Shown: positions 1-64,000 of the stretch, one piece after another
How positions within the stretch are numbered: the first letter of the stretch is position 1
Layout of the letters: every line of letters begins with the position of its first letter
From: Candidatus Micrarchaeota archaeon CG10_big_fil_rev_8_21_14_0_10_45_29
GTDB taxonomy: Archaea; Micrarchaeota; Micrarchaeia; Anstonellales; Anstonellaceae
Direction: 5' to 3'
Length of the DNA: 64,000 nucleotides
NCBI GenBank assembly: GCA_002778455.1
Contig: PFCD01000005.1
Span: 27,295 to 91,294 of the forward strand
The notes under the pieces: generated by a model
What the model saw: the letters and a program-made list of their open reading frames with translations, nothing else
The model's database searches: none
What the model was told of the DNA's origin: nothing
Program-made: the position numbers and the translations under genes

Positions 1-1
1 G

Positions 2-592
2 CAAAACCCAACCCCAACGCAGCAGCAGCCATCAGCGGCCCAGCCTTCAGCCGCACAGCCATCTGCGCCAAACACGGTTGATGTTAGCGGAAGGGACATA
101 CTCGGCTCAGCAGATGCCCAAATCACCATGGTGGAATTCTCAGAATTTCAGTGCCCGTATTGCACAAGGGCGCACCCGACAGTGAAACAGCTTCTCTCCG
201 ATTATGACGGAAAGCTAAACCTTGTGCACATGAATTTCATAGTGCACCCGACAGCGACGACCTCTTCGGTATCTGTGGAATGCGCAGGAGACCAGGACAA
301 ATATTATGAAATGCATGACAAGATATTTACCACCCAAATAACTGATGCGGACGGGCTCAAAGGGCTTGCCGCCGAAGTCGGGCTTGACATGGCAACATAT
401 AATGCATGCATGTCTGCAGGCAAGAGCGCGGAACTTGCGGCACAGCAGTCAGCCGCCTCGGCGATCGGGGTGCGCGGAACCCCGACATTTCTTATCGGAA
501 AAATGCAAAACGGAAAAGTCGTGGGGGAGATTCTTGTAGGCGCCCAGCCGATAGAGAATTTCAAGGCATTAATAGACGCACAAATGGGATAA
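2..592 (+). CDS. DsbA-like thiol:disulfide oxidoreductase, 5'-truncated by window edge
   Basis: The reading frame is open from base 2, so the listed Met at 128 is internal and the true start lies outside the window. The visible part begins with a Gln/Pro/Ser/Ala-rich linker (QQPSAAQPSA type), then a thioredoxin fold with the active-site CPYC just after EFSEFQ, and a conserved cis-Pro region (GVRGTPTFLIG) near the C-terminus. This is the DsbA/Com1-like family, which makes or isomerises disulfides outside the membrane. The linker suggests a membrane- or lipid-anchored enzyme. The DipZ-like pair at 9.2-11 kb and the many Cys-rich exported proteins in the window give it plausible partners and substrates (inference). 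Confidence 0.85.
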   Translation, partial: QNPTPTQQQPSAAQPSAAQPSAPNTVDVSGRDILGSADAQITMVEFSEFQCPYCTRAHPTVKQLLSDYDGKLNLVHMNFIVHPTATTSSVSVECAGDQDKYYEMHDKIFTTQITDADGLKGLAAEVGLDMATYNACMSAGKSAELAAQQSAASAIGVRGTPTFLIGKMQNGKVVGEILVGAQPIENFKALIDAQMG

Positions 593-702
593 AAATCCCA
601 TTTTTTCCTTTTTTCTTTTTATTTTCATTTTCTTCTTCTTTCCACAACCTTTTTATTAAATATTGCCGCTTACTCTAACCTGCAGCAAGGGAAAGGATTT
701 TT

Positions 703-2958
703 ATGAAGCTTATAATTTCAGAGAAGCCAAAAGTGGCGCAAAAGATAGCCGAGGCGCTTGCTGACGGAAAAGTTGAGCGCAAGAAAGGCAAAGGGCAGGC
801 ATATTATTTTGAATTTGAGAGAAACGGGGAACGGGTGGCAGTCTCACCCGCTGTAGGGCACATCTACTCTTTAGAGGAGAAAACAAAGAGCAACACTTAC
901 CCCTCATTTGAAATAGAATGGCGCCCTGCATATGAAACTTCAAAAGACGCGGATTACACAAAAGGATATATACAGACAATAGAGATGCTCTCAAAAGATG
1001 CTGATGAGATAATAATTGCATGCGACTATGATGTGGAAGGCTCTCTTATAGGCTATAATGCATTGCGCTATGCCGCGCACCGCGATGTCGGCACGCGCAT
1101 GAAATTCTCGGCGCTCACAAAAAACGATTTGCAGCAGGCATATATGGACCGCTCAAACCTTGACATAGAAAACGCCCTGGCAGGCGAATCCCGCCATATG
1201 CTTGACTGGTATTATGGCATAAACCTCTCCCGCGCCCTGATGTCCTCAATAAAGGCGGTTGGAAAATTTCAGATTATGAGCATAGGGCGCGTGCAGGGCC
1301 CCGCCCTCAAGCTTCTCTCAGACAAGGAAAAAAGCATATTGGCATTTGTTCCAACCCCTTATTGGGAGCTCACATGCGAAATAGATAAAACTCTTTTCAA
1401 GCACGAGTGCAAAAAATTCACAGGCAAAAATGAGGCGGAGAAGGCGTTTGCCTCCTCCAAGCCAAAGCCGCACAAAATAATTAAAATAACAAAAAAGCCC
1501 TTTGAGCAAAACCCAAGCCCCCCATTCGACTTAACTTCCTTGCAGGTGGAGGCATACCGGCAATTCAAATTTTCCCCAAAGCAGACTCAATCTCTTGCAC
1601 AAACACTTTATGAGAGCTCACTTATCTCTTACCCGCGCACCTCATCGCAAAAGCTTCCTGCAAAGCTGGGGCTTGAAAAAATAATTATGGCTCTCTCCGC
1701 GCAGGCTGAATACACTTCTCTTTGCAAAAAGCTTTCCCAGGCGCGCATGTTCAAGCCGCTGGAGGGGAAAAAGCAGGACCCGGCGCATCCGGCAATTCAT
1801 CCCACCGGGCAATTTACGCAAACCGGAATAAAAGAGAAAAAGCTCTATGACTTGATTGTGCGCCGCTTTTTGGCATGCTTCGCGCCTCCCGCGAAAAGGG
1901 AAGGGCAAAAAGTAGTTGCTCTTTGCAGCACCCAAAATTATACTACAGCCGGCGCAAGGACAATTTTTGCAGGCTGGCACGAATTTTACAAGCCATATGT
2001 GAAATTGGATGAGATTACTTTGCCCGAATGGAAAGAGGGGCAGGATGCAGATGCGCAAAATTTCAAAATGGAGGAGAAAATGACACAGCCTCCAAAAAGA
2101 TTTACTCCAGCCTCAATAATCTCGGAGCTGGAAAACCGCAACCTCGGCACAAAGTCGACGCGCGCAACCGTGGTAGACACTCTTTTCAAGCGCGGCTATC
2201 TTAGCGGCACAAAGTCCATAGAAGTAACCCAATTCGGGATGCAGGTTGCAGACACTATGCAAAAATATGCGCCAGATATTTTAAGCGAGGAGATGACGCG
2301 CGATATTGAGAAGGAAATGGAAGCGATAAAAGAGGACCATGTGCATGCAAAAAACGTTGTGGAAAACGGCAAAAAAATCCTTATAAAAACCCTTGAAAAT
2401 TACAAAAAGCATGAAAAAGACGTCGGAGAGGAGCTCTCCTCCGCGCTTGCGGGCGCCCGCGCGGCAGCCTCAATAATAGGCCCATGCCCAAAATGCGGCA
2501 AGGATTTGAAAAAATTAATCTCCCGTTTCAAAAAGCAGTTTGTAGGATGCTCAGGCTACCCTGACTGCACCCAAACTTACCCCCTGCCGCAAATGGCTCT
2601 CATAGAGGCAACAGGGCGCACCTGCCCCAAATGCTCCACCCCCATAATAAAAGTAATAAGGCGCGCAAAGCGCCCGTTTGAGATGTGCGTGTTTCCAGAG
2701 TGCGAAACAAAAGCCAACTGGGGCAAATACCCGAAAAAAACAGCCGCCAAAAAATTTCCCGCGCAGGCAAAATCCGCCGCCCCAACTTCTGCTCTCCCCG
2801 CCAAAAAAACCAAAACCCAATCCGCCGCCTCCAAACCCGCCAAAAAATCTCCTGCTCCCAAAAAGCTCAAAAAGCTTGCAGAAAAAGAAAGCACGCCAAA
2901 AACCCCTAGAAAAAGAAAGCTTTCTGCAAAAAAGCAAAAAACCGCCGAAGAAAAATAA
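703..2958 (+). CDS. topA: DNA topoisomerase I (type IA)
   Basis: Relaxes negatively supercoiled DNA through a transient 5'-phosphotyrosine link. The Toprim domain starts at residue 1 (LIISEKPKVA) and carries the acidic triad in CDYDVEG near residue 107. The catalytic Tyr is about residue 310 in SLISYPRTSS. Two C-terminal topoisomerase zinc fingers follow (CPKCGKDLKK...CSGYPDC and CPKCSTPIIK...CVFPEC), then a Lys/Ala/Pro-rich basic tail of about 65 residues, probably for DNA binding. At 751 residues the length suits archaeal TopA. A TATA-like TTATTAAATA lies near 650 and an AAAGGA ribosome site precedes the ATG, so it has a short leader. Confidence 0.96.
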   Translation: MKLIISEKPKVAQKIAEALADGKVERKKGKGQAYYFEFERNGERVAVSPAVGHIYSLEEKTKSNTYPSFEIEWRPAYETSKDADYTKGYIQTIEMLSKDADEIIIACDYDVEGSLIGYNALRYAAHRDVGTRMKFSALTKNDLQQAYMDRSNLDIENALAGESRHMLDWYYGINLSRALMSSIKAVGKFQIMSIGRVQGPALKLLSDKEKSILAFVPTPYWELTCEIDKTLFKHECKKFTGKNEAEKAFASSKPKPHKIIKITKKPFEQNPSPPFDLTSLQVEAYRQFKFSPKQTQSLAQTLYESSLISYPRTSSQKLPAKLGLEKIIMALSAQAEYTSLCKKLSQARMFKPLEGKKQDPAHPAIHPTGQFTQTGIKEKKLYDLIVRRFLACFAPPAKREGQKVVALCSTQNYTTAGARTIFAGWHEFYKPYVKLDEITLPEWKEGQDADAQNFKMEEKMTQPPKRFTPASIISELENRNLGTKSTRATVVDTLFKRGYLSGTKSIEVTQFGMQVADTMQKYAPDILSEEMTRDIEKEMEAIKEDHVHAKNVVENGKKILIKTLENYKKHEKDVGEELSSALAGARAAASIIGPCPKCGKDLKKLISRFKKQFVGCSGYPDCTQTYPLPQMALIEATGRTCPKCSTPIIKVIRRAKRPFEMCVFPECETKANWGKYPKKTAAKKFPAQAKSAAPTSALPAKKTKTQSAASKPAKKSPAPKKLKKLAEKESTPKTPRKRKLSAKKQKTAEEK

Positions 2959-3024
2959 AAAATAAAATGCCAAAAATGAGCAAAAAAGCGCATTTAAATT
3001 TTTCATCTCTTTGCAAAAAATAGG

Positions 3025-3032
3025 TTTATAAG
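3025..3032 (+). promoter_or_regulatory. TATA box of purH, leaderless layout
   Basis: TTTATAAG centred about 28 nt before the GTG start of purH, with no Shine-Dalgarno motif between. This is the spacing expected when transcription begins at or next to the start codon. Confidence 0.65.
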
Positions 3033-3056
3033 CACCAGTTATCCAAAATAATTAAC

Positions 3057-4610
3057 GTGAGAATAAAAAGAGCCCTTATTTCCGTCTATGACAAAAAAGG
3101 TTTGCTTGATTTAGCGCATGCTTTGCATAGAAAAGGGGTGAAAATCCTCTCTTCCGGGGGCACTGCCAAAGCCTTGCGAAAGGCGGACATCCCTGTAACA
3201 GATGTTTCAAAATACACCGGGGCGCCGGAAATGTTTGACGGGCGGGTAAAAACTTTGCACCCAAAAATACACGGCGGAATACTTTTCAGGCGGGACAACA
3301 AGAACGACAGCGAAGAATTGCGCAAAAACAACATTCTCCCCATAGATTTGGTTGTGGTAAACCTTTACCCTTTTGAGAAGGTGGTAAAGCAAAAAGGAAT
3401 AAGCGAGGACAGGGCCGTGGAATTCATAGATATCGGGGGCATCTCGCTGATTCGCGCGGCTGCAAAAAACTACAAATTCACAAGCGTGCTTGTAGACCCG
3501 GAGGATTATCCGAAATTTATTCAGGAATTTGAGGAGAGAAACGGCTCAATAAGCGATGCAAAAAGGCATAACCTGATGATAAAAGCCTTCGAGCGCTCAT
3601 CTCACTACGACTGGGCAATTTCGCGCTTTTTCGGGGGGGAGGGAGATGAGAAATTCCCATACCGAATGAAAATGATATTTGAGCGCGCCTATCCTTTGCG
3701 CTACGGGGAGAACCCGCACCAGAGGGCAACCGCATACCGGCTTGTGGGGCAGCGTTCACTCTTTGATGCAAGAATATATTCGGGCAAGGCAATGAGCTAC
3801 AACAACTTTTTGGATGCAGATTCAGCGTTGCACTTAATACGCGAATTTTACGGCAAAACCGCATGCGTCATATTAAAGCACAACAACCCGTGCGGCGTGG
3901 CGTTTGCAAAAACTTTGAAAGGGGCATTTGAGAGGGCGCTTGCAACCGACCCCCTCTCCGCATTCGGCGGAATAATGGCGTTTTCCCAGCGCCTTGACGT
4001 GCAGACAGCAAATTCCATAGGGAACAAATTTTTGGAAGTGGTGCTTGCGCCAGGATACGAGCCGGAAGCTCTTGAAATTCTCAAAAGAAAGCCATCAAGG
4101 CGCATTTTAGACATCACAGATTTCTTTTTCCCGGTGCACCCCGGCGACGTTACTTTCAGGCACATCTCAGGGGGAATGCTATACCAGCACGAGGACCCCT
4201 CCATCTATGATTTGCGCACCGCGCAGGTAATGACAAGAAAAAAGCCAAAAGACGAGAACTGGCGGGACATGCATTTTGCAATGGCTGTTGCAAAGCACAC
4301 AAAGTCAAACGCAGTAATCATCTCAAAAAACGAGCAAATACTTGGAATTGGCGCAGGGCAGATGTCCCGCATAGATTCCACAAAAATCGCAATAAGAAAA
4401 GCAAAAGCAAACAAGTTTAATCTGAAAGGCTCTGTAGCCGCATCGGATGCTTTCCTTCCCTTCCCGGACACTTTGGAGGAGCTTGCAGCAGCCGGTGTTG
4501 GCGTGCTTGTGCAGCCCGGCGGCTCAATAAAAGACGAGGAAGTAATTTCGGCAGCAGACAGGCTTGGCATGGTAATGGCGTTTACAGGAATAAGGCATTT
4601 CAAGCACTAA
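3057..4610 (+). CDS. purH: Bifunctional AICAR formyltransferase/IMP cyclohydrolase PurH
   Basis: Catalyses the last two steps of de novo IMP synthesis: formylation of AICAR with 10-formyl-THF and ring closure to IMP. The N-terminal MGS-like cyclohydrolase domain (about 1-190) shows the typical ALISVYDKKGL and KTLHPKIHGG segments. The transformylase domain follows, with the catalytic KHNNPCG near residue 273 and GAGQMSR near the C-terminus. Length (517) is normal for the family, so both activities are likely. It starts with GTG behind a TATA box at leaderless spacing. Many archaea use PurP/PurO instead, so a full bacterial-type PurH is informative about this lineage's purine pathway. No other pur gene is nearby. 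Confidence 0.96.
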   Translation: MRIKRALISVYDKKGLLDLAHALHRKGVKILSSGGTAKALRKADIPVTDVSKYTGAPEMFDGRVKTLHPKIHGGILFRRDNKNDSEELRKNNILPIDLVVVNLYPFEKVVKQKGISEDRAVEFIDIGGISLIRAAAKNYKFTSVLVDPEDYPKFIQEFEERNGSISDAKRHNLMIKAFERSSHYDWAISRFFGGEGDEKFPYRMKMIFERAYPLRYGENPHQRATAYRLVGQRSLFDARIYSGKAMSYNNFLDADSALHLIREFYGKTACVILKHNNPCGVAFAKTLKGAFERALATDPLSAFGGIMAFSQRLDVQTANSIGNKFLEVVLAPGYEPEALEILKRKPSRRILDITDFFFPVHPGDVTFRHISGGMLYQHEDPSIYDLRTAQVMTRKKPKDENWRDMHFAMAVAKHTKSNAVIISKNEQILGIGAGQMSRIDSTKIAIRKAKANKFNLKGSVAASDAFLPFPDTLEELAAAGVGVLVQPGGSIKDEEVISAADRLGMVMAFTGIRHFKH

Positions 4611-4655
4611 GCCTTTTTATGAATCAGAGCTTAAACGAACGGTGAAAAAGGCTTA
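4608..4655. terminator. Inverted repeat between convergent genes
   Basis: TAAGCCTTTTT (4608-4618) and its perfect 11-bp complement AAAAAGGCTTA (4645-4655) flank a 26-nt loop. The left arm includes the purH stop codon. Position between convergent purH and the SPFH gene suggests a bidirectional 3' end or an mRNA-stabilising stem. Confidence 0.45.
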
Positions 4656-4755
4656 AGTTAACCCAAAAACTTCTGTCAGCCAAGTAAACTGTTTTTCATA
4701 AATCCAAGAAAATAAAAAATAGAAATAAAATAAAAAAAGAAAAAACTCAAGGAAA

Positions 4756-5526
4756 CTACTTTTTCCCCTTCTCGCCCATCGTCTGGAAATATTTTAAAAT
4801 TTCCATCGGAATCGGCATTATTATCTTTGAGTTGGGGTCTGTAGAGATGTCTGTGAGCGTCTTGAGGATTCTCAATTGCATCGCAGCCGGGCTCTTTGAT
4901 ATTATCTCCGCAGCCTGCCTCAAATTGTCCGCGGCCGCAACCTCTCCTGTGGAGAGAATTATTGTGGCCCTCTTCTCCCTCTCAGCTTCTGCCTGCCGCG
5001 CCATCACCCTTTTCATATTCTCAGGCAATTCCACGTCCTGCAATTTTATGTTTGTGATATCCACTCCCCACTCGTCCGTCTCCTTGTCAACTATTGCCTC
5101 TATCTGCTTTGCAATTTCCTCCCTTTTTGTAAGAAGCTGGTCAAGCTCAATCTCGCCGATTATGTCCCTTAGCGCCGTCTGGGCATACTGGGACACCGCA
5201 TAGCGGTAATTGTCTATTTTCAATATGGCTTTTGTTGAATTTTCCACGCGCATATATACTACTGCGTTTACCATCACCGGCACGTTATCCCTCGTCATCA
5301 CTTCCTGCTTTGGTATGTCTATTGTCGTAATCCTTGTGTCCACCTTTATCAAATTCTCAATTACAGGGATAATTATGTTAAGCCCGGGCGTGGCTTCGCG
5401 GGAGAATTTTCCAAGAGTAAGTATAACCCCCCTCTCCCATTGATTCACAATTCTTACTGTCATCAAAAATATGGGAACCCCGAATATTGCCAGCGGAATT
5501 ATGCATGCTATAATATCAGTTGCCAT
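4756..5526 (-). CDS. SPFH/Band 7 protein (stomatin/slipin-like)
   Basis: An N-terminal hydrophobic hairpin or anchor (about residues 5-25) is followed by the Band 7 domain. Typical stomatin features include RGVILTLGKFSREATPGLN, DIPKQEVMTRDNVPV and REEIAKQIEAIVDKETDEWGV. A coiled-coil (residues 160-215, AEAEREKRATII) precedes a short oligomerisation tail. Such proteins form membrane scaffolds and often work with an NfeD-like protease, but no NfeD gene is adjacent here. It has its own promoter (CTTATAAAA near 5568 on the minus strand) and a strong GGGAGG site 8 nt before the ATG. Length (256) matches archaeal slipins. Confidence 0.93.
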   Translation of the reverse strand: MATDIIACIIPLAIFGVPIFLMTVRIVNQWERGVILTLGKFSREATPGLNIIIPVIENLIKVDTRITTIDIPKQEVMTRDNVPVMVNAVVYMRVENSTKAILKIDNYRYAVSQYAQTALRDIIGEIELDQLLTKREEIAKQIEAIVDKETDEWGVDITNIKLQDVELPENMKRVMARQAEAEREKRATIILSTGEVAAADNLRQAAEIISKSPAAMQLRILKTLTDISTDPNSKIIMPIPMEILKYFQTMGEKGKK

Positions 5527-5617
5527 AAGAAAACCTCCCTAAATATTTTTCTCTCCTCCTGCTTATAAAACATGTCCTCTTCCAAAAAACCCGTTTGCGC
5601 CCGCCGCATCAATTATA

Positions 5618-5626
5618 TTATAAAAT
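5618..5626 (+). promoter_or_regulatory. TATA box that decides the NMNAT-like start
   Basis: TTATAAAAT is centred 26 nt before the ATG at 5648. The upstream ATG at 5627 listed in the ORF track abuts this box and would lie before the transcription start. Confidence 0.55.
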
Positions 5627-5647
5627 ATGGCTATTTTTCATTATTGC

Positions 5648-6166
5648 ATGCCTTCCAAAACATATGAAAAAACCGCCATTTTAATAGGGCGCTTCCAGCC
5701 CCCGCACAAAGGGCATGAGGGGCTGATTCTCTCTTTGCTAAAAACACACAAAAAATTAACGGTGGCAATAGGCTCCTCTTGCAAAAAAAGGCAAAAAGAA
5801 AATCCATTTTCCGCAAAAGAGCGCCTTTTCATGCTAAAAAAGCTTTTTTCGCAAAAAAAAGCAAAAGAAAAAATAAAATTCACATTTTTGCCCGACAATC
5901 CCTCAAATAAAAAATGGGCGCAAATTTTCTGCAAAAAATTTCCAAAAGAAAAATATATCATCTACTCCGCAAACCCGCTTGTGCGCAAGCTTCTTGCAAC
6001 TTATGAATTCGGCAAATTTCTCCTAGTGAGGCGAAAAAGCTGGCAAGGAAAAGCAATAAGAAAAAAAATAATTGAAAAAAAGCCATACCTCTCAAGCATC
6101 CCTGCAAAATTGAGAAATTGGATGAAAGGCAAGGGGGAGAAAATAATGCTAAATTGCCAAAAATAG
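5648..6166 (+). CDS. Nicotinamide-nucleotide adenylyltransferase-like protein
   Basis: Predicted to join NMN and ATP to give NAD. The nucleotidyltransferase signature GRFQPPHKGHE (with HxGH) is near the N-terminus, and ENPFSAKERLFML matches the segment following the first fold in archaeal NMNATs. The C-terminal ISSTxIR-type motif is only loosely recognisable (IRKKIIEKKPYLSS). Length (172 from this Met) fits the archaeal enzyme of about 170. I place the start at MPSKTYEK because the TATA box lies 26 nt upstream. It is very Lys-rich, more than its neighbours. A related cytidylyltransferase function cannot be excluded. Confidence 0.8.
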   Translation: MPSKTYEKTAILIGRFQPPHKGHEGLILSLLKTHKKLTVAIGSSCKKRQKENPFSAKERLFMLKKLFSQKKAKEKIKFTFLPDNPSNKKWAQIFCKKFPKEKYIIYSANPLVRKLLATYEFGKFLLVRRKSWQGKAIRKKIIEKKPYLSSIPAKLRNWMKGKGEKIMLNCQK

Positions 6167-6225
6167 TTTAAGCCAAAACAGAAAAATATTAAGAAATTGC
6201 CAAAGGCAAGGCAATAATAAGAAAT

Positions 6226-6867
6226 TCAGGCATATCCTATTTTCGCCCATTCTCCCAAAGAGGCTTTAAGAGCCGCTTCAAGCCCTTTTCTTTTTGATGC
6301 CTCAACATCTTTTGGAAGAATAACGCTTATTCCCTTGCCTTCCCCCTCAACTTTCACATCGCAGCCAAATTGAGCCGCAAGCTCATGCGCCTTTTTTTCA
6401 GGCTCGCTTATTATTTCAAGCAATTTAATTTTATATTTAAGGTCCTGCCCCGCCAGCGGGTGGTTGAAATCCAGCATGATTCTTCCCGAAGATGCCGATT
6501 TCACCATTGCAGGCACTCCGTCAATTGTTACCATAAGCCCGGCTTGCGCCCTCACTCCATGGCTTGCAAATTCTTTCTCAGGCATGACGCGCACAAGCTC
6601 CTGGTGCTTTTCTCCAAATGCCTTGGAGGCAGGCACAATTATTTCGACTTCTTTTCCAACCTCAATTTTTGAGAGTTCTTCCTCAATGCCTGCAATCATC
6701 GCCCCTTTGCCAAATATCACAAGGCGGGGGCCGTACTTTGATGCATTTGACCATATGCCGGCATCTTTTGCTTCCTTCTCATCCGTGCTCTCAAATAACG
6801 AGCCGTCTGAGACAAGCGAGCCGCTAAGCTCTATCTTTACAAGGTCCCCTTTTTGCAGCTTATTCAT
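6226..6867 (-). CDS. FKBP-type peptidyl-prolyl cis-trans isomerase (archaeal SlyD-like)
   Basis: Folding catalyst and chaperone of the FKBP family. Residues 1-90 show the FKBP core split by an insert-in-flap domain, with GKGAMIAGIEEEL and the PASKAFGE segment. The strand VMPEKEF and the second half FNHPLAGQDLKYKIKLLEI complete the fold. A C-terminal extension of about 65 residues is typical of the long archaeal FKBPs. The ORF track starts at a TTG; I prefer ATG 6867 (MNKLQKGD), since CATAAATG near 6891 on the minus strand is about 25 nt upstream. It diverges from the gene at 6910 across a short shared promoter region. Confidence 0.92.
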   Translation of the reverse strand: MNKLQKGDLVKIELSGSLVSDGSLFESTDEKEAKDAGIWSNASKYGPRLVIFGKGAMIAGIEEELSKIEVGKEVEIIVPASKAFGEKHQELVRVMPEKEFASHGVRAQAGLMVTIDGVPAMVKSASSGRIMLDFNHPLAGQDLKYKIKLLEIISEPEKKAHELAAQFGCDVKVEGEGKGISVILPKDVEASKRKGLEAALKASLGEWAKIGYA

Positions 6868-6909
6868 ATAAATCAATTAATACATTTATGCCCAATTCAT
6901 TTTTTAAAC

Positions 6910-8391
6910 ATGGTTATTCATATTTTTTCCATGCTTGGAATAAAAAAAGAGGATGAGCTAAAGCTTGGCACAATAGCGTTAATAGCAATTTTCATGCTTT
7001 CCACAGTCGCAGTATATATGGGCGGATATTTTAGCGGAAGCGGGGAAAATGCGCCCGAGCAGATTACCTCTTCATTCACAGGGCTTGCGCATGCAAATGC
7101 ATCAATAGCCTCATGGGACCCTTCCCTATACATTATAGGCGGGGGCGAGCGCCTCTCAGAAAAAATAAAACAGCTAAAGGGCGAGGGGCTCATATTATAT
7201 GACACAAAAACCTCTGACGGGCGCCTTATTATGCTCACAAGCACGGATGAAATAGTGCGCGTATCTCAGGAGATTGAAGCCGCGGGCGCAACCGCATATT
7301 CGGACGCCACTATTTACACCGGCAACCCCCTGCAGGTAACCGACGGGCAGGGAAAAATTGTTGAAATTGAAGGGCAAAACCTCAAGCAGAGAATGATTCC
7401 CGTATTAAGCGAAGGTGAAAAATTCCCCGCAGAATTTCAGGTGCAGGTTGTAAACTCAAAAATATATGCTTACGGGGAAATTCTTGCGGTGCCCGACGGC
7501 CCGTTTTCCGCAATAGCAACCCCGATAAACGCCACTGTTCTCTCCTATTCCCTAAACATTTTAATCCCGTGGGAGCAGAGGGGAAAGAATTATTCAACTT
7601 TATCAAATTCCCTTTCGGGCGCAACAATAAATTATACTCCTAAATCCTATGTTACATTCAATCCCCCTCTTGCGCGCGAAACCCTTGTGGCTCTCTCCGC
7701 TCAAAAGCCCGCTTATGCCCTAAGCATACAATCCTCCATAATGGCGGTGAGCCCGAAATTTTTTGAAAAAGAAACAATAGTGCAGGAGTTTGAGGCGCTT
7801 GGCATCTCCCCGGTTTTCCCTGATTCTGTGCTAAGCATTTTCCCCGGCAACGGCACGCAAATAACTTCCGCCGCCGCATCCGCAGCTTTTGAAAAAGAAT
7901 TTGAAAACACCCCTGCGCAAATAACCCCTGCGTATGTGCTTGAGCTAACCCTTCCAAAATATTTGGAGCATGAGGGGAAAAATTACAGCATAGGGGAAGG
8001 GAGAAAAATTGAATTAATATCGCAAATTCCTCCTGTAGATGAGGGGGCAGTAGAGCTTCAGTTCCGCTCAATAGGCGCCATGGTGGTTGACCTTTCAGCA
8101 GGAAAATACGCAAGCGCGCCAGAGCTTGAAGGCGAAGTAATCAACATAGATGACCTTATCGAGCAAATTTCACAAAACCAAACAAATGAAAATTCGGGGA
8201 GCGAAAGCGGGGAAGATGGCTCCGAAACGATATCCGGCGAGCCGAAAAATCTCTCGGAAATAACGCCTCCATACACGCAAGAGCAGATAAATGAAATACA
8301 ATCAGTTTTCTGGGAAAAGGCGGCGGGAATAGTCGCCTACCCGCCGGCAAATTCGGCTGAGGGCAATCAAACTGCCCCGGACGGGCAGTAA
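6910..8391 (+). CDS. Membrane-anchored exported protein of unknown function
   Basis: I do not recognise the family. After a short cytoplasmic segment (LGIKKEDELKLG) there is one transmembrane helix (LIAIFMLSTVAVYMGGY) and then about 440 residues predicted to lie outside the cell. These are rich in beta-type sequence and contain several N-x-S/T sequons. The C-terminal 80 residues are acidic and low-complexity (NENSGSESGEDGSE). The ORF track starts at 6853, inside the FKBP gene; ATG 6910 (or 6931) fits a TATA-like CATTTATG about 26 nt upstream. A beta-rich surface protein or an assembly factor are both possible. Confidence 0.7.
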   Translation: MVIHIFSMLGIKKEDELKLGTIALIAIFMLSTVAVYMGGYFSGSGENAPEQITSSFTGLAHANASIASWDPSLYIIGGGERLSEKIKQLKGEGLILYDTKTSDGRLIMLTSTDEIVRVSQEIEAAGATAYSDATIYTGNPLQVTDGQGKIVEIEGQNLKQRMIPVLSEGEKFPAEFQVQVVNSKIYAYGEILAVPDGPFSAIATPINATVLSYSLNILIPWEQRGKNYSTLSNSLSGATINYTPKSYVTFNPPLARETLVALSAQKPAYALSIQSSIMAVSPKFFEKETIVQEFEALGISPVFPDSVLSIFPGNGTQITSAAASAAFEKEFENTPAQITPAYVLELTLPKYLEHEGKNYSIGEGRKIELISQIPPVDEGAVELQFRSIGAMVVDLSAGKYASAPELEGEVINIDDLIEQISQNQTNENSGSESGEDGSETISGEPKNLSEITPPYTQEQINEIQSVFWEKAAGIVAYPPANSAEGNQTAPDGQ

Positions 8392-8449
8392 TTGCGTTTT
8401 TAAGCTTTAATCCCCCTACACTTAATTGTTTTTTAGAGGTGAATTTTTT

Positions 8450-8677
8450 ATGCCAGAGCAAAAAAGACCGTTTGATGTGCTTAACGCATCATTAAACAAC
8501 ACAGTAATAATCGGAATGAAAGGAAACTACGAGATGCGCGGAAAAATGATAAGCTATGATGTTCACATGAACATAGTGCTTGAAAAGGCCGAGCAGCTTG
8601 TAAACGGCGAGGTAAAGCGCGGAATAGGCATGGTTCTTCTTCGCGGCGACTCAGTCGTCTACATTTCTCCCTCCTAA
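8450..8677 (+). CDS. Sm-like (LSm) RNA-binding protein
   Basis: Archaeal Sm proteins form a ring that binds U-rich RNA. Sm1 is visible in RPFDVLNASLNNTVIIGMKGNYEMRGKMISYDVHMN and Sm2 in the final MVLLRGDSVVYISPS; the R-G-D-x-V signature is intact. At 75 residues it is the usual size. The ORF track begins 8 codons early; a clear GAGGTG site 8-14 nt before ATG 8450 fixes the start at MPEQKRP. It lies just upstream of tRNA-Ala. Confidence 0.95.
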   Translation: MPEQKRPFDVLNASLNNTVIIGMKGNYEMRGKMISYDVHMNIVLEKAEQLVNGEVKRGIGMVLLRGDSVVYISPS

Positions 8678-8761
8678 ATTTCTTATCTTAAGCGCCGAGA
8701 AAAAATACCTTTTCGGCTAAGGATTTTTTGAAATTTCTTTTTTTATTTTTATTCTTTTTCT

Positions 8762-8833
8762 GGGCGCGTGGCGCAACGGTAGCGCGCCTGCATGGCATGC
8801 AGGAGGCTGGGGGTTCGAATCCCCCCGTGTCCA
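8762..8833 (+). tRNA. tRNA-Ala (GGC)
   Basis: Full cloverleaf. Acceptor GGGCGCG pairs with CGTGTCC including the G3:U70 alanine identity pair. The D stem is GCGC/GCGC, the anticodon arm is CCTGC-ATGGCAT-GCAGG (anticodon GGC), the T arm is GGGGG-TTCGAAT-CCCCC and the discriminator is A. There is no intron and no encoded CCA. Confidence 0.96.
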
Positions 8834-9169
8834 TTAGAAGGGGCCAACCGCCAACACTCACTTGCCCCTTTCTAAACCCCTCTCAAAACACCCGTGTTCG
8901 CACATAATGCTCGCGGTTGCCCGCTCGCATTATGCGCTCACCTTCTTTACGCATATCACCAGAACAAGGCGCAGCCCCTTATCCAATTATGCCAAGCTTC
9001 CCCAAAACCCAATCCTTATTCTGGCAAATTTTCGGTAAAATTCTGGCAAATGTTAAAAAAGGGCGGATTTGTTCTATCTCTATGGCAGTGTTTGGGGATG
9101 CTGCCGCCATTTGCGAATAAAAAGCATCCTCATAATTTTTATGTTGTTTTTGTTTTACAGGTATTTTAT
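8834..9169 (+). other. Gene-free 336-nt spacer with several stems after tRNA-Ala
   Basis: No convincing ORF. Directly after the tRNA is TTAGAAGGGGC...GCCCCTTTCTAA (8834-8875), a stem with one bulged T that could be the trailer or terminator. At 8903-8934 is a compact hairpin, CATAATGC-TC-GCGG-TTGC-CCGC-TC-GCATTATG, with symmetric TC/TC mismatches. ATTCTGGCAAAT occurs twice, at 9018 and 9040, offset by 22 nt. GGATGCT/AGCATCC near 9096-9128 forms a further arm. A small RNA is possible. Confidence 0.45.
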
Positions 9170-9898
9170 ATGGCATCTATTGCAATCCCAATTTCTTTTA
9201 TTGCGGGAATCCTCTCGTTTCTCTCGCCATGCGTTCTTCCCCTTGTGCCCGGATTTGTGGGGTATCTGGGCGGGCTCTCCTCATCAATAAAAACAGAAAA
9301 AGAGGGCAGGCTTCACCTTTTCCTAAATTCAGTTTTCTTTGTGCTCGGATTCACGGCAGGCTTTGCGGCGATCGGAATTCTGCTTACCGGGCTTCTCTCA
9401 GCGGCAAGCTATGACATCCGCCTCTGGCTCTCAAGAGTTGGCGGGCTTTTGATAATATTCTTCGGGCTTTTCATACTCGGGCTTGTGAAAATTCCATTCC
9501 TAAGTTCAGAGCACAAGCTAAAGCCGATACAAACAAAATACCAGTACCTGACATCCGCCGCGTTCGGGCTTACTTTCGCGGTAGGTTGGTCCCCGTGCGT
9601 GGGCGCGGTGCTTGGCTCAATACTCACTTTGGCGGCAACAGACCCTACAGGCGCGCTTTTCCCGATGCTCGCATATGCAATCGGATTGGGAATTCCTTTC
9701 CTGATAATCGGGGCTTTGGGGGCGCAGGCAATCTCTCTCCTAAGAAAATTCAGGTGGATTATGCCGCACTTCAACAAAATTACCGGGGGATTGCTCATAA
9801 TTCTTGGCCTGCTTGTGGCAACCGGAGAGATTGCAAAAGTTGCAAACATACTCACCCCGATGGAGCTTCTTCCCTTTTTGCAGGGAGGGGGGCTATAG
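9170..9898 (+). CDS. ccdA: CcdA/DsbD-type transmembrane thiol electron carrier
   Basis: Moves reducing equivalents across the membrane to extracytoplasmic thioredoxin-like proteins. About six transmembrane helices are visible, and the two redox Cys lie in the hallmark sites: LSFLSPCVLPLVPGFVGYLGG near residue 18 and GWSPCVGAVLGS near 142. The ORF track extends 92 codons upstream through the structured spacer; ATG 9170 gives a normal 242-residue protein beginning at the first helix. Its stop codon TAG forms part of the ribosome site of the next gene, so the two are tightly coupled. Together they equal the two halves of a DipZ protein. Confidence 0.92.
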   Translation: MASIAIPISFIAGILSFLSPCVLPLVPGFVGYLGGLSSSIKTEKEGRLHLFLNSVFFVLGFTAGFAAIGILLTGLLSAASYDIRLWLSRVGGLLIIFFGLFILGLVKIPFLSSEHKLKPIQTKYQYLTSAAFGLTFAVGWSPCVGAVLGSILTLAATDPTGALFPMLAYAIGLGIPFLIIGALGAQAISLLRKFRWIMPHFNKITGGLLIILGLLVATGEIAKVANILTPMELLPFLQGGGL

Positions 9899-9907
9899 GT
9901 GATTTTT

Positions 9908-11065
9908 ATGCAAAAATGGATTTGGCAGCTTGCAATTGTGATGATTGCCGGAATTTTTCTTTTTGCGGCTTTTGACGCAATAAGCGCAGGTGCAAACAAG
10001 GAAGGAAAAACCGGGGCAGAGCCTTCCCAATACGGCTTGCCTCCAGCAAGCGCGGGGGCGGGGGGAAAAGATTCTGGCATGGATGAAAAAGAAAGCGAAG
10101 CCTTCAACCCCAAATCGCTCATGTATCAAAAGGCTCCGGAGTTTGAGAGCTATGCCGGAGTAATAAACGACCAAAACGGAGACGATTTTCTCTCCTCCTC
10201 AGAGCTTAAGGGGAAAGTGGTGCTTGTCGACATCTGGACATATTCCTGCATAAACTGCATACGCACTCTTCCATATATTCAGGCATGGCATGAAAAATAT
10301 GCCGATAGCGGGCTTGTAATTGTAGGCGTGCACTCACCAGAATTTGAATTTGAAAAGAAAAGGGAAAATATTGAGGATGCCGCAAAGCGAAACAACCTCA
10401 CCTATCCTACAATAATAGACAATGACAGAAAAATATGGAACGCTTTCAAAAATTCATATTGGCCGCGAAAATACTTGATAGACGCGGACGGATATATTCG
10501 CTATGACCACATAGGGGAGGGGGGCTATGATGAAACCGAGAGGCAGATACAGTCCCTTCTAAAAGAGCTTAACCCTGATATAAAAAGCGAAATGGCAAAC
10601 GTCAGCGCAGAAGGCGTGGATTTTTCGCAAATACAAACCCCTGAGCTTTATTTCGGCTCCTCTTTCAGAAGAGTGCCGCTTGGAAACCAAAAAGCCCCGA
10701 TATTGGAATCAATTGCTCAAAATTATACTCTGCCCGGGTTGCTTGCGCCAAACATAATTTACCTTGAGGGGGAGTGGAAAAACAACGGGGAGACCATGGA
10801 GCTTGCCTCAAATGAGGGCGCAATAGAGATAAACTACGGCTCGCAATCCGTGCATCTTGTAGCAGAATCTGCACGTGGTTCAACCGCGTCCGCATTTCTG
10901 GGCGAAGAATTGCACATCGGCCCGGAGGCAAACGGGCAAGGTGAAATTGCAATAGGCGGCTCAAGGCTTTACCGCATCGTAAAAACCGATGAATACGCGC
11001 GCAACAGCCTTAAAATTAAAATAAAGGGCGCAGGCTTCAAAGCATATGCATTTACTTTCGGCTGA
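9908..11065 (+). CDS. DipZ C-terminal-like protein: thioredoxin domain plus beta-sandwich
   Basis: N-terminal signal anchor (IWQLAIVMIAGIFLFAAF), linker, then a TlpA-like thioredoxin domain with the active site CINC near residue 110 in the DipZ-typical context DIWTYSCINCIRTLP. GVHSPEFEFEKKRENIEDAA and YWPRKYLIDADGYIRYDHIGEG also match DipZ. The C-terminal 150 residues match the carbohydrate-binding-like sandwich of mycobacterial DipZ (GEWKNNGETMEL, ending KAYAFTFG). The CcdA half is the preceding gene, so DipZ is split here. Start ATG 9908 follows AGGTGA; the ORF-track GTG 9899 overlaps that site. Likely role: reducing disulfides in exported proteins. Confidence 0.9.
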   Translation: MQKWIWQLAIVMIAGIFLFAAFDAISAGANKEGKTGAEPSQYGLPPASAGAGGKDSGMDEKESEAFNPKSLMYQKAPEFESYAGVINDQNGDDFLSSSELKGKVVLVDIWTYSCINCIRTLPYIQAWHEKYADSGLVIVGVHSPEFEFEKKRENIEDAAKRNNLTYPTIIDNDRKIWNAFKNSYWPRKYLIDADGYIRYDHIGEGGYDETERQIQSLLKELNPDIKSEMANVSAEGVDFSQIQTPELYFGSSFRRVPLGNQKAPILESIAQNYTLPGLLAPNIIYLEGEWKNNGETMELASNEGAIEINYGSQSVHLVAESARGSTASAFLGEELHIGPEANGQGEIAIGGSRLYRIVKTDEYARNSLKIKIKGAGFKAYAFTFG

Positions 11066-11171
11066 AATTTTTTAAACATGCGGAGCCAAGGATAAATGAG
11101 AATTCTCCCACTTCTGGCGCTGCAAGCATTTTTCGGAAAATTTAATAAACTCCGCCCAAGTGTAGTTGTAT

Positions 11172-11855
11172 ATGGCAACTCCGGCTCAGCTGCTCGCATC
11201 AATTCTTCTTCCTCTTCAGCAGGCGGCAAATTCAATGGACCCTCTGGAGATGCGCGCACTCATCACAATCTGCGCAATAACGCTTTATGCAATATTTGCA
11301 GGAAGCTTTTACGAAACCCTCTCAAAGCGCGCGATATTTCGCCTTCAGATGCCAAAGCCCCTGCTTTTCGGGCAGGAGGACATACACATTGGCCTGCGTG
11401 ACATTATTGTATTCATATTCGAATACACCATAATATTTCCGTTAATAACTCTCATCTGGGTGTCTGCGCTCACAATATTTTTGCTTGCTCTCTCAAGCGC
11501 CCCTGTGGCGGATGTGGCAATCCTTTCCCTGTCCATAGTTGCCGCAACGCGAATATGCGCGTATTATGACGAGCAGATCGCGGTGGATGTCGCAAAGCTT
11601 CTCCCCATAGCGCTTCTGGCGCTTGTTGTGGCAGACCCCGGCTCCCTCTCGCAAAACATAATAATCGAGCGCAGCAGCGAACTTCTTGCAAGCGCAAACC
11701 GCTTTTTCACCGTATTTGCGTTTCTCATAGCGATGGAATGGTCCCTGCGGCTTCTTCTTGAGGCAAAATACATAATTTTCGGCAAGCCGGAGAGCGATGA
11801 CAGCGAGCTTGACAAGCTTCTTGCCCACTATTCTCCAAAAAAGAAAAAGAAATAA
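11172..11855 (+). CDS. Polytopic membrane protein of unknown function
   Basis: Family not recognised. About 228 residues with roughly six hydrophobic segments: LITICAITLYAIFAGSFY, IIVFIFEYTIIFPLITLIWV, ALTIFLLALSSAPVADVAIL, LLPIALLALVV and others. The short cytoplasmic tail ends in a run of lysines. The ORF track starts at TTG 11166; ATG 11172 is 26 nt after TTTAATAAA and is preferred. The next gene begins 31 nt downstream with its own TATA-like element. A channel-like or sensor role cannot be told from sequence. Confidence 0.72.
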   Translation: MATPAQLLASILLPLQQAANSMDPLEMRALITICAITLYAIFAGSFYETLSKRAIFRLQMPKPLLFGQEDIHIGLRDIIVFIFEYTIIFPLITLIWVSALTIFLLALSSAPVADVAILSLSIVAATRICAYYDEQIAVDVAKLLPIALLALVVADPGSLSQNIIIERSSELLASANRFFTVFAFLIAMEWSLRLLLEAKYIIFGKPESDDSELDKLLAHYSPKKKKK

Positions 11856-11886
11856 AATTAAATACTTCCCATGCGCCCTCACTTAT

Positions 11887-13044
11887 ATGCAACCGGGGAA
11901 AAATGAAAGCGATTTGTGCATGCTGGCCGCAGCCGGCTCAATTCTTATCCTTATTATGGCAACCGCGTTTTTCCTTCTATACACCTATGACACGCAAAAC
12001 AAGAATGATGCAAGCATTTCTGCCCTTAACTCCGCCCTCGAGAAAACAACAAACCAGCTGAATATTTTGCAGGCGAATTACAATTCCCTCTCGCAAAAGC
12101 TTTTGCAGCGGGAGGCTCAGCTTGAAAAAACACAGGAAGAGCTCTCAGGCGCATTGCAAACGCTCAATTCCACAAAAAGCGAGCTGAATAAAACAAAGGC
12201 TGCCCTCGCGCAGGCAAACTCCGAATTAAACGGCACAATGCAAAAAATACAAAATGCAAAAAAAGAAATAGAATCCCTCGGGGAGAGCGTAAATTCCTCT
12301 ATGCAATGGTTTAGCGACAACTCGCGCCTGCCGCAAAATTATTCATGGGGTGTGGATATTTTCCTCGAGAGGATAGGAACCGACTGCATATGGGAGGGGG
12401 AGCTAAACCTTGCATGCATAAATTATTTGACAGACAGGACTGTAGTCAAACTTGATTATGCCTCAGACATTGAGGCAGACCATCTGCAGTCAATAAAGCA
12501 GACTCTTAAGAAAAAAACCGGCGACTGCGAGGATTACGCGCTTTTCTTCAAGGCGATATTAAACTCTCTAAAAGATTCTGGAAAAAAAGAAAAAATAAAG
12601 GCATGGGCGCCGGTTAATGCTAATTCCGAGTTTCGCGTCTGGCCAAAAGGAGACGACACCGCCACTTATCTTTATTATCCCAACGCCGGAAAAGCCATTT
12701 TAGCAGAGCTTGATAGCACATATCCCTATGTCATCTGCTATTCAACCAGCCAGACAAGCGGGCATTGCACAATTGCACTAAGCCCAAATAAAATAAATTC
12801 TTCTTCGCAGATTTACTTAATTGAAAACTCAACAGTGTTCGAGCCGCAGAACGGAAGGTTTCTTGGAAAAATTGCGCAGCAATTCCACATCTGCTCTACC
12901 GACGAGAATAACTGCTACATGTCATCAAACAACATTGTTGTAATAATTTCCGATGATGACATTTACAGAATTTCCGGATCAAAATGGGAATCGTATTCCG
13001 ATTATTTGCAAAAATTATCGCAAATTGGCGCAGAAATGGGCTAA
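11887..13044 (+). CDS. Membrane-anchored coiled-coil protein with transglutaminase-like domain
   Basis: One N-terminal transmembrane helix (ILILIMATAFFLLYTY) is followed by a long heptad-rich coiled coil (residues about 40-150) and a papain-fold domain of transglutaminase type. The nucleophile Cys is near residue 214 in KTGDCEDYALFFKAIL, and a candidate catalytic His lies in TSGHCTIALS. Archaeal transglutaminase-like proteins are thought to act as proteases or cross-linkers at the cell surface. The ORF-track start (11797) lies in the previous gene; ATG 11887 has ATTAAATA about 26 nt upstream and makes an N-terminal anchor, as expected. Confidence 0.82.
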   Translation: MQPGKNESDLCMLAAAGSILILIMATAFFLLYTYDTQNKNDASISALNSALEKTTNQLNILQANYNSLSQKLLQREAQLEKTQEELSGALQTLNSTKSELNKTKAALAQANSELNGTMQKIQNAKKEIESLGESVNSSMQWFSDNSRLPQNYSWGVDIFLERIGTDCIWEGELNLACINYLTDRTVVKLDYASDIEADHLQSIKQTLKKKTGDCEDYALFFKAILNSLKDSGKKEKIKAWAPVNANSEFRVWPKGDDTATYLYYPNAGKAILAELDSTYPYVICYSTSQTSGHCTIALSPNKINSSSQIYLIENSTVFEPQNGRFLGKIAQQFHICSTDENNCYMSSNNIVVIISDDDIYRISGSKWESYSDYLQKLSQIGAEMG

Positions 13045-13116
13045 AAGAGGCAAAACTCACAAAAGGTTTTTATATGTCACGTGTTTTTTCAATTATGAAA
13101 AGTTGAGGTGGTTTGT

Positions 13117-13206
13117 TTGGTAGCAAAAAAGAAAGGAAAGAAAGTAAAGAAGAAAGGCAAGAAAAGAACCGTGAAGAAGAAGGCAAAGAAGAAAAAAAGG
13201 AGATAG
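13117..13206 (+). CDS. Tiny Lys-rich basic protein (29 aa), TTG start
   Basis: Too short for the ORF track. TTG 13117 follows GAGGTGG by five nt, and the frame encodes VAKKKGKKVKKKGKKRTVKKK and so on, about 70% Lys/Arg, then stops at TAG 13204. A TATA-like TTTTTATATG near 13070 lies upstream. Composition is like histone H1-type tails, so nucleic-acid compaction or ribosome binding is plausible. Support comes from the ribosome site and from the partner gene with the same site-spacer-TTG pattern. The chance of a spurious purine-rich ORF remains. Confidence 0.55.
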   Translation: MVAKKKGKKVKKKGKKRTVKKKAKKKKRR

Positions 13207-13215
13207 GTGGATTCT

Positions 13216-13335
13216 TTGAAGAAATCAGGTAACGCCAAGCGTTCAATGTCCCGAAAAAAAACGGCAAAGGCACTCGCCAAAGCCAAAAAATCAAGGGGGA
13301 AGGCGCAATCACGGCGTTGCCGATCCACAAATTAG
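13216..13335 (+). CDS. Tiny Lys/Arg/Ser-rich basic protein (39 aa), TTG start
   Basis: TTG 13216 is five nt after AGGTGG, which overlaps the end of the previous gene, so the two look translationally coupled. The product (KKSGNAKRSMSRKKTAKALA..., ending RRCRSTN) is strongly basic with an alanine-lysine segment like a histone tail. A T-rich tract follows at once (13336-13378), a plausible archaeal terminator. ORFs on the opposite strand over this region are Phe/Ser-rich shadows. Confidence 0.55.
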   Translation: MKKSGNAKRSMSRKKTAKALAKAKKSRGKAQSRRCRSTN

Positions 13336-13378
13336 TATTTTTTCCTTTTGTTCTTCTTCTTATTTTTTTATTTTCCCC

Positions 13379-15631
13379 TTAATTTAAAATCTTCTCAATC
13401 GCTTTCTGCGCAAGCCTTGCCGCCCCATCCTTGTCAAGATGCATATTGCTGTTTCCGCATTGGGGGCTAAAAATGCATTTGGGGCACCCCTCCTTGCATC
13501 CGCATTTTCTCAGGCGCTCAAGCGACATCTTTACAACCTGCGCATACCTTGGCATTATTATTTGCGCAAGCCCGCTTCCGCCTTCGCTTCCCTCATAATA
13601 AAATATTCTCCCCGAAGGGTATGATATCCCCCCTATCTCGGAAGGGTCTGACCCGCTTATTGCAGGCATCATGGATATGCTCACATGCTCAAGCGCATGA
13701 AGCGCATCGGCAAATTCCCCGCCGCAGGCAAATTCATCCCAATCCGCCCAAAAAGCCATTGTATCAAACTCGTGCACAAGCGGCTCATCAATTTCTTTTT
13801 TGTATATCACTTCGCCGGTATAAGAGTCCTTTAGCATATACCCGTAAACCTCGTTGGTGATATGCACCTCTCCCATATGCAATTTTACATCTCCCATTTT
13901 TCCCTCCCCGTGCATTTTCAGCACCTCTGCCCCCTTTCTTCTGAGCGCCTGCGTATAATACTGCGAATCATCCTCAATTCTTCTCACTTTCGCAACCCCC
14001 TCTTGCGCATCAATTCCAAGGGAGGAGTATCTTTTCCCCCCAAGCAAATATATTGCACCCGCATAAAGTTCGCCTATTGCTATGGAAAATTCCCGCTCCC
14101 CCAAAACTTTCCCTCCCTTCGCATCAATTATGCGTATGCTTCTTCCCGCTCCGCGCAGGCTCATCTTTCTTGCAAATATTGTTCCCTCTCGCGTGGGCAT
14201 AAATACTCCCGAGAATTCGCGAAGCAGCCCCTCTTCCACAAGCTTTTTGCAGATTTTCAAATCATTTTTCCCAATCTCTTCCTGCTCAAGCGCAAAATCC
14301 CGCGCAGCGCACAGAAGATGAACCCTTCGTATATATTCATTGTCTTTGTTGGCATAGCAGCTCTCCGCTTCCCCTTCAAGGTAATTTTTAGGGTTTTGCG
14401 CATAATATGCATCAAGCGCATTGTTTTTTGCAACAAGAATGGCATAAGCATCCTGCCCTTTTCTCCCAACCCTTCCAATTCTCTGCCTCATGCGCGTAAC
14501 CGTGCCCGCAAATCCGCACATTATTGCGCAATCCGCATCCCCGACATCCATCCCAAGCTCCAGCGCGCTTGTAGCCGCCATTGTCCTTATCCTTCCGCTG
14601 CGAAATCCTGCCTCAATATCCCGCCTCTCCTCCGCCGGCAGGCCGGAGCGGTATACTGCCAATTCCATATCCATATTCTGCGCAACCAAGGCAAGCCTCT
14701 CCGCAACGTTGTGCGAATTTGCAAAAATAATCGTCTTTTTCCCGATTTGCTTTGCCGCCTTTAAGCTTATCCCGACAATTCCTCCCTCCCCTTCCTCCAA
14801 AACCGCGTGCATAACTTTTCCGGTCGGCGCACTCTCCCCCTTCACAACATGAAATTCCTCTCCGCATATTTTTTGCGCAAATTCATGCGCATTAAAAACC
14901 GTTGCGCTTGATGCGATAAACCGCACCTCATTCCCCATCAACCCGCCTTTTTTTATCTTTTTCAAGCCCGCCCCCCTCTCATCAAGCTCAACCCCTGCCC
15001 CAACTTCAAGAAGGCTTTTTTGCGCCCTGTCTTTTTTCTTTGCAGCTCTTTTGCTGTTTTTGAGCACCCGCTTCATTCTCCACATTAAATTTGCCACATG
15101 GCTTCCAAGGTTTCCCGAATAAGCGTGTATTTCATCAACCACAACGTATTTTAGCCTGGAAAAAAAATCCTCCCACAGGCGGCTGTGGCAAAGCATGAAG
15201 TGAAGCATGTCAACATTTGTGATTATCACATGCGGCATGTCTGCCCTTATTCTCGCCCTCTTTGAAGCGGGAGTGTCCCCGTCATATACTTCAGAGCGCA
15301 CTCCAAGCATTGAAAATTCTCGAATTCTTGCCCACTGGTCGCGCGAGAGCGCCTTTGTAGGAAAAAGAAGAAGCGAGCATTTTCCCTGCAACGCCGCCTC
15401 AACAACAGGCACCATGTAGCATTCGGTTTTGCCGGAAGCAGTAGGCGCCATAAGCACAATATTTTTCCCCTCCCTCACCTTTCTTATCGCTTCCGCCTGA
15501 TGCAAATACAATTTCTTTATCCCCCTTCCCTTCAGCACTTCATGCAGCGCACCTCTCACCTCAAAATTCTCCTCATATTTTGCGGTGCGCGCCTTTTGCA
15601 CAACCCATTTTGCGCCAAATTCCTCAAGCAT
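13379..15631 (-). CDS. DEAH superfamily 2 helicase with Cys-rich C-terminal domain (MrfA/Hrq1-like)
   Basis: ATP-driven helicase of the RecQ4/Hrq1/MrfA group, linked in bacteria and yeast to repair of DNA crosslinks. Visible motifs are Walker A APTASGKTE (61-69), DEIH in VVVDEIHAYSG, SATVFN, and motif VI QRIGRVGRKG. A winged-helix region follows. The C-terminal DUF1998-type domain has four Cys in CGCKEGCPKCIFSPQCGN near residue 720, the metal site of this family. Length 750 is usual. The start ATG follows GAGGAAAGTGG. It is downstream of gltX on the same strand, with 57 nt between. Confidence 0.92.
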   Translation of the reverse strand: MLEEFGAKWVVQKARTAKYEENFEVRGALHEVLKGRGIKKLYLHQAEAIRKVREGKNIVLMAPTASGKTECYMVPVVEAALQGKCSLLLFPTKALSRDQWARIREFSMLGVRSEVYDGDTPASKRARIRADMPHVIITNVDMLHFMLCHSRLWEDFFSRLKYVVVDEIHAYSGNLGSHVANLMWRMKRVLKNSKRAAKKKDRAQKSLLEVGAGVELDERGAGLKKIKKGGLMGNEVRFIASSATVFNAHEFAQKICGEEFHVVKGESAPTGKVMHAVLEEGEGGIVGISLKAAKQIGKKTIIFANSHNVAERLALVAQNMDMELAVYRSGLPAEERRDIEAGFRSGRIRTMAATSALELGMDVGDADCAIMCGFAGTVTRMRQRIGRVGRKGQDAYAILVAKNNALDAYYAQNPKNYLEGEAESCYANKDNEYIRRVHLLCAARDFALEQEEIGKNDLKICKKLVEEGLLREFSGVFMPTREGTIFARKMSLRGAGRSIRIIDAKGGKVLGEREFSIAIGELYAGAIYLLGGKRYSSLGIDAQEGVAKVRRIEDDSQYYTQALRRKGAEVLKMHGEGKMGDVKLHMGEVHITNEVYGYMLKDSYTGEVIYKKEIDEPLVHEFDTMAFWADWDEFACGGEFADALHALEHVSISMMPAISGSDPSEIGGISYPSGRIFYYEGSEGGSGLAQIIMPRYAQVVKMSLERLRKCGCKEGCPKCIFSPQCGNSNMHLDKDGAARLAQKAIEKILN

Positions 15632-15688
15632 AAAAAATCCACTTTCCTCAAAATTAAATAGGGGTGGCAGGGTGGTTTTCCGCCAAAA

Positions 15689-17437
15689 TTAATTTGAAAT
15701 ATAAATAAACCGCAAAACATCCCCACTCTTATCAAGGGTTACAAAGCCGAACCTCTCAAACTGGCAAGCCTGCCCCTCGGCCATCTTTGCACACTCTCTC
15801 TCGCACCATCCCCAGATTTCCTGCAAAGAATTCTCATTATATTTTCCATCAATTAGCAAATCCCCGCCCTTTAGCACTTTGGCAGGAATTTTTGCAACAT
15901 CGCTTACCCATTGCACCTTTTTCTCAACTTTTCCCTCATCAGAGGCAAAATTGCACAAGAGGGTGCGCACCGCCCCTTCCTCCCCGCTCGGAAGTATTCC
16001 GCGAGCCTCCTCTTTTGATACCAGCTTTAAATTGCACCAGTCTTTTAGCCTGAAAACTTCCCCCTCCTGCAAAGCATCCGCGTCCGAGCCGCTTATGTAA
16101 GCAACACTTGAGGTCTGCACAGCCCTTTTTCCCAGCCCGTCGTTTTGCGGATGGTTTTTTATCTCAATTTCCCCCGCACTCACTCCATCTATTTTTATTC
16201 TTGCCGGCTCTGCTACAAAAAACCGCCTTGGCGCATCAGCATCAATTAATTTTCTGTTCTCTGAGAGCAATTTTTCCCATCCCGGCTCGCTCTCCACCTT
16301 GCTCAAGCCAAATGACAAAACAAATTTTCTTATGGCTTCGGGCAATATTCCCCTCCTTCGCAAGGCGCTCAGGGTAGGCAGGCGCGGGTCATCATATCCG
16401 CTCACTTTCCCCTCCTCGATAAGCGGGCGTATGAGCCTTTTTGAGACCGGCGCTCCCTTTATCGCAAGGCGGGAGAATGAAATCAATTTCGGCTCCCTCA
16501 TCTCAAGAATTTTTAAAATTTCAAAATAAAGCTTATCTCTCAATTCATATTCCTTTGAGCGCATGGCATGGCTCACTCCCTCAAGAGAATCAAGTATAGG
16601 CGCCGCAAAATCATATGATGGCCAGCATGAATATTTCCTCCCCTGCCTGAAATGCTCCCCTGCCACAATCCTAAACAAAGTGGGGTCCCGCATCACGGTG
16701 TTCTCATCTTTCATATCTCCCTTAAAGCGCAATATCGCCCCCCCTTCTTCAATATCCCCGCCGCGCATTTTTGAAAAATCAGCCCCGTTCTCCCCAACAT
16801 CCTTGGCGGCGCAAACGCATCTTTCCCCGCTCTCGCGCCCTGCCTTTATTTTTTCAGGGGCGCAGGTGCACACATACGCTTTTCCAAGCATTATCATCTC
16901 ATTTGCCAATTTATAAAATTCATCCATATAATCAGAAGAATAAGTCACCTGCCCTTTCCACTTCACGCCAAGCCATTTCAAATCCTCCATTATGGCATCA
17001 ACAAATTTTTGTGAAGATTTTGCAGGGTTTGTCTCATCAAAGCGCAGACGCATATGCCCTTTGTGCGCATTTGCCCCCTCATAATTTAAAAATACGGCTT
17101 TTGCATGCCCTATATGCAAATACCCCGAAGGCTCGGGGGGGAAGCGGGTAACAACTTTTCCCTCAACCGCATCCGGCAAACTTATTCCCTTCTCTTCCTC
17201 TTTTTGCTTCTCCTCATAAGTAAATTCAAGCATCTCTTTTTCAATCTCCTTCTTTTCCAACGAGTTTACTCTCTCGCACTCCTCTCTTGCCATTTGCATA
17301 AGCCCTTTGGCATTCTTCCTCTCTTCAGGAAAAGCCGCAATTGCCCTTCCCATCACTTTGCCCGCATCCGCCTTGCCATAATCATGCGCGTTTTTTAGCG
17401 CCCATTTTTTTATCGTCTCTTCAATTTCTTTTTCCAT
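15689..17437 (-). CDS. gltX: Glutamyl-tRNA synthetase, archaeal type
   Basis: Charges tRNA-Glu (and possibly tRNA-Gln, depending on whether GatDE is present). An N-terminal helical extension (residues 1-95, IKKWALKNAHDYGK) precedes the Rossmann domain with PSGYLHIGHAKA (HIGH at 108-111). The class I KMSKS equivalent is APVSKRLIRP near residue 330. The C-terminal anticodon-binding part is the beta-barrel type shared by archaeal GluRS and GlnRS. A Cys cluster (CTCAPEK...CVCA) may bind zinc. Length 582 is typical. The adjacent 84-aa gene repeats the N-terminal extension. Confidence 0.95.
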   Translation of the reverse strand: MEKEIEETIKKWALKNAHDYGKADAGKVMGRAIAAFPEERKNAKGLMQMAREECERVNSLEKKEIEKEMLEFTYEEKQKEEEKGISLPDAVEGKVVTRFPPEPSGYLHIGHAKAVFLNYEGANAHKGHMRLRFDETNPAKSSQKFVDAIMEDLKWLGVKWKGQVTYSSDYMDEFYKLANEMIMLGKAYVCTCAPEKIKAGRESGERCVCAAKDVGENGADFSKMRGGDIEEGGAILRFKGDMKDENTVMRDPTLFRIVAGEHFRQGRKYSCWPSYDFAAPILDSLEGVSHAMRSKEYELRDKLYFEILKILEMREPKLISFSRLAIKGAPVSKRLIRPLIEEGKVSGYDDPRLPTLSALRRRGILPEAIRKFVLSFGLSKVESEPGWEKLLSENRKLIDADAPRRFFVAEPARIKIDGVSAGEIEIKNHPQNDGLGKRAVQTSSVAYISGSDADALQEGEVFRLKDWCNLKLVSKEEARGILPSGEEGAVRTLLCNFASDEGKVEKKVQWVSDVAKIPAKVLKGGDLLIDGKYNENSLQEIWGWCERECAKMAEGQACQFERFGFVTLDKSGDVLRFIYISN

Positions 17438-17514
17438 AAAACCAACTTTCCTATCTGATGCAAGGGGCGCTATCCCAGCCCCTCATTCTGCTCTCCTGCC
17501 CCTCTTCCAAGCGT

Positions 17515-17769
17515 TTACTCATAAATTTGCGTCCCTTCGCTAAAGTCCGAATATTTTTCCATTTCATCTGCCAACTGCGCCTCATCCATATTGTTTATTT
17601 TGGTGCAAACCTCGCGCGCCATGGCAATTATTTTCTTGCGCTCCTCGCGGGGGATAGAGAGCTCTTGCATCACCCTGTCCGCAACTTTTGCAGGTATTGC
17701 AAGCTTCACCTCTGCAGTCATTTTCAGCGCCCATTTCCTGATGCATGCAATTACAACATCCTCATCCAT
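17515..17769 (-). CDS. Free-standing paralog of the GluRS N-terminal domain (84 aa)
   Basis: The protein aligns along its length with the first 75 residues of the neighbouring GluRS: IRKWALK versus IKKWALK, PREERKKIIAMAREVC versus PEERKNAKGLMQMAREEC, then an acidic tail. The DNA just before both ATGs is also shared (AGTTGGTTTTATGGA on the minus strand), which points to duplication including the ribosome-site region. In archaeal and eukaryotic synthetases this appended domain serves protein-protein contacts, so the small protein may bind GluRS partners or act as an assembly factor (inference). It sits between fni and gltX. Confidence 0.78.
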   Translation of the reverse strand: MDEDVVIACIRKWALKMTAEVKLAIPAKVADRVMQELSIPREERKKIIAMAREVCTKINNMDEAQLADEMEKYSDFSEGTQIYE

Positions 17770-17777
17770 AAAACCAA

Positions 17778-18860
17778 CTACAAATAATGGGTGGGGTTTT
17801 TTTTATTTTTCTTCTTCTCCTCAACGCTTCTTTGCGCAAAGCCTGCCGGGTCAATGCCGCGCAACCTTAGAATTTGCGCCGTTCTTCCCATAACAAGCGC
17901 AGGCGCTCGGGAGAGCTCATCCAAATCCTTTGCCCCGCACAAAAACATCGCGGTTTTAAGCTGGTTTTTCCATTTCTCCACGTTTTCGCGCGCCTTCTCA
18001 GCACGCAAAAACGGCATGGCGGCAGCGCCCATTTTTGCCCCAAGGCATATTCCTTTTGCAACATCGATTCCGCTTCTCAATCCTCCAGATGCAATGCAGT
18101 TCCCAAGAGGGGAAATTTCGGCAATAGCCGCAGAGGACAAATAGCCCCACTCCTCAAACCCTTCCACTCTTCCCCCTCTCTTATATTCAACCTTGCTCCA
18201 GGAAGAGCCGCCGGCGCCGGAGGATTCAACATATTTTGCGCCTGCCTCAAATAATTTTTGAGCAACCCCTGCATGAATTCCTGCGCCTGTCTCTTTTAAA
18301 ATTACAGGTTTTCCCATTTTTTTGCAAACATTTGAAATATTTGAAAACACACCTGCAAAATCTCTCTCCCCTTCCCCCTGCACGCACTCTTGCAAGGCAT
18401 TAAGATGCACCGCAAGCGCGTCCGCGCCTATTTCATCAAGCATTTCCCTTAATTTTTTTGCATCATATTGCCCAAGCTGCGCCGCCCCGACATTTGCAAT
18501 AATGGGGATATCAGGGGCAATATCCCTTAATTTGTAATATTTGCTTTTTTCCTTATCCTCAAGCATCGGGCGAGAGGAGCCAAGCTGCAATGCAATATTT
18601 TCCTCCTGCGCGGCTTTTGCAAGCTTTTTGTTTATCTCATGCCCGCGCGAAGTTCCGCCCGTCATGGCAGAGAAAATAAATGGGGCATCCAAGGTTTTTC
18701 CCAAAAACTTTATTTGAGTATTTACCTCATCCATATTTATTTCAGGCAATGCATTGTGCAAAAGCTCAATATCCTCAAAGCCGGCGCCACTCTTATATTG
18801 CACATCTTCCTCAAGGCATATGTCAATATGGGCATCTTTTCTTTTGTCTATCTTTTCCAT
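17778..18860 (-). CDS. fni: Type 2 isopentenyl-diphosphate delta-isomerase
   Basis: FMN-dependent interconversion of IPP and DMAPP for archaeal lipid synthesis. Features are RKDAHIDICLEEDV at the N-terminus, SAMTGGTSRGHEINKKLA, LGSSRPMLED, the glycine-rich FMN-binding GAGGSSWSKVE and GGLRSG in the second half. Length 360 is normal. The ATG follows AGGAGG by 8 nt, and that ribosome site lies inside the first copy of a 63-bp tandem repeat that forms the leader. It appears to lead an operon with the 84-aa GluRS-like domain and gltX. Confidence 0.94.
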   Translation of the reverse strand: MEKIDKRKDAHIDICLEEDVQYKSGAGFEDIELLHNALPEINMDEVNTQIKFLGKTLDAPFIFSAMTGGTSRGHEINKKLAKAAQEENIALQLGSSRPMLEDKEKSKYYKLRDIAPDIPIIANVGAAQLGQYDAKKLREMLDEIGADALAVHLNALQECVQGEGERDFAGVFSNISNVCKKMGKPVILKETGAGIHAGVAQKLFEAGAKYVESSGAGGSSWSKVEYKRGGRVEGFEEWGYLSSAAIAEISPLGNCIASGGLRSGIDVAKGICLGAKMGAAAMPFLRAEKARENVEKWKNQLKTAMFLCGAKDLDELSRAPALVMGRTAQILRLRGIDPAGFAQRSVEEKKKNKKNPTHYL

Positions 18861-19021
18861 CAGCTTTGCCTCCTCATTTCATTCGTAGTCAAAGTCTCGC
18901 CAACCGACGATTCGGTTGCCGATCAGCTTTGCCTCCTCATTTCATTCGTAGTCAAAGTCTCGCCAACCGACGATTCGGTTGCCGATCAGCTTTGCCTCCT
19001 CATTCTTTATAGTCAAAGTCT
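18860..19021 (-). repeat. 63-bp tandem repeat forming the fni leader (two exact copies plus one diverged)
   Basis: Copies at 18860-18922 and 18923-18985 are identical; a third, partial and diverged, runs 18986 to about 19021. Read on the minus strand, each full copy ends with GAGGAGGCAAAGCTGA, that is, a ribosome site. Each also holds a 7-bp stem, CAACCGA-CGAT-TCGGTTG. Only the diverged distal copy has a TATA-like CTATAAAGA (about 19001-19009), so it may be the active promoter. Confidence 0.9.
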
Positions 19022-19106
19022 GGCAAAAATGCATTCTGCATTTTTTCCATACCCTCAATTTGGCATTTTCAGTTTAAAAAGAGTGCTATGCCGTCAATAA
19101 GCGAAA

Positions 19107-19150
19107 AAGGAAAAAACTCTATTCTCCTCACCAAACCGGATTTTTTCCTT
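19107..19150 (-). terminator. Inverted repeat downstream of the MEMO gene
   Basis: AAGGAAAAAA (19107-19116) and TTTTTTCCTT (19141-19150) are perfect 10-bp complements with a 24-nt loop, starting 4 nt after the MEMO stop codon on the minus strand. This resembles the purH inverted repeat. A separate short palindrome, AAAAATGCA-TTC-TGCATTTTT, is at 19025-19045. Confidence 0.5.
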
Positions 19151-19153
19151 ATT

Positions 19154-20098
19154 TTATGCTATTGCAAATGAAGAATAAGCCACAACTTTTTCCTCACTCC
19201 CACCAATTTGCTGCCCAGAGTTGGTATATTTAAGCAATTTAGCCCTCCTTCCACCAGCCAATTTCGCATATTCAATACCCGCACAAATAGCCCCATAACC
19301 ACAAATGCTCAAATTCTTTAGCTCAACTTCACGCGCCAACCCATCATTATCCATGTTTTTTATCATCTCTATTGGCTTTTTATCCAGCATTTTAGCCCTC
19401 TCCCCACTCTCATAATGGGTAAAATCACTTGATGCCACAAACACAAAATTCTTATCCTTAAATTCACTCATCTTCACTGCCTCAAAAGCCGCCCTTCCCA
19501 CATCTTTTGCAACCTCAATTGTTTGCATTCCCAAATTAACCGCAACAATTTTTATTTTCGGGTTTATCTTCTGCAAAAAGGGAAGCTGCACCTCCAAAGA
19601 GTGCTCGCGCATATGCGCAGTTTCATTTTTTTCGCAAAATTTACTTCTCTTAATAATTTCCCCGGCAACCCTCAAATCAGTTTCGCTTTTTCCAAGCGGG
19701 GTTTTCCATTCCTCAAAAGAAACATTTGCCAACCCGCCCACCCCGGTATGGTTCGGCCCTGCCATTATAACCGTGGTATTTTCTTTTTTCAGGATGCTTT
19801 CCGCCGCAGCATAAGAGTATGCCGCGCATTGCCCGGAATACACAAGCCCTGCATGAGGCACAACTATTGCCTTAATATTTTTTTCAAAATCCTTCGCACC
19901 AAACTCTTCTTTTTCCTTCCCATCCAAATCCAAAATATCTTTTTTTTCCCGCCCGCTTTTCTTTAAGGGCGCCTTTGCCATTTCATTTTTCACATTTTTC
20001 AATTCATCCCTTGCTTTTCGCAAATAAGCATCCACCATCCTCTCAAGCGCCTGAGCGCTTGCAGGGTAAAAAGTTCCTGCAACAGCCGGATATCTCAT
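19154..20098 (-). CDS. amrB: MEMO family protein (AmmeMemoRadiSam system protein B)
   Basis: Belongs to the MEMO1 family, a fold related to class III extradiol dioxygenases. It starts with the typical RYPAVAGTFYPAS, then IVVPHAGLVYSGQCAAYSY, ILAGPNHTG-like MAGPNHTGVGG, an EHSLEVQLPFLQ segment and SSDFTHYESG. The conserved His residues of the family's metal site are present (PHAG, NHTG, EHSLE). A 40-residue charged insertion after position 40 (KNVKNEMAKAPLKKSGREKKD) is longer than usual. The start follows GGAGG. Partner AMMECR1 and radical SAM genes are not next to it. Confidence 0.93.
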   Translation of the reverse strand: MRYPAVAGTFYPASAQALERMVDAYLRKARDELKNVKNEMAKAPLKKSGREKKDILDLDGKEKEEFGAKDFEKNIKAIVVPHAGLVYSGQCAAYSYAAAESILKKENTTVIMAGPNHTGVGGLANVSFEEWKTPLGKSETDLRVAGEIIKRSKFCEKNETAHMREHSLEVQLPFLQKINPKIKIVAVNLGMQTIEVAKDVGRAAFEAVKMSEFKDKNFVFVASSDFTHYESGERAKMLDKKPIEMIKNMDNDGLAREVELKNLSICGYGAICAGIEYAKLAGGRRAKLLKYTNSGQQIGGSEEKVVAYSSFAIA

Positions 20099-20219
20099 AA
20101 AAACTCCTCCAAACCCAAAACCACGCCTGCCATTTCAAACCCGCCAAAGCCATAAAAATCCTTGCCGAAAATCCAATTCATTGCAGGCAAAACTCTTTGC
20201 AGGCGGCAGAATTTTTCCC

Positions 20220-21002
20220 TCAATCCACCAAAATGGTGTATTTGCTGATATAAATTTGCGCCAGCATAACAATCAAATAAGGCAATATAATAAGCGAATT
20301 GAATGCAAGCACAATCCATGATGCAACAAAGTGCACGTTAAAGGGCAACACATTGTCAAGCAGCCCGAACACAAAAAACAAAATAAAGTCAAGCACGCTC
20401 AGAAGAATAAGCGCAACCACAATCCATTCAAAGACAGCGCGCGGGCTTTTTGCAACCACTCTCAAGCCCCTTTGCAACGCCCTAAAGGCCCTCACATCAT
20501 CCATCACAAGCGCCGCAGGCATCAAAAGAAGCCCAAGCCCGACAACAAAATTAAGAATCGGCGCAAGCACTGCCTGCGCATTATATTCATACGCAACAAC
20601 CTGGATAATGAGCAAAATCATCGTAGCGCTCAAAAACACCACAAACACCGAATTCGTCATCTGTGCAATGGATTTTATTACTTCCATCTCCAATCTGCGC
20701 AAAGTCCTCTGCCTTTTCACAACCAAATTTATGCCGACAATTGCAAAGCTCATCAAATAAAGAGAAATCAAAAATGACACTCCCATCACAACCACGTCGA
20801 TTGTGGAGAGGTCCACAATGCTCATGGTGCGCAAATAAGTGGCGCCAAGTGAAATATATATGGGGTCCGCAGTATTGAGGGCGCTCACAATAAGGGGTAT
20901 CACAAGCCCCAAAAGCCCGGGCACAGCCGCAAGCACCAAAAGAGCGAAATTTTTGCGGTAAATGTCCCACGTGTATTTTAAAAGGGATTTTCTTTTATCC
21001 AT
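20220..21002 (-). CDS. Polytopic membrane protein of unknown function (DUF4013-like pattern)
   Basis: 260 residues with about six transmembrane helices in two blocks (FALLVLAAVPGLLGLVIPLIV, VVVMGVSFLISLYLMSFAIVGIN, VFVVFLSATMILLIIQVVAY, FVVGLGLLLMPAALV, IVVALILLSVLDFILFFVF, SLIILPYLIVMLAQIYI). The loop RALQRGLRVVAKSPRAVF is reminiscent of the DUF4013/YciC group of integral membrane proteins, but I cannot confirm membership. The short GGGGA site before the ATG is weak. The 120 nt between it and the MEMO gene holds nothing I can support. Confidence 0.75.
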   Translation of the reverse strand: MDKRKSLLKYTWDIYRKNFALLVLAAVPGLLGLVIPLIVSALNTADPIYISLGATYLRTMSIVDLSTIDVVVMGVSFLISLYLMSFAIVGINLVVKRQRTLRRLEMEVIKSIAQMTNSVFVVFLSATMILLIIQVVAYEYNAQAVLAPILNFVVGLGLLLMPAALVMDDVRAFRALQRGLRVVAKSPRAVFEWIVVALILLSVLDFILFFVFGLLDNVLPFNVHFVASWIVLAFNSLIILPYLIVMLAQIYISKYTILVD

Positions 21003-21255
21003 GTTTTCCCCTCAGCCCTCTACTGCTTATTACTAATACGCAATAGATTTTAAACCTCACTTGCGCGCAAGTTTTCTCCATTTTCCGGCTTATAACCAAA
21101 GCAAGAGCCCAAAACCAAAAAAACAAACAACGCTCCTCGCCCGCCCTCCTCTCCCGCCAAGCCAAAACCCGGCTAAAAAGAAAAGCTTTTTTTTGCAAGA
21201 AATTAGTTTTCGCGCGCCGGCTCAAGCTTAAATTCTTCCTTTTCCTATTTTTATT

Positions 21256-21639
21256 ATGGAAAAAATATCCAAAATAAGCATAACCACCATAAAAGAGGCG
21301 CAAGAGGCAATAAGGCAAACCGGCGCGTGCGAGCAGAGCATCCCCATAATGGCTCCAAAGCTTATTTTCATCACCTTAAAGATAAGCGGCATCAGGTGCC
21401 CTGTTGCCAACATATTAAAGCAGGAAGCGCTCTCACTTGGCGCAGACGCCTCAGTGTCTGCCCACGCGGTCAATTGCTCAAAGCCAACAACAGACGCGGT
21501 GCTTGCAGGCACCCTCAAGCAACTGAGGCAATTGGCAGTAAAGCTCAAAATGCAGGGCTACGGAATCCCAAAGCCCGCATCAGATGATTATGCCGCCCTT
21601 GCGCAAGAGCTCTCGGCAATGCTTTCAAAATACAAATAA
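21256..21639 (+). CDS. Stand-alone N-terminal domain of clostridial-type dihydropteroate synthase
   Basis: The whole 127-residue protein matches the roughly 120-residue domain that precedes the TIM barrel in clostridial-type DHPS proteins: IMAPKLIFITLKISGIRCPVANILKQEALSLGADASVSAHAVNC and DAVLAGTLKQLRQLAVKLKMQGYG. No barrel follows; the frame stops at 21639 and a membrane protein comes next. The role of this domain even in full DHPS is not established, so a function in pterin/folate chemistry is only a guess. TATA-like CTTAAATT is 26 nt upstream, giving a leaderless ATG. The antisense ORF 21228..21548 is its shadow. Confidence 0.82.
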   Translation: MEKISKISITTIKEAQEAIRQTGACEQSIPIMAPKLIFITLKISGIRCPVANILKQEALSLGADASVSAHAVNCSKPTTDAVLAGTLKQLRQLAVKLKMQGYGIPKPASDDYAALAQELSAMLSKYK

Positions 21640-21711
21640 AAAAATAAAATTTACCATGCGCTTTATTAATATTGGCAAGCAACATCAATTTGCTGGTTTG
21701 AGGTATTTTTC

Positions 21712-22446
21712 ATGAGCAAGAGCGAAAAAAACTTTGCCAAAGAGCATGCTTTGCTCTTTACAATACTTTTTGCAATAGTTGCCATACTTGCCTCATTTGT
21801 GCACCTCTCAAAGCTTTGGGGCGCCGAGGGGCAGACATTCACCCTCTTCGAATTCATAGGCCCCCTGCCGGCTGCAATTTTGGGCCCGTTTCTTGGAATA
21901 CTCGCCATTCTGGTGGCAAAAATAGCAACAACCATATATTCCGGGGCTCCGCTTGATTATGTCACCTTCCTGCGCTTTTTGCCGGTTCTTTTTGCAGCAT
22001 ACTTTTTCGCCAAATACAAGGACTCTTCCAAATATTCCAATTTTCTGCAGGCATCAATCCCACTCCTCTGCATCCTTCTCTTCGCAATCCACCCCGTGGG
22101 CTCTCAGGCGTGGTTGTTTTCACTTTACTGGCTAATACCTCCCATAACAATACTTTTGCTTCCAAGAAACCTTTTTTTCCGCAGCCTTTCAGCCACCTTT
22201 ACCCAGCACGCGATAGGGGGGGTGATATGGATATATTTTGTAAACCCCGGCACCCCAGAGAGCTGGCTTCTCCTTATTCCGTTGGTGGCGATAGAGCGCC
22301 TTGTTTTCGCAGTAGGCATAGCGCTCAGCTATATGGGTTCAATGAAAACTTTGCACCTTCTGAAAAATTCCGCAATATTTCGCCTGCGCACAGATGCGCC
22401 CCTGCCCTCTCACCAGCCACATCCGGGCAAAAAAGAAAAACACTAG
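21712..22446 (+). CDS. Polytopic membrane protein, possibly ECF-transporter S-component-like
   Basis: 244 residues, about six transmembrane helices. The pattern FIGPLPAAILGPFLGILAILVAKI followed by RFLPVLFAAYFFAKYK resembles substrate-binding S components of energy-coupling factor transporters, but the similarity is by eye only and no ATPase or EcfT gene is adjacent. The C-terminal 30 residues are basic and polar. The ATG has a weak GAGGT site 8-9 nt upstream. A 36-bp minisatellite begins 41 nt after its stop codon. Confidence 0.6.
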   Translation: MSKSEKNFAKEHALLFTILFAIVAILASFVHLSKLWGAEGQTFTLFEFIGPLPAAILGPFLGILAILVAKIATTIYSGAPLDYVTFLRFLPVLFAAYFFAKYKDSSKYSNFLQASIPLLCILLFAIHPVGSQAWLFSLYWLIPPITILLLPRNLFFRSLSATFTQHAIGGVIWIYFVNPGTPESWLLLIPLVAIERLVFAVGIALSYMGSMKTLHLLKNSAIFRLRTDAPLPSHQPHPGKKEKH

Positions 22447-22487
22447 CCCATCAAAAAATCAAAAAACCCCCCCTCCACAACTCCTGC

Positions 22488-22660
22488 AAATTTTGCAAAG
22501 CCCGCAATAAAAACCAGCCAGCCAAAATTTGCAAAGCCCGCAATAAAAACCAGCCAGCCAAATTTTGCAAAGCCCGCAATAAAAACCAGCCAGCCAAATT
22601 TTGCAAAGCCCGCAATAAACAACAGCCAGCCAAAATTTGCAAAGCCCGCACAAAAAAAGA
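22488..22660. repeat. 36-bp tandem minisatellite, 4 full units plus a partial
   Basis: Units start at 22488, 22524, 22560 and 22596, with a fifth degenerate unit from 22632. The consensus is AAATTTTGCAAAGCCCGCAA followed by TAAAAACCAGCCAGCC; units differ by one to three bases. There are no spacers, so this is not a CRISPR array. The unit length is a multiple of three and both strands stay open across it (for example a 12-residue ARNKNQPAKFCK repeat on plus). The remaining bases of this 314-nt gap carry only the promoter of the next gene. Confidence 0.92.
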
Positions 22661-22730
22661 AAAAGAATAAGCCCGCAAATTAAAAATTATTTTTTTTAGG
22701 AGTTTTCAGGTTTTTCCCTCTCTTAAAAAG

Positions 22731-22740
22731 TTTTATAAAT
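22731..22740 (+). promoter_or_regulatory. TATA box of the glycogen synthase gene
   Basis: TTTTATAAAT centred about 25 nt before the ATG at 22761, without a ribosome site, giving a leaderless layout. Confidence 0.65.
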
Positions 22741-22760
22741 TACCCCTGTGTCCCAACTTC

Positions 22761-24869
22761 ATGGAGCCTTATCTGATAGAAGTATCCTCTGAAGCCGGAA
22801 GAAAAGTGGGGGGCATATACACCGTATTGCGAAGCAAAGCCCGCTATTCTGCGATGAATTTTACAAACCGCTACATGTTTATCGGCTTTTATGACGAGAG
22901 ATGCGCGCACGACGTAAAATTCTCTTCCCCTCCAAAGGAGATGGCGCTAATTTTCGAATCCCTTGCAAAAAAAGGCATTTTCTGCCATTACGGAAACTGG
23001 ATATATGGCGCAAACACCCCTATAATTTTGGTGGATGCAAAAAATTTCTCCCAAAAAAACGTGCAATACGAGGACGGAGGGTTTACTAAGAACGATTTGC
23101 AGGTAAATTATATCAAATTCATATTATGGAAAGAATTCGGAATAGACTCCCTTATGGAGCGCTCGTATGACTTTGGCGAAAACGTTGCCTGGGGCTGGGC
23201 TGTGGGCATGCTGCTTGAGCAGCTTTGCAAAATCCCCCCCTTCTCCTCATCAAAAGCAATAGCTCATTTTCATGAATGGATATGCGGCTCGGCTCTTCTT
23301 TATGCCTGCCTCAAAAACATTCCCTGCTCCACCGTATTCACCACGCACGCGACCGTATTGGGGCGCAGCCTCTGCGCAAGCGGGGCGGATGTGCTAAAAA
23401 AGGCGCAAGAATCATCCGAGCCTATAGAAATTTCAGAGGCTTACCGCCTCAAAGTCGAGGGAAAGCACCAGCTTGAGATGGCGGCTGCAAAAAAATGCCA
23501 CGTCTTCTCAACAGTCTCGGAATCTGTGGCGCAAGAGGTGCGCTACATACTTGGAAAATACCCTGACGCAATCCTTCTTAACGGCCTTGACCTTGAGGAT
23601 GCAAAAAAGGAATTTCAGGTGCGCAACATCTCAAAATATGTGCGAGAGGAGCTTTTGCAGTTTGCCCAGTCTCTTTTTGCCCCATACTACCAGTCACGCT
23701 TTGACAACGCACTGCTTGTTTTCACTTCGGGAAGATACGAATTTACCAATAAGGGCTTTGACATCTTCATAAGCGCACTTGGCAAATTAAATTCCCAGCT
23801 AAAAAAAGAGGGGCAAAAAAAGCAAAAGCAGGTAATAGCATTCATATTCGCCCCATCAGCAACACGCGGGCCGAAAATTTCAATTATAAAAAATTACCTT
23901 TTGCTTGATAAAATAACCGAAATATTAAATTCAGTGCCTTCCGCAAGCCAGCAGCCCCATTACCCGAACGCACTCTCCCGCATAGAAGATGTAAAAAGCT
24001 CGCTAAAGCGGGAGCTTCTTGCAATGCATTCTGCCCTCATAAAAGACGGCCCCCTTCCCCCGGCATGCGCCTTTGAGCTCAACTATTCGCACGATGAAGT
24101 TTTATCCGCATGCAAAAGAGCCGGGCTTGATAATAAAGAAGAGGATGCGGTAAAAATAATATTCTATCCCTCCTACCTAAAGCCCAACGACGGGCTTCTA
24201 AACCTGCCATATGATGACGTTATTTCCGGCATGGATGCCGGAATTTTCCCCTCCCGCTACGAGCCGTTCGGCTACACTCCGCTTGAAGCAGGATTGCGCC
24301 TGAACATCGCAGTATCAACAGATGCCGCAGGATTCGGGCGCTACCTCCTCTCAAAGCAAAACCTTGAGAAAAGGGGCGTAAAAATCCTAAAGCTTTCAGG
24401 CGGGGCTTCCCACTCATCAGATGAGCTTGCGCAATATGTGAAAATGCTTTATACGGCAGAGCCGAGCGAGCTTGAGAGCCTGAAGCAGGATTCTTTCCAG
24501 CTTATGCACCTCTTTGACTGGAAAATATTAATTTCAAATTACCTAAAGGCTTATGATTTGGCATCCGAGCGCTTTTCGCACCCTGGCAAAAGCTCCCCCT
24601 CTCTCCAGCCCCCCCGCCCCCTGCTCGCAGGCTCAAAAAAAATGGCAATAGCCGCATCTGCGCACCATGGGCTTGTGCCATATAAAGAAAAATCACACGC
24701 CCTGCAAATAAGCGCAAGCATAAAAATTCCGGCAAAAAATAAAAAGCCCGCAATAGCAAATTTGAAGAAAAAGCTCTCCTCATCAAAAGTTTCCCCTCTT
24801 GCAAAAGCGCGCAAAAAGCCAGCAAAGAAAAGAAACTCTTCCAAAAAGAAAAGCCGCAAAAAGAACTAA
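22761..24869 (+). CDS. GT3-family (eukaryotic-type) glycogen synthase
   Basis: Transfers glucose from a nucleotide sugar to alpha-1,4-glucan. GT3 hallmarks are the N-terminal EVSSEAGRKVGGIYTVLRSKA, then HFHEWICGSALLY, FTTHATVLGRSL, FTSGRYEFTNKGFDIFISAL and the acceptor/nucleotide loop IFPSRYEPFGYTPLEAG. The core ends near residue 600. A tail of about 100 residues is rich in Lys/Ser/Pro and ends in RKKSRKKN, so the protein may bind anionic polymer or be loosely ordered. No branching enzyme, phosphorylase or debranching gene is adjacent. The N-terminus is at the family start, supporting ATG 22761. Confidence 0.93.
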   Translation: MEPYLIEVSSEAGRKVGGIYTVLRSKARYSAMNFTNRYMFIGFYDERCAHDVKFSSPPKEMALIFESLAKKGIFCHYGNWIYGANTPIILVDAKNFSQKNVQYEDGGFTKNDLQVNYIKFILWKEFGIDSLMERSYDFGENVAWGWAVGMLLEQLCKIPPFSSSKAIAHFHEWICGSALLYACLKNIPCSTVFTTHATVLGRSLCASGADVLKKAQESSEPIEISEAYRLKVEGKHQLEMAAAKKCHVFSTVSESVAQEVRYILGKYPDAILLNGLDLEDAKKEFQVRNISKYVREELLQFAQSLFAPYYQSRFDNALLVFTSGRYEFTNKGFDIFISALGKLNSQLKKEGQKKQKQVIAFIFAPSATRGPKISIIKNYLLLDKITEILNSVPSASQQPHYPNALSRIEDVKSSLKRELLAMHSALIKDGPLPPACAFELNYSHDEVLSACKRAGLDNKEEDAVKIIFYPSYLKPNDGLLNLPYDDVISGMDAGIFPSRYEPFGYTPLEAGLRLNIAVSTDAAGFGRYLLSKQNLEKRGVKILKLSGGASHSSDELAQYVKMLYTAEPSELESLKQDSFQLMHLFDWKILISNYLKAYDLASERFSHPGKSSPSLQPPRPLLAGSKKMAIAASAHHGLVPYKEKSHALQISASIKIPAKNKKPAIANLKKKLSSSKVSPLAKARKKPAKKRNSSKKKSRKKN

Positions 24870-24908
24870 CCGGGCAAAAGAAAAAGAGATGCGGGAAAGG
24901 AAAAAAAA

Positions 24909-25310
24909 TTATTGCACTATTCCCTTAACAGGGCTTTTCATGCTGTCTTTTGAGGCAACCGCTTCCAAATCCCTCTCAACAACCTCTATTTTCTCTTTCG
25001 CCTTAAGCAGCTCGCTTTGCAGGGCGCCTGTATCTGCATTCTCATAATTCGCTCCCTTCACATTTTCAATATGTGTCTGCGCCTTGCTTAATTTGGTTAT
25101 TATATTTTTTTCAACATCTGCATCAGCAACTTTTCCCATCTTTACCTCTTTCACAAGCGAGTCCGCCCTCTTCTCGCACATCGTTGCCTCAACAAGTATC
25201 TTCCCCTTAAGCTCGTTAGGGACCCTTTTGGTGCAACCGTTGCTTCCAAAAACAGAAAATCCAACCATTGTCCCGATAACAACCTTTGCCATTATATTTG
25301 AACCTTTCAT
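24909..25310 (-). CDS. Small exported protein, possible lipoprotein
   Basis: 133 residues. The N-terminus is a short signal-like segment (IMAKVVIGTMVGFSVFGSNGC) with Cys 26 placed like a lipobox cysteine, although the residues before it are not ideal. The rest is helical and charged, ending in a predicted coiled coil (LQSELLKAKEKIEVVERDLEA). Family not recognised. The ATG has AGGTGGGAG just upstream. It could belong with the downstream-facing membrane operon, but lies beyond the PLD gene. Confidence 0.6.
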   Translation of the reverse strand: MKGSNIMAKVVIGTMVGFSVFGSNGCTKRVPNELKGKILVEATMCEKRADSLVKEVKMGKVADADVEKNIITKLSKAQTHIENVKGANYENADTGALQSELLKAKEKIEVVERDLEAVASKDSMKSPVKGIVQ

Positions 25311-25352
25311 GCTCCCACCTTGTTTCTCTTATGCTCTTTAATGCTTTTAACC

Positions 25353-25934
25353 CTAAGTTTCCCTCAAAAGGGTTGCCAACTGCCAGTCATTCTCAAACAT
25401 TTGCGCATATTCGCGCACCGCCTCCCCCTCTATAACCGCCCCGGCTTCCCTATTGCTATCAACCGCCGATTTTGAGAAATTAATCGAGCCCACAAGCGCC
25501 CTCTTCCCGTCCAAGAGCATCATCTTGGAATGCGTAAGCTTAAACCCGGCAGATGCCCACCTCACAAGCACCCCTCCCTCAACAAGCGCCCCTGAAATTT
25601 CATCCAAATTATAAGAATTAACCCTTCCTTCCAAAATAACCCTCACTCTCACTCCCCTGCCGGCAGCCGTCACAAGCTCGCGCGCAATTTCCTCATTTGT
25701 AAATACATACATCTGGACATCTATGCTCTCTTGCGCAGAGCGTATCATTCCTATTATTTCCCCAGAGCTTCCGGGGGAAAAAACAGGCTCCACCTGCGCG
25801 CATCCCTCATTTTCAAAAAAAGAAACCCCTTGCCCGGAAAAAGAAAATTCCTGAGGAAAAAAAGAGGCTATAAAAAGAAAAATAATGGCACATGCGGCAA
25901 TTCCGCCAAAAAACCCCCTCATCAAATCCTGCAT
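25353..25934 (-). CDS. Single-HKD phospholipase D family protein (Nuc-like), membrane-anchored
   Basis: An N-terminal helix (GGIAACAIIFLFIASFF) anchors or exports the protein. The PLD domain covers residues 55-190, with EIIGMIRSAQESIDVQMYVFTNEEIA and one catalytic motif HSKMMLLDGKRALVGSINFS (HxKx4D followed by GSxN). Proteins of this size with one motif act as dimers; family members include the Nuc endonuclease of conjugative plasmids and various lipases. The position directly downstream of the six-gene membrane operon on the same strand (96 nt) suggests a link. Whether the substrate is DNA or lipid is not decided by sequence. Confidence 0.86.
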   Translation of the reverse strand: MQDLMRGFFGGIAACAIIFLFIASFFPQEFSFSGQGVSFFENEGCAQVEPVFSPGSSGEIIGMIRSAQESIDVQMYVFTNEEIARELVTAAGRGVRVRVILEGRVNSYNLDEISGALVEGGVLVRWASAGFKLTHSKMMLLDGKRALVGSINFSKSAVDSNREAGAVIEGEAVREYAQMFENDWQLATLLRET

Positions 25935-26030
25935 AATCCGCCCACCATTTTTTTACGGCTTTTATGAAAAATAAATGCGCCGCCTATTTCCCTATTTGCC
26001 GCAAAATGCAAAAATTTTATTTCCGGCAAA

Positions 26031-27065
26031 TTATATGAGCTTTATAAGCCCCCGCCCCACCTCATTCAAATCCGCCCCAAAGAGGGCGCCTGTCTGGCGT
26101 ATGAAAGTAAATGTAATAATAAGCGAGACCATCGGCAAAAACAGCGCCTGCATATAAAAGAGGGGCAAAAAGTTTTTTGCCTTCTCTATAAATTCACTGA
26201 TTTCCCCAGAGCTTCCCTGCACGCTTGCAGAAGCTATTATCATATCCGCCGAATCAAAGCCCCCCTCATACCTCTCAACATCCAAAAGAGCCGGGGGGGC
26301 AAATGTTGTGCAAAAAGAGCTTCCCGGAGGCTGAAGCGTCATCAGCATTGCAATTGTAATCGGATATACTGCAAAAAACCCGAATCCCATTGCAAGCAGC
26401 ATTCCGCCCGCGCCTCTTGTAAATGGCAGTATTCTTAGCACAAGCCCAAGCTGTATAAGCACCGGCCCGACATACTTTATCAAAGAGAGAAAATTTATCT
26501 GCAGCCAGTGAAGAAGCAGCAGGAAATTTATATGCCCTGCCAAATATTCCAAAAAGCTTGAATAAACCGTGCTATACCATCCGCCAACCATCTCCACTCC
26601 CAGCGTTTCGGTCTTTAGCGCCCCGATAAACTTATAGAAAAAGTTTATGGCATACGCCACCCTGTAAATTATTATCTCACAGTCAATCATCGTCTCCTTC
26701 AAAAACACCTGCGCAAAAACAAATGGGTCAAAGCGCGCCCCCGCGCTATGCCCTGCGGCAAACGCGGGATAAGCCAAATACATCTCAGATGCCACATCCA
26801 CCATCGTATTCCATGCCAAATTCATAAGAAGCACAAGCGCCCAAACAAGCAGAAACGTCACTATTACCTGCATGTATTCCCCTCTTGCCCATGCGCGCAA
26901 AGAAGGAATGTTAAATGAAATTCCTGCCATATGCACAAGCACGACAATAAATAGCGCGGCAAGCCCCAGCACAGGTATGTTATTGCTCCACGCAACCCAG
27001 CTTTGGCTGTTCATAATCTGCTGCAAGAAAGCATCGTTTGCAACCACACTAGCCGTTGAATACAT
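26031..27065 (-). CDS. Polytopic membrane protein, paralog 6 of the six-gene membrane operon
   Basis: About 344 residues with roughly six transmembrane helices. Near the N-terminus: YMAG-like HMAGISFNIPSLRAWARGEYMQ between two helices. In the middle: LGLVLRILPFTRGAGGMLLAMGFGFFAVYP. The end is FIRQTGALFGADLNEVGRGLIKLI. These three segments recur in all six consecutive genes here. Between them lies an extracytoplasmic stretch with Cys (MIDCEIIIYR, SSFCTTFAPP). I prefer ATG 27065 over the TTG at 27071, as GGGGGG lies about 10 nt before it. Last of the six, followed by the PLD gene. Function unknown; a VirB6-like channel subunit is one idea. Confidence 0.82.
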   Translation of the reverse strand: MYSTASVVANDAFLQQIMNSQSWVAWSNNIPVLGLAALFIVVLVHMAGISFNIPSLRAWARGEYMQVIVTFLLVWALVLLMNLAWNTMVDVASEMYLAYPAFAAGHSAGARFDPFVFAQVFLKETMIDCEIIIYRVAYAINFFYKFIGALKTETLGVEMVGGWYSTVYSSFLEYLAGHINFLLLLHWLQINFLSLIKYVGPVLIQLGLVLRILPFTRGAGGMLLAMGFGFFAVYPITIAMLMTLQPPGSSFCTTFAPPALLDVERYEGGFDSADMIIASASVQGSSGEISEFIEKAKNFLPLFYMQALFLPMVSLIITFTFIRQTGALFGADLNEVGRGLIKLI

Positions 27066-27118
27066 TAGCAAATTCCCCCCGCATTTTCCTCATCATTATT
27101 TATTATAAGCATACCCAC

Positions 27119-28354
27119 TCAAACCATCCTCGTCAAATTCGTCAAATCCATCTGCGTTCCCAGCGCGTGCGTAAGCTCTCTTGCAATCTCAATATATACT
27201 ATAAAATTAATTATAGGCAAAAGCACTCCCGCAATCATATACATCATAACCGCCTGATAAGGCCAAATAACAACCGCGCCAAGCCTGTCTATGCCGCCTG
27301 ATGCAAAATTTGTAAGCGGGTTTTCCCCGGGCTTGCTTTCAGTGAAATATTTTGCCACTTTTGCAGGGTCTGTATCAGCACTCTGTTGCAGCTGCCCGTC
27401 CGCACCTGCCTTCGGATCATAAAGCTTCCCAAACCCCTCACTTATGTTTGTAGCAGTTGCGGAAGGATATATTGTCTGCCCCTCAATCTGCGCCGCAGTT
27501 TGCGAATTGCTATCTATTAAATTAATCTGCTGCCCCCCCACCTGCCGGGTTATCCCCTCAAGCGAGGAATAAACTATCGCATCATTTAGCATGAGGGTTA
27601 TGGGAAAGAAAAACATCGAGGCTATCGCAAGCCCCATCACCGCGCCCCCGAATTCGCGGGTAGGCAGAAAAGTGCGCAAAAGAAGCCCAAGCGGCAAAAA
27701 GAAATATGGCATGGAAAGAAAAAAGAAATCCAGCACCCTCATCTGCACCAATATGCTCAAATAAGAGAGGGTAAAAGCGCTTATGGCAACCATAAAAATA
27801 TTCATAAGCTGCTGAAAGCCTGCCAGCGGCTCAAGCGCGTAGCCTATTCCCATCGGGCTTGAATTCCAAGTCACCTTAAATATGTATGAGAGCGCATAAT
27901 TTATGGCAATTAGCGCCTGGTATATATCATCTCCTCTGGTTTTGACTTTTTTCAAATACCCCTGCGCAACGCAATAAGGGCTCACTTCCGCCGTTCCGGC
28001 AGAGGCAACATTAGTGGCATCCATGCAGTTTTGCATTATTTCCTGCCCGTGCGCCCCTCCATAATAATCCGGCGCAAGAAAAGAGACGTCCCAGTGGCAC
28101 ATGCCCCACATCCAGCCCATCACAAACATCGCAAGAATTGCGGTCGCAACAATCTGGAAAAACTCAAAGCGCGCCCATGCCTGCAATTTGGGGATTCTTA
28201 GCGCGTTTGCGGCCATAAACACCGCAACCACTCCCAAAGACATTGCAAAAAGGGATATAAACACAAGATAAAACCAGTTTCCGCCCACTATGTTATTCAG
28301 GCTCCAGTCGCTAAGAGCCGAGTCCAGCGAAATGCAATAATTTGGTATGTCCAT
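27119..28354 (-). CDS. Polytopic membrane protein, paralog 5 of the six-gene membrane operon
   Basis: 411 residues. It carries the family segments FMAANALRIPKLQAWARFEFFQ, LPLGLLLRTFLPTREFGGAVMGLAIASMFFFP and the tail ELTHALGTQMDLTNLTRMV. Between helices there are two outside regions, one with several Cys (MCHWDVSF, MQNCMDATN, SPYCVAQGYLKK) and one of about 80 residues rich in Gln/Asn/Thr. An AGGGAT site precedes the ATG. It is separated from paralog 4 by 9 nt and from paralog 6 by 53 nt. It is one of the two clearest siblings together with paralog 6. Confidence 0.83.
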   Translation of the reverse strand: MDIPNYCISLDSALSDWSLNNIVGGNWFYLVFISLFAMSLGVVAVFMAANALRIPKLQAWARFEFFQIVATAILAMFVMGWMWGMCHWDVSFLAPDYYGGAHGQEIMQNCMDATNVASAGTAEVSPYCVAQGYLKKVKTRGDDIYQALIAINYALSYIFKVTWNSSPMGIGYALEPLAGFQQLMNIFMVAISAFTLSYLSILVQMRVLDFFFLSMPYFFLPLGLLLRTFLPTREFGGAVMGLAIASMFFFPITLMLNDAIVYSSLEGITRQVGGQQINLIDSNSQTAAQIEGQTIYPSATATNISEGFGKLYDPKAGADGQLQQSADTDPAKVAKYFTESKPGENPLTNFASGGIDRLGAVVIWPYQAVMMYMIAGVLLPIINFIVYIEIARELTHALGTQMDLTNLTRMV

Positions 28355-28363
28355 TTTTTATCC

Positions 28364-29632
28364 CTAAAATATTTTCTCAAAGGCGCTAAGGTCAATCTCG
28401 GTGCCAAGGAATTTCGTAATCTCCTTTATTGCCGTCAGCGTAATAAATATGTTGAAAAGCGGCATTATTACAGACACTATAAGCGTGTAAAATAAAGTGG
28501 CTTTTAGCAATGAGAGGAAAAACACTATTATAAACACAAAAATAAACGTGGAAGGAATAGAGCCTGTAAGAAATGTAAGCCCGCCCAATAATAGCAGGCT
28601 TCCAACTCCTGAATTATTGATGCTTTTCTCAATAAAATTAAGGCTCTCAACCCCTATGAGCCTGAAAAAGCATTTTATGCTCTCCCCCTGCCCGGCGGTG
28701 GAATCTGTGCATGAGCGCATATCTGTAAATTCCGAGCCCAAATTGTTTGCATACACCCCTCCTCCTGCGAAAGTGGCCTCAAGGTAATTCTCAAAAGCAA
28801 TCGCATTCAAATTAAGCACAAACGGGTAAACAAAGTAAAACCCAATCGCTATTGCTATGAGCACATTGCCAAGCCTTGCATAGCCAAACGCCTTCATCAA
28901 AAGCCCTGGGGGCATAAGGGTTGCCATAAGCCGCTGCTGCACAAACAAAAGTATCCACAATTGCGCAAACCATGTGCCCACCGACACCGCCAGCATGGAT
29001 AGCATTATTCCAAGCGAGTCAAATACGGGGCGAAACGCGGGCGCAAGAGAAAACGAAATTCCGATAACTCCGGCAGGCCTAAAATACGGTGTAATATTCC
29101 CTACAGTGGACAATATTGCAGTCAGCGTAGTCATGCTCAAAAATTCATAAATAATAGTGTTTCTCACGGTTTCTGCAAAATTTATCGCGTTTGTTATCTG
29201 CAAAAACCCTATTCCCATAAAGCTTGATGGCGCATTCTCAATTAACACAAAAGCCGCGGCAGAAATCGCAAGTATTATAGCCGACTGCCCCGCTCCGTTC
29301 ATAAGCCCCCTTCCCCACGTGCTTATCCTTGGCCCAAAAAGCCCTGCAAACATTTCCGAGAGCCCGCCCAGCAGAAAGACGATAAAAAGCGCGATAAATG
29401 AGAGCACCACCCATCCATAATCCGGAGCCCTCACATCCCCGGCATCAATTCCCGGAGTAGGCGCCCAGAAATCCTTGAAAAGCAAATCAGGCACAAGCCA
29501 GCCCATAATTCCCTCATCGGCTGCGGCATGCACAGGGGGCGCAAGAAACATCGGCACAATTAAAACAGCCAAAACAATAACCGCTGAGGCAACCGCCCCC
29601 GCCCTATTAATATGCAATTTATTTTCTTTCAT
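28364..29632 (-). CDS. Polytopic membrane protein, paralog 4 of the six-gene membrane operon
   Basis: 422 residues, about eight hydrophobic segments, with an N-terminal signal-like helix (AVASAVIVLAVLIVPMFLAPPVHAA) that may be cleaved. Family motifs are weaker here: FGPRISTWGRGLMNGAGQ, PPGLLMKAFGYARLGNVLIAIAIGFYFVYPFVLNLN and the tail EITKFLGTEIDLSAFEKIF. The outside loop has a Cys pair region (FTDMRSCTDS...IKCFFRLIG). The start codon directly abuts the stop of paralog 3 and uses AGGTTGAT inside that gene as its ribosome site, so translation is coupled. Confidence 0.83.
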   Translation of the reverse strand: MKENKLHINRAGAVASAVIVLAVLIVPMFLAPPVHAAADEGIMGWLVPDLLFKDFWAPTPGIDAGDVRAPDYGWVVLSFIALFIVFLLGGLSEMFAGLFGPRISTWGRGLMNGAGQSAIILAISAAAFVLIENAPSSFMGIGFLQITNAINFAETVRNTIIYEFLSMTTLTAILSTVGNITPYFRPAGVIGISFSLAPAFRPVFDSLGIMLSMLAVSVGTWFAQLWILLFVQQRLMATLMPPGLLMKAFGYARLGNVLIAIAIGFYFVYPFVLNLNAIAFENYLEATFAGGGVYANNLGSEFTDMRSCTDSTAGQGESIKCFFRLIGVESLNFIEKSINNSGVGSLLLLGGLTFLTGSIPSTFIFVFIIVFFLSLLKATLFYTLIVSVIMPLFNIFITLTAIKEITKFLGTEIDLSAFEKIF

Positions 29633-31213
29633 CTATATCAACCTGCTAAGCCCTGCAATCTCAATATCTCCCCCAAGCGTTGGCGAGAGAACCTTTATTG
29701 AAGATAATGTAACCATCAACGAAATAAAGGGCGCAAGAAGGCTGAACATAAAAAGCTTAGACATATTATCTATTGTCCCGTTTTTTCCAAGCAGCTCGTC
29801 CGTTGCAAATGCGCGCGATATTCCTCCCCTATAAGCCTCAATAAGCCTGTTATACCATGCATCCCTCTGCTTTGAGAGGATTGCGGCAGATTCCTCATCT
29901 GTCCCTGTTTTCTCAAAGCACACGCCTGCGATAACCTGCGCTTCCCTCGCAATTCTCTCTTCCCCGTTTGCGCTGCTTGCCAAATACTTCCTAAACTCAT
30001 TCCCGAACGCCCCGTAATAATCATCAACGCAAACACAGTTGTTTGTGTCGCACACCTTTCCTACAGAACATGAGAAAGAGCCATTATGCGCGCTCATGCT
30101 ATTTGCAACAACAGGCGCATCCGCATTTTCATTGCATTGCTCCCACGGCTCAATTTTCCCGTTCGCGCAATAATCAATCATCTTTTGCCCGTCATAGCCC
30201 TGCCCCCAGCCGCTTATTGTTTTTCCAATCCCTGAAATATTCACCGGCCGCACCACTGCAGGCGTCACGCCCTCAAAATTCACATCTGTTTGCATAATGG
30301 ACAGCCCTATTTGCGTTGCATCTGCCCCAACCCACGGGCCTGTGAAAGAGAAAAGCACCGATGCCCAAAACACATACATCATCGGAAACACCAAATAAAA
30401 GCAAATGCCAATCGCTATTAAAAGCCCGCCCAGCTTTCGCGTGAAATAAAACATCCTAAAGAAAATTCCGGCGCACAAAAAGAACGGGAAAAACGCAAGA
30501 TGCCAAAAATCAATCAAAAATTGCTGCGCCCGTATCACAAGCAAATTTTTCATAAGCAAATCAAATGCAAAGCTTAGCGTTTCCACAACAGGCGTAAGCC
30601 CCGCAAACGGGGACACCGAGAGCGCCCCGCCCGGCGCAGGAGTGCCTTTGAACCCAAGCCCCATGCTTGAGAGCACATACAAGAAAGACTCATACCTTAC
30701 AATAGATGTTGCCTGCCCCTGCGTCGCCTTTGCAAGTATTTGCAGATAATCCTCGGCAATTCTTATGTGGCAGGGCCTATCCACTCCCGGCACATTGCAG
30801 CTTAAATCAACCCACGCGCCCCATGCCTGCCCTTCATTTCCCGCAAAAGTAATTGCAGGCAAAGTTGCGCTAAGCATTTGCACCTGCGATATCAAAATCG
30901 CGACACACACGAAAATAATTGCAGAATACGCAATCTGCAAAAGCTCTGCCTTTACCCAAACCTTAATTTTGTCATCTGTTGCAAAGCTTGCATACAGCCA
31001 GGCAAGCACATAAATTCCTATCCCTATCCCGAATGCTGAGAGCATGGGCGCCTGCCATGCGCCCCACCACTCGCTAAATTTACTCATTATCCCCCCATAA
31101 TCCGAAGCTCCCGCGCTTCCAACGCACCCTGAGAGGAAAATAAATGGCAATATTAGCACTAATGCAAATGCGCGCAACGCAAAACCTTTTTCCTGTTTAT
31201 TTTCCACCGTCAT
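29633..31213 (-). CDS. Polytopic membrane protein, paralog 3, with Cys-rich outside loop
   Basis: The longest of the six (526). It has a lipoprotein-like N-terminus (VLILPFIFLSGCVGSAG), then family motifs ATDDKIKVWVKAELLQ, CAGIFFRMFYFTRKLGGLLIAIGICFYLVFP and the tail SPTLGGDIEIAGLSRLI. A large extracytoplasmic insert of about 190 residues holds CANGKIEPWEQCNEN...CSVGKVCDTNNCVC, which follows the spacing of eukaryote- and myxobacteria-like Cys-rich repeats (CGNGxxExxEQC). The probable disulfides fit with the DsbA and DipZ genes in this window. It is 6 nt from paralog 2. Confidence 0.84.
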   Translation of the reverse strand: MTVENKQEKGFALRAFALVLILPFIFLSGCVGSAGASDYGGIMSKFSEWWGAWQAPMLSAFGIGIGIYVLAWLYASFATDDKIKVWVKAELLQIAYSAIIFVCVAILISQVQMLSATLPAITFAGNEGQAWGAWVDLSCNVPGVDRPCHIRIAEDYLQILAKATQGQATSIVRYESFLYVLSSMGLGFKGTPAPGGALSVSPFAGLTPVVETLSFAFDLLMKNLLVIRAQQFLIDFWHLAFFPFFLCAGIFFRMFYFTRKLGGLLIAIGICFYLVFPMMYVFWASVLFSFTGPWVGADATQIGLSIMQTDVNFEGVTPAVVRPVNISGIGKTISGWGQGYDGQKMIDYCANGKIEPWEQCNENADAPVVANSMSAHNGSFSCSVGKVCDTNNCVCVDDYYGAFGNEFRKYLASSANGEERIAREAQVIAGVCFEKTGTDEESAAILSKQRDAWYNRLIEAYRGGISRAFATDELLGKNGTIDNMSKLFMFSLLAPFISLMVTLSSIKVLSPTLGGDIEIAGLSRLI

Positions 31214-31219
31214 ATTAAC

Positions 31220-32293
31220 CTATTCCAATTTATTTGAGAAAAACTTTGTTCCGGCTTTTACAAACGTCACCACAAGCACCATGTTAAGCGCCGGCAAAAA
31301 TACCGACTGCATCACAATATATGAAAGATGCTTTGTAAACCCTCCCGCGCCTATGAAATCCTCTTTTAATTTGGGAAGAAGCTGCAATGATATGCTATCA
31401 TACACCGCCCCCGCCCCGAAAACATAATCTGCCCTGTCCCAATTTTCTTTTCCGCTGCACATGGGATACCCGAAATCATCCTGATACATCTTATACATCA
31501 CCTGCGCGTTTATCATATATGAGAAAGGCAAAATAAAATAAAACGCAAACGCAGTTGCAATCAAAAATCCCCCGGCATCGCGCGTGGGCGCAAACACCCT
31601 CATCAAAATTCCGGCAGGCAGCACAAGTGCAAGCGCAGTTGCATGCACTATCTCAAGCCCCACCTGCTGTGCAAAAAGGCTTGCGGTAAAGGGGGTAATA
31701 AACATAAGTATCAAATCAATCGAGCGCTCAATAACATCAAAACCCGGAAACGCTGGAAACGAGAAGCCCCAGCCGTATGTGGCTGCATAAAACCTTGCCT
31801 TCATCCCTGCAAGGTATTGCGCCCCCATTTTCATTCCCTCAAGCTTTAGCGTAGTGGCGCTTGAGACGCAAATCATCCTGTTAAGGTAATTGTGGGTAAC
31901 ATCAAACGCCCCCATCCCCCCGACGCCGGTAGTTTTTTGCACATAGTCGCCCACAACAGCATCTGCCGCAACCGCGCCAGCAAACAAAAGAAGCCCTATA
32001 AGCACGCTGATTATTCCCTGAAAAATTTCCGTCTTTGCAAACGCCTCCCATTCCGGGTTTTTTAGCGCCTGGGACGCCATATACACAAGCGAGGCGGCAA
32101 AAGCCATCATCGCAAGCCCAAGCGTAATAATGTTTATTATCGGCGTATATTCGCTAATCGCAAATATATTTCCTCCCGCAATGGGCGCAATGCCCGCATC
32201 CTGCGCAAACAAAAAGCCGCAAAGCGCCAAGGCTGGCAAAACAAGCGCAAAGCACAACAATGCAAATTTTTTATTTTCCATTTCTTCTGCCAT
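31220..32293 (-). CDS. Polytopic membrane protein, paralog 2 of the six-gene membrane operon
   Basis: 357 residues. It opens with a hydrophobic signal-like segment (ALLCFALVLPALALCGFLF), then YMASQALKNPEWEAFAKTEIFQ, LPAGILMRVFAPTRDAGGFLIATAFAFYFILPFSYMIN, and a shortened tail ending FVKAGTKFFSNKLE, without the GLSRLI end seen in its siblings. Outside loops carry a few Cys (NRMICVSSAT, YPMCSGKEN). It starts 31 nt after the stop of paralog 1. Six or seven helices are likely. Confidence 0.83.
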   Translation of the reverse strand: MAEEMENKKFALLCFALVLPALALCGFLFAQDAGIAPIAGGNIFAISEYTPIINIITLGLAMMAFAASLVYMASQALKNPEWEAFAKTEIFQGIISVLIGLLLFAGAVAADAVVGDYVQKTTGVGGMGAFDVTHNYLNRMICVSSATTLKLEGMKMGAQYLAGMKARFYAATYGWGFSFPAFPGFDVIERSIDLILMFITPFTASLFAQQVGLEIVHATALALVLPAGILMRVFAPTRDAGGFLIATAFAFYFILPFSYMINAQVMYKMYQDDFGYPMCSGKENWDRADYVFGAGAVYDSISLQLLPKLKEDFIGAGGFTKHLSYIVMQSVFLPALNMVLVVTFVKAGTKFFSNKLE

Positions 32294-32324
32294 TTTTTAT
32301 TTTTTCATACTTTTTCCCGCCGCA

Positions 32325-33791
32325 TCATATCAATTTGCTCATTCCAAACACCCTCGGCTCCCCGCCTATTGCCAAACTGATGTCTTTGAACATTGTAATA
32401 GAAATAACTATTGAATTTGCCAAAAACAGCAAATTAAGCACAAACCAGCTCATGCTTGCGGTAAACTCATCAACCATCGCCTCAAAAAAATACTCTGTAG
32501 GCAAAATAGGGCCGGTAATCCCTTCAAAATTAATCATATATTTTGCAACAATAGGCACGTTTTTCCCAAATGCATCCGCAAGCGCATTTCCCTGGCTTGC
32601 AGGAAGCTGCACATCAACGCTATACTTTGAATTCGGGTCGCTCCCGTCCCATGCCCCCAGCACAACCCCTGTTGTCTCTTTTGTTTCCTGCTCAAATTCA
32701 ATAAGCTGCCCCTTTACTCTCTCAACATATTCGCTCTGGCTCTCCCCCGCTCCCGGCTTGCAAATATCAAGCAGTGAATGGTAATTTGTCCAGTTTATCA
32801 GCTCATCCGCGCCAATGCTAAAGTAAATCTGCTCATTTATCCATATGCTCATAGGATACACAAAATACATCACAAGCGCTATTGCGATAAGGGTGGCGCC
32901 CGTCTTTCTCAAAAAAGGTATTGCCCTAAAGCCCACTCCAAGAGGCAAAAATACCGCCAACGCGCTAGTGTAGACAAATTGAAGCAGCACCTTTTGCGCA
33001 ACAATAGAGCCAACTCCCATTCCCACCAAATCCGTAATCATAATCATTGCCTCGGAAATCGGCGTCAGCCCCGCATTTGGCGCCATGTCAAGGGAAATTG
33101 AGCTGATAAGCGGCTCAGGCAAATAGGCGCTTACCCCGAAAGTGGAAAGCGTGCCAAGCATAAACTCAAGAGAGAAAAGCCCCACATAAATATTCATCAT
33201 ATGCCCAAGCATCACGCCAGAACTTCTCCCCGTGTCCTTGTCATCCCATTGAAGCTCATACAGGCTTGCCACATCCTCATCAGGCCCTGCTTCCATAAGA
33301 TTTTTCACATATTTGTCTTTCTCAAGCGGCATGCAGCCCAAGAACCAGTCAACATTTGCAAAAAGAAGGGTTTGAGGCCGCTCATTTATCGTATTCATCT
33401 TATACACTGTGGCACTGTCCTCGCAAATCATTATAGGCACATTAGGCTGGCTGTCCAAAAGCTTTGAGGTTGCAACGTTTTTTGCAAATTCCCCGTATGC
33501 CGCCAATCCTCCGGCTATTAGCACCACTATAATTATGGTGGCGGCAAGCTCATACAACTCCTGCTTTGCAAACGCCTTTATGGCAGGAATATTTGTCACT
33601 TCTCCAGCCATAAAAGAAAAGGCAACAAAAAGCACCCCTATCATAAGCCCTGCAAAAACCAGCGTAGCATCCTTTGCAAGCGAAAAAGAGGCGCTTGAGC
33701 CTGCGCTCGCGGACCAAACAGATGCAGTTATGGCAACAATCGCAACTAAAGCAATAAATGCCCTAAAATTTTGCCCCACCATCACATTCAC
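32325..33791 (-). CDS. Polytopic membrane protein, paralog 1 (first gene) of the six-gene membrane operon
   Basis: 488 residues. Family segments: FMAGEVTNIPAIKAFAKQELYELAAT, LPLGVGFRAIPFLRKTGATLIAIALVMYFVYPMSIWIN and the tail DISLAIGGEPRVFGMSKLI. Two outside loops contain Cys (MICEDSATV, LGCMPLE, LDICKPGAGE). The start is GTG 33791 or ATG 33782, both after AGAGGTTA. The probable operon promoter is ATAAATAAA near 33858 on the minus strand. The gene diverges from the 1,826-residue protein across 132 nt, which suggests joint regulation. Confidence 0.84.
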   Translation of the reverse strand: MNVMVGQNFRAFIALVAIVAITASVWSASAGSSASFSLAKDATLVFAGLMIGVLFVAFSFMAGEVTNIPAIKAFAKQELYELAATIIIVVLIAGGLAAYGEFAKNVATSKLLDSQPNVPIMICEDSATVYKMNTINERPQTLLFANVDWFLGCMPLEKDKYVKNLMEAGPDEDVASLYELQWDDKDTGRSSGVMLGHMMNIYVGLFSLEFMLGTLSTFGVSAYLPEPLISSISLDMAPNAGLTPISEAMIMITDLVGMGVGSIVAQKVLLQFVYTSALAVFLPLGVGFRAIPFLRKTGATLIAIALVMYFVYPMSIWINEQIYFSIGADELINWTNYHSLLDICKPGAGESQSEYVERVKGQLIEFEQETKETTGVVLGAWDGSDPNSKYSVDVQLPASQGNALADAFGKNVPIVAKYMINFEGITGPILPTEYFFEAMVDEFTASMSWFVLNLLFLANSIVISITMFKDISLAIGGEPRVFGMSKLI

Positions 33792-33923
33792 TTAACCTCT
33801 GTTTGCTTTTAAATCATTCCGAACCGCGGAAAGAGGGAGTTTTACCCCCTCTTTTATTTATGTTTCACCCTTATTTTTCATCACTTAAAATCATTTATAA
33901 ATACCCTGCCCCTAAATTCTAAC
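33792..33923. promoter_or_regulatory. Divergent promoter region between membrane operon and giant gene
   Basis: On the plus strand, TTTATAAAT (33894-33902) is 26 nt before the GTG of the giant gene. On the minus strand, ATAAATAAAAG (about 33853-33863) can serve the membrane operon. An 8-bp inverted repeat, AAAGAGGG (33830-33837) with CCCTCTTT (33847-33854), overlaps the expected minus-strand transcription start and may be an operator or a leader hairpin. Confidence 0.55.
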
Positions 33924-36900
33924 GTGAAAGCGCAAATACTTGCACTGGCATGCCTACTGATATTGCTATCTCCCCTCTACGCCCAAGCCGCGCAAGACAC
34001 AACATCCGCCGCCTCCCAAGCGCTCTCAACAAATTTTCTGGACGACCAATATTCCTCCAACATACAATTTGACCTCTCCAATTTTGCAATCGGGGGCGAT
34101 ATGGCAATAAACGCAACCTATAAGGAAATAAGCTTATACAATACCGGAGGAATAATAGACAACAAGCAAAGCATCACCACTATAAAAATAGCAAAAAAAG
34201 CATTGGTAAGCTTTTACATAGACAACGAAACAATCCCCATAACCGACTCAACAGGAAAGCCGATTTGCCAAAACCTTCTCACAGACAAGAATGGGCGCGC
34301 CTCATGCAATATCGCCTATGCCAAAAACCCCTCCGGCGCAGGCGCGCTTGCAATCCAAAGCTGGCCGCATCCGCGCCCGATTTTAATAGCAAAGCTTCAC
34401 TCCTCGCTTGAAAACCAGAAAATAAAGCCATCTATGGCATCAATTCCCCTCTGGACAAAGGACTCCTACAACCCGGTAATATTTCGCGCATTCTCAAGCG
34501 CGATAAACGGGCAAAGCATTTTCCTCTGCATTCCCATCATCGTGGTATTCGGACTGCTTCTTGCCTCAATGCAATACCACGGGCACAACCCCCTATCGCT
34601 CTTTGACATCACCGTGCCGCGCATGCCAAACATAAAAAAAGTAAGAATGAAATCCCCCGCCGTGCCTGTGCACCTTGCAATGAAGGGGCGCCTCTCCGCC
34701 CGCCTCATGGGGCGCACCGAGAAAGGAATATCCTCGCAGATAACCTCGCTTTACAAAAAAAACAAAAAAGATTCGCGCAACATAAAAAAGGAAATAGACG
34801 CGCTTTTCCCAAGAAGAAAAATAGTAAGAAAAGCCGGCGCGTTCGGCAAGGAAGAGGCATATCAGGCAGCGCTCGCCCGCCTCAAAAAACTAATAGATGA
34901 ATCCGGAGCATCCGAGAAGGACCGCAACCGCGCATATGCAAACGCCCGACGCCTTATGGAAGTGCGCGAGGTGCTGGCGCTCGATGACAAGGTAACCGGC
35001 GCGGCAAGAGGGGGGCAATACAAGCACCCAGGCAAAATAAACCCTGTAATAGATTACGCAGCAACCCGCCTTGCAAAGCCCTGGAAGCTTATACCATCAA
35101 TCGCAAAGCAGGAATGGGCAGACAACCTGCCCGGGCTTCCCTATGTTGAGCGCGCGGGGATTGTTGCGCAAGGATGGCTTGCAGGGCGCGCGGGAAACTT
35201 AAGGATGCGCCGCTCGCTCTACAAATCTTTGGCAGCAGAATCCGCCCTGGCGCTCGGGCTTGCAAGCCGAGAGAGCAAATTCATAAAAGCAAATATTTTC
35301 GAGGAAAAAAAGCTTGGCGAAATTCCGAGAATAGTTGAGAAGATGCGCCAGGAATCCTACCAGCTTGCGCGCGCTCTCATGGATGAGCATCTGCGCACCC
35401 TAACATTAGGCATAGTGCTAAGGCAAAAAAACAAGGACGGCGCGCCCGAGCTTTTAATGGATAAAAAAAGCCTGGAATATGTAAAAAAGCTTGAGCAGCA
35501 AATTCGCGCAGAAATAGAGCGGAAAGTCGCTTCAGGGCAAATACTAAAGGAATTCGCAGAATATTATTTTAAAGAGAAAATGATGATTCAGCTTGCAGAT
35601 TATATAAAGAAAAACAACATCTCTTTGCAAGACGTAACCGGGCAAGCGCTTAGCAAGCAGGAGCTTCAGGATTTCCTTGTCTCTGCAAAGCTTTACGCGA
35701 CAAAAGTGCGCGAGCTTCTTGTAGAGGACGGCTTGAGCGCCGGGGGCGGGCGCTACCCCGACCTTACGTCCGAGCAGGCAAAAAGAATGGACCCAAACCA
35801 GGTTTACAGGCGCTACACAGAATTAATAGGAATACTCGACAATATCTCAAAAGACACTTTGGGGAAAGGAAGGCTCCCCCTTGTGATGCTTGGGCATGAT
35901 TTGGCAGAAATTTTCGGCAAAGCCGTGGATATGCGCCGCCTGCGCGGGGAAATCTCCGCAGACGATGCAACAAAAATGCAGCTTATTCGCGTATATATGG
36001 AAACCGAGCTTGTGAAAAAGCAACTCTATGACTATATAATATCCAACCGCTCGCTTGCAAGCATGGATAAGCCGCAGCTGGAACCCCTGCTTGGCAGCGG
36101 GCTTCTCAACTCCAAATGGCTCAAAGCGCTTGAGGATGCCACCAAAATGCAAAAAGTGCTTGAGCCGCTTAACTACACTTTGCGAGGCGAAGCCGCATCA
36201 AGAAATTTCCTAACCTCTTTTTATGCCCACGACACTCCGTATGCAGTAGAGCTTGAGAAAAACAAAATAAGGGTGTTGCGCGAGCTTTTCACCTACCAAT
36301 TTGACCGCGGGTTTGAAGACCTTTTCAAAAATTATGATTTGCAGGTAAGCAAAAATTTAATGACTTACCATTCAATGAAATCCCTTATCTCCCATTACAT
36401 GGACGGGGCGCAATGGAATGCAGAAAATTACAACGCATGGCTCAAAAAAGGCGCGACATACGGGGACATAAGAAAAGGGGTATGGATAATAGACGCCAAC
36501 CACAACATCCTGCCATTTGCATCAGGCTTCAAATTCGACGGGCAGGGGCGGGCGGCGGAGGCGTATGCAAAATTCAAAAACGGGCATCTTACATATGATC
36601 ACACCACCTTCGGCCTTATGGGCTCCGACTATGCACAGCGCCCAATAAACGCAACTTTAATGTTCAAAAACCCGCAAGGCAACTGGAAGGCAGGCACCTC
36701 CGCAGACGCGCAAACAGACAAAATATTAACTCAGCTAAAGCAATACCATTTTGCCCTCTCCTCCTCCACCTATGGCGGAAAGCTTCTTTTCTCAGGCTAT
36801 TCTTCTGACGGGAAAACCCCTGCAGGCATTCAGGAGGCAGGGCTCTCAAGAAAAGACATCATGAAAAACATAGAAACTTTGCAAAAATCCTTAGGAGAGA

Positions 36901-39404
36901 GAATGCGCCTTGTCACCCGCGCATCGCTTGAGGATGACCCCTCGCACAACTCGCTTTTGCGCTCATGGTATAAGGCAACAAACTTTGTAGAAAGGGTAAC
37001 GCGCGGAGGCATAAACGACCTTGACATGCGGTTGCAGGAATGGTATGCGTCCCAAACATATGCGCGCATGGTTCTCTCAACATATGAGAGCGACATGAAA
37101 AAAGGCATATTCTACTCTGATGAGACGCAAAAATCCCTCACCTCAAAAGAAGAGCTAAATGAAATGCGCAAACAGCAGATAGAGCTTATGAAAAACCCGC
37201 ACCTGGGCGCGGATGAGCGCGCACGCCTCTCCCGCCTCACCAATGTGGAAATTCCGGCGCAAATTACCGCTGTGCGCACAAATGAGCAGATGGCAAGAAA
37301 AATGCAGCGCGAACTTGGATGGGTTGACAGGCATCTTAAAAGCCTTGAGGTTTATGGCATGTTTTACAATGTGGCGGAAAACACCGTCATGAGAGACCCG
37401 CGCATCACATTCGGAAATTCATGGGGGCTGGGCCCTGCGCTGCAATCCGGTTACCACTCAGGGCAATTCGTAGGCGAGCACCCCCAGATGTGGGCAGGCT
37501 ACCATCTTCTTCCAGGGGACAGATTAATGAATTTCTTTGCGCGCCCCTCTTACTGGGCAGCATCCGCCTTTGCTCTTCACACCCGCACATTTTTCACAAA
37601 GATGACCGGCTATGCAACGGTTTATCACCAAGACCCTGAATACGGCTTTGACAAGCAGGGCGCCCCAAGCTCGCACGAGCCATCCGTAGTGGAAGCAATA
37701 CAATCCCTTTTCAAGCCAACCACAAGCTTTGACTGGCTATCGCGCACCTTTTTGCGCCCAATGGTGCGCCGCCCCTCCGACTACACCGATGAATTCGGCG
37801 TGCGCCTGCGCGAGGACAGTGTTGTGGGAATGCGCTATAGAATGCCCCTCTCATTCAAATTCTCTGACATTCAGGGAAAGAACGCCGATTCCTTTGGAAT
37901 AGATGATGCGCGCTTTAAGCAAATTGGCACAGGCGCCGCAGATGAGATGAGGCGAAGAAAATTCGGGCTCACATTCCGCGAGGAATTCATGATGTGGAAT
38001 AAGCGCTATGACGCGCAAATGCAGACAAGCTCGCACGAGATGATGGATTCGCTAAAATCCCACCTCGCATCCGCCACAAGTGCGCAGGAGAGGCAGATGA
38101 TACGCGCGCAAATGCAGGAAGTGCGCGACATTTACCACACAGCAGAGAGGGCGGCGTGGAAAATTCCTATTGTGCGCGACTTTGCGCGCCAAGGGTATTA
38201 TGCTGTGGAAAACCGCTCAGGCTATGACATAAACACAATCGGAGGAGTGCACCGTGGCTATGAATTATCAGGCCCATGGCACAAAACAATTGCAAAAGCG
38301 CCGATTCCGGGAATGATTTGGACTGATTGGGAAGGGCGCGCACAGCCATACGGCTATGTAACAAACACAATTTTCAACAATTTGCAGGATTCCGGAAAAA
38401 TAAAAGACAGCGGGCTTGCGCAAATGCTTCGCAACATCTCTCCTGAGAGGCGCGAGCTTGCATCAGCCTCATTTAGCGAGGAGGATGCAAACGATTATAT
38501 GCTAAAAAGCGGGCTGGGGCGCCACCTTGCCTCAGACTCCTTGCGAGACCTATACAAAAACGAAACCCCTGTCATCCTTGAGTTTGAAAAAGTTGAGCGG
38601 CAAAAGCAGCAATTCCAGTATTCAAACTCACCTTATATTTTCCCAATAGCCCCGGCGTATGTGCTTGCATACCAGATGTTTAAAAAATCCGCATATGGAA
38701 GAAGCCAGCCATGGTCATCAACTCAGGCGCGCCCCACAGACAGCGCAATAACTCCCCAGCAGGATGCAGAGCATGCGCAAATGATGCATGCAAGGCAAAT
38801 GGCTATCGCCTCTGCTTCACAAACCTACTCCTGCCCGGCGCACGGCATAACTTTGCAAACAGGGCAGCAATGCCCGCTTTGCGCAAGCAGCGAGGAAAGA
38901 AAGCTTCATGCCCAGGATTCGCGCCTAAAGCAGTCCGCAAGAAAATCCTACGAGCTTGCAAAAAACTGGGCTCTCTCTGCCGCCTCTTTGGGTGGCACTA
39001 TTCCCATCGGAAATTATAACCAATATTTCAACTCAGCCCGCTGCCCCCATCACGGCATTCCCTTTGAGAGGGGCACAGTATGCCCCATGTGCCTTGAAAA
39101 CCAGGTAAAAACAGTTGAGGGCTTCAGCCACGAGGCTGCGCGCGAATACCAGCGCAAGCTAAAAGATTATATGCGCGAGATAAACCGCACTGCCCGCGAC
39201 CGCCACCTTGATGAAGAGCAAAGAAACAAGGAAATATTGCGCCTTATGCGCGAGCGCGATGAATATGACAAATTCCAGCAAGGGCAAATAAGCCGCGACA
39301 AGCGCCTTGGCTACAGCGAATCCTATGTCTTTTTGCAAAACCAGATAAAAACGATTGCAGAGAACGACAAAAAATACCGCTACACTCTAAAATTTGAAAA
39401 ATAA
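33924..39404 (+). CDS. Giant single-pass membrane protein with two C-terminal zinc ribbons (1,826 aa)
   Basis: A signal peptide (ILALACLLILLSPLYAQA) is followed by an outside domain of about 170 residues containing an Ig-like segment (FYIDNETIPITDSTG...TDKNGRASCNIAY). One transmembrane helix lies near residues 198-215. About 1,600 residues should then be cytoplasmic, mostly helical and charged. Two near-identical zinc-ribbon motifs occur near residues 1637 (CPAHGITLQTGQQCPLC) and 1707 (CPHHGIPFERGTVCPMC), followed by a coiled coil. No Walker A motif is seen. The layout suits a scaffold or docking platform for the adjacent membrane complex. Start is a leaderless GTG. Confidence 0.85.
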   Translation: MKAQILALACLLILLSPLYAQAAQDTTSAASQALSTNFLDDQYSSNIQFDLSNFAIGGDMAINATYKEISLYNTGGIIDNKQSITTIKIAKKALVSFYIDNETIPITDSTGKPICQNLLTDKNGRASCNIAYAKNPSGAGALAIQSWPHPRPILIAKLHSSLENQKIKPSMASIPLWTKDSYNPVIFRAFSSAINGQSIFLCIPIIVVFGLLLASMQYHGHNPLSLFDITVPRMPNIKKVRMKSPAVPVHLAMKGRLSARLMGRTEKGISSQITSLYKKNKKDSRNIKKEIDALFPRRKIVRKAGAFGKEEAYQAALARLKKLIDESGASEKDRNRAYANARRLMEVREVLALDDKVTGAARGGQYKHPGKINPVIDYAATRLAKPWKLIPSIAKQEWADNLPGLPYVERAGIVAQGWLAGRAGNLRMRRSLYKSLAAESALALGLASRESKFIKANIFEEKKLGEIPRIVEKMRQESYQLARALMDEHLRTLTLGIVLRQKNKDGAPELLMDKKSLEYVKKLEQQIRAEIERKVASGQILKEFAEYYFKEKMMIQLADYIKKNNISLQDVTGQALSKQELQDFLVSAKLYATKVRELLVEDGLSAGGGRYPDLTSEQAKRMDPNQVYRRYTELIGILDNISKDTLGKGRLPLVMLGHDLAEIFGKAVDMRRLRGEISADDATKMQLIRVYMETELVKKQLYDYIISNRSLASMDKPQLEPLLGSGLLNSKWLKALEDATKMQKVLEPLNYTLRGEAASRNFLTSFYAHDTPYAVELEKNKIRVLRELFTYQFDRGFEDLFKNYDLQVSKNLMTYHSMKSLISHYMDGAQWNAENYNAWLKKGATYGDIRKGVWIIDANHNILPFASGFKFDGQGRAAEAYAKFKNGHLTYDHTTFGLMGSDYAQRPINATLMFKNPQGNWKAGTSADAQTDKILTQLKQYHFALSSSTYGGKLLFSGYSSDGKTPAGIQEAGLSRKDIMKNIETLQKSLGERMRLVTRASLEDDPSHNSLLRSWYKATNFVERVTRGGINDLDMRLQEWYASQTYARMVLSTYESDMKKGIFYSDETQKSLTSKEELNEMRKQQIELMKNPHLGADERARLSRLTNVEIPAQITAVRTNEQMARKMQRELGWVDRHLKSLEVYGMFYNVAENTVMRDPRITFGNSWGLGPALQSGYHSGQFVGEHPQMWAGYHLLPGDRLMNFFARPSYWAASAFALHTRTFFTKMTGYATVYHQDPEYGFDKQGAPSSHEPSVVEAIQSLFKPTTSFDWLSRTFLRPMVRRPSDYTDEFGVRLREDSVVGMRYRMPLSFKFSDIQGKNADSFGIDDARFKQIGTGAADEMRRRKFGLTFREEFMMWNKRYDAQMQTSSHEMMDSLKSHLASATSAQERQMIRAQMQEVRDIYHTAERAAWKIPIVRDFARQGYYAVENRSGYDINTIGGVHRGYELSGPWHKTIAKAPIPGMIWTDWEGRAQPYGYVTNTIFNNLQDSGKIKDSGLAQMLRNISPERRELASASFSEEDANDYMLKSGLGRHLASDSLRDLYKNETPVILEFEKVERQKQQFQYSNSPYIFPIAPAYVLAYQMFKKSAYGRSQPWSSTQARPTDSAITPQQDAEHAQMMHARQMAIASASQTYSCPAHGITLQTGQQCPLCASSEERKLHAQDSRLKQSARKSYELAKNWALSAASLGGTIPIGNYNQYFNSARCPHHGIPFERGTVCPMCLENQVKTVEGFSHEAAREYQRKLKDYMREINRTARDRHLDEEQRNKEILRLMRERDEYDKFQQGQISRDKRLGYSESYVFLQNQIKTIAENDKKYRYTLKFEK

Positions 39405-39436
39405 GCTTAATAAAAGCCAACCGCCAAACTTTTTAC

Positions 39437-42364
39437 ATGAAAAACGCGCTATTTATAGCTTTGGCATTGTTTTGCATTATCCTTCTTTTCGGATGCATAC
39501 ATCCGGGCACACTGGGCGCCCAAGACCGCTTTAATTCCAAAACAACAATTAATGTCTCGCAAAAAACAAATCTTGAGCCTGCATCAGATTCCGCCACACC
39601 CTGCACCTGCATGATATGCTCTCAGGAAGAGCCATCTATTTTTGATGAGATTTGGTATGCATTAGGAATACAGGATAAATTAATAGAAAATGATTTGCAG
39701 GGCGCCAACTGCTATTTTGAAGCATGCAACTCCTCAATTTACGCCTCTCTTCTCTCAGAATTTGATGCGGGAAAAGGGGTATGGGCGCAGTGCCCGCAAG
39801 ACGCCTCCTCTTCCTCTTCAGGCAATTCGCAAAACAAATATGATGATAAGGTATGCGCCCCCCGCTACTTTATGCTGGGGCAGGGCGCCTCTTCCGCAGA
39901 ATTTTCCCTTGCACAAAGATATTGCTCAGGACGGCTTAACATGCCGATAATTTGGGCATATTCCAAGGACGGCAAGGAGCCGCCCAAGCCCCCCTCTCCC
40001 CAAACCTTAATGTGCCATCTCTCAAAAAGCCAGATGCCTTTTGTAATATGGTATAGCAACGCCGAGCATATTGATGATGAGGCATACAAAAAAATGGTTG
40101 ACTCTTACAATGATGCAACAGATGACCCGCCAACAGAAGGGCCGATAATGCTAAGCACAGAGGCTTTGCTTGAGCCTTACAAAACAAACGCAAAAGGCGA
40201 GAAATTCCTTAACATTCAAATGCTTGAGAAAGTGCGCGCGCAAATAGATTACACTGCCCTCAACTGCCCCTCCTGCATTCCCGTGCTTGCCCTCAAGCCA
40301 ACCTTTACAACCGACGGCTTGCCTGATTTGTGCCCAATAGACTATTTCCTGCGCTTTAACACCTCTCTTGCGGATTTGGGGGGAGACCCGCTCAACTGCT
40401 CATCAAAATACGAGAACCCGTCCCAATATTCCTCACGCCCCGCAACCCGCGAGAATTACCTAAAAAAAATAGGGGCAATCGGAATAGCTTTTATTGCAAA
40501 TGAAAACGCAAACCTCACCACCTGCACCCCTATGTATGATATCGCGCGCCATCTGCGCTATTCTGATGAGCTTTTATTGCATTACCACTCTCCTTCTGTT
40601 TGGTATGCAGTCGGAATTTCCCCAGGCGCCACAAACACCCCCAACTGCGCATTTAGCGAGGCGGAAGTGGCGGATGCGTATAGCTTTTTGATGGCAGGAA
40701 TACCCGGCTTTGTCGCAAGCGGGGTAATAGGCGTCTCGCCCTACACATTTCTTTCCTCAACCGCGCCTCTTCCATGCAAAAGCCAGCTCTCTTACGGCTC
40801 TTTAGACTATGCCGCTTTCTCCTCAATAGGGGCAAATAAAAAATTCACCACTTTGCAAGGGGCTCAAATAAACTCAACAAAAGTATTTTTCAAAAACGAC
40901 ACACACCTCTCTTTTCAGGATGAATTTTCAAACTACTATATCGCATATTATGATGAGCCAACATTCTCCTTTATGCTCAACCTCACAGGATGCAACTTCG
41001 GCTTTAGGCAAACTGACGGCTCTATGCAAAACCTCACCTCTTTCTCCTGGTTTTCTGCCTGCCAGCTATACTTTACAAACAACGCGCCCCTATTTGAGGC
41101 AGACATATCCTCAATTTCGCAAATTCGCGCAGGCACCCAAATAAAGCCAAAAATAGGCGGGCTTCCCTCTTTGCAGGTGCTCTCAATAAATTCCTCCGAG
41201 GACGGGCACGTAATATTTTTCTCAGGGGACAAGCGCTATTCTGCCAAAAAGGACGGCGAGCGCATAATGATATATGACATGCCTCGGCTCAACTACTCCC
41301 AGCAGCCGCTGATGTTTTCCACAAATTCCGTAGGCTCCACCTGCGCTCCCTTTGAATCCGGCAAAATGCTTTATTATACCTCCCTCTCCCGCCCATCCGA
41401 TTTCGGGCAATACGGCATCAGCCCGCCGCAAAGCCCGCAAGAGCTTGAAAAAATAGCCGCCTTGCAGTGCGGAGGCTGCCTCTCATCAGTTCCAATGCCG
41501 TTTAATTTCTGCAGTATTTTATCTGACATCGGCACGGTTTCATTTCCCAAAGATGCCTGCACCCAATACCCTGAAATGGATATCTCGTTTATTTCCCACA
41601 GCCTTGACCCAATACTTATGCGCGCCATTTCCGTGGGCGAGGGAAGCCGCCTTGGAAGGCAAAGCTCTGAGCCAAGCCCGAATGCCCCTGCATGCACCAT
41701 AAGCCCAACTGATAGGAGCGACTGGTGCGGCAACAAGACTCAAAAGCAGCCTTCCAACCTTGCAAAATTTGAATATCCTTATTGCACCGGAATAGAGCAA
41801 AAGGCGCAAAATATAGTAACCGCCTATGGCGGCATTTGCGCCCTTGGGCTTATGCAATGCATAAAGCCCCCATCTGATGACTACAATCCATTCAACCCCG
41901 TGGATTCAGCCGATTGCGGCTCCTACGAATTCAAGGAAAAGGCGGGGAGGTATGACAGCTATTTGAAAATTTTGCAAAATATGCGCGCCTCAAACCCCTC
42001 AATAGATGCCTTCAATCCCAAAAAGGGCGGAATAGGCGCAAATGAAATTGAGTGGTATGCGGCATGGATAGCGGCTTACCGCTACAGCGGAATGAGGGTT
42101 GTTAATGAGGCGCTTATAAGAAATTACGCGCAGCAGGATTCAGGCGACAACATAGTAAAATACGTGCACAGGGAAACAGTTAGCTATTGCGCGGATTTGA
42201 GGCAAAAGGACCCGAAAGCCGACTGTTACCCCTTCTACGGCACAAAAGCAATCCTTCTTTACAACGAGGCAATCTCTGTGTGCTCCAACGGCTGCCCCCA
42301 CCAAACATGCGAGGCACTGGCTGAAGGGGATGATGGCTACGAGGATGAAACCTACCTTGATTAA
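39437..42364 (+). CDS. Large Cys-rich lipoprotein with C-terminal lysozyme/SLT-like domain
   Basis: The N-terminus is a lipoprotein signal (ALALFCIILLFGCIHPG). The mature 955 residues carry more than 30 Cys and many sequons, so it is an extracytoplasmic, disulfide-rich protein. The C-terminal 250 residues show the order of a lytic transglycosylase: DPILMRAISVGEGSR with candidate catalytic Glu near 732, GICALGLMQCIKPP with the hallmark GLMQ near 805, then FNPKKGGIGANEIEWYAAWIAAYRYSG like the late SLT repeat helices. The Glu-to-GLMQ distance is longer than usual, because of a Cys-rich insert. Its TATA box (CTTAATAAAA, 26 nt upstream) overlaps the end of the giant gene. Confidence 0.78.
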   Translation: MKNALFIALALFCIILLFGCIHPGTLGAQDRFNSKTTINVSQKTNLEPASDSATPCTCMICSQEEPSIFDEIWYALGIQDKLIENDLQGANCYFEACNSSIYASLLSEFDAGKGVWAQCPQDASSSSSGNSQNKYDDKVCAPRYFMLGQGASSAEFSLAQRYCSGRLNMPIIWAYSKDGKEPPKPPSPQTLMCHLSKSQMPFVIWYSNAEHIDDEAYKKMVDSYNDATDDPPTEGPIMLSTEALLEPYKTNAKGEKFLNIQMLEKVRAQIDYTALNCPSCIPVLALKPTFTTDGLPDLCPIDYFLRFNTSLADLGGDPLNCSSKYENPSQYSSRPATRENYLKKIGAIGIAFIANENANLTTCTPMYDIARHLRYSDELLLHYHSPSVWYAVGISPGATNTPNCAFSEAEVADAYSFLMAGIPGFVASGVIGVSPYTFLSSTAPLPCKSQLSYGSLDYAAFSSIGANKKFTTLQGAQINSTKVFFKNDTHLSFQDEFSNYYIAYYDEPTFSFMLNLTGCNFGFRQTDGSMQNLTSFSWFSACQLYFTNNAPLFEADISSISQIRAGTQIKPKIGGLPSLQVLSINSSEDGHVIFFSGDKRYSAKKDGERIMIYDMPRLNYSQQPLMFSTNSVGSTCAPFESGKMLYYTSLSRPSDFGQYGISPPQSPQELEKIAALQCGGCLSSVPMPFNFCSILSDIGTVSFPKDACTQYPEMDISFISHSLDPILMRAISVGEGSRLGRQSSEPSPNAPACTISPTDRSDWCGNKTQKQPSNLAKFEYPYCTGIEQKAQNIVTAYGGICALGLMQCIKPPSDDYNPFNPVDSADCGSYEFKEKAGRYDSYLKILQNMRASNPSIDAFNPKKGGIGANEIEWYAAWIAAYRYSGMRVVNEALIRNYAQQDSGDNIVKYVHRETVSYCADLRQKDPKADCYPFYGTKAILLYNEAISVCSNGCPHQTCEALAEGDDGYEDETYLD

Positions 42365-42378
42365 CCTAAACCGCAGGG

Positions 42379-42396
42379 AGGGGCGCAAATGCCCCT
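42379..42396 (+). terminator. Short hairpin after the lipoprotein gene
   Basis: AGGGGC-GCAAAT-GCCCCT lies 15 nt after the stop codon and just before the next TATA box (CATTATAAAT, 42400-42409). It may end the upstream transcript or insulate the next promoter. Confidence 0.4.
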
Positions 42397-42429
42397 ATGC
42401 ATTATAAATTTCCCCGCCCTTCTTTTTTC

Positions 42430-43455
42430 ATGCTTTTGTTTCAAAGCACCCAATACGCTTCCAACACCAGGCTTTTTTCCAAAGAAGCGCTTGAAATTAT
42501 AAAATCAACTTTTAGCTACTGCGAGCTAAACTCTTATTACAAAAGCGTCTTTGGCACAACAATTTCAATAATAGTGTCTGAAAACAGGGCGCAAAGCGGA
42601 ATGGATTACAAAGACAACCGCCTCATAATAAATATGGGTTATTTCAATTCAGCAAAAGAAAACCCGCTAAAATTCACCCTCGAAGCGATAAAAACCATGC
42701 AGGCAGCAAGGAAAAACAGCTCAAAAACAAAATGCACTCCCCTCTCAAAAGAGGAAAATAATGCATTTGAGCGCTCAATAAAAACCATCGAAAGAAAAAT
42801 AATGCTAAAAGAAACCATTCCAATAAAAATAGAGCAGGAAGGAAAATACACAAAAAGCAAAATATTCATCTCACAAAAATATGTTGACGCATACAAAAAA
42901 CTAAAGAATAAGGAAAACCTCTCTTTGGAAGCATTTACATACGCCTATTCCATTTACGAGGGCGCAACGGACGCGGGGAAAGCAAAAAAAGGAAAATTCC
43001 TTCTTGAGGACCTTAACAAAAATTCCAAAGAAAAGCGCTTTTACCTCATAAACACAAATACAATGGAAGTGGAGCACTCCTGCAATTCCGCCCACGGCTT
43101 TGCAAGCGACAAAAACAAAGACGGCTGGGTGGACTCCGTCTCAAACAAAAAGGGCTCATACAAATCCTCCTCAGGCGCATACATCCTAAAAAAAGGAAAA
43201 AACGAGAAATTCGGGCATTTCTGGATGCCTGCCGGAATTTCCACCACCAACTACAATTCAATAGAGCGGGGCACTTGGCTGCATTATTTGAGGGGAAACT
43301 ACAGCGGCGGATGCCACACCATAAAAGTGGAGGACGCGAAAAAAATAGGGCTTGCCCTAAAGGATTACTCTGCCCCGGCAAGCAACTGGGAAGGCTATCT
43401 CTTTATCTCATATTATGATAAAAAAGTGCAAAACTCTTATAAAAAGAAGCAATAA
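42430..43455 (+). CDS. L,D-transpeptidase-like (YkuD_2-type) protein
   Basis: The C-terminal half has the pattern of the murein L,D-transpeptidase family: RFYLINTNTMEVEHSCNSAHGF, GSYKSSSGAYILKKG, GHFWMPAG, and the catalytic SGGCHTI with Cys 295 and His 296. In bacteria this Cys links peptidoglycan stem peptides. The N-terminal 190 residues are helical, Lys-rich and unrecognised. I choose ATG 42430 since CATTATAAAT is centred 25 nt upstream; the ORF-track ATG 42397 precedes that box. From this start no clear signal peptide is visible, which is odd for a wall enzyme. Archaea lack murein, so the substrate is unknown. Confidence 0.72.
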   Translation: MLLFQSTQYASNTRLFSKEALEIIKSTFSYCELNSYYKSVFGTTISIIVSENRAQSGMDYKDNRLIINMGYFNSAKENPLKFTLEAIKTMQAARKNSSKTKCTPLSKEENNAFERSIKTIERKIMLKETIPIKIEQEGKYTKSKIFISQKYVDAYKKLKNKENLSLEAFTYAYSIYEGATDAGKAKKGKFLLEDLNKNSKEKRFYLINTNTMEVEHSCNSAHGFASDKNKDGWVDSVSNKKGSYKSSSGAYILKKGKNEKFGHFWMPAGISTTNYNSIERGTWLHYLRGNYSGGCHTIKVEDAKKIGLALKDYSAPASNWEGYLFISYYDKKVQNSYKKKQ

Positions 43456-43529
43456 AACGCAACAAAAATAAATTAACGCAAATTAAAATTAAAGAAATTT
43501 ATTTTAAAAAATAAGAAAAAAAAGGCAAA

Positions 43530-43964
43530 CTAGTTTCGCGCAGAAACTTCCATCGCCTTTTTCTGGCTTCTTTGCATAGACATTGTTTCCATGTTTCTCC
43601 AGTAGTCTTTCGGGAAATGCCTTCCCCTATCAAACATGTTCTTCTCATATGTCTTTGCGCCAAGCGCCTTTATTACCTGAACAGTAACTTTCTCTGTGTC
43701 AAAGTCCTTGCATGAGAAAATGTCAAAGCTCACATACCCCACTTCCGGGAAAGTGTGTATTGCAATGTGCGACTGGGCAATCAATACCACTCCGGTCACG
43801 CCCCAGTCTTTCGGGCTCTCATATCTGAATGTATTGGGAGGCATTATTTTGTCCATCCCTATTTTTTTCGGCAATTTATCAAGAAAATTATGAATATATT
43901 CAACGCTTCCGATTTTATTCTTGTCACACCCGTACATGTCAAGAGTCAAATGAGGTCCAAACAT
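43530..43964 (-). CDS. speD: S-adenosylmethionine decarboxylase family protein (pyruvoyl type)
   Basis: Small archaeal/bacterial class Ib enzyme, 144 residues. The self-cleavage site is in QSHIAIHTFPE (Ser 65 becomes the pyruvoyl group), and FDIFSC supplies the catalytic Cys 85. In well-studied AdoMetDCs the residue before the serine is Glu (ESH); here it is Gln. SpeD homologs in several bacterial and archaeal lineages have switched to arginine or ornithine decarboxylation, so the substrate should not be assumed. The ATG at 43964 follows GGAGG by 11 nt, with a promoter at GCTTATAAATT near 44031 on the minus strand. Confidence 0.85.
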   Translation of the reverse strand: MFGPHLTLDMYGCDKNKIGSVEYIHNFLDKLPKKIGMDKIMPPNTFRYESPKDWGVTGVVLIAQSHIAIHTFPEVGYVSFDIFSCKDFDTEKVTVQVIKALGAKTYEKNMFDRGRHFPKDYWRNMETMSMQRSQKKAMEVSARN

Positions 43965-43985
43965 TTCCCATCAATTCCTCCAAAC

Positions 43986-44002
43986 GCATTGCTTTGCAAT
44001 GC
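43986..44002 (-). promoter_or_regulatory. Perfect hairpin in the speD leader
   Basis: GCATTGC-TTT-GCAATGC, a 7-bp stem with 3-nt loop, ends about 10 nt upstream of the GGAGG ribosome site on the minus strand and downstream of the predicted transcription start. It could modulate initiation. Confidence 0.45.
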
Positions 44003-44067
44003 TATTGTTTTTTTACATCACCGCGAATTTATAAGCTTATCGTTTTTTTTAAACAAATAGGGGTTTT

Positions 44068-44245
44068 TTAGCCCTTTTTGCCCAATTAAAACAGCTTAAA
44101 ACCATTCTAACCAAATTCAGGGCGTCTATAACCCTTCTAATCAAAAGGGGGCAGTTTATAACCTGAATAAGCGAATTCAATCCACTCTTAGCCCTGTTTA
44201 TCCAAAAACGCCGTTTTATAGCTTATCATTTTACACATAAAGCCA
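44068..44245. repeat. Degenerate 30-nt tandem repeat upstream of speD
   Basis: Five to six diverged units of 28-31 nt begin at about 44068, 44097, 44127, 44157, 44188 and 44217. Each starts TTAGCC or TATAACC/TAAAACC and continues with a C/T-rich then A-rich part, for example TATAACCCTTCTAATCAAAA and TAAAACCATTCTAACCAAAT. They fill the gap between the Pop5 gene and the speD promoter. No ORF crosses them. Confidence 0.6.
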
Positions 44246-44260
44246 TAAAATAAAAATTAT

Positions 44261-44602
44261 TCAACGTTTTCTTCTCTTAGGCTTTTTAATGCCTTGCTTT
44301 TCGCACAGCGCCCGCAGCGTCCCTGAAACCCTTAGCACTTTCAGGCGAATTTTCTCCCCGTCAATGTGATTGCAAAGCGCAAGCGCGGCGCAAATTCTCT
44401 CCTCTTCCCCGCGCACGCACCTTATTATCACATTCTCTTTTTCTGCAGAAATTACTCTTGCCCCGCTCTGAAAAATCCCCAAAGTTCCCAACGAAGATAA
44501 AAGATATTTCTGCGCAATCGCCTTTATTTCCTCTGCGCAATTTTGTTTGCCTGCATATTTTGCAAGCACATACCTATAATTTTCCCTCAAAGTTGATTTC
44601 AT
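44261..44602 (-). CDS. rnp2: RNase P protein component 2 (Pop5/Rpp14 family)
   Basis: Protein subunit of archaeal RNase P, which matures tRNA 5' ends. LRENYRYVLAKY at the N-terminus, ARVISAEKENVIIRCVRGEEERICAALALCN in the middle and KVLRVSGTLRALCEK near the end match Pop5. It is 113 residues with a basic tail (KKPKRRKR). It forms a functional pair with Rpp30, whose gene lies 32 nt upstream on the same strand, so the two are probably co-transcribed. Confidence 0.92.
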   Translation of the reverse strand: MKSTLRENYRYVLAKYAGKQNCAEEIKAIAQKYLLSSLGTLGIFQSGARVISAEKENVIIRCVRGEEERICAALALCNHIDGEKIRLKVLRVSGTLRALCEKQGIKKPKRRKR

Positions 44603-44634
44603 AATTTCTCATCCCGCATTTTCCACACTATCTT

Positions 44635-45087
44635 TTATATCTCCCGCATCTTCTCCTCTTTAGCAGCCTTTAGCATTGGCTCTCCAATTCCCAAAAGCTT
44701 TCCAATAAAATAAATTTCATATTCATCTCTTAGCTGCGTCTCATCTTTTGCATAAGTGAAAATTCTCACTCTCACCCCGCTCTTTTGCGCAGCTCTCGCA
44801 AGGTTTGCCGCTTTTCTCATTCTCCCCACCATCTGCATCCCGTTAAGGGAGAAAAAATCACTTAAGCAAATCGCAAGAATGCAATTTCTCTCCTTCATAA
44901 TTTTAAGAAGCCCTTGCTCAAAATCATAATTTTCAAAATGCAAATATTTCACTTTTCTCACAAGCCCCCGCGCCTTCACAACATCCGGCGTGGATGCAAT
45001 TATATTTTGCGGCAATTTGCCTGCCTCAAGCAATTCAATCCCCTCATATTCTCTCTCTTTAGGGGCAAACTTTACAATATCAAACAT
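44635..45087 (-). CDS. rnp3: RNase P protein component 3 (Rpp30 family), short form
   Basis: Rpp30 has a PHP-like TIM barrel and partners Pop5 in RNase P. The late barrel part is clear: LAICLSDFF, NGMQMVGRMRKAANLARAAQKSGVRVRIFTYAKDE, then LRDEYEIYFIGKLLGIGEPMLKAAK. At 150 residues it is shorter than most archaeal Rpp30 (about 200-240), with the first strands reduced to MFDIVKFAPKEREYEGIELL. No frameshift is evident, since the start region is short and the upstream 130 nt have no matching frame. Reduced subunits occur in DPANN archaea. Confidence 0.86.
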   Translation of the reverse strand: MFDIVKFAPKEREYEGIELLEAGKLPQNIIASTPDVVKARGLVRKVKYLHFENYDFEQGLLKIMKERNCILAICLSDFFSLNGMQMVGRMRKAANLARAAQKSGVRVRIFTYAKDETQLRDEYEIYFIGKLLGIGEPMLKAAKEEKMREI

Positions 45088-45218
45088 AACTAAAATTAGG
45101 CAAATTGCTCTTTATAATTGCCGCACCCTCAAAATTTGCAACCATCTAAAAAATTTAAATTAGATAGCACAAGCCCGCCTTGCATTAAGCCCGCGCAACA
45201 CAAGCCCTCATCGCATTA

Positions 45219-46379
45219 TTAAGAAATTCCGAACAGCCCAAGCAGAGATGATAAAATAATCTCAATTATCCCTTTTTCTTTTTGAGGCTCAGCTTGCACC
45301 CATTCTCCGCACTGCGTCTCCTCTTTTTCCTTGCTCGCATCAATCCCGCTGTCTTTGCAAACATATTCGTAAGAAACAGAAGTGCAGTTTGCAGCCCAGC
45401 CATCCCTCATTCTCTGAAAAGTTATCTCCCCTTTTTTCTTATACTCGCATTTCATATAAAATTCCCCGCATGTTATTTCCGATTTTTCCTCAAATTCGTC
45501 CAGATTACTCTTCCCTTCCGCATCCAGGCAGTATTTTCTGTAAGTAATATTTTCGCAATCTCTCTGCCTCCCGTCATTTGCATACTGCACGCCCTCCTCT
45601 TTAGAATATTGCTCAAATTCCCCCCAGCCAAAGCATTTCTCAAGCCCGCTTCCGCATTGCGCCCCATTATACGCCTGTATGCAAACGTCCCCGTAAAGGC
45701 AGTTTCTCTCAAACTCCCAGCCGCCTTTCTTATCGCACACAAATATGCTGTTTGAGGCGCATTTGCTCTCCCCCTCTTTGCAGAGAGCCCCTCCCGCAGG
45801 CACGCATTGCCCTGCCTCGCAAACCCTTCCGTCCGTGCATATCACATCGCTGCTCCAATTCCTGCTCTCTTTGCAATATTTGTATGAAACATCACCTGTG
45901 CATTCCCTCGCATCCTTCTCGCACTGCGCGCACCATCCCTCGCCGGCGCACCCTTTCTCGCAATACTGGTAATTTACCCAGGTCAAATTTTTGTTGCAAA
46001 TAAGCACAATATCCTCATTATCCCAAGAGCACCTAACATCTCCCTCTTCCCTGCACTCTATGGGCGTGTATTGGGAGCACTTCCCCCCATCGCACCCTTC
46101 GCCAAAATCGCACGGCACAGCTATGGTCCATTTTCCGTTTTCCTCGCAAACATTGTATTTTGTAGGCGATGCGCACTCCTTCTCCCCCGGCTCGCATTGC
46201 ATGCACTCGCCGTCAAAGCAGCCTATGGCGCACTCTTCCACCACCCACTCCCCGCTAACGCATTTTTTCGCAATATTTCCCGGTGCGCACACCCTGTTGT
46301 CCCCGCTGCAAGGAGCGGAAAATAAAATCCCTGCCAAAAAAAGAGCCGCAAATATTGAGAATAAAATAAGTTTTGCCAT
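45219..46379 (-). CDS. Secreted protein with repeated Cys-rich modules and C-terminal anchor
   Basis: A signal peptide (LILFSIFAALFLAGILFSAP) is followed by about six modules of 40-50 residues with the pattern C-x-E-G-E-x-x-C then YxxCxxxxxW, CxxGCxGxC. Examples are CEPGEKECASPTKYNVCEEN and CQQ-like CKEGESKCASNSIFVCDKKG. A less repetitive domain follows (YANDGRQRDCENITYRKYC). The protein ends with a hydrophobic segment (IIEIILSSLLGLFGI) that can anchor it. With more than 40 Cys it must be disulfide-bonded outside the cell. Role unknown; surface adhesion or stalk formation is possible. Confidence 0.82.
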   Translation of the reverse strand: MAKLILFSIFAALFLAGILFSAPCSGDNRVCAPGNIAKKCVSGEWVVEECAIGCFDGECMQCEPGEKECASPTKYNVCEENGKWTIAVPCDFGEGCDGGKCSQYTPIECREEGDVRCSWDNEDIVLICNKNLTWVNYQYCEKGCAGEGWCAQCEKDARECTGDVSYKYCKESRNWSSDVICTDGRVCEAGQCVPAGGALCKEGESKCASNSIFVCDKKGGWEFERNCLYGDVCIQAYNGAQCGSGLEKCFGWGEFEQYSKEEGVQYANDGRQRDCENITYRKYCLDAEGKSNLDEFEEKSEITCGEFYMKCEYKKKGEITFQRMRDGWAANCTSVSYEYVCKDSGIDASKEKEETQCGEWVQAEPQKEKGIIEIILSSLLGLFGIS

Positions 46380-46436
46380 GCCCTAAATTTGCTTTTGCTG
46401 TTTATATCTCTTTCTAACCTAAACCGCACAGTATAG

Positions 46437-47195
46437 CTACTTTGAGCCGAGGTTGAATATGTTCAATTCCAGCTTTTTATCCTTCTCAAGTTTTTTTGCA
46501 ATCTCTTCCAAAACAATTTTCTTTATTTTCATGTATTCCTCCTTTGGGTACTGCACGTTTCCAATCGCGTAGCGAAGCGATTTTGCATTAAAACAAAACA
46601 TGCACTCGGTTGAATTTTCAAGATTATGGCAGAAGTAGCAGTCTGAGCAGTTTGTGGAGTTTGAAACCTCAAAACATCTTGAGAGCTTGAGGGAATCGTA
46701 GCATTTTATGCAGGTTTTTGATGAGAATGCCCTGTCGCAACCAAAGACGTATTCAGATTCTCGGGGCCACATGCAAAAGGCGCAGAATTTGTTGTTTGCA
46801 AAATAGAGCAATTTGTAGCAGTAGCTTGAGTAGGCAGTTGTGCTGCATTCGTACAGCTCAGTGTTTTTTCCGACTATCCCTTCCGGGGAATAGAAAGTCA
46901 TCCCCTTTAGGAGTTTTGGGGCGTTCTGCAAGTTTATTTTGCCCGTGTTTTCCTCTCCGATGTTCCTTCCTGAGAGAGTAAGGGATTCCTCAAGAGTTAC
47001 AAGGAGATTTCTGGTTTTCTCAACCTGTATGAAGGATGGAATCGGCATGGGGGTTTGGCTCATTGCCGATTTTTGGGTGGATGGGACCATCACATTCTCG
47101 GAGAGCCATTCCCCATAGTTGTCCATGTTTTTTAGGGGTGTGCCGAGGACTATCTTGCTGACAGTTGTAAATGCCTCATCTATGTCACTTTTCAT
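46437..47195 (-). CDS. Cys-rich repeat protein, type B copy 2
   Basis: 252 residues, no signal peptide. The N-terminal half is mixed helical (WLSENVMVPSTQKSAMSQ). The C-terminal half has closely spaced Cys (CIKCYDSLKLSRCFEVSNSTNCSDCYFCHNLENSTECMFCFN) and the end YAIGNVQYPKEEYMKIKKIV. This resembles Cys-rich solenoid-like repeat proteins common in CPR bacteria and DPANN archaea. CxxC pairs suggest metal binding. The end KLEKDKKLELNIFNLGSK is shared with the gene at 47933. Overlaps the upstream gene by 11 nt. Confidence 0.8.
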   Translation of the reverse strand: MKSDIDEAFTTVSKIVLGTPLKNMDNYGEWLSENVMVPSTQKSAMSQTPMPIPSFIQVEKTRNLLVTLEESLTLSGRNIGEENTGKINLQNAPKLLKGMTFYSPEGIVGKNTELYECSTTAYSSYCYKLLYFANNKFCAFCMWPRESEYVFGCDRAFSSKTCIKCYDSLKLSRCFEVSNSTNCSDCYFCHNLENSTECMFCFNAKSLRYAIGNVQYPKEEYMKIKKIVLEEIAKKLEKDKKLELNIFNLGSK

Positions 47196-47946
47196 AGGAA
47201 TCAGCCATTATGTCGGCTATTTTCGGGATGAACTTTTTTGACTCAAGGGTATCGGCAAACTCGGCTATCAGTTTTTTCTTGAGTTTGAGGTATTCGGGTT
47301 TTTCAAGCTGCACATTTCCTATCATATTGCGCTTGTTTCTTTGGTTGAAGGTAAATATGCAGTCAGAGCAGTCCTCAAGGTTGCAGCAGTAGTAGCAGTC
47401 TGAGGAGAGGAAGACGCGCAGGCACTCCATTGTGCGCACGGAGCGGTGGGTGTGGCATGAGCATATGAGAAACTTTGAGTCTGGGACCTTGTCACAGCCG
47501 AATATGCTCTCGCTCAGGCGCACGTCGCTTGAGTATGCCACGAATTTGCTTGTAAAGACGCGTATTGAGCTTGAGACATACTGGGCGTCCTCGCAGGTAT
47601 CAGAATTTTCGACCTCCCTTGAATTGCCCACAACCATATTCCCGCTGTAGCATATTTTGCCAGAGATTGATTCGAGGATGGAATCCATATCCTTGATTTG
47701 GTTTATGCCAAGTTTCACGGAATGGGGAATTTTTTCGTATTGCGCCATCTCATCATGGGCTATGAATTTTGCCCCTTTCGAGTAGGCAGAGGATGAGACG
47801 GCAACGCTTTTGCCGCTTATGCTTGAGGTTTTCATGGATGGTTTTTCCACGTATTCTGAAAGGTAGTCGCCATACTGCCGAAGCTCCCCTATTTCCCTTG
47901 AGAGGAGTATTTTGCATATGGATTTCCACGCGTCATTTATGTCCAT
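47185..47946 (-). CDS. Cys-rich repeat protein, type A copy 2
   Basis: 253 residues. The N-terminal half (YLSEYVEKPSMKTSSISGKSV, AKFIAHDEMAQYEKI) and the end (NMIGNVQLEKPEYLKLKKKLI, ESKKFIPKIADIM) match the gene at 48718 better than the two type B genes. The central Cys block is CHTHRSVRTMECLRVFLSSDCYYCCNLEDCSDCIFTFNQ. It retains fewer CxxC pairs than its siblings. It overlaps the preceding gene by 14 nt and the next by 11 nt, so the set is translated from one message. Confidence 0.8.
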   Translation of the reverse strand: MDINDAWKSICKILLSREIGELRQYGDYLSEYVEKPSMKTSSISGKSVAVSSSAYSKGAKFIAHDEMAQYEKIPHSVKLGINQIKDMDSILESISGKICYSGNMVVGNSREVENSDTCEDAQYVSSSIRVFTSKFVAYSSDVRLSESIFGCDKVPDSKFLICSCHTHRSVRTMECLRVFLSSDCYYCCNLEDCSDCIFTFNQRNKRNMIGNVQLEKPEYLKLKKKLIAEFADTLESKKFIPKIADIMADSYEK

Positions 47947-48712
47947 TGCATCCCAGATTAAATATATTCAAATCAAGCTTTTTATCCTTCTCCAATTTTG
48001 CAGCCACTTCCCCCAAAACAATTTTCTTCACTCTATCATATTCTGCCTGCCCCACAACACGATTTGCAATGGCATAGTGCAATCCCTTTGCATTTGAGCA
48101 AAACATGGAATCGCGCATATTCTGGCAGTTGTGGCAAAAATAGCAATCCGAGCAATCTGAGGAATGGGAAACCTCAAAGCACCTGGACAAATTAACAGAA
48201 TTATAGCATTTTAGGGCAAATTTGCATGAAAAAGTAAAATGCGAGCCGATGCAATACTCCGAATTTCGCGGCCAGAAGCAGTATGAGCTGTTTTTGCATT
48301 TTCCCATCCACGTGCCCATATAGCAGTTTGAGGACCAGAAATAAACCCCGCACTTTACCATATTAACATTTGCGCCAAACATGACATCAGGGGAATATTT
48401 GCTTATCTTTTTCAAAGAATTTTTAGCATTTGCCACGCTTAATTTCTCAACCTCCTGCATTGAGAGCTTTTTCTCCCCCTCAACCCATGCCTCATCCAAT
48501 AAAACCGCGTTTTTGCTGGCATCAGTATAATAAGGGTATGAGGGAGTCCACATGCTCTTGCCGCTCACGGCGGATTTTTGCTCAACAGGCGGGGCGACGT
48601 TTTGCAAAAGCCATCTCTCATAATCAAAGTGGTTTGAGAGCGCTTTGCCCAATACCACTTTTGTGACCGACTGGAAATCCTTTTCAAATATTTGCATGTT
48701 TTCCCCTGCCAT
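47933..48712 (-). CDS. Cys-rich repeat protein, type B copy 1
   Basis: 259 residues, sibling of the gene at 46437: WLLQNVAPPVEQKSAVSGKSMWTPS at the N-terminus, KKISKYSPDVMFGANVN in the middle, CFEVSHSSDCSDCYFCHNCQNMRDSMFCSNAKGLHYAIAN in the Cys block and KLEKDKKLDLNIFNLG at the end. Identity with copy 2 in the Cys block looks above half by eye. Starts 5 nt after the preceding gene. No predicted export signal. Confidence 0.8.
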   Translation of the reverse strand: MAGENMQIFEKDFQSVTKVVLGKALSNHFDYERWLLQNVAPPVEQKSAVSGKSMWTPSYPYYTDASKNAVLLDEAWVEGEKKLSMQEVEKLSVANAKNSLKKISKYSPDVMFGANVNMVKCGVYFWSSNCYMGTWMGKCKNSSYCFWPRNSEYCIGSHFTFSCKFALKCYNSVNLSRCFEVSHSSDCSDCYFCHNCQNMRDSMFCSNAKGLHYAIANRVVGQAEYDRVKKIVLGEVAAKLEKDKKLDLNIFNLGCNGHK

Positions 48713-48717
48713 GTGAA

Positions 48718-49527
48718 TTACCCTTTCATCAAGTCAAGAATTGAGGGAATCTCTTTTTTCTTTTTGAGCTCTTCCCTCATCTCATCAAGCAATTTTTTCT
48801 TTAATTCAAAGAATTTCTCTTTCTCCAACTGCAAATTCCCTATGCAATCAATCTTATTTTTCTGGTTAAATGAAAAAAGGCAATTGTTGCACTGCTCCAA
48901 AGTGGCGCAATAAAAGCAGTCGTTGCATGTATAGCACCTAAAATTCTCCATGCACCTGTTTTGCTCAAACACTTCATAGCAATTTATGCAAAATTTCGTC
49001 TCCCCTCCCCCAGAGCTTCCAAAACAGTATTCACAAAAGCGCAAAACTGACGAATAAGCCATAAATTTGCAGTCATACAATTCATTGCAATGGTGCAAAT
49101 ACCTGGAATTCGCGCACGAGTCGCAGTCCTCAAAATTTGAGCTGTTGCCAGAAATCAAATTTCCGCCATAATAAAATTTCTCCCTTATCGCAGACACAAT
49201 AGAGTCAATGTCTTTTATCTCATTTACATTAAGCTTCACTTCCCTGAACATCTTGTCATATTTTTCCTGCTCATCCAAAGAAATAAATTTGGCGCTTTTG
49301 CAAAAAGAAGGCGAGGAAGTGGTGACTTTTTTGCCGGAAAGCGCGGATTTGCGAAATTGCACCTCTTCCACGTATTTCATCAAGTATTTCTCATAATCGG
49401 CAATATCGCCCAACTGCCCGCCAAGCAATATTTGGCACGTCTCATCCCATGCCTTTGAGAGCTGCGCGTCCATGAAATAATTAGGGTGCTGAAGCTTTTT
49501 AGGTTTAGGGAACTCAGATTTCGCCAT
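48718..49527 (-). CDS. Cys-rich repeat protein, type A copy 1
   Basis: 269 residues, sibling of the gene at 47185: YLMKYVEEVQFRKSALSGKKV, AKFISLDEQEKYDKM, DIDSIVSAIREKFYYGGNLISGN. The Cys region is the richest of the four (FCEYCFGSSGGGETKFCINCYEVFEQNRC, then RCYTCNDCFYCATLEQCNNCLF), followed by IGNLQLEKEKFFELKKKLLDE. The CxxC series looks suited to several metal ions. Overlaps the first gene of the operon by 14 nt. Confidence 0.8.
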   Translation of the reverse strand: MAKSEFPKPKKLQHPNYFMDAQLSKAWDETCQILLGGQLGDIADYEKYLMKYVEEVQFRKSALSGKKVTTSSPSFCKSAKFISLDEQEKYDKMFREVKLNVNEIKDIDSIVSAIREKFYYGGNLISGNSSNFEDCDSCANSRYLHHCNELYDCKFMAYSSVLRFCEYCFGSSGGGETKFCINCYEVFEQNRCMENFRCYTCNDCFYCATLEQCNNCLFSFNQKNKIDCIGNLQLEKEKFFELKKKLLDEMREELKKKKEIPSILDLMKG

Positions 49528-50179
49528 ACTCTTGCGCCCCTTCCAAGGATATTCTAGGGTCCCAGTAGTGCATGCTGATTGTGTCGTACCCTTCCGCTTT
49601 CCTCAGGGCATATGTCATTTTAGATGCAATTTCCGTCCTTGCAACGCCTTCCTTCTCTTGCCACCATCTGCGATGCGAGCGAAGATATCGTGCCTTCAGC
49701 CCCTCAAAAATCCCTTGCGGGCGAGTTGAGCGCAAGTCGCTTAAAATTCCAAGTTCATGTATCAGCTTGTCGGTTGCATCATAAATCGGCTCTCTCCCGG
49801 TAGCGGCCCTGTCCATTATCCCCTCAAGTTCGCCCATCAAGTTTCTTTTTATAAATGCATCTCTGTCCTGCTCATACGCGTCTGCAAGCCGCCTCACATC
49901 CTTTACAGTAATATCGAGAGTATCCATAATTTCTTTCTCCGAGCGAGGGGGGTTTTTCTCCTCTTTGCCGCTATTTTCATTTTTTGGCTTTTTCTTGCCT
50001 TCTTCATCCCCTGCCATAATGCTCTCAGGGAGGCACGGCTCACGCCCGTTTGCAAACACATTTAAGAAATATCTTGATGCAAAGCCCTTGCCCACTGCTC
50101 TCATAAATCTCCAGGCGCCCTTATTTTTCTTTTTTCTGCCATCCCCCAACTTTCTTTCCGAGCAAGCAATTGATTTCAT
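49514..50179 (-). CDS. Unknown charged protein, first gene of the Cys-rich operon
   Basis: 221 residues, no recognised family. A basic N-terminus (RKLGDGRKKKNKGAWRF) and a low-complexity charged linker (EEGKKKPKNENSGKEEKN) precede a helical C-terminal region from about residue 80 (SEKEIMDTLDITVKDVRRLADAYEQDR, RSHRRWWQEKEGVARTEIA). It overlaps the first Cys-rich gene and probably shares its function. It diverges from the double Lrp regulator across 108 nt, so that regulator may control this operon. The start follows TTGGTGAT. Confidence 0.68.
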   Translation of the reverse strand: MKSIACSERKLGDGRKKKNKGAWRFMRAVGKGFASRYFLNVFANGREPCLPESIMAGDEEGKKKPKNENSGKEEKNPPRSEKEIMDTLDITVKDVRRLADAYEQDRDAFIKRNLMGELEGIMDRAATGREPIYDATDKLIHELGILSDLRSTRPQGIFEGLKARYLRSHRRWWQEKEGVARTEIASKMTYALRKAEGYDTISMHYWDPRISLEGAQEYGEI

Positions 50180-50256
50180 TTTATCACCAACGGAAGAATT
50201 TGCGACTTTCTTCTATATTAAAATTGTTTCTATTTTTTAACCGAAAATAACAAATG

Positions 50257-50265
50257 TTTATATAA
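50257..50265 (+). promoter_or_regulatory. TATA box of the Lrp gene, with flanking half-sites
   Basis: TTTATATAA centred 27 nt before ATG 50288 (leaderless). TTAACC at about 50238 and GGTTAA at 50279 are mirrored around it and could be operator half-sites for autoregulation. Confidence 0.5.
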
Positions 50266-50287
50266 TTTAGCAAATAATGGTTAATTA

Positions 50288-51265
50288 ATGGCAAAAGAAT
50301 TGCTTGACTTAACAGACAAAAAAATCCTCTCCGAACTTGACAAAAACTGCCGCATATCAAACGCATCGCTTGCAAAAAAGGCAAGAAAGTCAAGGGAAGC
50401 CGTAAAATACCGAATAGCCATGCTTCAAAAAAGGGGAATACTCACCCGCTTCATAACCTCAATAAACCCCTCAAAGCTGGGCTATTACATTTTCAAGGTT
50501 TACCTGAAGCTTGAGAACATACCGCTTGAGAGGGAAAAATTCTTTGATGAGCTAAAGAAAAACCCGGACATCTACTGGATGGGAATATCCGACGGCGCCT
50601 TTGACTGCGTGTTCGCGATTCTCTCAAAGGGAATTCCAGAATATTTTGAGAAAATAAATTTCCTTCTCTCAAAATACAAGCACCTGATAGTCAGCAAGGT
50701 GCTTGGCACCATGGTGGACACGGCGCAATTTAACAAAAAATTCTTTTTGCAGGAAAGGGAGGGAAAATCCGCGGCGTGGGGGGGCGACGTGGTTGAAAAC
50801 AAAATTGATTCCCTTGATTACAAAATTCTCTCAATTCTTGCAAACAACGCCAGGATTCCCACCGCCCAGCTTGCAAGAACATGCGGCTCAACAATGCAAA
50901 TAGTGAGGAGCCGCATAAAAAACCTTGAGAAAAAAGGAATAATCCTCGGCTACCGAATAGATGTGGATTTCAATAAATTGGGGCTTGAATTCTTCAAGGC
51001 AATAATCTATTTTCGCACCCTCTCAAAAAAGGACGAAAAGGCGCTCTTTGAGTGGATGCGCACCCACCCCGACTCGCTCTACTACATCAGAAGCCTCGCG
51101 CCGTGGGAGGTGGAATTTGAATTTGTTGCCAAAAGCTACCAGCATTTCAACTCAATAATAAATGATTTGAGAAAAAGGTTTCCCCATGTGATACGAAATT
51201 ACGAGCACCTTATAATGATACATGAGGCATGGATGCCTGCCTACGGCTCAATCCCAAGCGAATAA
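50288..51265 (+). CDS. Tandem double-domain Lrp/AsnC transcription regulator
   Basis: Two Lrp units are fused in 325 residues. The first winged helix is residues 5-55 (LTDKKILSELDKNCRISNASLAKKARKSREAV) with an effector-like domain to about 150. The second starts near 175 (LDYKILSILANNARIPTAQLARTCGSTMQIV) with a second effector-like domain to the end. Single-unit Lrp is about 150 residues, so this is a genuine duplication-fusion that could bind DNA as a pseudo-dimer. It diverges from the Cys-rich operon, its likely target (inference). The promoter has leaderless spacing. Confidence 0.9.
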   Translation: MAKELLDLTDKKILSELDKNCRISNASLAKKARKSREAVKYRIAMLQKRGILTRFITSINPSKLGYYIFKVYLKLENIPLEREKFFDELKKNPDIYWMGISDGAFDCVFAILSKGIPEYFEKINFLLSKYKHLIVSKVLGTMVDTAQFNKKFFLQEREGKSAAWGGDVVENKIDSLDYKILSILANNARIPTAQLARTCGSTMQIVRSRIKNLEKKGIILGYRIDVDFNKLGLEFFKAIIYFRTLSKKDEKALFEWMRTHPDSLYYIRSLAPWEVEFEFVAKSYQHFNSIINDLRKRFPHVIRNYEHLIMIHEAWMPAYGSIPSE

Positions 51266-51303
51266 AAAAACAGAAAAAAACAACAAAAAATAAGAAAAAG
51301 GGC

Positions 51304-51789
51304 TTAGCGCCTAAACCCTCTCATCTTTTTTGCCGCAGACGTCATGCCACGGTACGCCCTTGTGCGCGCAAGGTTCATCCCTGCCAATTTGGCATCAACA
51401 AGTATCACTTCAAAATACTTTTTCTGCCCGTCGGCGCCCACCCAATAAGAGTTCAAAACGTCCATATTGGAAAATTTCCTGTTGGCTCTCTGCTCTGCGG
51501 TGTGCCTCAAAGAGACGCCCGGCGCCAGATATCTCACGTTTTTGCCCGGCTTCCTGCCTCCCGAGGGCTTTCTCCTCTTTCTCATTCCTCGTGTTAAGCG
51601 AACTCTCACAATAATAATGCCCTGCTTTGCCTTGTAGCCAAGCATTCTTGCCCTCGACAAATTAGTGGGCCTCTCAACCTTCTCAATCGCGCCTGCGCTT
51701 CTCCACAATGCAAGCCTTTGCCTGTAAATCTGCTCGCGCTCATGGTATTCCTTCTCAAAGGTTTTTCTGATGTATTTGTACATTCCCAT
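51304..51789 (-). CDS. rpl15e: Ribosomal protein L15e
   Basis: Large-subunit protein found only in archaea and eukaryotes. MYKYIRKTFEKEY, LALWRSAGAIEKVERPTNLSRARMLGYKAKQG, GGRKPGKNVRYLAPGVSLR and NSYWVGADGQKKYFEVILVD are all diagnostic. The ORF track starts 13 codons early; AGGTGA directly before ATG 51789 gives the normal 161-residue protein beginning MGMYKYI. It is convergent with the Lrp gene, with 38 nt between. Confidence 0.97.
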   Translation of the reverse strand: MGMYKYIRKTFEKEYHEREQIYRQRLALWRSAGAIEKVERPTNLSRARMLGYKAKQGIIIVRVRLTRGMRKRRKPSGGRKPGKNVRYLAPGVSLRHTAEQRANRKFSNMDVLNSYWVGADGQKKYFEVILVDAKLAGMNLARTRAYRGMTSAAKKMRGFRR

Positions 51790-51925
51790 TGTCTCACCTG
51801 TATTTTCTTTTTTAAGCCCTTTTTGCATAGGAGCAAAAAGAAACGCTTTGCCTATTCAGGATACAAATCCCACATTTTGGCTGTATTTTCTATGAATTAA
51901 GTGCATTATAAACCTGCCCCTTCTC

Positions 51926-52876
51926 TTATAACAGCACTTTTGTTTTGAAAGGCCTGCAGCTGATGCTATCTTCCCCTATTCTCCTCTCAGCTACATTAAA
52001 TTCAATAAACAGCCCCGCATCCCCGGGTTTGCATGCAAAATTTGCAGCCAGACTGCATTTTTTCGCCTTTGCCCTGCGAATAAGGGATTTTACAGAAGTA
52101 TTTTCAAAAACCATTTCAAGCGCTTGCGCATTCATCTCGCTGTGCGGCCATTCTATTTCCTTGCCGCTCAAAAAAGATTTCATCTTTATAGTGTCCCAGT
52201 CAACAAATAATTTTCCCTCAAGCTCGCGCGAGAAAAATTCCTTCAGGCTTGAGCTGAGCGCGCGAGAGCGCCCCTCGACTTTTTTCCTTGCCTGTTTTTT
52301 AGCAGTCCTTTTTACATGCTCTCTTACTTTTCCAAGAGCTGTTTTCACATTGCCCAATTTCTGGCAAACAGGATTTTTTTTCGCATGCTTTTTATGCACG
52401 ATGGCATCTTGCGCCTGGCTAAGCTTTGCTTTCGCGCCCGCAAGGGTGCGCATCACGCCTATTTCGGTGCTTTTTCTCTGCATAGGGGTAAGGTGCGGAA
52501 AAGAGAGGGCAGACAGCCCTTTTTTCATGATATGCACGCTTGTGGAAATGCTCTCAATTTCCCCTGCCCATCTCTGGTGCTCTGCAAACACAACCGCGTC
52601 AGGAATTTTTTGCATAAGCTCCTGCGCATGCGCCTCCAGCGCATCAAGGCGCTCCAAATGAGAATCAACATCAATATTATCAGCACTCTTAAGATGCGCT
52701 GCCAAAGCCTTTGCTTCGGCGGCAATTCCCATAACCTGCGCATCAATTTCCCCGGAGCTCTCGCCCCTCTCCATTGTTTCCACCATCTCATCAAGCAGGT
52801 GTGCAACAGAGGCTTCAATATGCAGTATTTGCCCTGAGATATGCGAATAATCCGCCGGCTTTTCCCCTCCACCCAT
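51926..52876 (-). CDS. Helical basic protein of unknown function
   Basis: 316 residues, no signal peptide or membrane helix. The first 110 residues look like an alpha-helical bundle (HIEASVAHLLDEMVETMERG, HLERLDALEAHAQELMQ). A strongly basic middle (HKKHAKKNPVCQ, VKRTAKKQARKKVEG) follows, then a mixed alpha/beta C-terminal domain (FVDWDTIKMKSFLSG, GLFIEFNVAERRIG). The C-terminal part could be a small ligand- or RNA-binding fold, but I cannot name it. It stands alone between L15e and the HicAB pair. Confidence 0.68.
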   Translation of the reverse strand: MGGGEKPADYSHISGQILHIEASVAHLLDEMVETMERGESSGEIDAQVMGIAAEAKALAAHLKSADNIDVDSHLERLDALEAHAQELMQKIPDAVVFAEHQRWAGEIESISTSVHIMKKGLSALSFPHLTPMQRKSTEIGVMRTLAGAKAKLSQAQDAIVHKKHAKKNPVCQKLGNVKTALGKVREHVKRTAKKQARKKVEGRSRALSSSLKEFFSRELEGKLFVDWDTIKMKSFLSGKEIEWPHSEMNAQALEMVFENTSVKSLIRRAKAKKCSLAANFACKPGDAGLFIEFNVAERRIGEDSISCRPFKTKVLL

Positions 52877-52963
52877 AACCTAGCTTATTTGTGCAGAATA
52901 TATAAACTTATTCTCAGCAAAAAAGCATTTTCTCCATGAGGCACCCAAAGCCACATTCTTATC

Positions 52964-53188
52964 CTAAAGCCCCTCAAGCTCCTCCCTTCTCAACCCTACT
53001 GCCGCCATAATTTCTTTTAGCGTGCCCCTTCTCAACTCTTTCCTGTGCACCGGAATTGTAACCCTTTGCCCAGTAGCATTGTGTTTTAGCTGGTAATGGC
53101 TTCCAGAAATGCGGTCTATGCAAAATCCCTTCTCATTGCACAAATACTTCACAAGCTTTTTTGCTTTTATGCAGGGCAATTTTGCCAT
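52964..53188 (-). CDS. hicA: HicA-type toxin (mRNA interferase)
   Basis: 74 residues. HicA toxins use a dsRBD-like fold with a catalytic His. Here ISGSHYQLKHNATGQRVTIPVHRKELRRGTLKEIMAAVGL matches the family (G-S-H-x-x-x then TIPxHxxxLxxGTLxxIL), with His in GSHYQ as the expected active residue. It directly follows the HicB gene with 9 nt between; the order antitoxin-toxin occurs in the family. Confidence 0.9.
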   Translation of the reverse strand: MAKLPCIKAKKLVKYLCNEKGFCIDRISGSHYQLKHNATGQRVTIPVHRKELRRGTLKEIMAAVGLRREELEGL

Positions 53189-53197
53189 CTCACAACC

Positions 53198-53431
53198 CTA
53201 TGCAGAAACAGACGCAATATCAATTCCCCTGCCTTTTTTTGCAAGGGCATGAAATTTTCGGGTTTCATTAGCTATGGACTCAAGATAGAGCCTGATGGCA
53301 TCCCTAATATTTTTCAAAGCCTCCTCTTTCGTGTCCCCGTCGCTTATGCAGCCGGGCAGTTCAGGCACAATTGCCACATAACCCCCATCTTCCTTATCCT
53401 CTTTCAAGACGACTGAATATTTGTTTGCCAT
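53198..53431 (-). CDS. hicB: HicB-type antitoxin
   Basis: 77 residues: YSVVLKEDKEDGGYVAIVPELPGCISDGDTKEEALKNIRDAIRLYLE is the standard HicB fold, which blocks HicA. The DNA-binding helix-turn-helix or ribbon domain of longer HicB proteins is absent, so autoregulation may need another factor. ATG 53431 is chosen because TTTATATTTG on the minus strand is centred 26 nt upstream; the ORF-track ATG 53446 is too close to that box. Confidence 0.88.
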   Translation of the reverse strand: MANKYSVVLKEDKEDGGYVAIVPELPGCISDGDTKEEALKNIRDAIRLYLESIANETRKFHALAKKGRGIDIASVSA

Positions 53432-53486
53432 AATGGCTTCTATCATGCCTCAAATATAAACCTATTCTCGGCAATTTCTTCAAATT

Positions 53487-53942
53487 CTACCCCTTCGGGT
53501 GCCTTAAAAATGCGTTTTCCTCAAATTTTTTGTAATCCTCATCAGCCGCCCTGCTTCCCTCTTTCTCTATTGCCGGGCCGGTTTTCGCGATATTGTCAAT
53601 TTTTGCCAATTCAAATTCCATTTTTCTTTGCTGCTGCTTTGCAAAAGAATTCCAAAGCATTTGCGCATCATATCCCATTTCTTTTGCCTTTTGCATGAAA
53701 ATTTTCTTATACTCTTCCTTTAGCCCCTCATCCGACATTATTCTCTCCATTATCCTGTTCATTTCCGGCTTGGAAAACCTCTTGGGATTCTCTCTCCCAG
53801 TCTCCTCTTGCAGGATTTTATTTGCCTCAGGATTCTCTTTTGCAAATTCTGCTATCGCTGCCTTGTTTACTATTTCCACCTGCTCGCTCACTTTAACAGC
53901 TTCAGGCTCCCGCGTTTTTGTGGCAAATTGAAAAACAAGCAT
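53487..53942 (-). CDS. Small charged helical protein of unknown function
   Basis: 151 residues, almost wholly predicted alpha helix and rich in Lys/Glu (IVNKAAIAEFAKENPEANKIL, NRIMERIMSDEGLKEEYKKIFMQKAKEMGYD). No family recognised. It begins 4 nt after the upstream gene's stop codon and is surely co-transcribed with it. The exported nature of that partner contrasts with the absence of a signal here. Confidence 0.65.
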   Translation of the reverse strand: MLVFQFATKTREPEAVKVSEQVEIVNKAAIAEFAKENPEANKILQEETGRENPKRFSKPEMNRIMERIMSDEGLKEEYKKIFMQKAKEMGYDAQMLWNSFAKQQQRKMEFELAKIDNIAKTGPAIEKEGSRAADEDYKKFEENAFLRHPKG

Positions 53943-53946
53943 AAAA

Positions 53947-54774
53947 TCACTTTGAAGCCCAAAGCCCTACAATATTTTGAGTCGGGCAAACCCCATAAAC
54001 AATATCTCCAATTTTATACCCGCCATTTCCATCAGGAATATAATTTCCTAAAGCATCCATCAGCTTTCCCTGCACATATTTGCCGTCCAAACCCTTTATT
54101 TTTATAAAATAAACAGCATTTCCTTCATATTGCTCCACTCTCCCAAGTATTTCCACCTGCCTCTTATAATCAACAATCTCCGTCTTATATAAAATCCTCA
54201 TGTCCTCAAACATGCTGGAAATGGAAGAGCCGTCGCATTTTCCATCCTCAGGCATCACAAAAAAGCTTTTTCCTGCAACAATAATTGTGGCATCCCCTAT
54301 TTTTTTTGAAACAAACGCGTTTTCACTTATAATATCAAAAGAGCCTATCGCCCTTATGCTAAATTCAGCCTTCTGAAGGTTATCACCTATAAAAGTGCCA
54401 TAAATATCCTCAAAAAATATTATTCCGCTCATCCCATATGGCGCAATAGCGTATTTTTGCGAGTTTCCTGCATTTAATATATTTATATTTTCAAGCCCAA
54501 AGAATTTTTTCTCCCCCTTGCTTATAGTGGAAATAAAATTTCCTAAATCATGCTGCTCGCTCACTTTTCCCTCAATATCCACCCTGCACATAGAAGTTCC
54601 AACAATAGGAAAAGGAGTGTATTTTACGCCAAGCCTTTTGGAAGTAGCAGCATTTTTGCTTAAAAATTTGTTATCTGACTCCTCTCCCCCAACTTTTATT
54701 GGGGTAAAAGCAAGAATGGATGCGGCAGTAAGCCCCCAGAAAATATTTTTAGCCACTTGCCGCCCGCTTACCAT
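53947..54774 (-). CDS. Exported or membrane-anchored protein of unknown function
   Basis: 275 residues. The N-terminus has a basic start and hydrophobic stretch (NIFWGLTAASILAFTPIKVGG), a signal peptide or anchor. The rest is beta-rich (YAIAPYGMSGIIFFEDIYGTFIG, ATIIVAGKSFFVM), with a C-terminal segment like a small barrel (EILGRVEQYEGNAVYFIKIKGLDGKYVQGKLMD). Only three Cys. Family not recognised. An AGGGA site lies before the ATG. First of a two-gene unit. Confidence 0.65.
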   Translation of the reverse strand: MVSGRQVAKNIFWGLTAASILAFTPIKVGGEESDNKFLSKNAATSKRLGVKYTPFPIVGTSMCRVDIEGKVSEQHDLGNFISTISKGEKKFFGLENINILNAGNSQKYAIAPYGMSGIIFFEDIYGTFIGDNLQKAEFSIRAIGSFDIISENAFVSKKIGDATIIVAGKSFFVMPEDGKCDGSSISSMFEDMRILYKTEIVDYKRQVEILGRVEQYEGNAVYFIKIKGLDGKYVQGKLMDALGNYIPDGNGGYKIGDIVYGVCPTQNIVGLWASK

Positions 54775-54885
54775 GCTTCCCTAACAAAGCTGAAAGCTAA
54801 AAACCTAACCCCTAGAAACAGCCGGGCAAAAAAAGCCCGCCGAAATAAAAAATACGCCAAAGCCAAGCGCATTTTTTGCAAAAAC

Positions 54886-56319
54886 CTAACCCTTTATCAC
54901 AGCCAAAGGAACCATCCTCGCAACAATGCCAGCGAGCCCCGCATCCTGCACAGACGCCACAACCTCGTCAACGTCCTTGTATGCGCCCGGCGCCTCCTCG
55001 CTTACCGCGCCCATCTGCCCTGCTTTTACAAATATCCCCTTTTTAGCCAACTCGGCGGAAATCTGCTCCCCTCTCCACGTGTGCCTTGCCTCCCCCCTGC
55101 TCATGTTTCTTCCGGCACCATGGCAGGCAGAGCCAAATGTTTTTTGCATTGCCCCTTCTTTCCCCACAAGCACATAGCTTGCAGTGCCCATGCTTCCCGG
55201 AATTATGACCGGCTGCCCAACGCTTCTGTATTTTGCAGGCACCTCTTTCCTTCCAGCCGCAAAAGCGCGGGTAGCCCCTTTTCTGTGCACACACACCCGC
55301 CGTACCTTCCCATCCACAATATGCTCCTCCATTTTGGCAATATTATGGCAAACATCATACACCAAATTCATGTTTTCCGACGTGTTTTTGCCAAACACCT
55401 CGTCAAATGCCCCGCGCGCCCAATGCATCATCAAATGCCTGTTGCAAAACGCAAAATTCACGGCGCAATTCATGGCGCCTATATAATTTTGCGCCTCCGC
55501 CGAATTCAGGGGGGCGCAGCACAACTCTGTGTCTGCCAGCTCTATCTTATACTTCTTATTTGCCTCTATCATGGTGCGGATATAATCATCGCATATCTGG
55601 TGCCCGAAGCCGCGCGAGCCAGAGTGTATAATCAAAACAATCTGCCCCTCATGCAGCCCAAACGTTTTTGCAACATCCGGCAGCATAACTTTTTGCACTT
55701 CCTGCACTTCCAAAAAATGGTTTCCAGCGCCCAAAGTGCCTATTTGCGGCCTTCCCCTGCTTCTTGCCCTCATGGAAACCGCCTTCCAATTTGCCCCTGA
55801 AATGCACCCTTCCTCTTCGCAATTTTGCAAATCCTCCTGCCTTCCATAGCCCTTTTCAACAGCCCATTTTATTCCGTTGGTAACTGCTGTCTCCAATTCC
55901 TTTTCCTCAAGGCGCAATTTTCCCTTCACCCCAACCCCTGAAGGCACCGCAGAATACAATTTCTCAACTAATTGTTTCTTTTTTGGCATAATATCTTTCA
56001 TAGTTAAATCCGTAGTTATACACCTAATCCCACAATTAATATCATATCCGACCCCCCCAGGGCTTACCACACCCTCATTCTCGTCAAAGGCGGCAACTCC
56101 CCCTATGGGAAACCCGTAGCCCTCATGCCCGTCAGGCATAACTGCGGCATAATTCACAATTCCGGGCAAAGTGGCGACATTCTTTAATTGGGAAATAGTC
56201 CTGTCCTTTTTCATTTTTGCAAGAAGCTTTTTGCTTGCAAAAACCCTTGCAGGCACCCTCATCTTGCCTTGCATGGAAACCTCCCAAATTCCCTTTTCTA
56301 CCTCTTCAATATTATCCAT
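54886..56319 (-). CDS. rtcB: RNA ligase RtcB (3'-phosphate/5'-OH type), archaeal
   Basis: Joins tRNA halves after intron removal, GTP- and Mn-dependent. Conserved elements: VNYAAVMPDGHEGYGFPIGG, GGVGYDINCGIRC with metal-binding Asp and Cys 96, GTLGAGNHFLEVQEV with the GNHF motif, IHSGSRGFGHQICDDY, and the C-terminal HGAGRNMSR with the guanylated His (HGAGR). ATG 56319 (MDNIEEVEKG) gives 478 residues, the usual intein-free length; the ORF track starts 35 codons too early. Archease is not nearby. The intron-bearing tRNA-Lys at the window end is a natural substrate. Confidence 0.96.
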   Translation of the reverse strand: MDNIEEVEKGIWEVSMQGKMRVPARVFASKKLLAKMKKDRTISQLKNVATLPGIVNYAAVMPDGHEGYGFPIGGVAAFDENEGVVSPGGVGYDINCGIRCITTDLTMKDIMPKKKQLVEKLYSAVPSGVGVKGKLRLEEKELETAVTNGIKWAVEKGYGRQEDLQNCEEEGCISGANWKAVSMRARSRGRPQIGTLGAGNHFLEVQEVQKVMLPDVAKTFGLHEGQIVLIIHSGSRGFGHQICDDYIRTMIEANKKYKIELADTELCCAPLNSAEAQNYIGAMNCAVNFAFCNRHLMMHWARGAFDEVFGKNTSENMNLVYDVCHNIAKMEEHIVDGKVRRVCVHRKGATRAFAAGRKEVPAKYRSVGQPVIIPGSMGTASYVLVGKEGAMQKTFGSACHGAGRNMSRGEARHTWRGEQISAELAKKGIFVKAGQMGAVSEEAPGAYKDVDEVVASVQDAGLAGIVARMVPLAVIKG

Positions 56320-56403
56320 AAAAATTAACCCCTTAAATAGCGGTTTATTCTGTATGCTATTTATGCTGATTAGTATTATAAACATCTGGTGCATGTTGCA
56401 AAT

Positions 56404-58980
56404 ATGCCGCTCACCCAAATGCAATCGCAGGGCTCAGCTTTTTCCATGAGGCTCTTTTCATATGATTATGCCGGGCTTTCCTTATTTTCAAAAGAAATTG
56501 ATAACGCCATCTCAAACCCTTCCATTTCCCGGCCCCTAGCAGACGCCCTCTCCTCCCTTTCCTCAAAGCCGCTTATTCAGCAATGGCAAATAGGCGCAAA
56601 CTCTGCCAACGCCTCATTTTCCCTCTCATACATGAAAGAGGCGGACGTGAAAATCCTCCAAGCATTGCAGGAAAAAATTCCCGGGCTGGGCTTTGACTAT
56701 CACCCAAGCAAAAAGGGCTTTGGCTATGATGTAAAGCTTTTTCTCAACGTTTCTGTTGCATCAAGCGAAAAAATGAAAAAAATGCTGGCAACAGGCATGC
56801 ACCCTTTTGAATACGGGGACTTTTTGGCGTATGGGAAACTGCAAAATCCCCCCGCGCCAAAGCGGGAGGCAGAAAACTTATTTTTGAGCCCCTCAAGCTC
56901 GATGATTACTGGGGCTACAGAAGAATTTGTAAAAAAGCAAACTCCGGTAAAAATAACTCCCTATAATTTTAGCACCGGTGAAAAAGAGGGGGCATTTGCA
57001 TCAGACAACACCCGAATAGAAAAACGGCTTGGCATCACGGAAGATGGAAAAGTAATAGACTTTAATCCAATGTACGCAAGCACCGGCCCCGGATTCAACG
57101 AGAGGCTTATAATATCCATGATTGATTTGGCTTTTCCGGTATATGCAATATCAAATATATTAAACAAATATCAAAATCAGGAAGAAGTTACTTTTGGGGA
57201 TTATTCAACTCTTTTTCTTGAAGCCGGATTGCGCGCAATAGGCATCGGGATAGCAACAAAAGGGGTGAAAATTCTTGGAAACGCATCCAAATTTTTCACA
57301 AAAGGGGAATTTTGGGCAAAAGCCGCAATAAAACTTGAGAAAGCCGGGTTAAACGAGGCAAAATACGCCGCAGGAATAAGAAAAGCTCTTAGGGAATTTG
57401 CCACAAAGCCTGCCAAATACTCCGGAAAAACTATCGATGAAGCGGCAGAAATATTTGCAAACACCGCGGAAAAAGCGGGCAAGGCATACAAAACGCGCAC
57501 AATAACAAAAGTAAAAGGCGCGATAGAAATAGAGAAGGAAATAGCCACAAAATGGCAGAAATTCAAAAGCCTGGCTCTTTTTGGCATGTCATACGGGATG
57601 GCAAGCTATACTGTTGGCGCAGTAGACAAGGCGCTCGATATTCATTATTCAAAAGAAATCCCTGAATGGGTTTTTGAAGATCCCAAGTATTCCTACGCAA
57701 CAACCTCTTACGATGGCTCTCCTGAGAGCATCCAACGCGTACAAGAGGCGGTATATGCGGATTTAAAGCGGGAGCTTGCACTTTTCTGGGTAGGGTGGAA
57801 AGTGATTGTAGGCACAGGAAAGCTTGCCGAGGCAATCCCAAAAATAAAAGAGCTTTATTTAAGCGCCTTCAAGGCGGCCGAAAAAGGCGCGGATGCGGCG
57901 CAAGTGCAGAAAATAATCTTGGACGGCTCAAAAACAATTTCCAACCAGCCAATCAACCCAACAAACCCGTTTTTCACAGAATACCTAAAGCCAATTTCCG
58001 AGGCAATAGTGAGCACCGCCTCAAAAGCCGGAAATTATGCAACAGGAATCGCATATTCGCAAAAATTTGAGTACACTCTTGCACTTGGATTGCAGGGGGC
58101 GGTGGCTGTAGGCTACTTTGGAGAGCATATCCTTGACCCGTTTGGCACTTTCAAGGATTTCTATGGCTTTGACGTGCCAATAAAAGGGGTAAGCCCAATG
58201 CTCACAGAGCTTTCTCAGCAGCAATTCTCTGCAGACGTAAACAAGCCGATATTTGAGAGAGCGGTTTCCCAAAACTTAGGTGTGCCTGTGCTTGACGAGC
58301 GCGCGCAGGAAAGGCAGGCAACTCCTGCAGACATCACAAAGGCGGAGAGGGAAATAAACACCACCGTTTTAGTTGAAAAAAACAAGCAAGGGGGGGAAGA
58401 GCTGGTTCCTCTCCTCTCAAAATTCAGGGACAATATAATAATCATCGACTTTAATAATGATGAAACATATTCACGCGCGGAAGCCGAAATATTAAGGCGC
58501 GCTGCGGATGGCGGGATTTCGCAAGAGGAGGCATACGGAAGCTTCCAGCAAAGCTATATGCGCTTTTATAAGGCGGCAAATTCCGCCGGCTTTGTAACCG
58601 AAGAGGGGCAGGCAACATATGATTTTTCCCAAGTGCGCAAAATTTTATACCAGCATTATGATGCAGATGAATTCACGCGCCTCTACTCGCAATACAAGGA
58701 AAAGGGAAGCCTGCAATTCTGGCTTGACGTGGAAAAATTCTCAACTTACTGCCTCTCAACAACCCCTTCCAAGCTGCTTGAGAAAAACCCTGTATTTGCG
58801 AATTTCATTTCAGAATGGCAAAAAAACGTCTTATCGGTTGAAAACTTCGGAGAGCGGCTTCAAGCGGCAGAGGGACAAACCCTTAAATATTTGTTGCTGG
58901 GATATATAAATCGTGAATTCTATGAATTCTCACAAAAAAATACCCTCAGCCAACACTCTGCTTTCCGAAAAGGCGGTTGA
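56404..58980 (+). CDS. Large unknown protein with hydrophobic and EF-hand-like segments
   Basis: 858 residues, no recognised family. Residues 1-200 are soluble alpha/beta. Weak hydrophobic stretches occur around 270 (AGLRAIGIGIATKGVKIL), 395 (LALFGMSYGMASYTVG) and 560 (ALGLQGAVAVGYFG), separated by long amphipathic helices. Residue 680 onward has an EF-hand-like loop (IIDFNNDETYSRAEAEIL). The start is ATG 56404, 26 nt after ATTATAAA; the ORF-track TTG 56389 lies inside that spacing. It overlaps the next gene by 68 nt in another frame. It could peripherally bind membrane. Confidence 0.72.
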   Translation: MPLTQMQSQGSAFSMRLFSYDYAGLSLFSKEIDNAISNPSISRPLADALSSLSSKPLIQQWQIGANSANASFSLSYMKEADVKILQALQEKIPGLGFDYHPSKKGFGYDVKLFLNVSVASSEKMKKMLATGMHPFEYGDFLAYGKLQNPPAPKREAENLFLSPSSSMITGATEEFVKKQTPVKITPYNFSTGEKEGAFASDNTRIEKRLGITEDGKVIDFNPMYASTGPGFNERLIISMIDLAFPVYAISNILNKYQNQEEVTFGDYSTLFLEAGLRAIGIGIATKGVKILGNASKFFTKGEFWAKAAIKLEKAGLNEAKYAAGIRKALREFATKPAKYSGKTIDEAAEIFANTAEKAGKAYKTRTITKVKGAIEIEKEIATKWQKFKSLALFGMSYGMASYTVGAVDKALDIHYSKEIPEWVFEDPKYSYATTSYDGSPESIQRVQEAVYADLKRELALFWVGWKVIVGTGKLAEAIPKIKELYLSAFKAAEKGADAAQVQKIILDGSKTISNQPINPTNPFFTEYLKPISEAIVSTASKAGNYATGIAYSQKFEYTLALGLQGAVAVGYFGEHILDPFGTFKDFYGFDVPIKGVSPMLTELSQQQFSADVNKPIFERAVSQNLGVPVLDERAQERQATPADITKAEREINTTVLVEKNKQGGEELVPLLSKFRDNIIIIDFNNDETYSRAEAEILRRAADGGISQEEAYGSFQQSYMRFYKAANSAGFVTEEGQATYDFSQVRKILYQHYDADEFTRLYSQYKEKGSLQFWLDVEKFSTYCLSTTPSKLLEKNPVFANFISEWQKNVLSVENFGERLQAAEGQTLKYLLLGYINREFYEFSQKNTLSQHSAFRKGG

Positions 58981-61264
58981 TGCTAAATTTAAAAAGAATC
59001 TCTTCATTAGAGCATCGGAGAAATTCAAGTCAGGGGTGGGTTCGTTGGCTATAGGCATGAAACAGAAAGCATTTGATTTTTCAACATTGCCGCAAATGAA
59101 AAAAGAGGCACTCACTTTCGCGGAATACCAAGACCCAAAAACCCATGAGCTGAAAACAGACATTTACATAAACCCTTCCGCAAAGGTGTTGCAGGCAGGG
59201 GTGTTCGACTGGGGCACTTTGTTTGCTGTTTTAATGCAGCCGCTTTCCTCCGCTTTTTACACTGCAAGCAAGGGCTTTACCCTTGAGAGCGTGGTAATAG
59301 GGGCGGCAGGAGTCGGCTCATACTTTTACGGAAAGAACTTCGTGAAGCGCCTTACTATCAGGGGCAGGATAGAACAGCCAGACCGGGCAACGCTCAGGCA
59401 GCTTGTTGAGGAAGGGACTCTGGGTTCTCCAGCCACTACGGCTGCTTCTAGAGCTTTTGCAGACAGGGCTGTTCAGACTTATGCGGCTGAGCGCGTCCAA
59501 GCAACCTCTAACATTGCAGATAATCTAACATATGAGGCAAGGCGCGGAGGCGAAACTGTCCAGCGGAGCTTTATAGAAGCCTCTGATTTGGGGGACAAGT
59601 CAAAAACAAGTACGGTCGAACAGGGAACTACAAGGACAACAGTTTCAAGGGAAACATACGCCCCCCTCACGATTCCAGAGCAGGAGCAGGCAATCCGAAG
59701 CAGGCTTGCAGAAATCAGGAGAATAGTGCTAAACCAAACCGAAGAAATATTAACTGGATTAAGAAACGAAGGGATAATTGTGAATCGTGCGGCTCTCCCA
59801 AACCTAGAAGCCCATATTGGCGATAATGCGTTAGTTGCTTTCTTAAGGCGCTTACGCAATGAAGGCATAGTAGACCCAACAAAACTTGCAGAAAGCCTGA
59901 CTTTGGAAATAGGGGAAAATCTAGCCGTTTACCGCGATGAACTAAGGGTTTTTCTTTCCGAGCCAGCAAACCTTCCCCAAAGAGTTAGGGCAATAACAGA
60001 GTTTGGGGATTATCTTTCAGACGAGCGCATTGCGGCAAAAATCAGAAGAACGTTTAACAAAGATTTTGACAAATTCGTTGCCCATTCCGCAGACCAGTCA
60101 GTCAGCGGTGAACAAATCACAAGAATGCGCCTAAATGCAGTTTGGAAGCACATGCCTGATGATTTCAAATCATATTTCATAAGGGCGGCTGGCTCGGATG
60201 CGGAAGCATTTAATCTATTTTACTCCTCCGCAAGGGCGACAAACCTTCTTATCAGGGACCAGGGCATCATCCTGCGCGAAGGCAGGTGGCAGGGCTTTTT
60301 CAACCGAATTGCAGATACGTGGAACGAAATTCCCGGGCTCAAGCGGCTGAGAATGAATCCAAACGCCGTCAGAAGCGCAATTGCAAACCATGTAATGGCG
60401 GGAGTGATAGCTACTGCCGTGCTCTTTCTTGCACCAACAGCATATTCGGTAGGGGAATGGGGTTATGGGAAGACGGTAAGCGTTTTCAAGCGAGACATCA
60501 CGCCAGAAGCAACTGCCTTCCTCGCAATCCCTGTAGTCGCATCACTTTTGGAGCGCAACCAATACCCAAAAACGCTCGAACTCTTGAAGGATGACGAGGT
60601 GCTCAACTACATTGTAGCCAACCCGATCCTTGCCATGGCGTTTCAGGAAGTTGGTACCTATCAATTCCTTGAGGCAAACCCAGAAATAATAAAGCAAATT
60701 CTTGACAATCCCTCTGCCGCAATTAAGCTTCTGGAGCAGGTGCAAAAAAATGTTGGCCCAGGCCAGCAACAGCAATCCTCTCCGACTTTACAATACGGGC
60801 AATATGCCCCCGCCAGCGGTGCCTACACCCAGCATTCTGATAAGTTCTATGTTTCCCTAAGGAAAAACCTTAATGCAAACAGCTATGTCTCAGTTTCACA
60901 GGAATTCATAGCCCCGCCGGAGGGGACAAACATAAACCTGCTGCTAACCGTGCAGGAAAAGGGCTCAAAAATTCCGCTTACAAGTGAAGAAAAGAAAGGG
61001 CTTCCTGAAATCGGGATCAGGCGGGATTTGACAATGAAACACTCTGTATTTCTGGACATCCCCACCGGGTTGATCGCAACGCCTGGAGAAAAATATACTG
61101 CAACATTGACAGTAAACCTGCAAAGCGGAAAATGGAGATATTCTATCACCACGCCTGAAGGGGAAATGCTGGGGGAAGAAACATTTGACATAAATCCATC
61201 TGCCCTTGAGAAGATGAGGGCAAACCCCCAGAACTTTGGCATCTACACCGCCATAGGGATTTAA
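58913..61264 (+). CDS. Large membrane-associated protein of unknown function
   Basis: 783 residues. A hydrophobic hairpin near residues 95-145 (FAVLMQPLSSAFYTA, SVVIGAAGVGSYFYG) and a helix near 500 (HVMAGVIATAVLFLAPTAYSV) bound a long cytoplasmic-type helical region (residues 150-480). After residue 500 comes a helical stretch, a Gln/Pro/Ser-rich linker (GQQQQSSPTLQYGQYAP) and a C-terminal beta-sandwich-like domain (LNLLLTVQEKGSK-like). The start GTG 58913 is 27 nt after CTTAAATAT inside the previous gene; ATG 58922 is the alternative. Probably works with the 858-residue neighbour. Confidence 0.72.
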   Translation: MNSMNSHKKIPSANTLLSEKAVDAKFKKNLFIRASEKFKSGVGSLAIGMKQKAFDFSTLPQMKKEALTFAEYQDPKTHELKTDIYINPSAKVLQAGVFDWGTLFAVLMQPLSSAFYTASKGFTLESVVIGAAGVGSYFYGKNFVKRLTIRGRIEQPDRATLRQLVEEGTLGSPATTAASRAFADRAVQTYAAERVQATSNIADNLTYEARRGGETVQRSFIEASDLGDKSKTSTVEQGTTRTTVSRETYAPLTIPEQEQAIRSRLAEIRRIVLNQTEEILTGLRNEGIIVNRAALPNLEAHIGDNALVAFLRRLRNEGIVDPTKLAESLTLEIGENLAVYRDELRVFLSEPANLPQRVRAITEFGDYLSDERIAAKIRRTFNKDFDKFVAHSADQSVSGEQITRMRLNAVWKHMPDDFKSYFIRAAGSDAEAFNLFYSSARATNLLIRDQGIILREGRWQGFFNRIADTWNEIPGLKRLRMNPNAVRSAIANHVMAGVIATAVLFLAPTAYSVGEWGYGKTVSVFKRDITPEATAFLAIPVVASLLERNQYPKTLELLKDDEVLNYIVANPILAMAFQEVGTYQFLEANPEIIKQILDNPSAAIKLLEQVQKNVGPGQQQQSSPTLQYGQYAPASGAYTQHSDKFYVSLRKNLNANSYVSVSQEFIAPPEGTNINLLLTVQEKGSKIPLTSEEKKGLPEIGIRRDLTMKHSVFLDIPTGLIATPGEKYTATLTVNLQSGKWRYSITTPEGEMLGEETFDINPSALEKMRANPQNFGIYTAIGI

Positions 61265-61305
61265 TCCCTACCCTTTTATTTTTCTTCTCCTCCTACTGAT
61301 GCCGT

Positions 61306-62901
61306 ATGAAAACGCACCCTGCCATTCAGGCATATGAAAAGCACTTCTTTAGCCTGCTTTTGCTTGCCTCGTTGCTCTCAATAATCCCAATATGGATTAT
61401 CCCCATCGCTCCGCTTTCGGACTGGTCCGCACATCTTGCAATCTCAAGCCAAATAAATTACCTTATGCAAGGCGGTTCAAGCCAGTTTTTTTATATTGAT
61501 TACTCATTTCTTGGATATTCTTTTGTACATCTTCTCATATCCTCGTTAACATATTTTTTCCCTCTTGAAATATCTGGCAAAATAACCCTTTCCCTGCTTT
61601 ACATCCTCTCCCCTATCTGCTGGTATAAATTTTTCAGTTCAACAGACCCTTCCAAAAAATACCTCGCAACCTTTGGATTTCTCATGAGCTATTCCTCATT
61701 TTTTTACTATGGCAACATAAACTTTCTCTTCTCTTTAGGTTTTTCTCTCCTTTTTCTCTCCTACGGGCTGAAAATATTTGAAAAGCAGAAGCAAAATCTA
61801 TCCTTGTTTATCCTTTTCGGCTTTTTGGCATATCTATCGCATTTCTACGTGTTCCTTCTCGCCTCATTTATTATCGCCTTTCTTGCCATTTATAAAAAAT
61901 TCTGGCTGGGAGAAAAAATATATCTCGGGCTAGGGGGGGCAATTTTCGTACAGATGGCAGTATTGGCATTCTTGGATGTTCTCACAAACAACTATATCCC
62001 ACGCGACTCCTCATACTCTGATTCTCTTTACGTCTGTTCTATTGAAAAATACACTCAATTCTCTGGCTCAACTTTTAATGTTTCAGGTTTTTTCCCAAAG
62101 CTTATAGGAAGCCTGCTTACAACCGCCGCCCACTACAACCCATTAGGGATGTTTAACACAGTATTTCCTTTTCCGAACATCATTCTCGCATTAATATTTC
62201 TTGGGCTGCCTGCAAGCCTATTTATTCTCCTAAAACACTTCAAGGAAGGGAAGCCTGTGCGATTTTACTGGCAAAGGGCAGAATCTTTTCTCAAGTCAAA
62301 TTTCCATCCCGCCTATCTTCCGCTTATAACACTCCTTGCTATCCACTTTCTCCTTATACCCAATTGCCTCACATTCATATGCCACATAGGAGACAGAGCG
62401 CTGCCTTTCATGTACGCCTTCATATTTCTTTCCATAAAAAAGGATTCAAAATTAATTCTGCCCCTCTCCATCCTCTTTCTAATCCTGTTTGCACTAAATC
62501 TTCCCTACCAAGCATTTATTTTCTCGGATTCAGGCGCCCTGCAAGCAGGAATTATTGAAAAAACGGCGCAATACGCAAAAGAATTACCTGAGAATTCAAC
62601 CCTTTTCGTAATTCCAAGCAACTACACATCTGTTTATTCTGGCAAAAGCTCTGCTCCACTCCCAAATCCATATTACCAGTCACTGGCATTATATTACAAC
62701 CCAAAAATATATATTGCAGGAATTTTTGGGTTTCAGGATACATTTATCATGAGGTCAAGGGAGCCTCTTTTTGACGACATGGCGCATTTCGGGCCAATTC
62801 CGGGGCAGGATATCGGAAACGTTTCAGAATGCTATGAAAAGATACCCAAAGAATTCAATTATTATATAAGCCAGAATATGTCTCTTGTAAAAAACAGCTA
62901 A
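61306..62901 (+). CDS. Polytopic GT-C-like membrane protein
   Basis: 531 residues with about eleven transmembrane helices and a C-terminal outside domain of about 110 residues. The first loop holds an acidic residue after helix 1 (IAPLSDWSAHLAISSQINY), as in GT-C glycosyltransferases where an Asp in that loop is catalytic. No certain family match. Its TATA-like TTTTATTTT is 28 nt upstream. It ends in a 4-bp overlap with the convergent PAP2-like gene. Cell-surface glycan or lipid-linked sugar transfer is likely but unproven. Confidence 0.72.
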   Translation: MKTHPAIQAYEKHFFSLLLLASLLSIIPIWIIPIAPLSDWSAHLAISSQINYLMQGGSSQFFYIDYSFLGYSFVHLLISSLTYFFPLEISGKITLSLLYILSPICWYKFFSSTDPSKKYLATFGFLMSYSSFFYYGNINFLFSLGFSLLFLSYGLKIFEKQKQNLSLFILFGFLAYLSHFYVFLLASFIIAFLAIYKKFWLGEKIYLGLGGAIFVQMAVLAFLDVLTNNYIPRDSSYSDSLYVCSIEKYTQFSGSTFNVSGFFPKLIGSLLTTAAHYNPLGMFNTVFPFPNIILALIFLGLPASLFILLKHFKEGKPVRFYWQRAESFLKSNFHPAYLPLITLLAIHFLLIPNCLTFICHIGDRALPFMYAFIFLSIKKDSKLILPLSILFLILFALNLPYQAFIFSDSGALQAGIIEKTAQYAKELPENSTLFVIPSNYTSVYSGKSSAPLPNPYYQSLALYYNPKIYIAGIFGFQDTFIMRSREPLFDDMAHFGPIPGQDIGNVSECYEKIPKEFNYYISQNMSLVKNS

Positions 62902-63821
62902 TTTTTCAGTTTAGAATCCAAAAGAAAATTTGCTATCTTTTCCGCAACAAACACGTATGGTATTGCTATGAGGGCATCAATGACATAATGCTCTCCAAGG
63001 TAAAGGATAGAAAATAGGACCAAGATGCAATATGCAAAAAAGAAAAGCGAATATTCTTTCCATTTGTTTCTTACGGCAAATAAAAGCGCCGCAAACGGAT
63101 ATGCAAAATGAAGCGAAGGCACCGCGGCAACGGGGTTTGCATTCACAACCCAATACAAAATTTCAAGAAAGCTTATTCCGTATTCCTTTGCCGCTATGGG
63201 GAACCTGTGTTCAATTCCAACCATGCCGCTCTCAGCCGCCATCCACGGGGGGGCAACCGGAAAAACCCAGAACGTTATCAGCGCAAGATATGACAATATA
63301 ATAATTGTCACCATAAAATGGTAATATCTCTCCCTGTTGTTAAACCATATCAAAAATCCGAATATAAGCGGAATTGTAAAATGAAACGAGTACACGAATA
63401 TGCTTATCCAGTCTGCGAACTGGACGGCTCCAATCGCATTCACAACGTGTTGCAGTTGCTCTGCAGGAAGCGCCCCTCCGCCAAGCAGCATATCTGCCTT
63501 TATGGGCATATTAAATTCCACCCTTTGCCCAAATTCATTCGCATACCCGCGCATTGCATCATATGCAAACAAAAGCAAAAACAACGGCCCAAAATCCTTT
63601 AGAAAAGTGTTATTCTTCTTTTTTATCACATATGCCACAAAGAAAAAAGCAAAAAACAGATAGTCCGGATGAAGCATTATCGCCTCTCCGCTAAAAATCG
63701 GAAGCACAATCGCAAAAAGGGTAAATATAAGATACAAAAGCGCAAATCCGAGGACAATCTCCTCAGAGTGCCCTCTTGCCTGCGCCACATCTGAAAAGAA
63801 TTCCTTTATTGTTTTTTTCAA
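62898..63821 (-). CDS. PAP2 superfamily lipid phosphatase/transferase (Aur1/Ipt1-like)
   Basis: Integral membrane enzyme with about seven helices. The active-site halves of the Aur1-type PAP2 family are AVPSLHFAYPFAALLF (with catalytic His) and YLGEHYVIDALIAIPYVF (His and Asp). Such enzymes remove or transfer polar phosphate head groups on lipids, so a role in making archaeal phospholipid head groups is plausible. The ORF-track ATG 63914 lies inside the tRNA-Lys gene; TTG 63821 follows GGAGAGG and begins LKKTIKEFF, giving 307 residues. It pairs in function with the GT-C-like gene, perhaps. Confidence 0.84.
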   Translation of the reverse strand: MKKTIKEFFSDVAQARGHSEEIVLGFALLYLIFTLFAIVLPIFSGEAIMLHPDYLFFAFFFVAYVIKKKNNTFLKDFGPLFLLLFAYDAMRGYANEFGQRVEFNMPIKADMLLGGGALPAEQLQHVVNAIGAVQFADWISIFVYSFHFTIPLIFGFLIWFNNRERYYHFMVTIIILSYLALITFWVFPVAPPWMAAESGMVGIEHRFPIAAKEYGISFLEILYWVVNANPVAAVPSLHFAYPFAALLFAVRNKWKEYSLFFFAYCILVLFSILYLGEHYVIDALIAIPYVFVAEKIANFLLDSKLKN

Positions 63822-63857
63822 ATTTTTCCTCTCCCAAAAAAATAAAAGAACATGAAA

Positions 63858-63967
63858 CGGGCTCGGTGGGATTCGAACCCACGGCCGTCTGGTTTCTTTA
63901 GCTTTCCAATTCAAACCCTTGTTAGCTATAAAAGCCAGACACTCTAGCCAGGCTGAGTTACGAGCCC
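63858..63967 (-). tRNA. tRNA-Lys (UUU) with a 35-nt intron
   Basis: Acceptor GGGCTCG/CGAGCCC, D stem ACTC/GAGT, anticodon stem TCTGG/CCAGA, T arm GTGGG-TTCGAAT-CCCAC, discriminator G. Read through, the anticodon loop is 42 nt; removing 35 nt at the canonical 37/38 site leaves CTTTTAA, anticodon UUU. The intron (TAGCTAACAAGGG...AAGCTAAAGAA) has TAGC/GCTA arms fit for a bulge-helix-bulge splice site. No CCA is encoded. Confidence 0.93.
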
Positions 63968-63991
63968 GTAAGGATAAACTATTGCGTAAAT

Positions 63992-64000
63992 GTATTTAAA
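63992..64000 (-). promoter_or_regulatory. TATA box of tRNA-Lys
   Basis: On the minus strand TTTAAATAC lies at the window edge, centred about 28 nt upstream of the tRNA 5' end. Confidence 0.5.

Follow-up and report, generated by a model that had tools for sequence, protein, structure and literature searches.

The gene at 39437-42364 of the window (the whole stretch of 64,000 nucleotides analyzed here, from a micrarchaeal assembly of 1.15 Mb in 20 contigs, 84.65% complete) encodes a lipoprotein whose C-terminal domain is, on the sequence evidence, almost certainly homologous to the SLT/lytic transglycosylase superfamily. The best explanation as a whole, to which we give a probability of about 0.5, is that of a surface glycan-cutting lipoprotein that acts on the walls of other organisms at a site of cell contact or transfer. 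To our knowledge, little has been learned about the organisms with which most Micrarchaeota live. If about four fifths of the genomes of the order encode a surface enzyme that cuts walls, in cells with no sign of making murein, the question whether these archaea live on bacteria becomes directly testable. The lipoprotein may help the archaeon to open or grip a neighbor's wall, and the conserved membrane locus beside it, of which the searched papers hold no description, may be a contact or transfer machine.

Table 1. Features of the lipoprotein locus, with positions in the window.
Feature	Position	Strand	Basis
Array of six polytopic membrane proteins, paralogous and distantly CedA/VirB6-like, transcribed divergently from BIG	26031..33791	-	Paralogy; CedA matches; locus conservation
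BIG, giant 1826-aa protein directly upstream of the lipoprotein	33924..39404	+	Adjacent to the lipoprotein gene at many loci
Lipoprotein gene	39437..42364	+	ORF of 975 aa with signal/lipobox, TIM-barrel-like domain, beta-rich region and SLT-like domain; orthologues throughout the order
Lipobox LFGC, predicted lipidated Cys20	39485..39496	+	Sequence
N-terminal region: (beta/alpha)8 barrel like clan GH-A glycosidases, then beta-rich region	39596..41554	+	AlphaFold model, Foldseek
Glu242, near-invariant, C-terminal end of predicted barrel strand 4	40160..40162	+	Alignment, model strands
SLT/lytic-transglycosylase-like domain	41558..42313	+	Family alignment, Pfam matches of relatives, model, profile-profile comparison
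Glu735 (GAG), candidate catalytic acid, RAI...E motif	41639..41641	+	Conservation; aligned with the ES Glu of SLT enzymes
GLMQ motif	41846..41857	+	Conservation; aligned with GLMQ of the SLT profile
YNPFNP motif	41882..41899	+	Conservation; aligned with FDPRTN..G of SLT enzymes
WYAAW...YRYSG, counterpart of the late AxxAYNxG motif	42053..42091	+	Conservation of Tyr and Gly
YkuD_2 (L,D-transpeptidase-like) gene directly downstream of the lipoprotein	42397..43455	+	PF13645, E 1.8e-15

Architecture and Distribution of the Lipoprotein

The window protein begins with an N-terminal signal and a lipobox cysteine, as is typical of bacterial-type lipoproteins. An earlier reading of the sequence alone (the sequence-only reading) had called it an archaeal lipoprotein, and the family agrees with this, a lipobox being found in at least 44 of the 61 full-length members scanned, while a CxCMxC motif following the lipobox is common to the aligned members. 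That reading had placed a lysozyme/SLT-like domain at 41580-42364; the domain is present, but it is only the cysteine-rich C-terminal part of a much longer gene and starts slightly further upstream, at Cys708 (41558).

Relatives were recovered from 18 of 59 genomes by a single-sequence search, from 63 of 84 genomes of the order with a profile built from 18 domains, and from 74 of 301 genomes of the phylum with a profile of 70 domains. Of the latter, 67 belong to the window's order (67 of about 84 genomes), and one of the seven outside it (G147) resembles a plain SLT protein. Most matches are C-terminal, in ORFs that measure about 720-1135 aa.

The C-Terminal Domain Belongs With Lytic Transglycosylases

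Direct searches of Pfam, PDB and NCBIfam with the window protein gave nothing of note, the Pfam match being missing because this copy is too divergent. Its relatives are more telling: Pfam SLT (PF01464) matched 43 of 70 homologous domains, the best with 3.4e-10, and several members individually exceed the curated cut-off. An independent SLT alignment of 20 clear SLT proteins from the same class was compared with the family profile and matched it with a probability of 98.4% (P 1e-14), pairing the family Glu with the SLT Glu, GLMQ with GLMQ, and NPFNP...G with FDP...G. Unrelated profiles, by comparison, gave P 0.22-0.5 and column-shuffled versions P 0.6-0.99. The six domains closest to the window's matched the SLT profile with P 4.5e-5 and the window sequence alone with P 1.6e-4, in both cases over the GLMQ-NPF part only. 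By profile homology the domain falls with the SLT enzymes of lytic transglycosylase family 1, through the relatives above the Pfam cut-off and the profile-profile P of the whole family.

The structural evidence is compatible with this, though weak. The confident AlphaFold model of the domain (pLDDT 89) finds MltE as its best solved match in Foldseek, albeit weakly (E 0.6, prob 0.63), with cod g-type lysozyme at rank 44, and all ten matches of a PDB profile search are lytic transglycosylases, again weak (E 0.03-1). A search of viral structures returned weak transglycosylase-like matches only. Comparison with the SLT fold, which had been proposed as a check, thus yields lytic transglycosylases as the best solved neighbors with poor E-values; the fold evidence is compatible with SLT but not decisive, whereas the sequence evidence is decisive. 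Of the double label lysozyme/SLT given at the outset, the SLT half is borne out by the Pfam matches of the relatives and the controlled profile comparison, while goose-type lysozyme was rejected, since MltE ranks first and the PDB profile matches are all transglycosylases. SLT/lytic transglycosylase is the better label. No cell-wall-binding domain was recognized in the lipoprotein.

The active-site motifs are conserved across the 72 aligned domains, with Arg729 kept in 67, Glu735 in 63, Gly804 of GLMQ in all 72 and its Gln in 59, Pro818 and Phe819 of NPF in 71 and 68, and Tyr883 and Gly885 of the late YxG motif in 62 and 58, respectively. Since the mean column identity is merely 16%, this conservation reflects selective constraint and not general similarity, and the three SLT motifs, as judged from the alignment, are not a product of chance. 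The sequence-only reading had noticed the Glu in RAISVGEGSR, GLMQ and a late motif in the SLT order, and all three are found and conserved; within the late stretch it pointed to, FNPKKGGIGANEI is not conserved, but the YNPFNP motif and the AxxxYxG at the end of the stretch are. An acidic residue in the candidate active site, the lack of which that reading had taken to speak against its assignment, is retained as well.

The motif order, RAIxxxE(S), GLMQ, (N/D)P...G and late AxxAYxG, is that of the family 1 lytic transglycosylases (PF01464; e.g. MltC, EmtA/MltE and EtgA), in which catalytic Glu, GLMQ and AxxAYN find their counterparts in Glu735, GLMQ and YRYSG. Lytic transglycosylases cleave murein to yield 1,6-anhydroMurNAc. 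The window copy differs from them in that the Ser after the catalytic Glu position is replaced by Gly (EG, not ES), in its large cysteine-bearing insertions (about 250 aa against 117 profile positions), in lying below Pfam detection, and in belonging to an archaeal lipoprotein where a predicted TIM barrel precedes it. Across the class, 58 of 295 genomes have PF01464 matches, often in proteins of different size, and on one contig (50195-52226 of C39 in genome G021, covered in part by locus L170) three SLT-domain genes stand in tandem, one of them interrupted by a stop.

The Predicted N-Terminal Barrel

The model of the N-terminal region (pLDDT 86.8, pTM 0.88) shows an alpha/beta barrel with the strand-helix order of a TIM barrel, followed by a beta-rich region. 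Its top Foldseek matches are GH-A-type glycosidases (E 1.2e-4, prob 1.0), with low TM-scores, and no significant Pfam or PDB sequence match was obtained for the region. In clan GH-A the acid/base Glu stands after strand 4, its usual position, and the nucleophile Glu after strand 7. Glu242, near-invariant in the family alignment, follows strand 4 by our own strand count, but for the end of strand 7 neither alignment nor model shows a Glu that is conserved, so that the pair of Glu residues characteristic of the clan is not seen. The modeled domain looks like, or may have descended from, a glycosidase barrel, and we claim no membership of a GH family.

A Conserved Membrane Locus

Within the window's family, all loci that extend far enough on the upstream side show the arrangement array-BIG-lipoprotein, which one other family of the order has as well. 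BIG also adjoins the lipoprotein in additional families and in a single genome from outside the order. Two transmembrane stretches are predicted close to the N-terminus of BIG, two CPxHG...CPxC zinc-ribbon-like motifs stand close to its C-terminus, and it has no significant Pfam match. The six array proteins stand in tandem and share an R-x-FPFTRK-x-G core, and relatives have further arrays of this family on other contigs (L140-L145).

A weak match to CedA (E 0.0099) was obtained for one array member. Within the order, 39 of 83 genomes give a weak signal with the CedA model; of the controls, Sulfolobus acidocaldarius and Bacillus subtilis alone do so. Members of the window's array family are present in all of the six loci that match CedA best. 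A PDB profile search of the array family returned nothing, with no VirB6 structure matched. Taken together, the sequence matches support, but do not prove, a distant relation of the array to CedA/VirB6.

The PrgI-VirB4 ATPase was not found in the window's genome (84.65% complete), in which two HerA-like ATPases were the only ones seen; a minority of relatives do have a PrgI-VirB4 fusion, encoded at other loci. Some relatives encode VirB4-like ATPases of about 1020-1046 aa at L149 (5590-8643) and L150 (5613-8750), the latter with a PrgI-like N-terminus, and one genome (G013) has several copies. Such multiple VirB4-like ATPases suggest mobile conjugative elements in Micrarchaeota.

These findings bear on two known systems. 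As for the VirB1-type lytic transglycosylases of type IV secretion, a transglycosylase-like domain is encoded together with distantly VirB6-like membrane proteins, and the array is adjacent and conserved. Its likeness to CedA and VirB6 is weak, VirB4 was found neither beside the lipoprotein nor in the genome, and the host is an archaeon without murein. Because PrgI-VirB4 was not found and the CedA/VirB6 relation is unproven, the lipoprotein was not classed as VirB1. With the archaeal Ced/Ted DNA-transfer systems the locus shares a membrane-protein array that matches the CedA profile weakly but consistently; unlike in those systems, a CedB partner was not identified here, and the paper describing them mentions no wall-cutting enzyme, neither peptidoglycan nor VirB1 occurring in its text (PMC9905601).

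Proposed Function and Substrate

The lipoprotein would be membrane-anchored and extracellular, with two glycan-active modules, the TIM-barrel glycosidase-like domain and the SLT domain. Cleavage of a glycan by the window copy appears likely, and the SLT domain would most probably use Glu735 to cut the beta-1,4 bond of MurNAc-GlcNAc or of a similar HexNAc polymer. What the analysis establishes is homology, the conserved Glu, the lipobox, the domain layout and the gene linkage; catalysis, the substrate and a part in a contact machine are inferences from these.

The statement in the sequence-only reading that archaea have no murein holds for this genome as far as the Mur_ligase_M search goes. It gave exactly one match, a protein with the middle and C-terminal domains only, and at most one match per genome of the order. 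The neighbors of the gene, which we take to be PurB-, GlyA-, FolD- and PurN-like, belong to folate and purine metabolism, and the protein is most probably FolC; own murein synthesis was rejected on these grounds, none being indicated by this search. The YkuD_2 gene next to the lipoprotein, which carries an SGGC motif, is no evidence of a wall either, since no more than 8 of the order's 83 genomes have YkuD_2; the gene adjoins the lipoprotein also in one relative (L022) and is absent from most. Without a sign of murein synthesis in the cell itself, the enzyme would be aimed at the wall of a neighbor or host, for which we see about even odds.

A different substrate would be the archaeon's own surface glycan, of an S-layer or glycolipid, which an active enzyme might remodel where the BIG/VirB6-like complex crosses the envelope. 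The presence of the family almost throughout the order and its fixed locus resemble a housekeeping envelope function more than a patchy weapon, and weapon-like archaeal hydrolases are indeed reported to be patchy (PMC12352652). The SLT superfamily is known, though, for the HexNAc-HexNAc beta-1,4 bonds of murein, and no such substrate of the cell's own was identified here, so that we regard this role as rather unlikely.

Improbable, too, is that the domain serves mainly as a non-catalytic glycan-binding or structural module, the lectin-like tip of a contact complex. Nine of the 72 members lack the Glu, three of them having Gln instead, the domain is strongly divergent with large insertions, and several conserved cysteines suggest a stabilized scaffold. 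The Gln-bearing copies (L078, L079 and L095) are second copies encoded by shorter ORFs and thus obvious candidates for paralogues without activity, and their genomes carry a Glu-bearing copy elsewhere. The loss of the Glu indicates that some copies have probably lost their activity, so that a role in binding only keeps some weight, but its retention in most members, alongside GLMQ and the late YxG, would be unexpected without selection on the active site.

Wall-cutting enzymes in archaea without murein have precedents. Large extracellular murein-like lytic transglycosylases that potentially act on bacterial walls have been described in Pacearchaeota and Woesearchaeota (fam00969, PMC8204110; GH23, PMC9723730), where they are reported to be widespread while being mostly absent elsewhere. 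Like the window protein they are large extracellular transglycosylase-domain proteins of DPANN organisms that lack murein; the window protein is set apart from them, as described, by being micrarchaeal and lipid-anchored, by its combination of barrel and SLT domain, and by its fixed locus. Neither the micrarchaeal family nor its locus was found described in the literature searched, a scope outside of which most subscription papers lie, so that within it both the two-domain form, spread across the order, and the locus are new. A 2025 report describes archaeal peptidoglycan hydrolases by which bacteria are killed (PMC12352652), and the woesearchaeal enzymes were read as a sign of predation (PMC9723730), but an enzyme dedicated to attacking bacteria or to scavenging nutrients from murein, without connection to a secretion or contact machine, is very improbable here, as the protein is lipid-anchored and bound to one locus across families, whereas weapons are usually patchy and released.

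The preferred reading, an enzyme acting on a foreign wall, is joined to its locus by gene linkage: since the gene is accompanied by BIG and, within the window's family, by the CedA/VirB6-like array, the lipoprotein would probably work at a cell-contact or transfer site and loosen the partner's wall there. Its role would be functionally like that of VirB1-type or epibiont lytic transglycosylases; in a patescibacterium, homologues of lysozyme and peptidase adjoining virB4 are essential for epibiotic growth (PMC12102498). That it is an accessory of a CedA/VirB6-like machine we propose only tentatively. Bolder still, and unlikely at present, is the idea of an ancestral, chromosomally fixed contact machine of CedA/VirB6-like pores, giant scaffold and lipoprotein, the last being a dual glycosidase by which the murein wall of a bacterial partner is opened; if true, it would be the archaeal counterpart of VirB1-equipped secretion systems, aimed at bacterial hosts.

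Origin and Further Genes of the Window

Phage and plasmid origins were rejected, as phage records gave no tblastn match and plasmids no match. Two long ORFs at 56389-61264 (863 and 783 aa) have one predicted transmembrane stretch each and no significant Pfam match, and at 46437-49527 four paralogue-like ORFs of about 250-270 aa, with many Cys pairs, stand in tandem on the minus strand.
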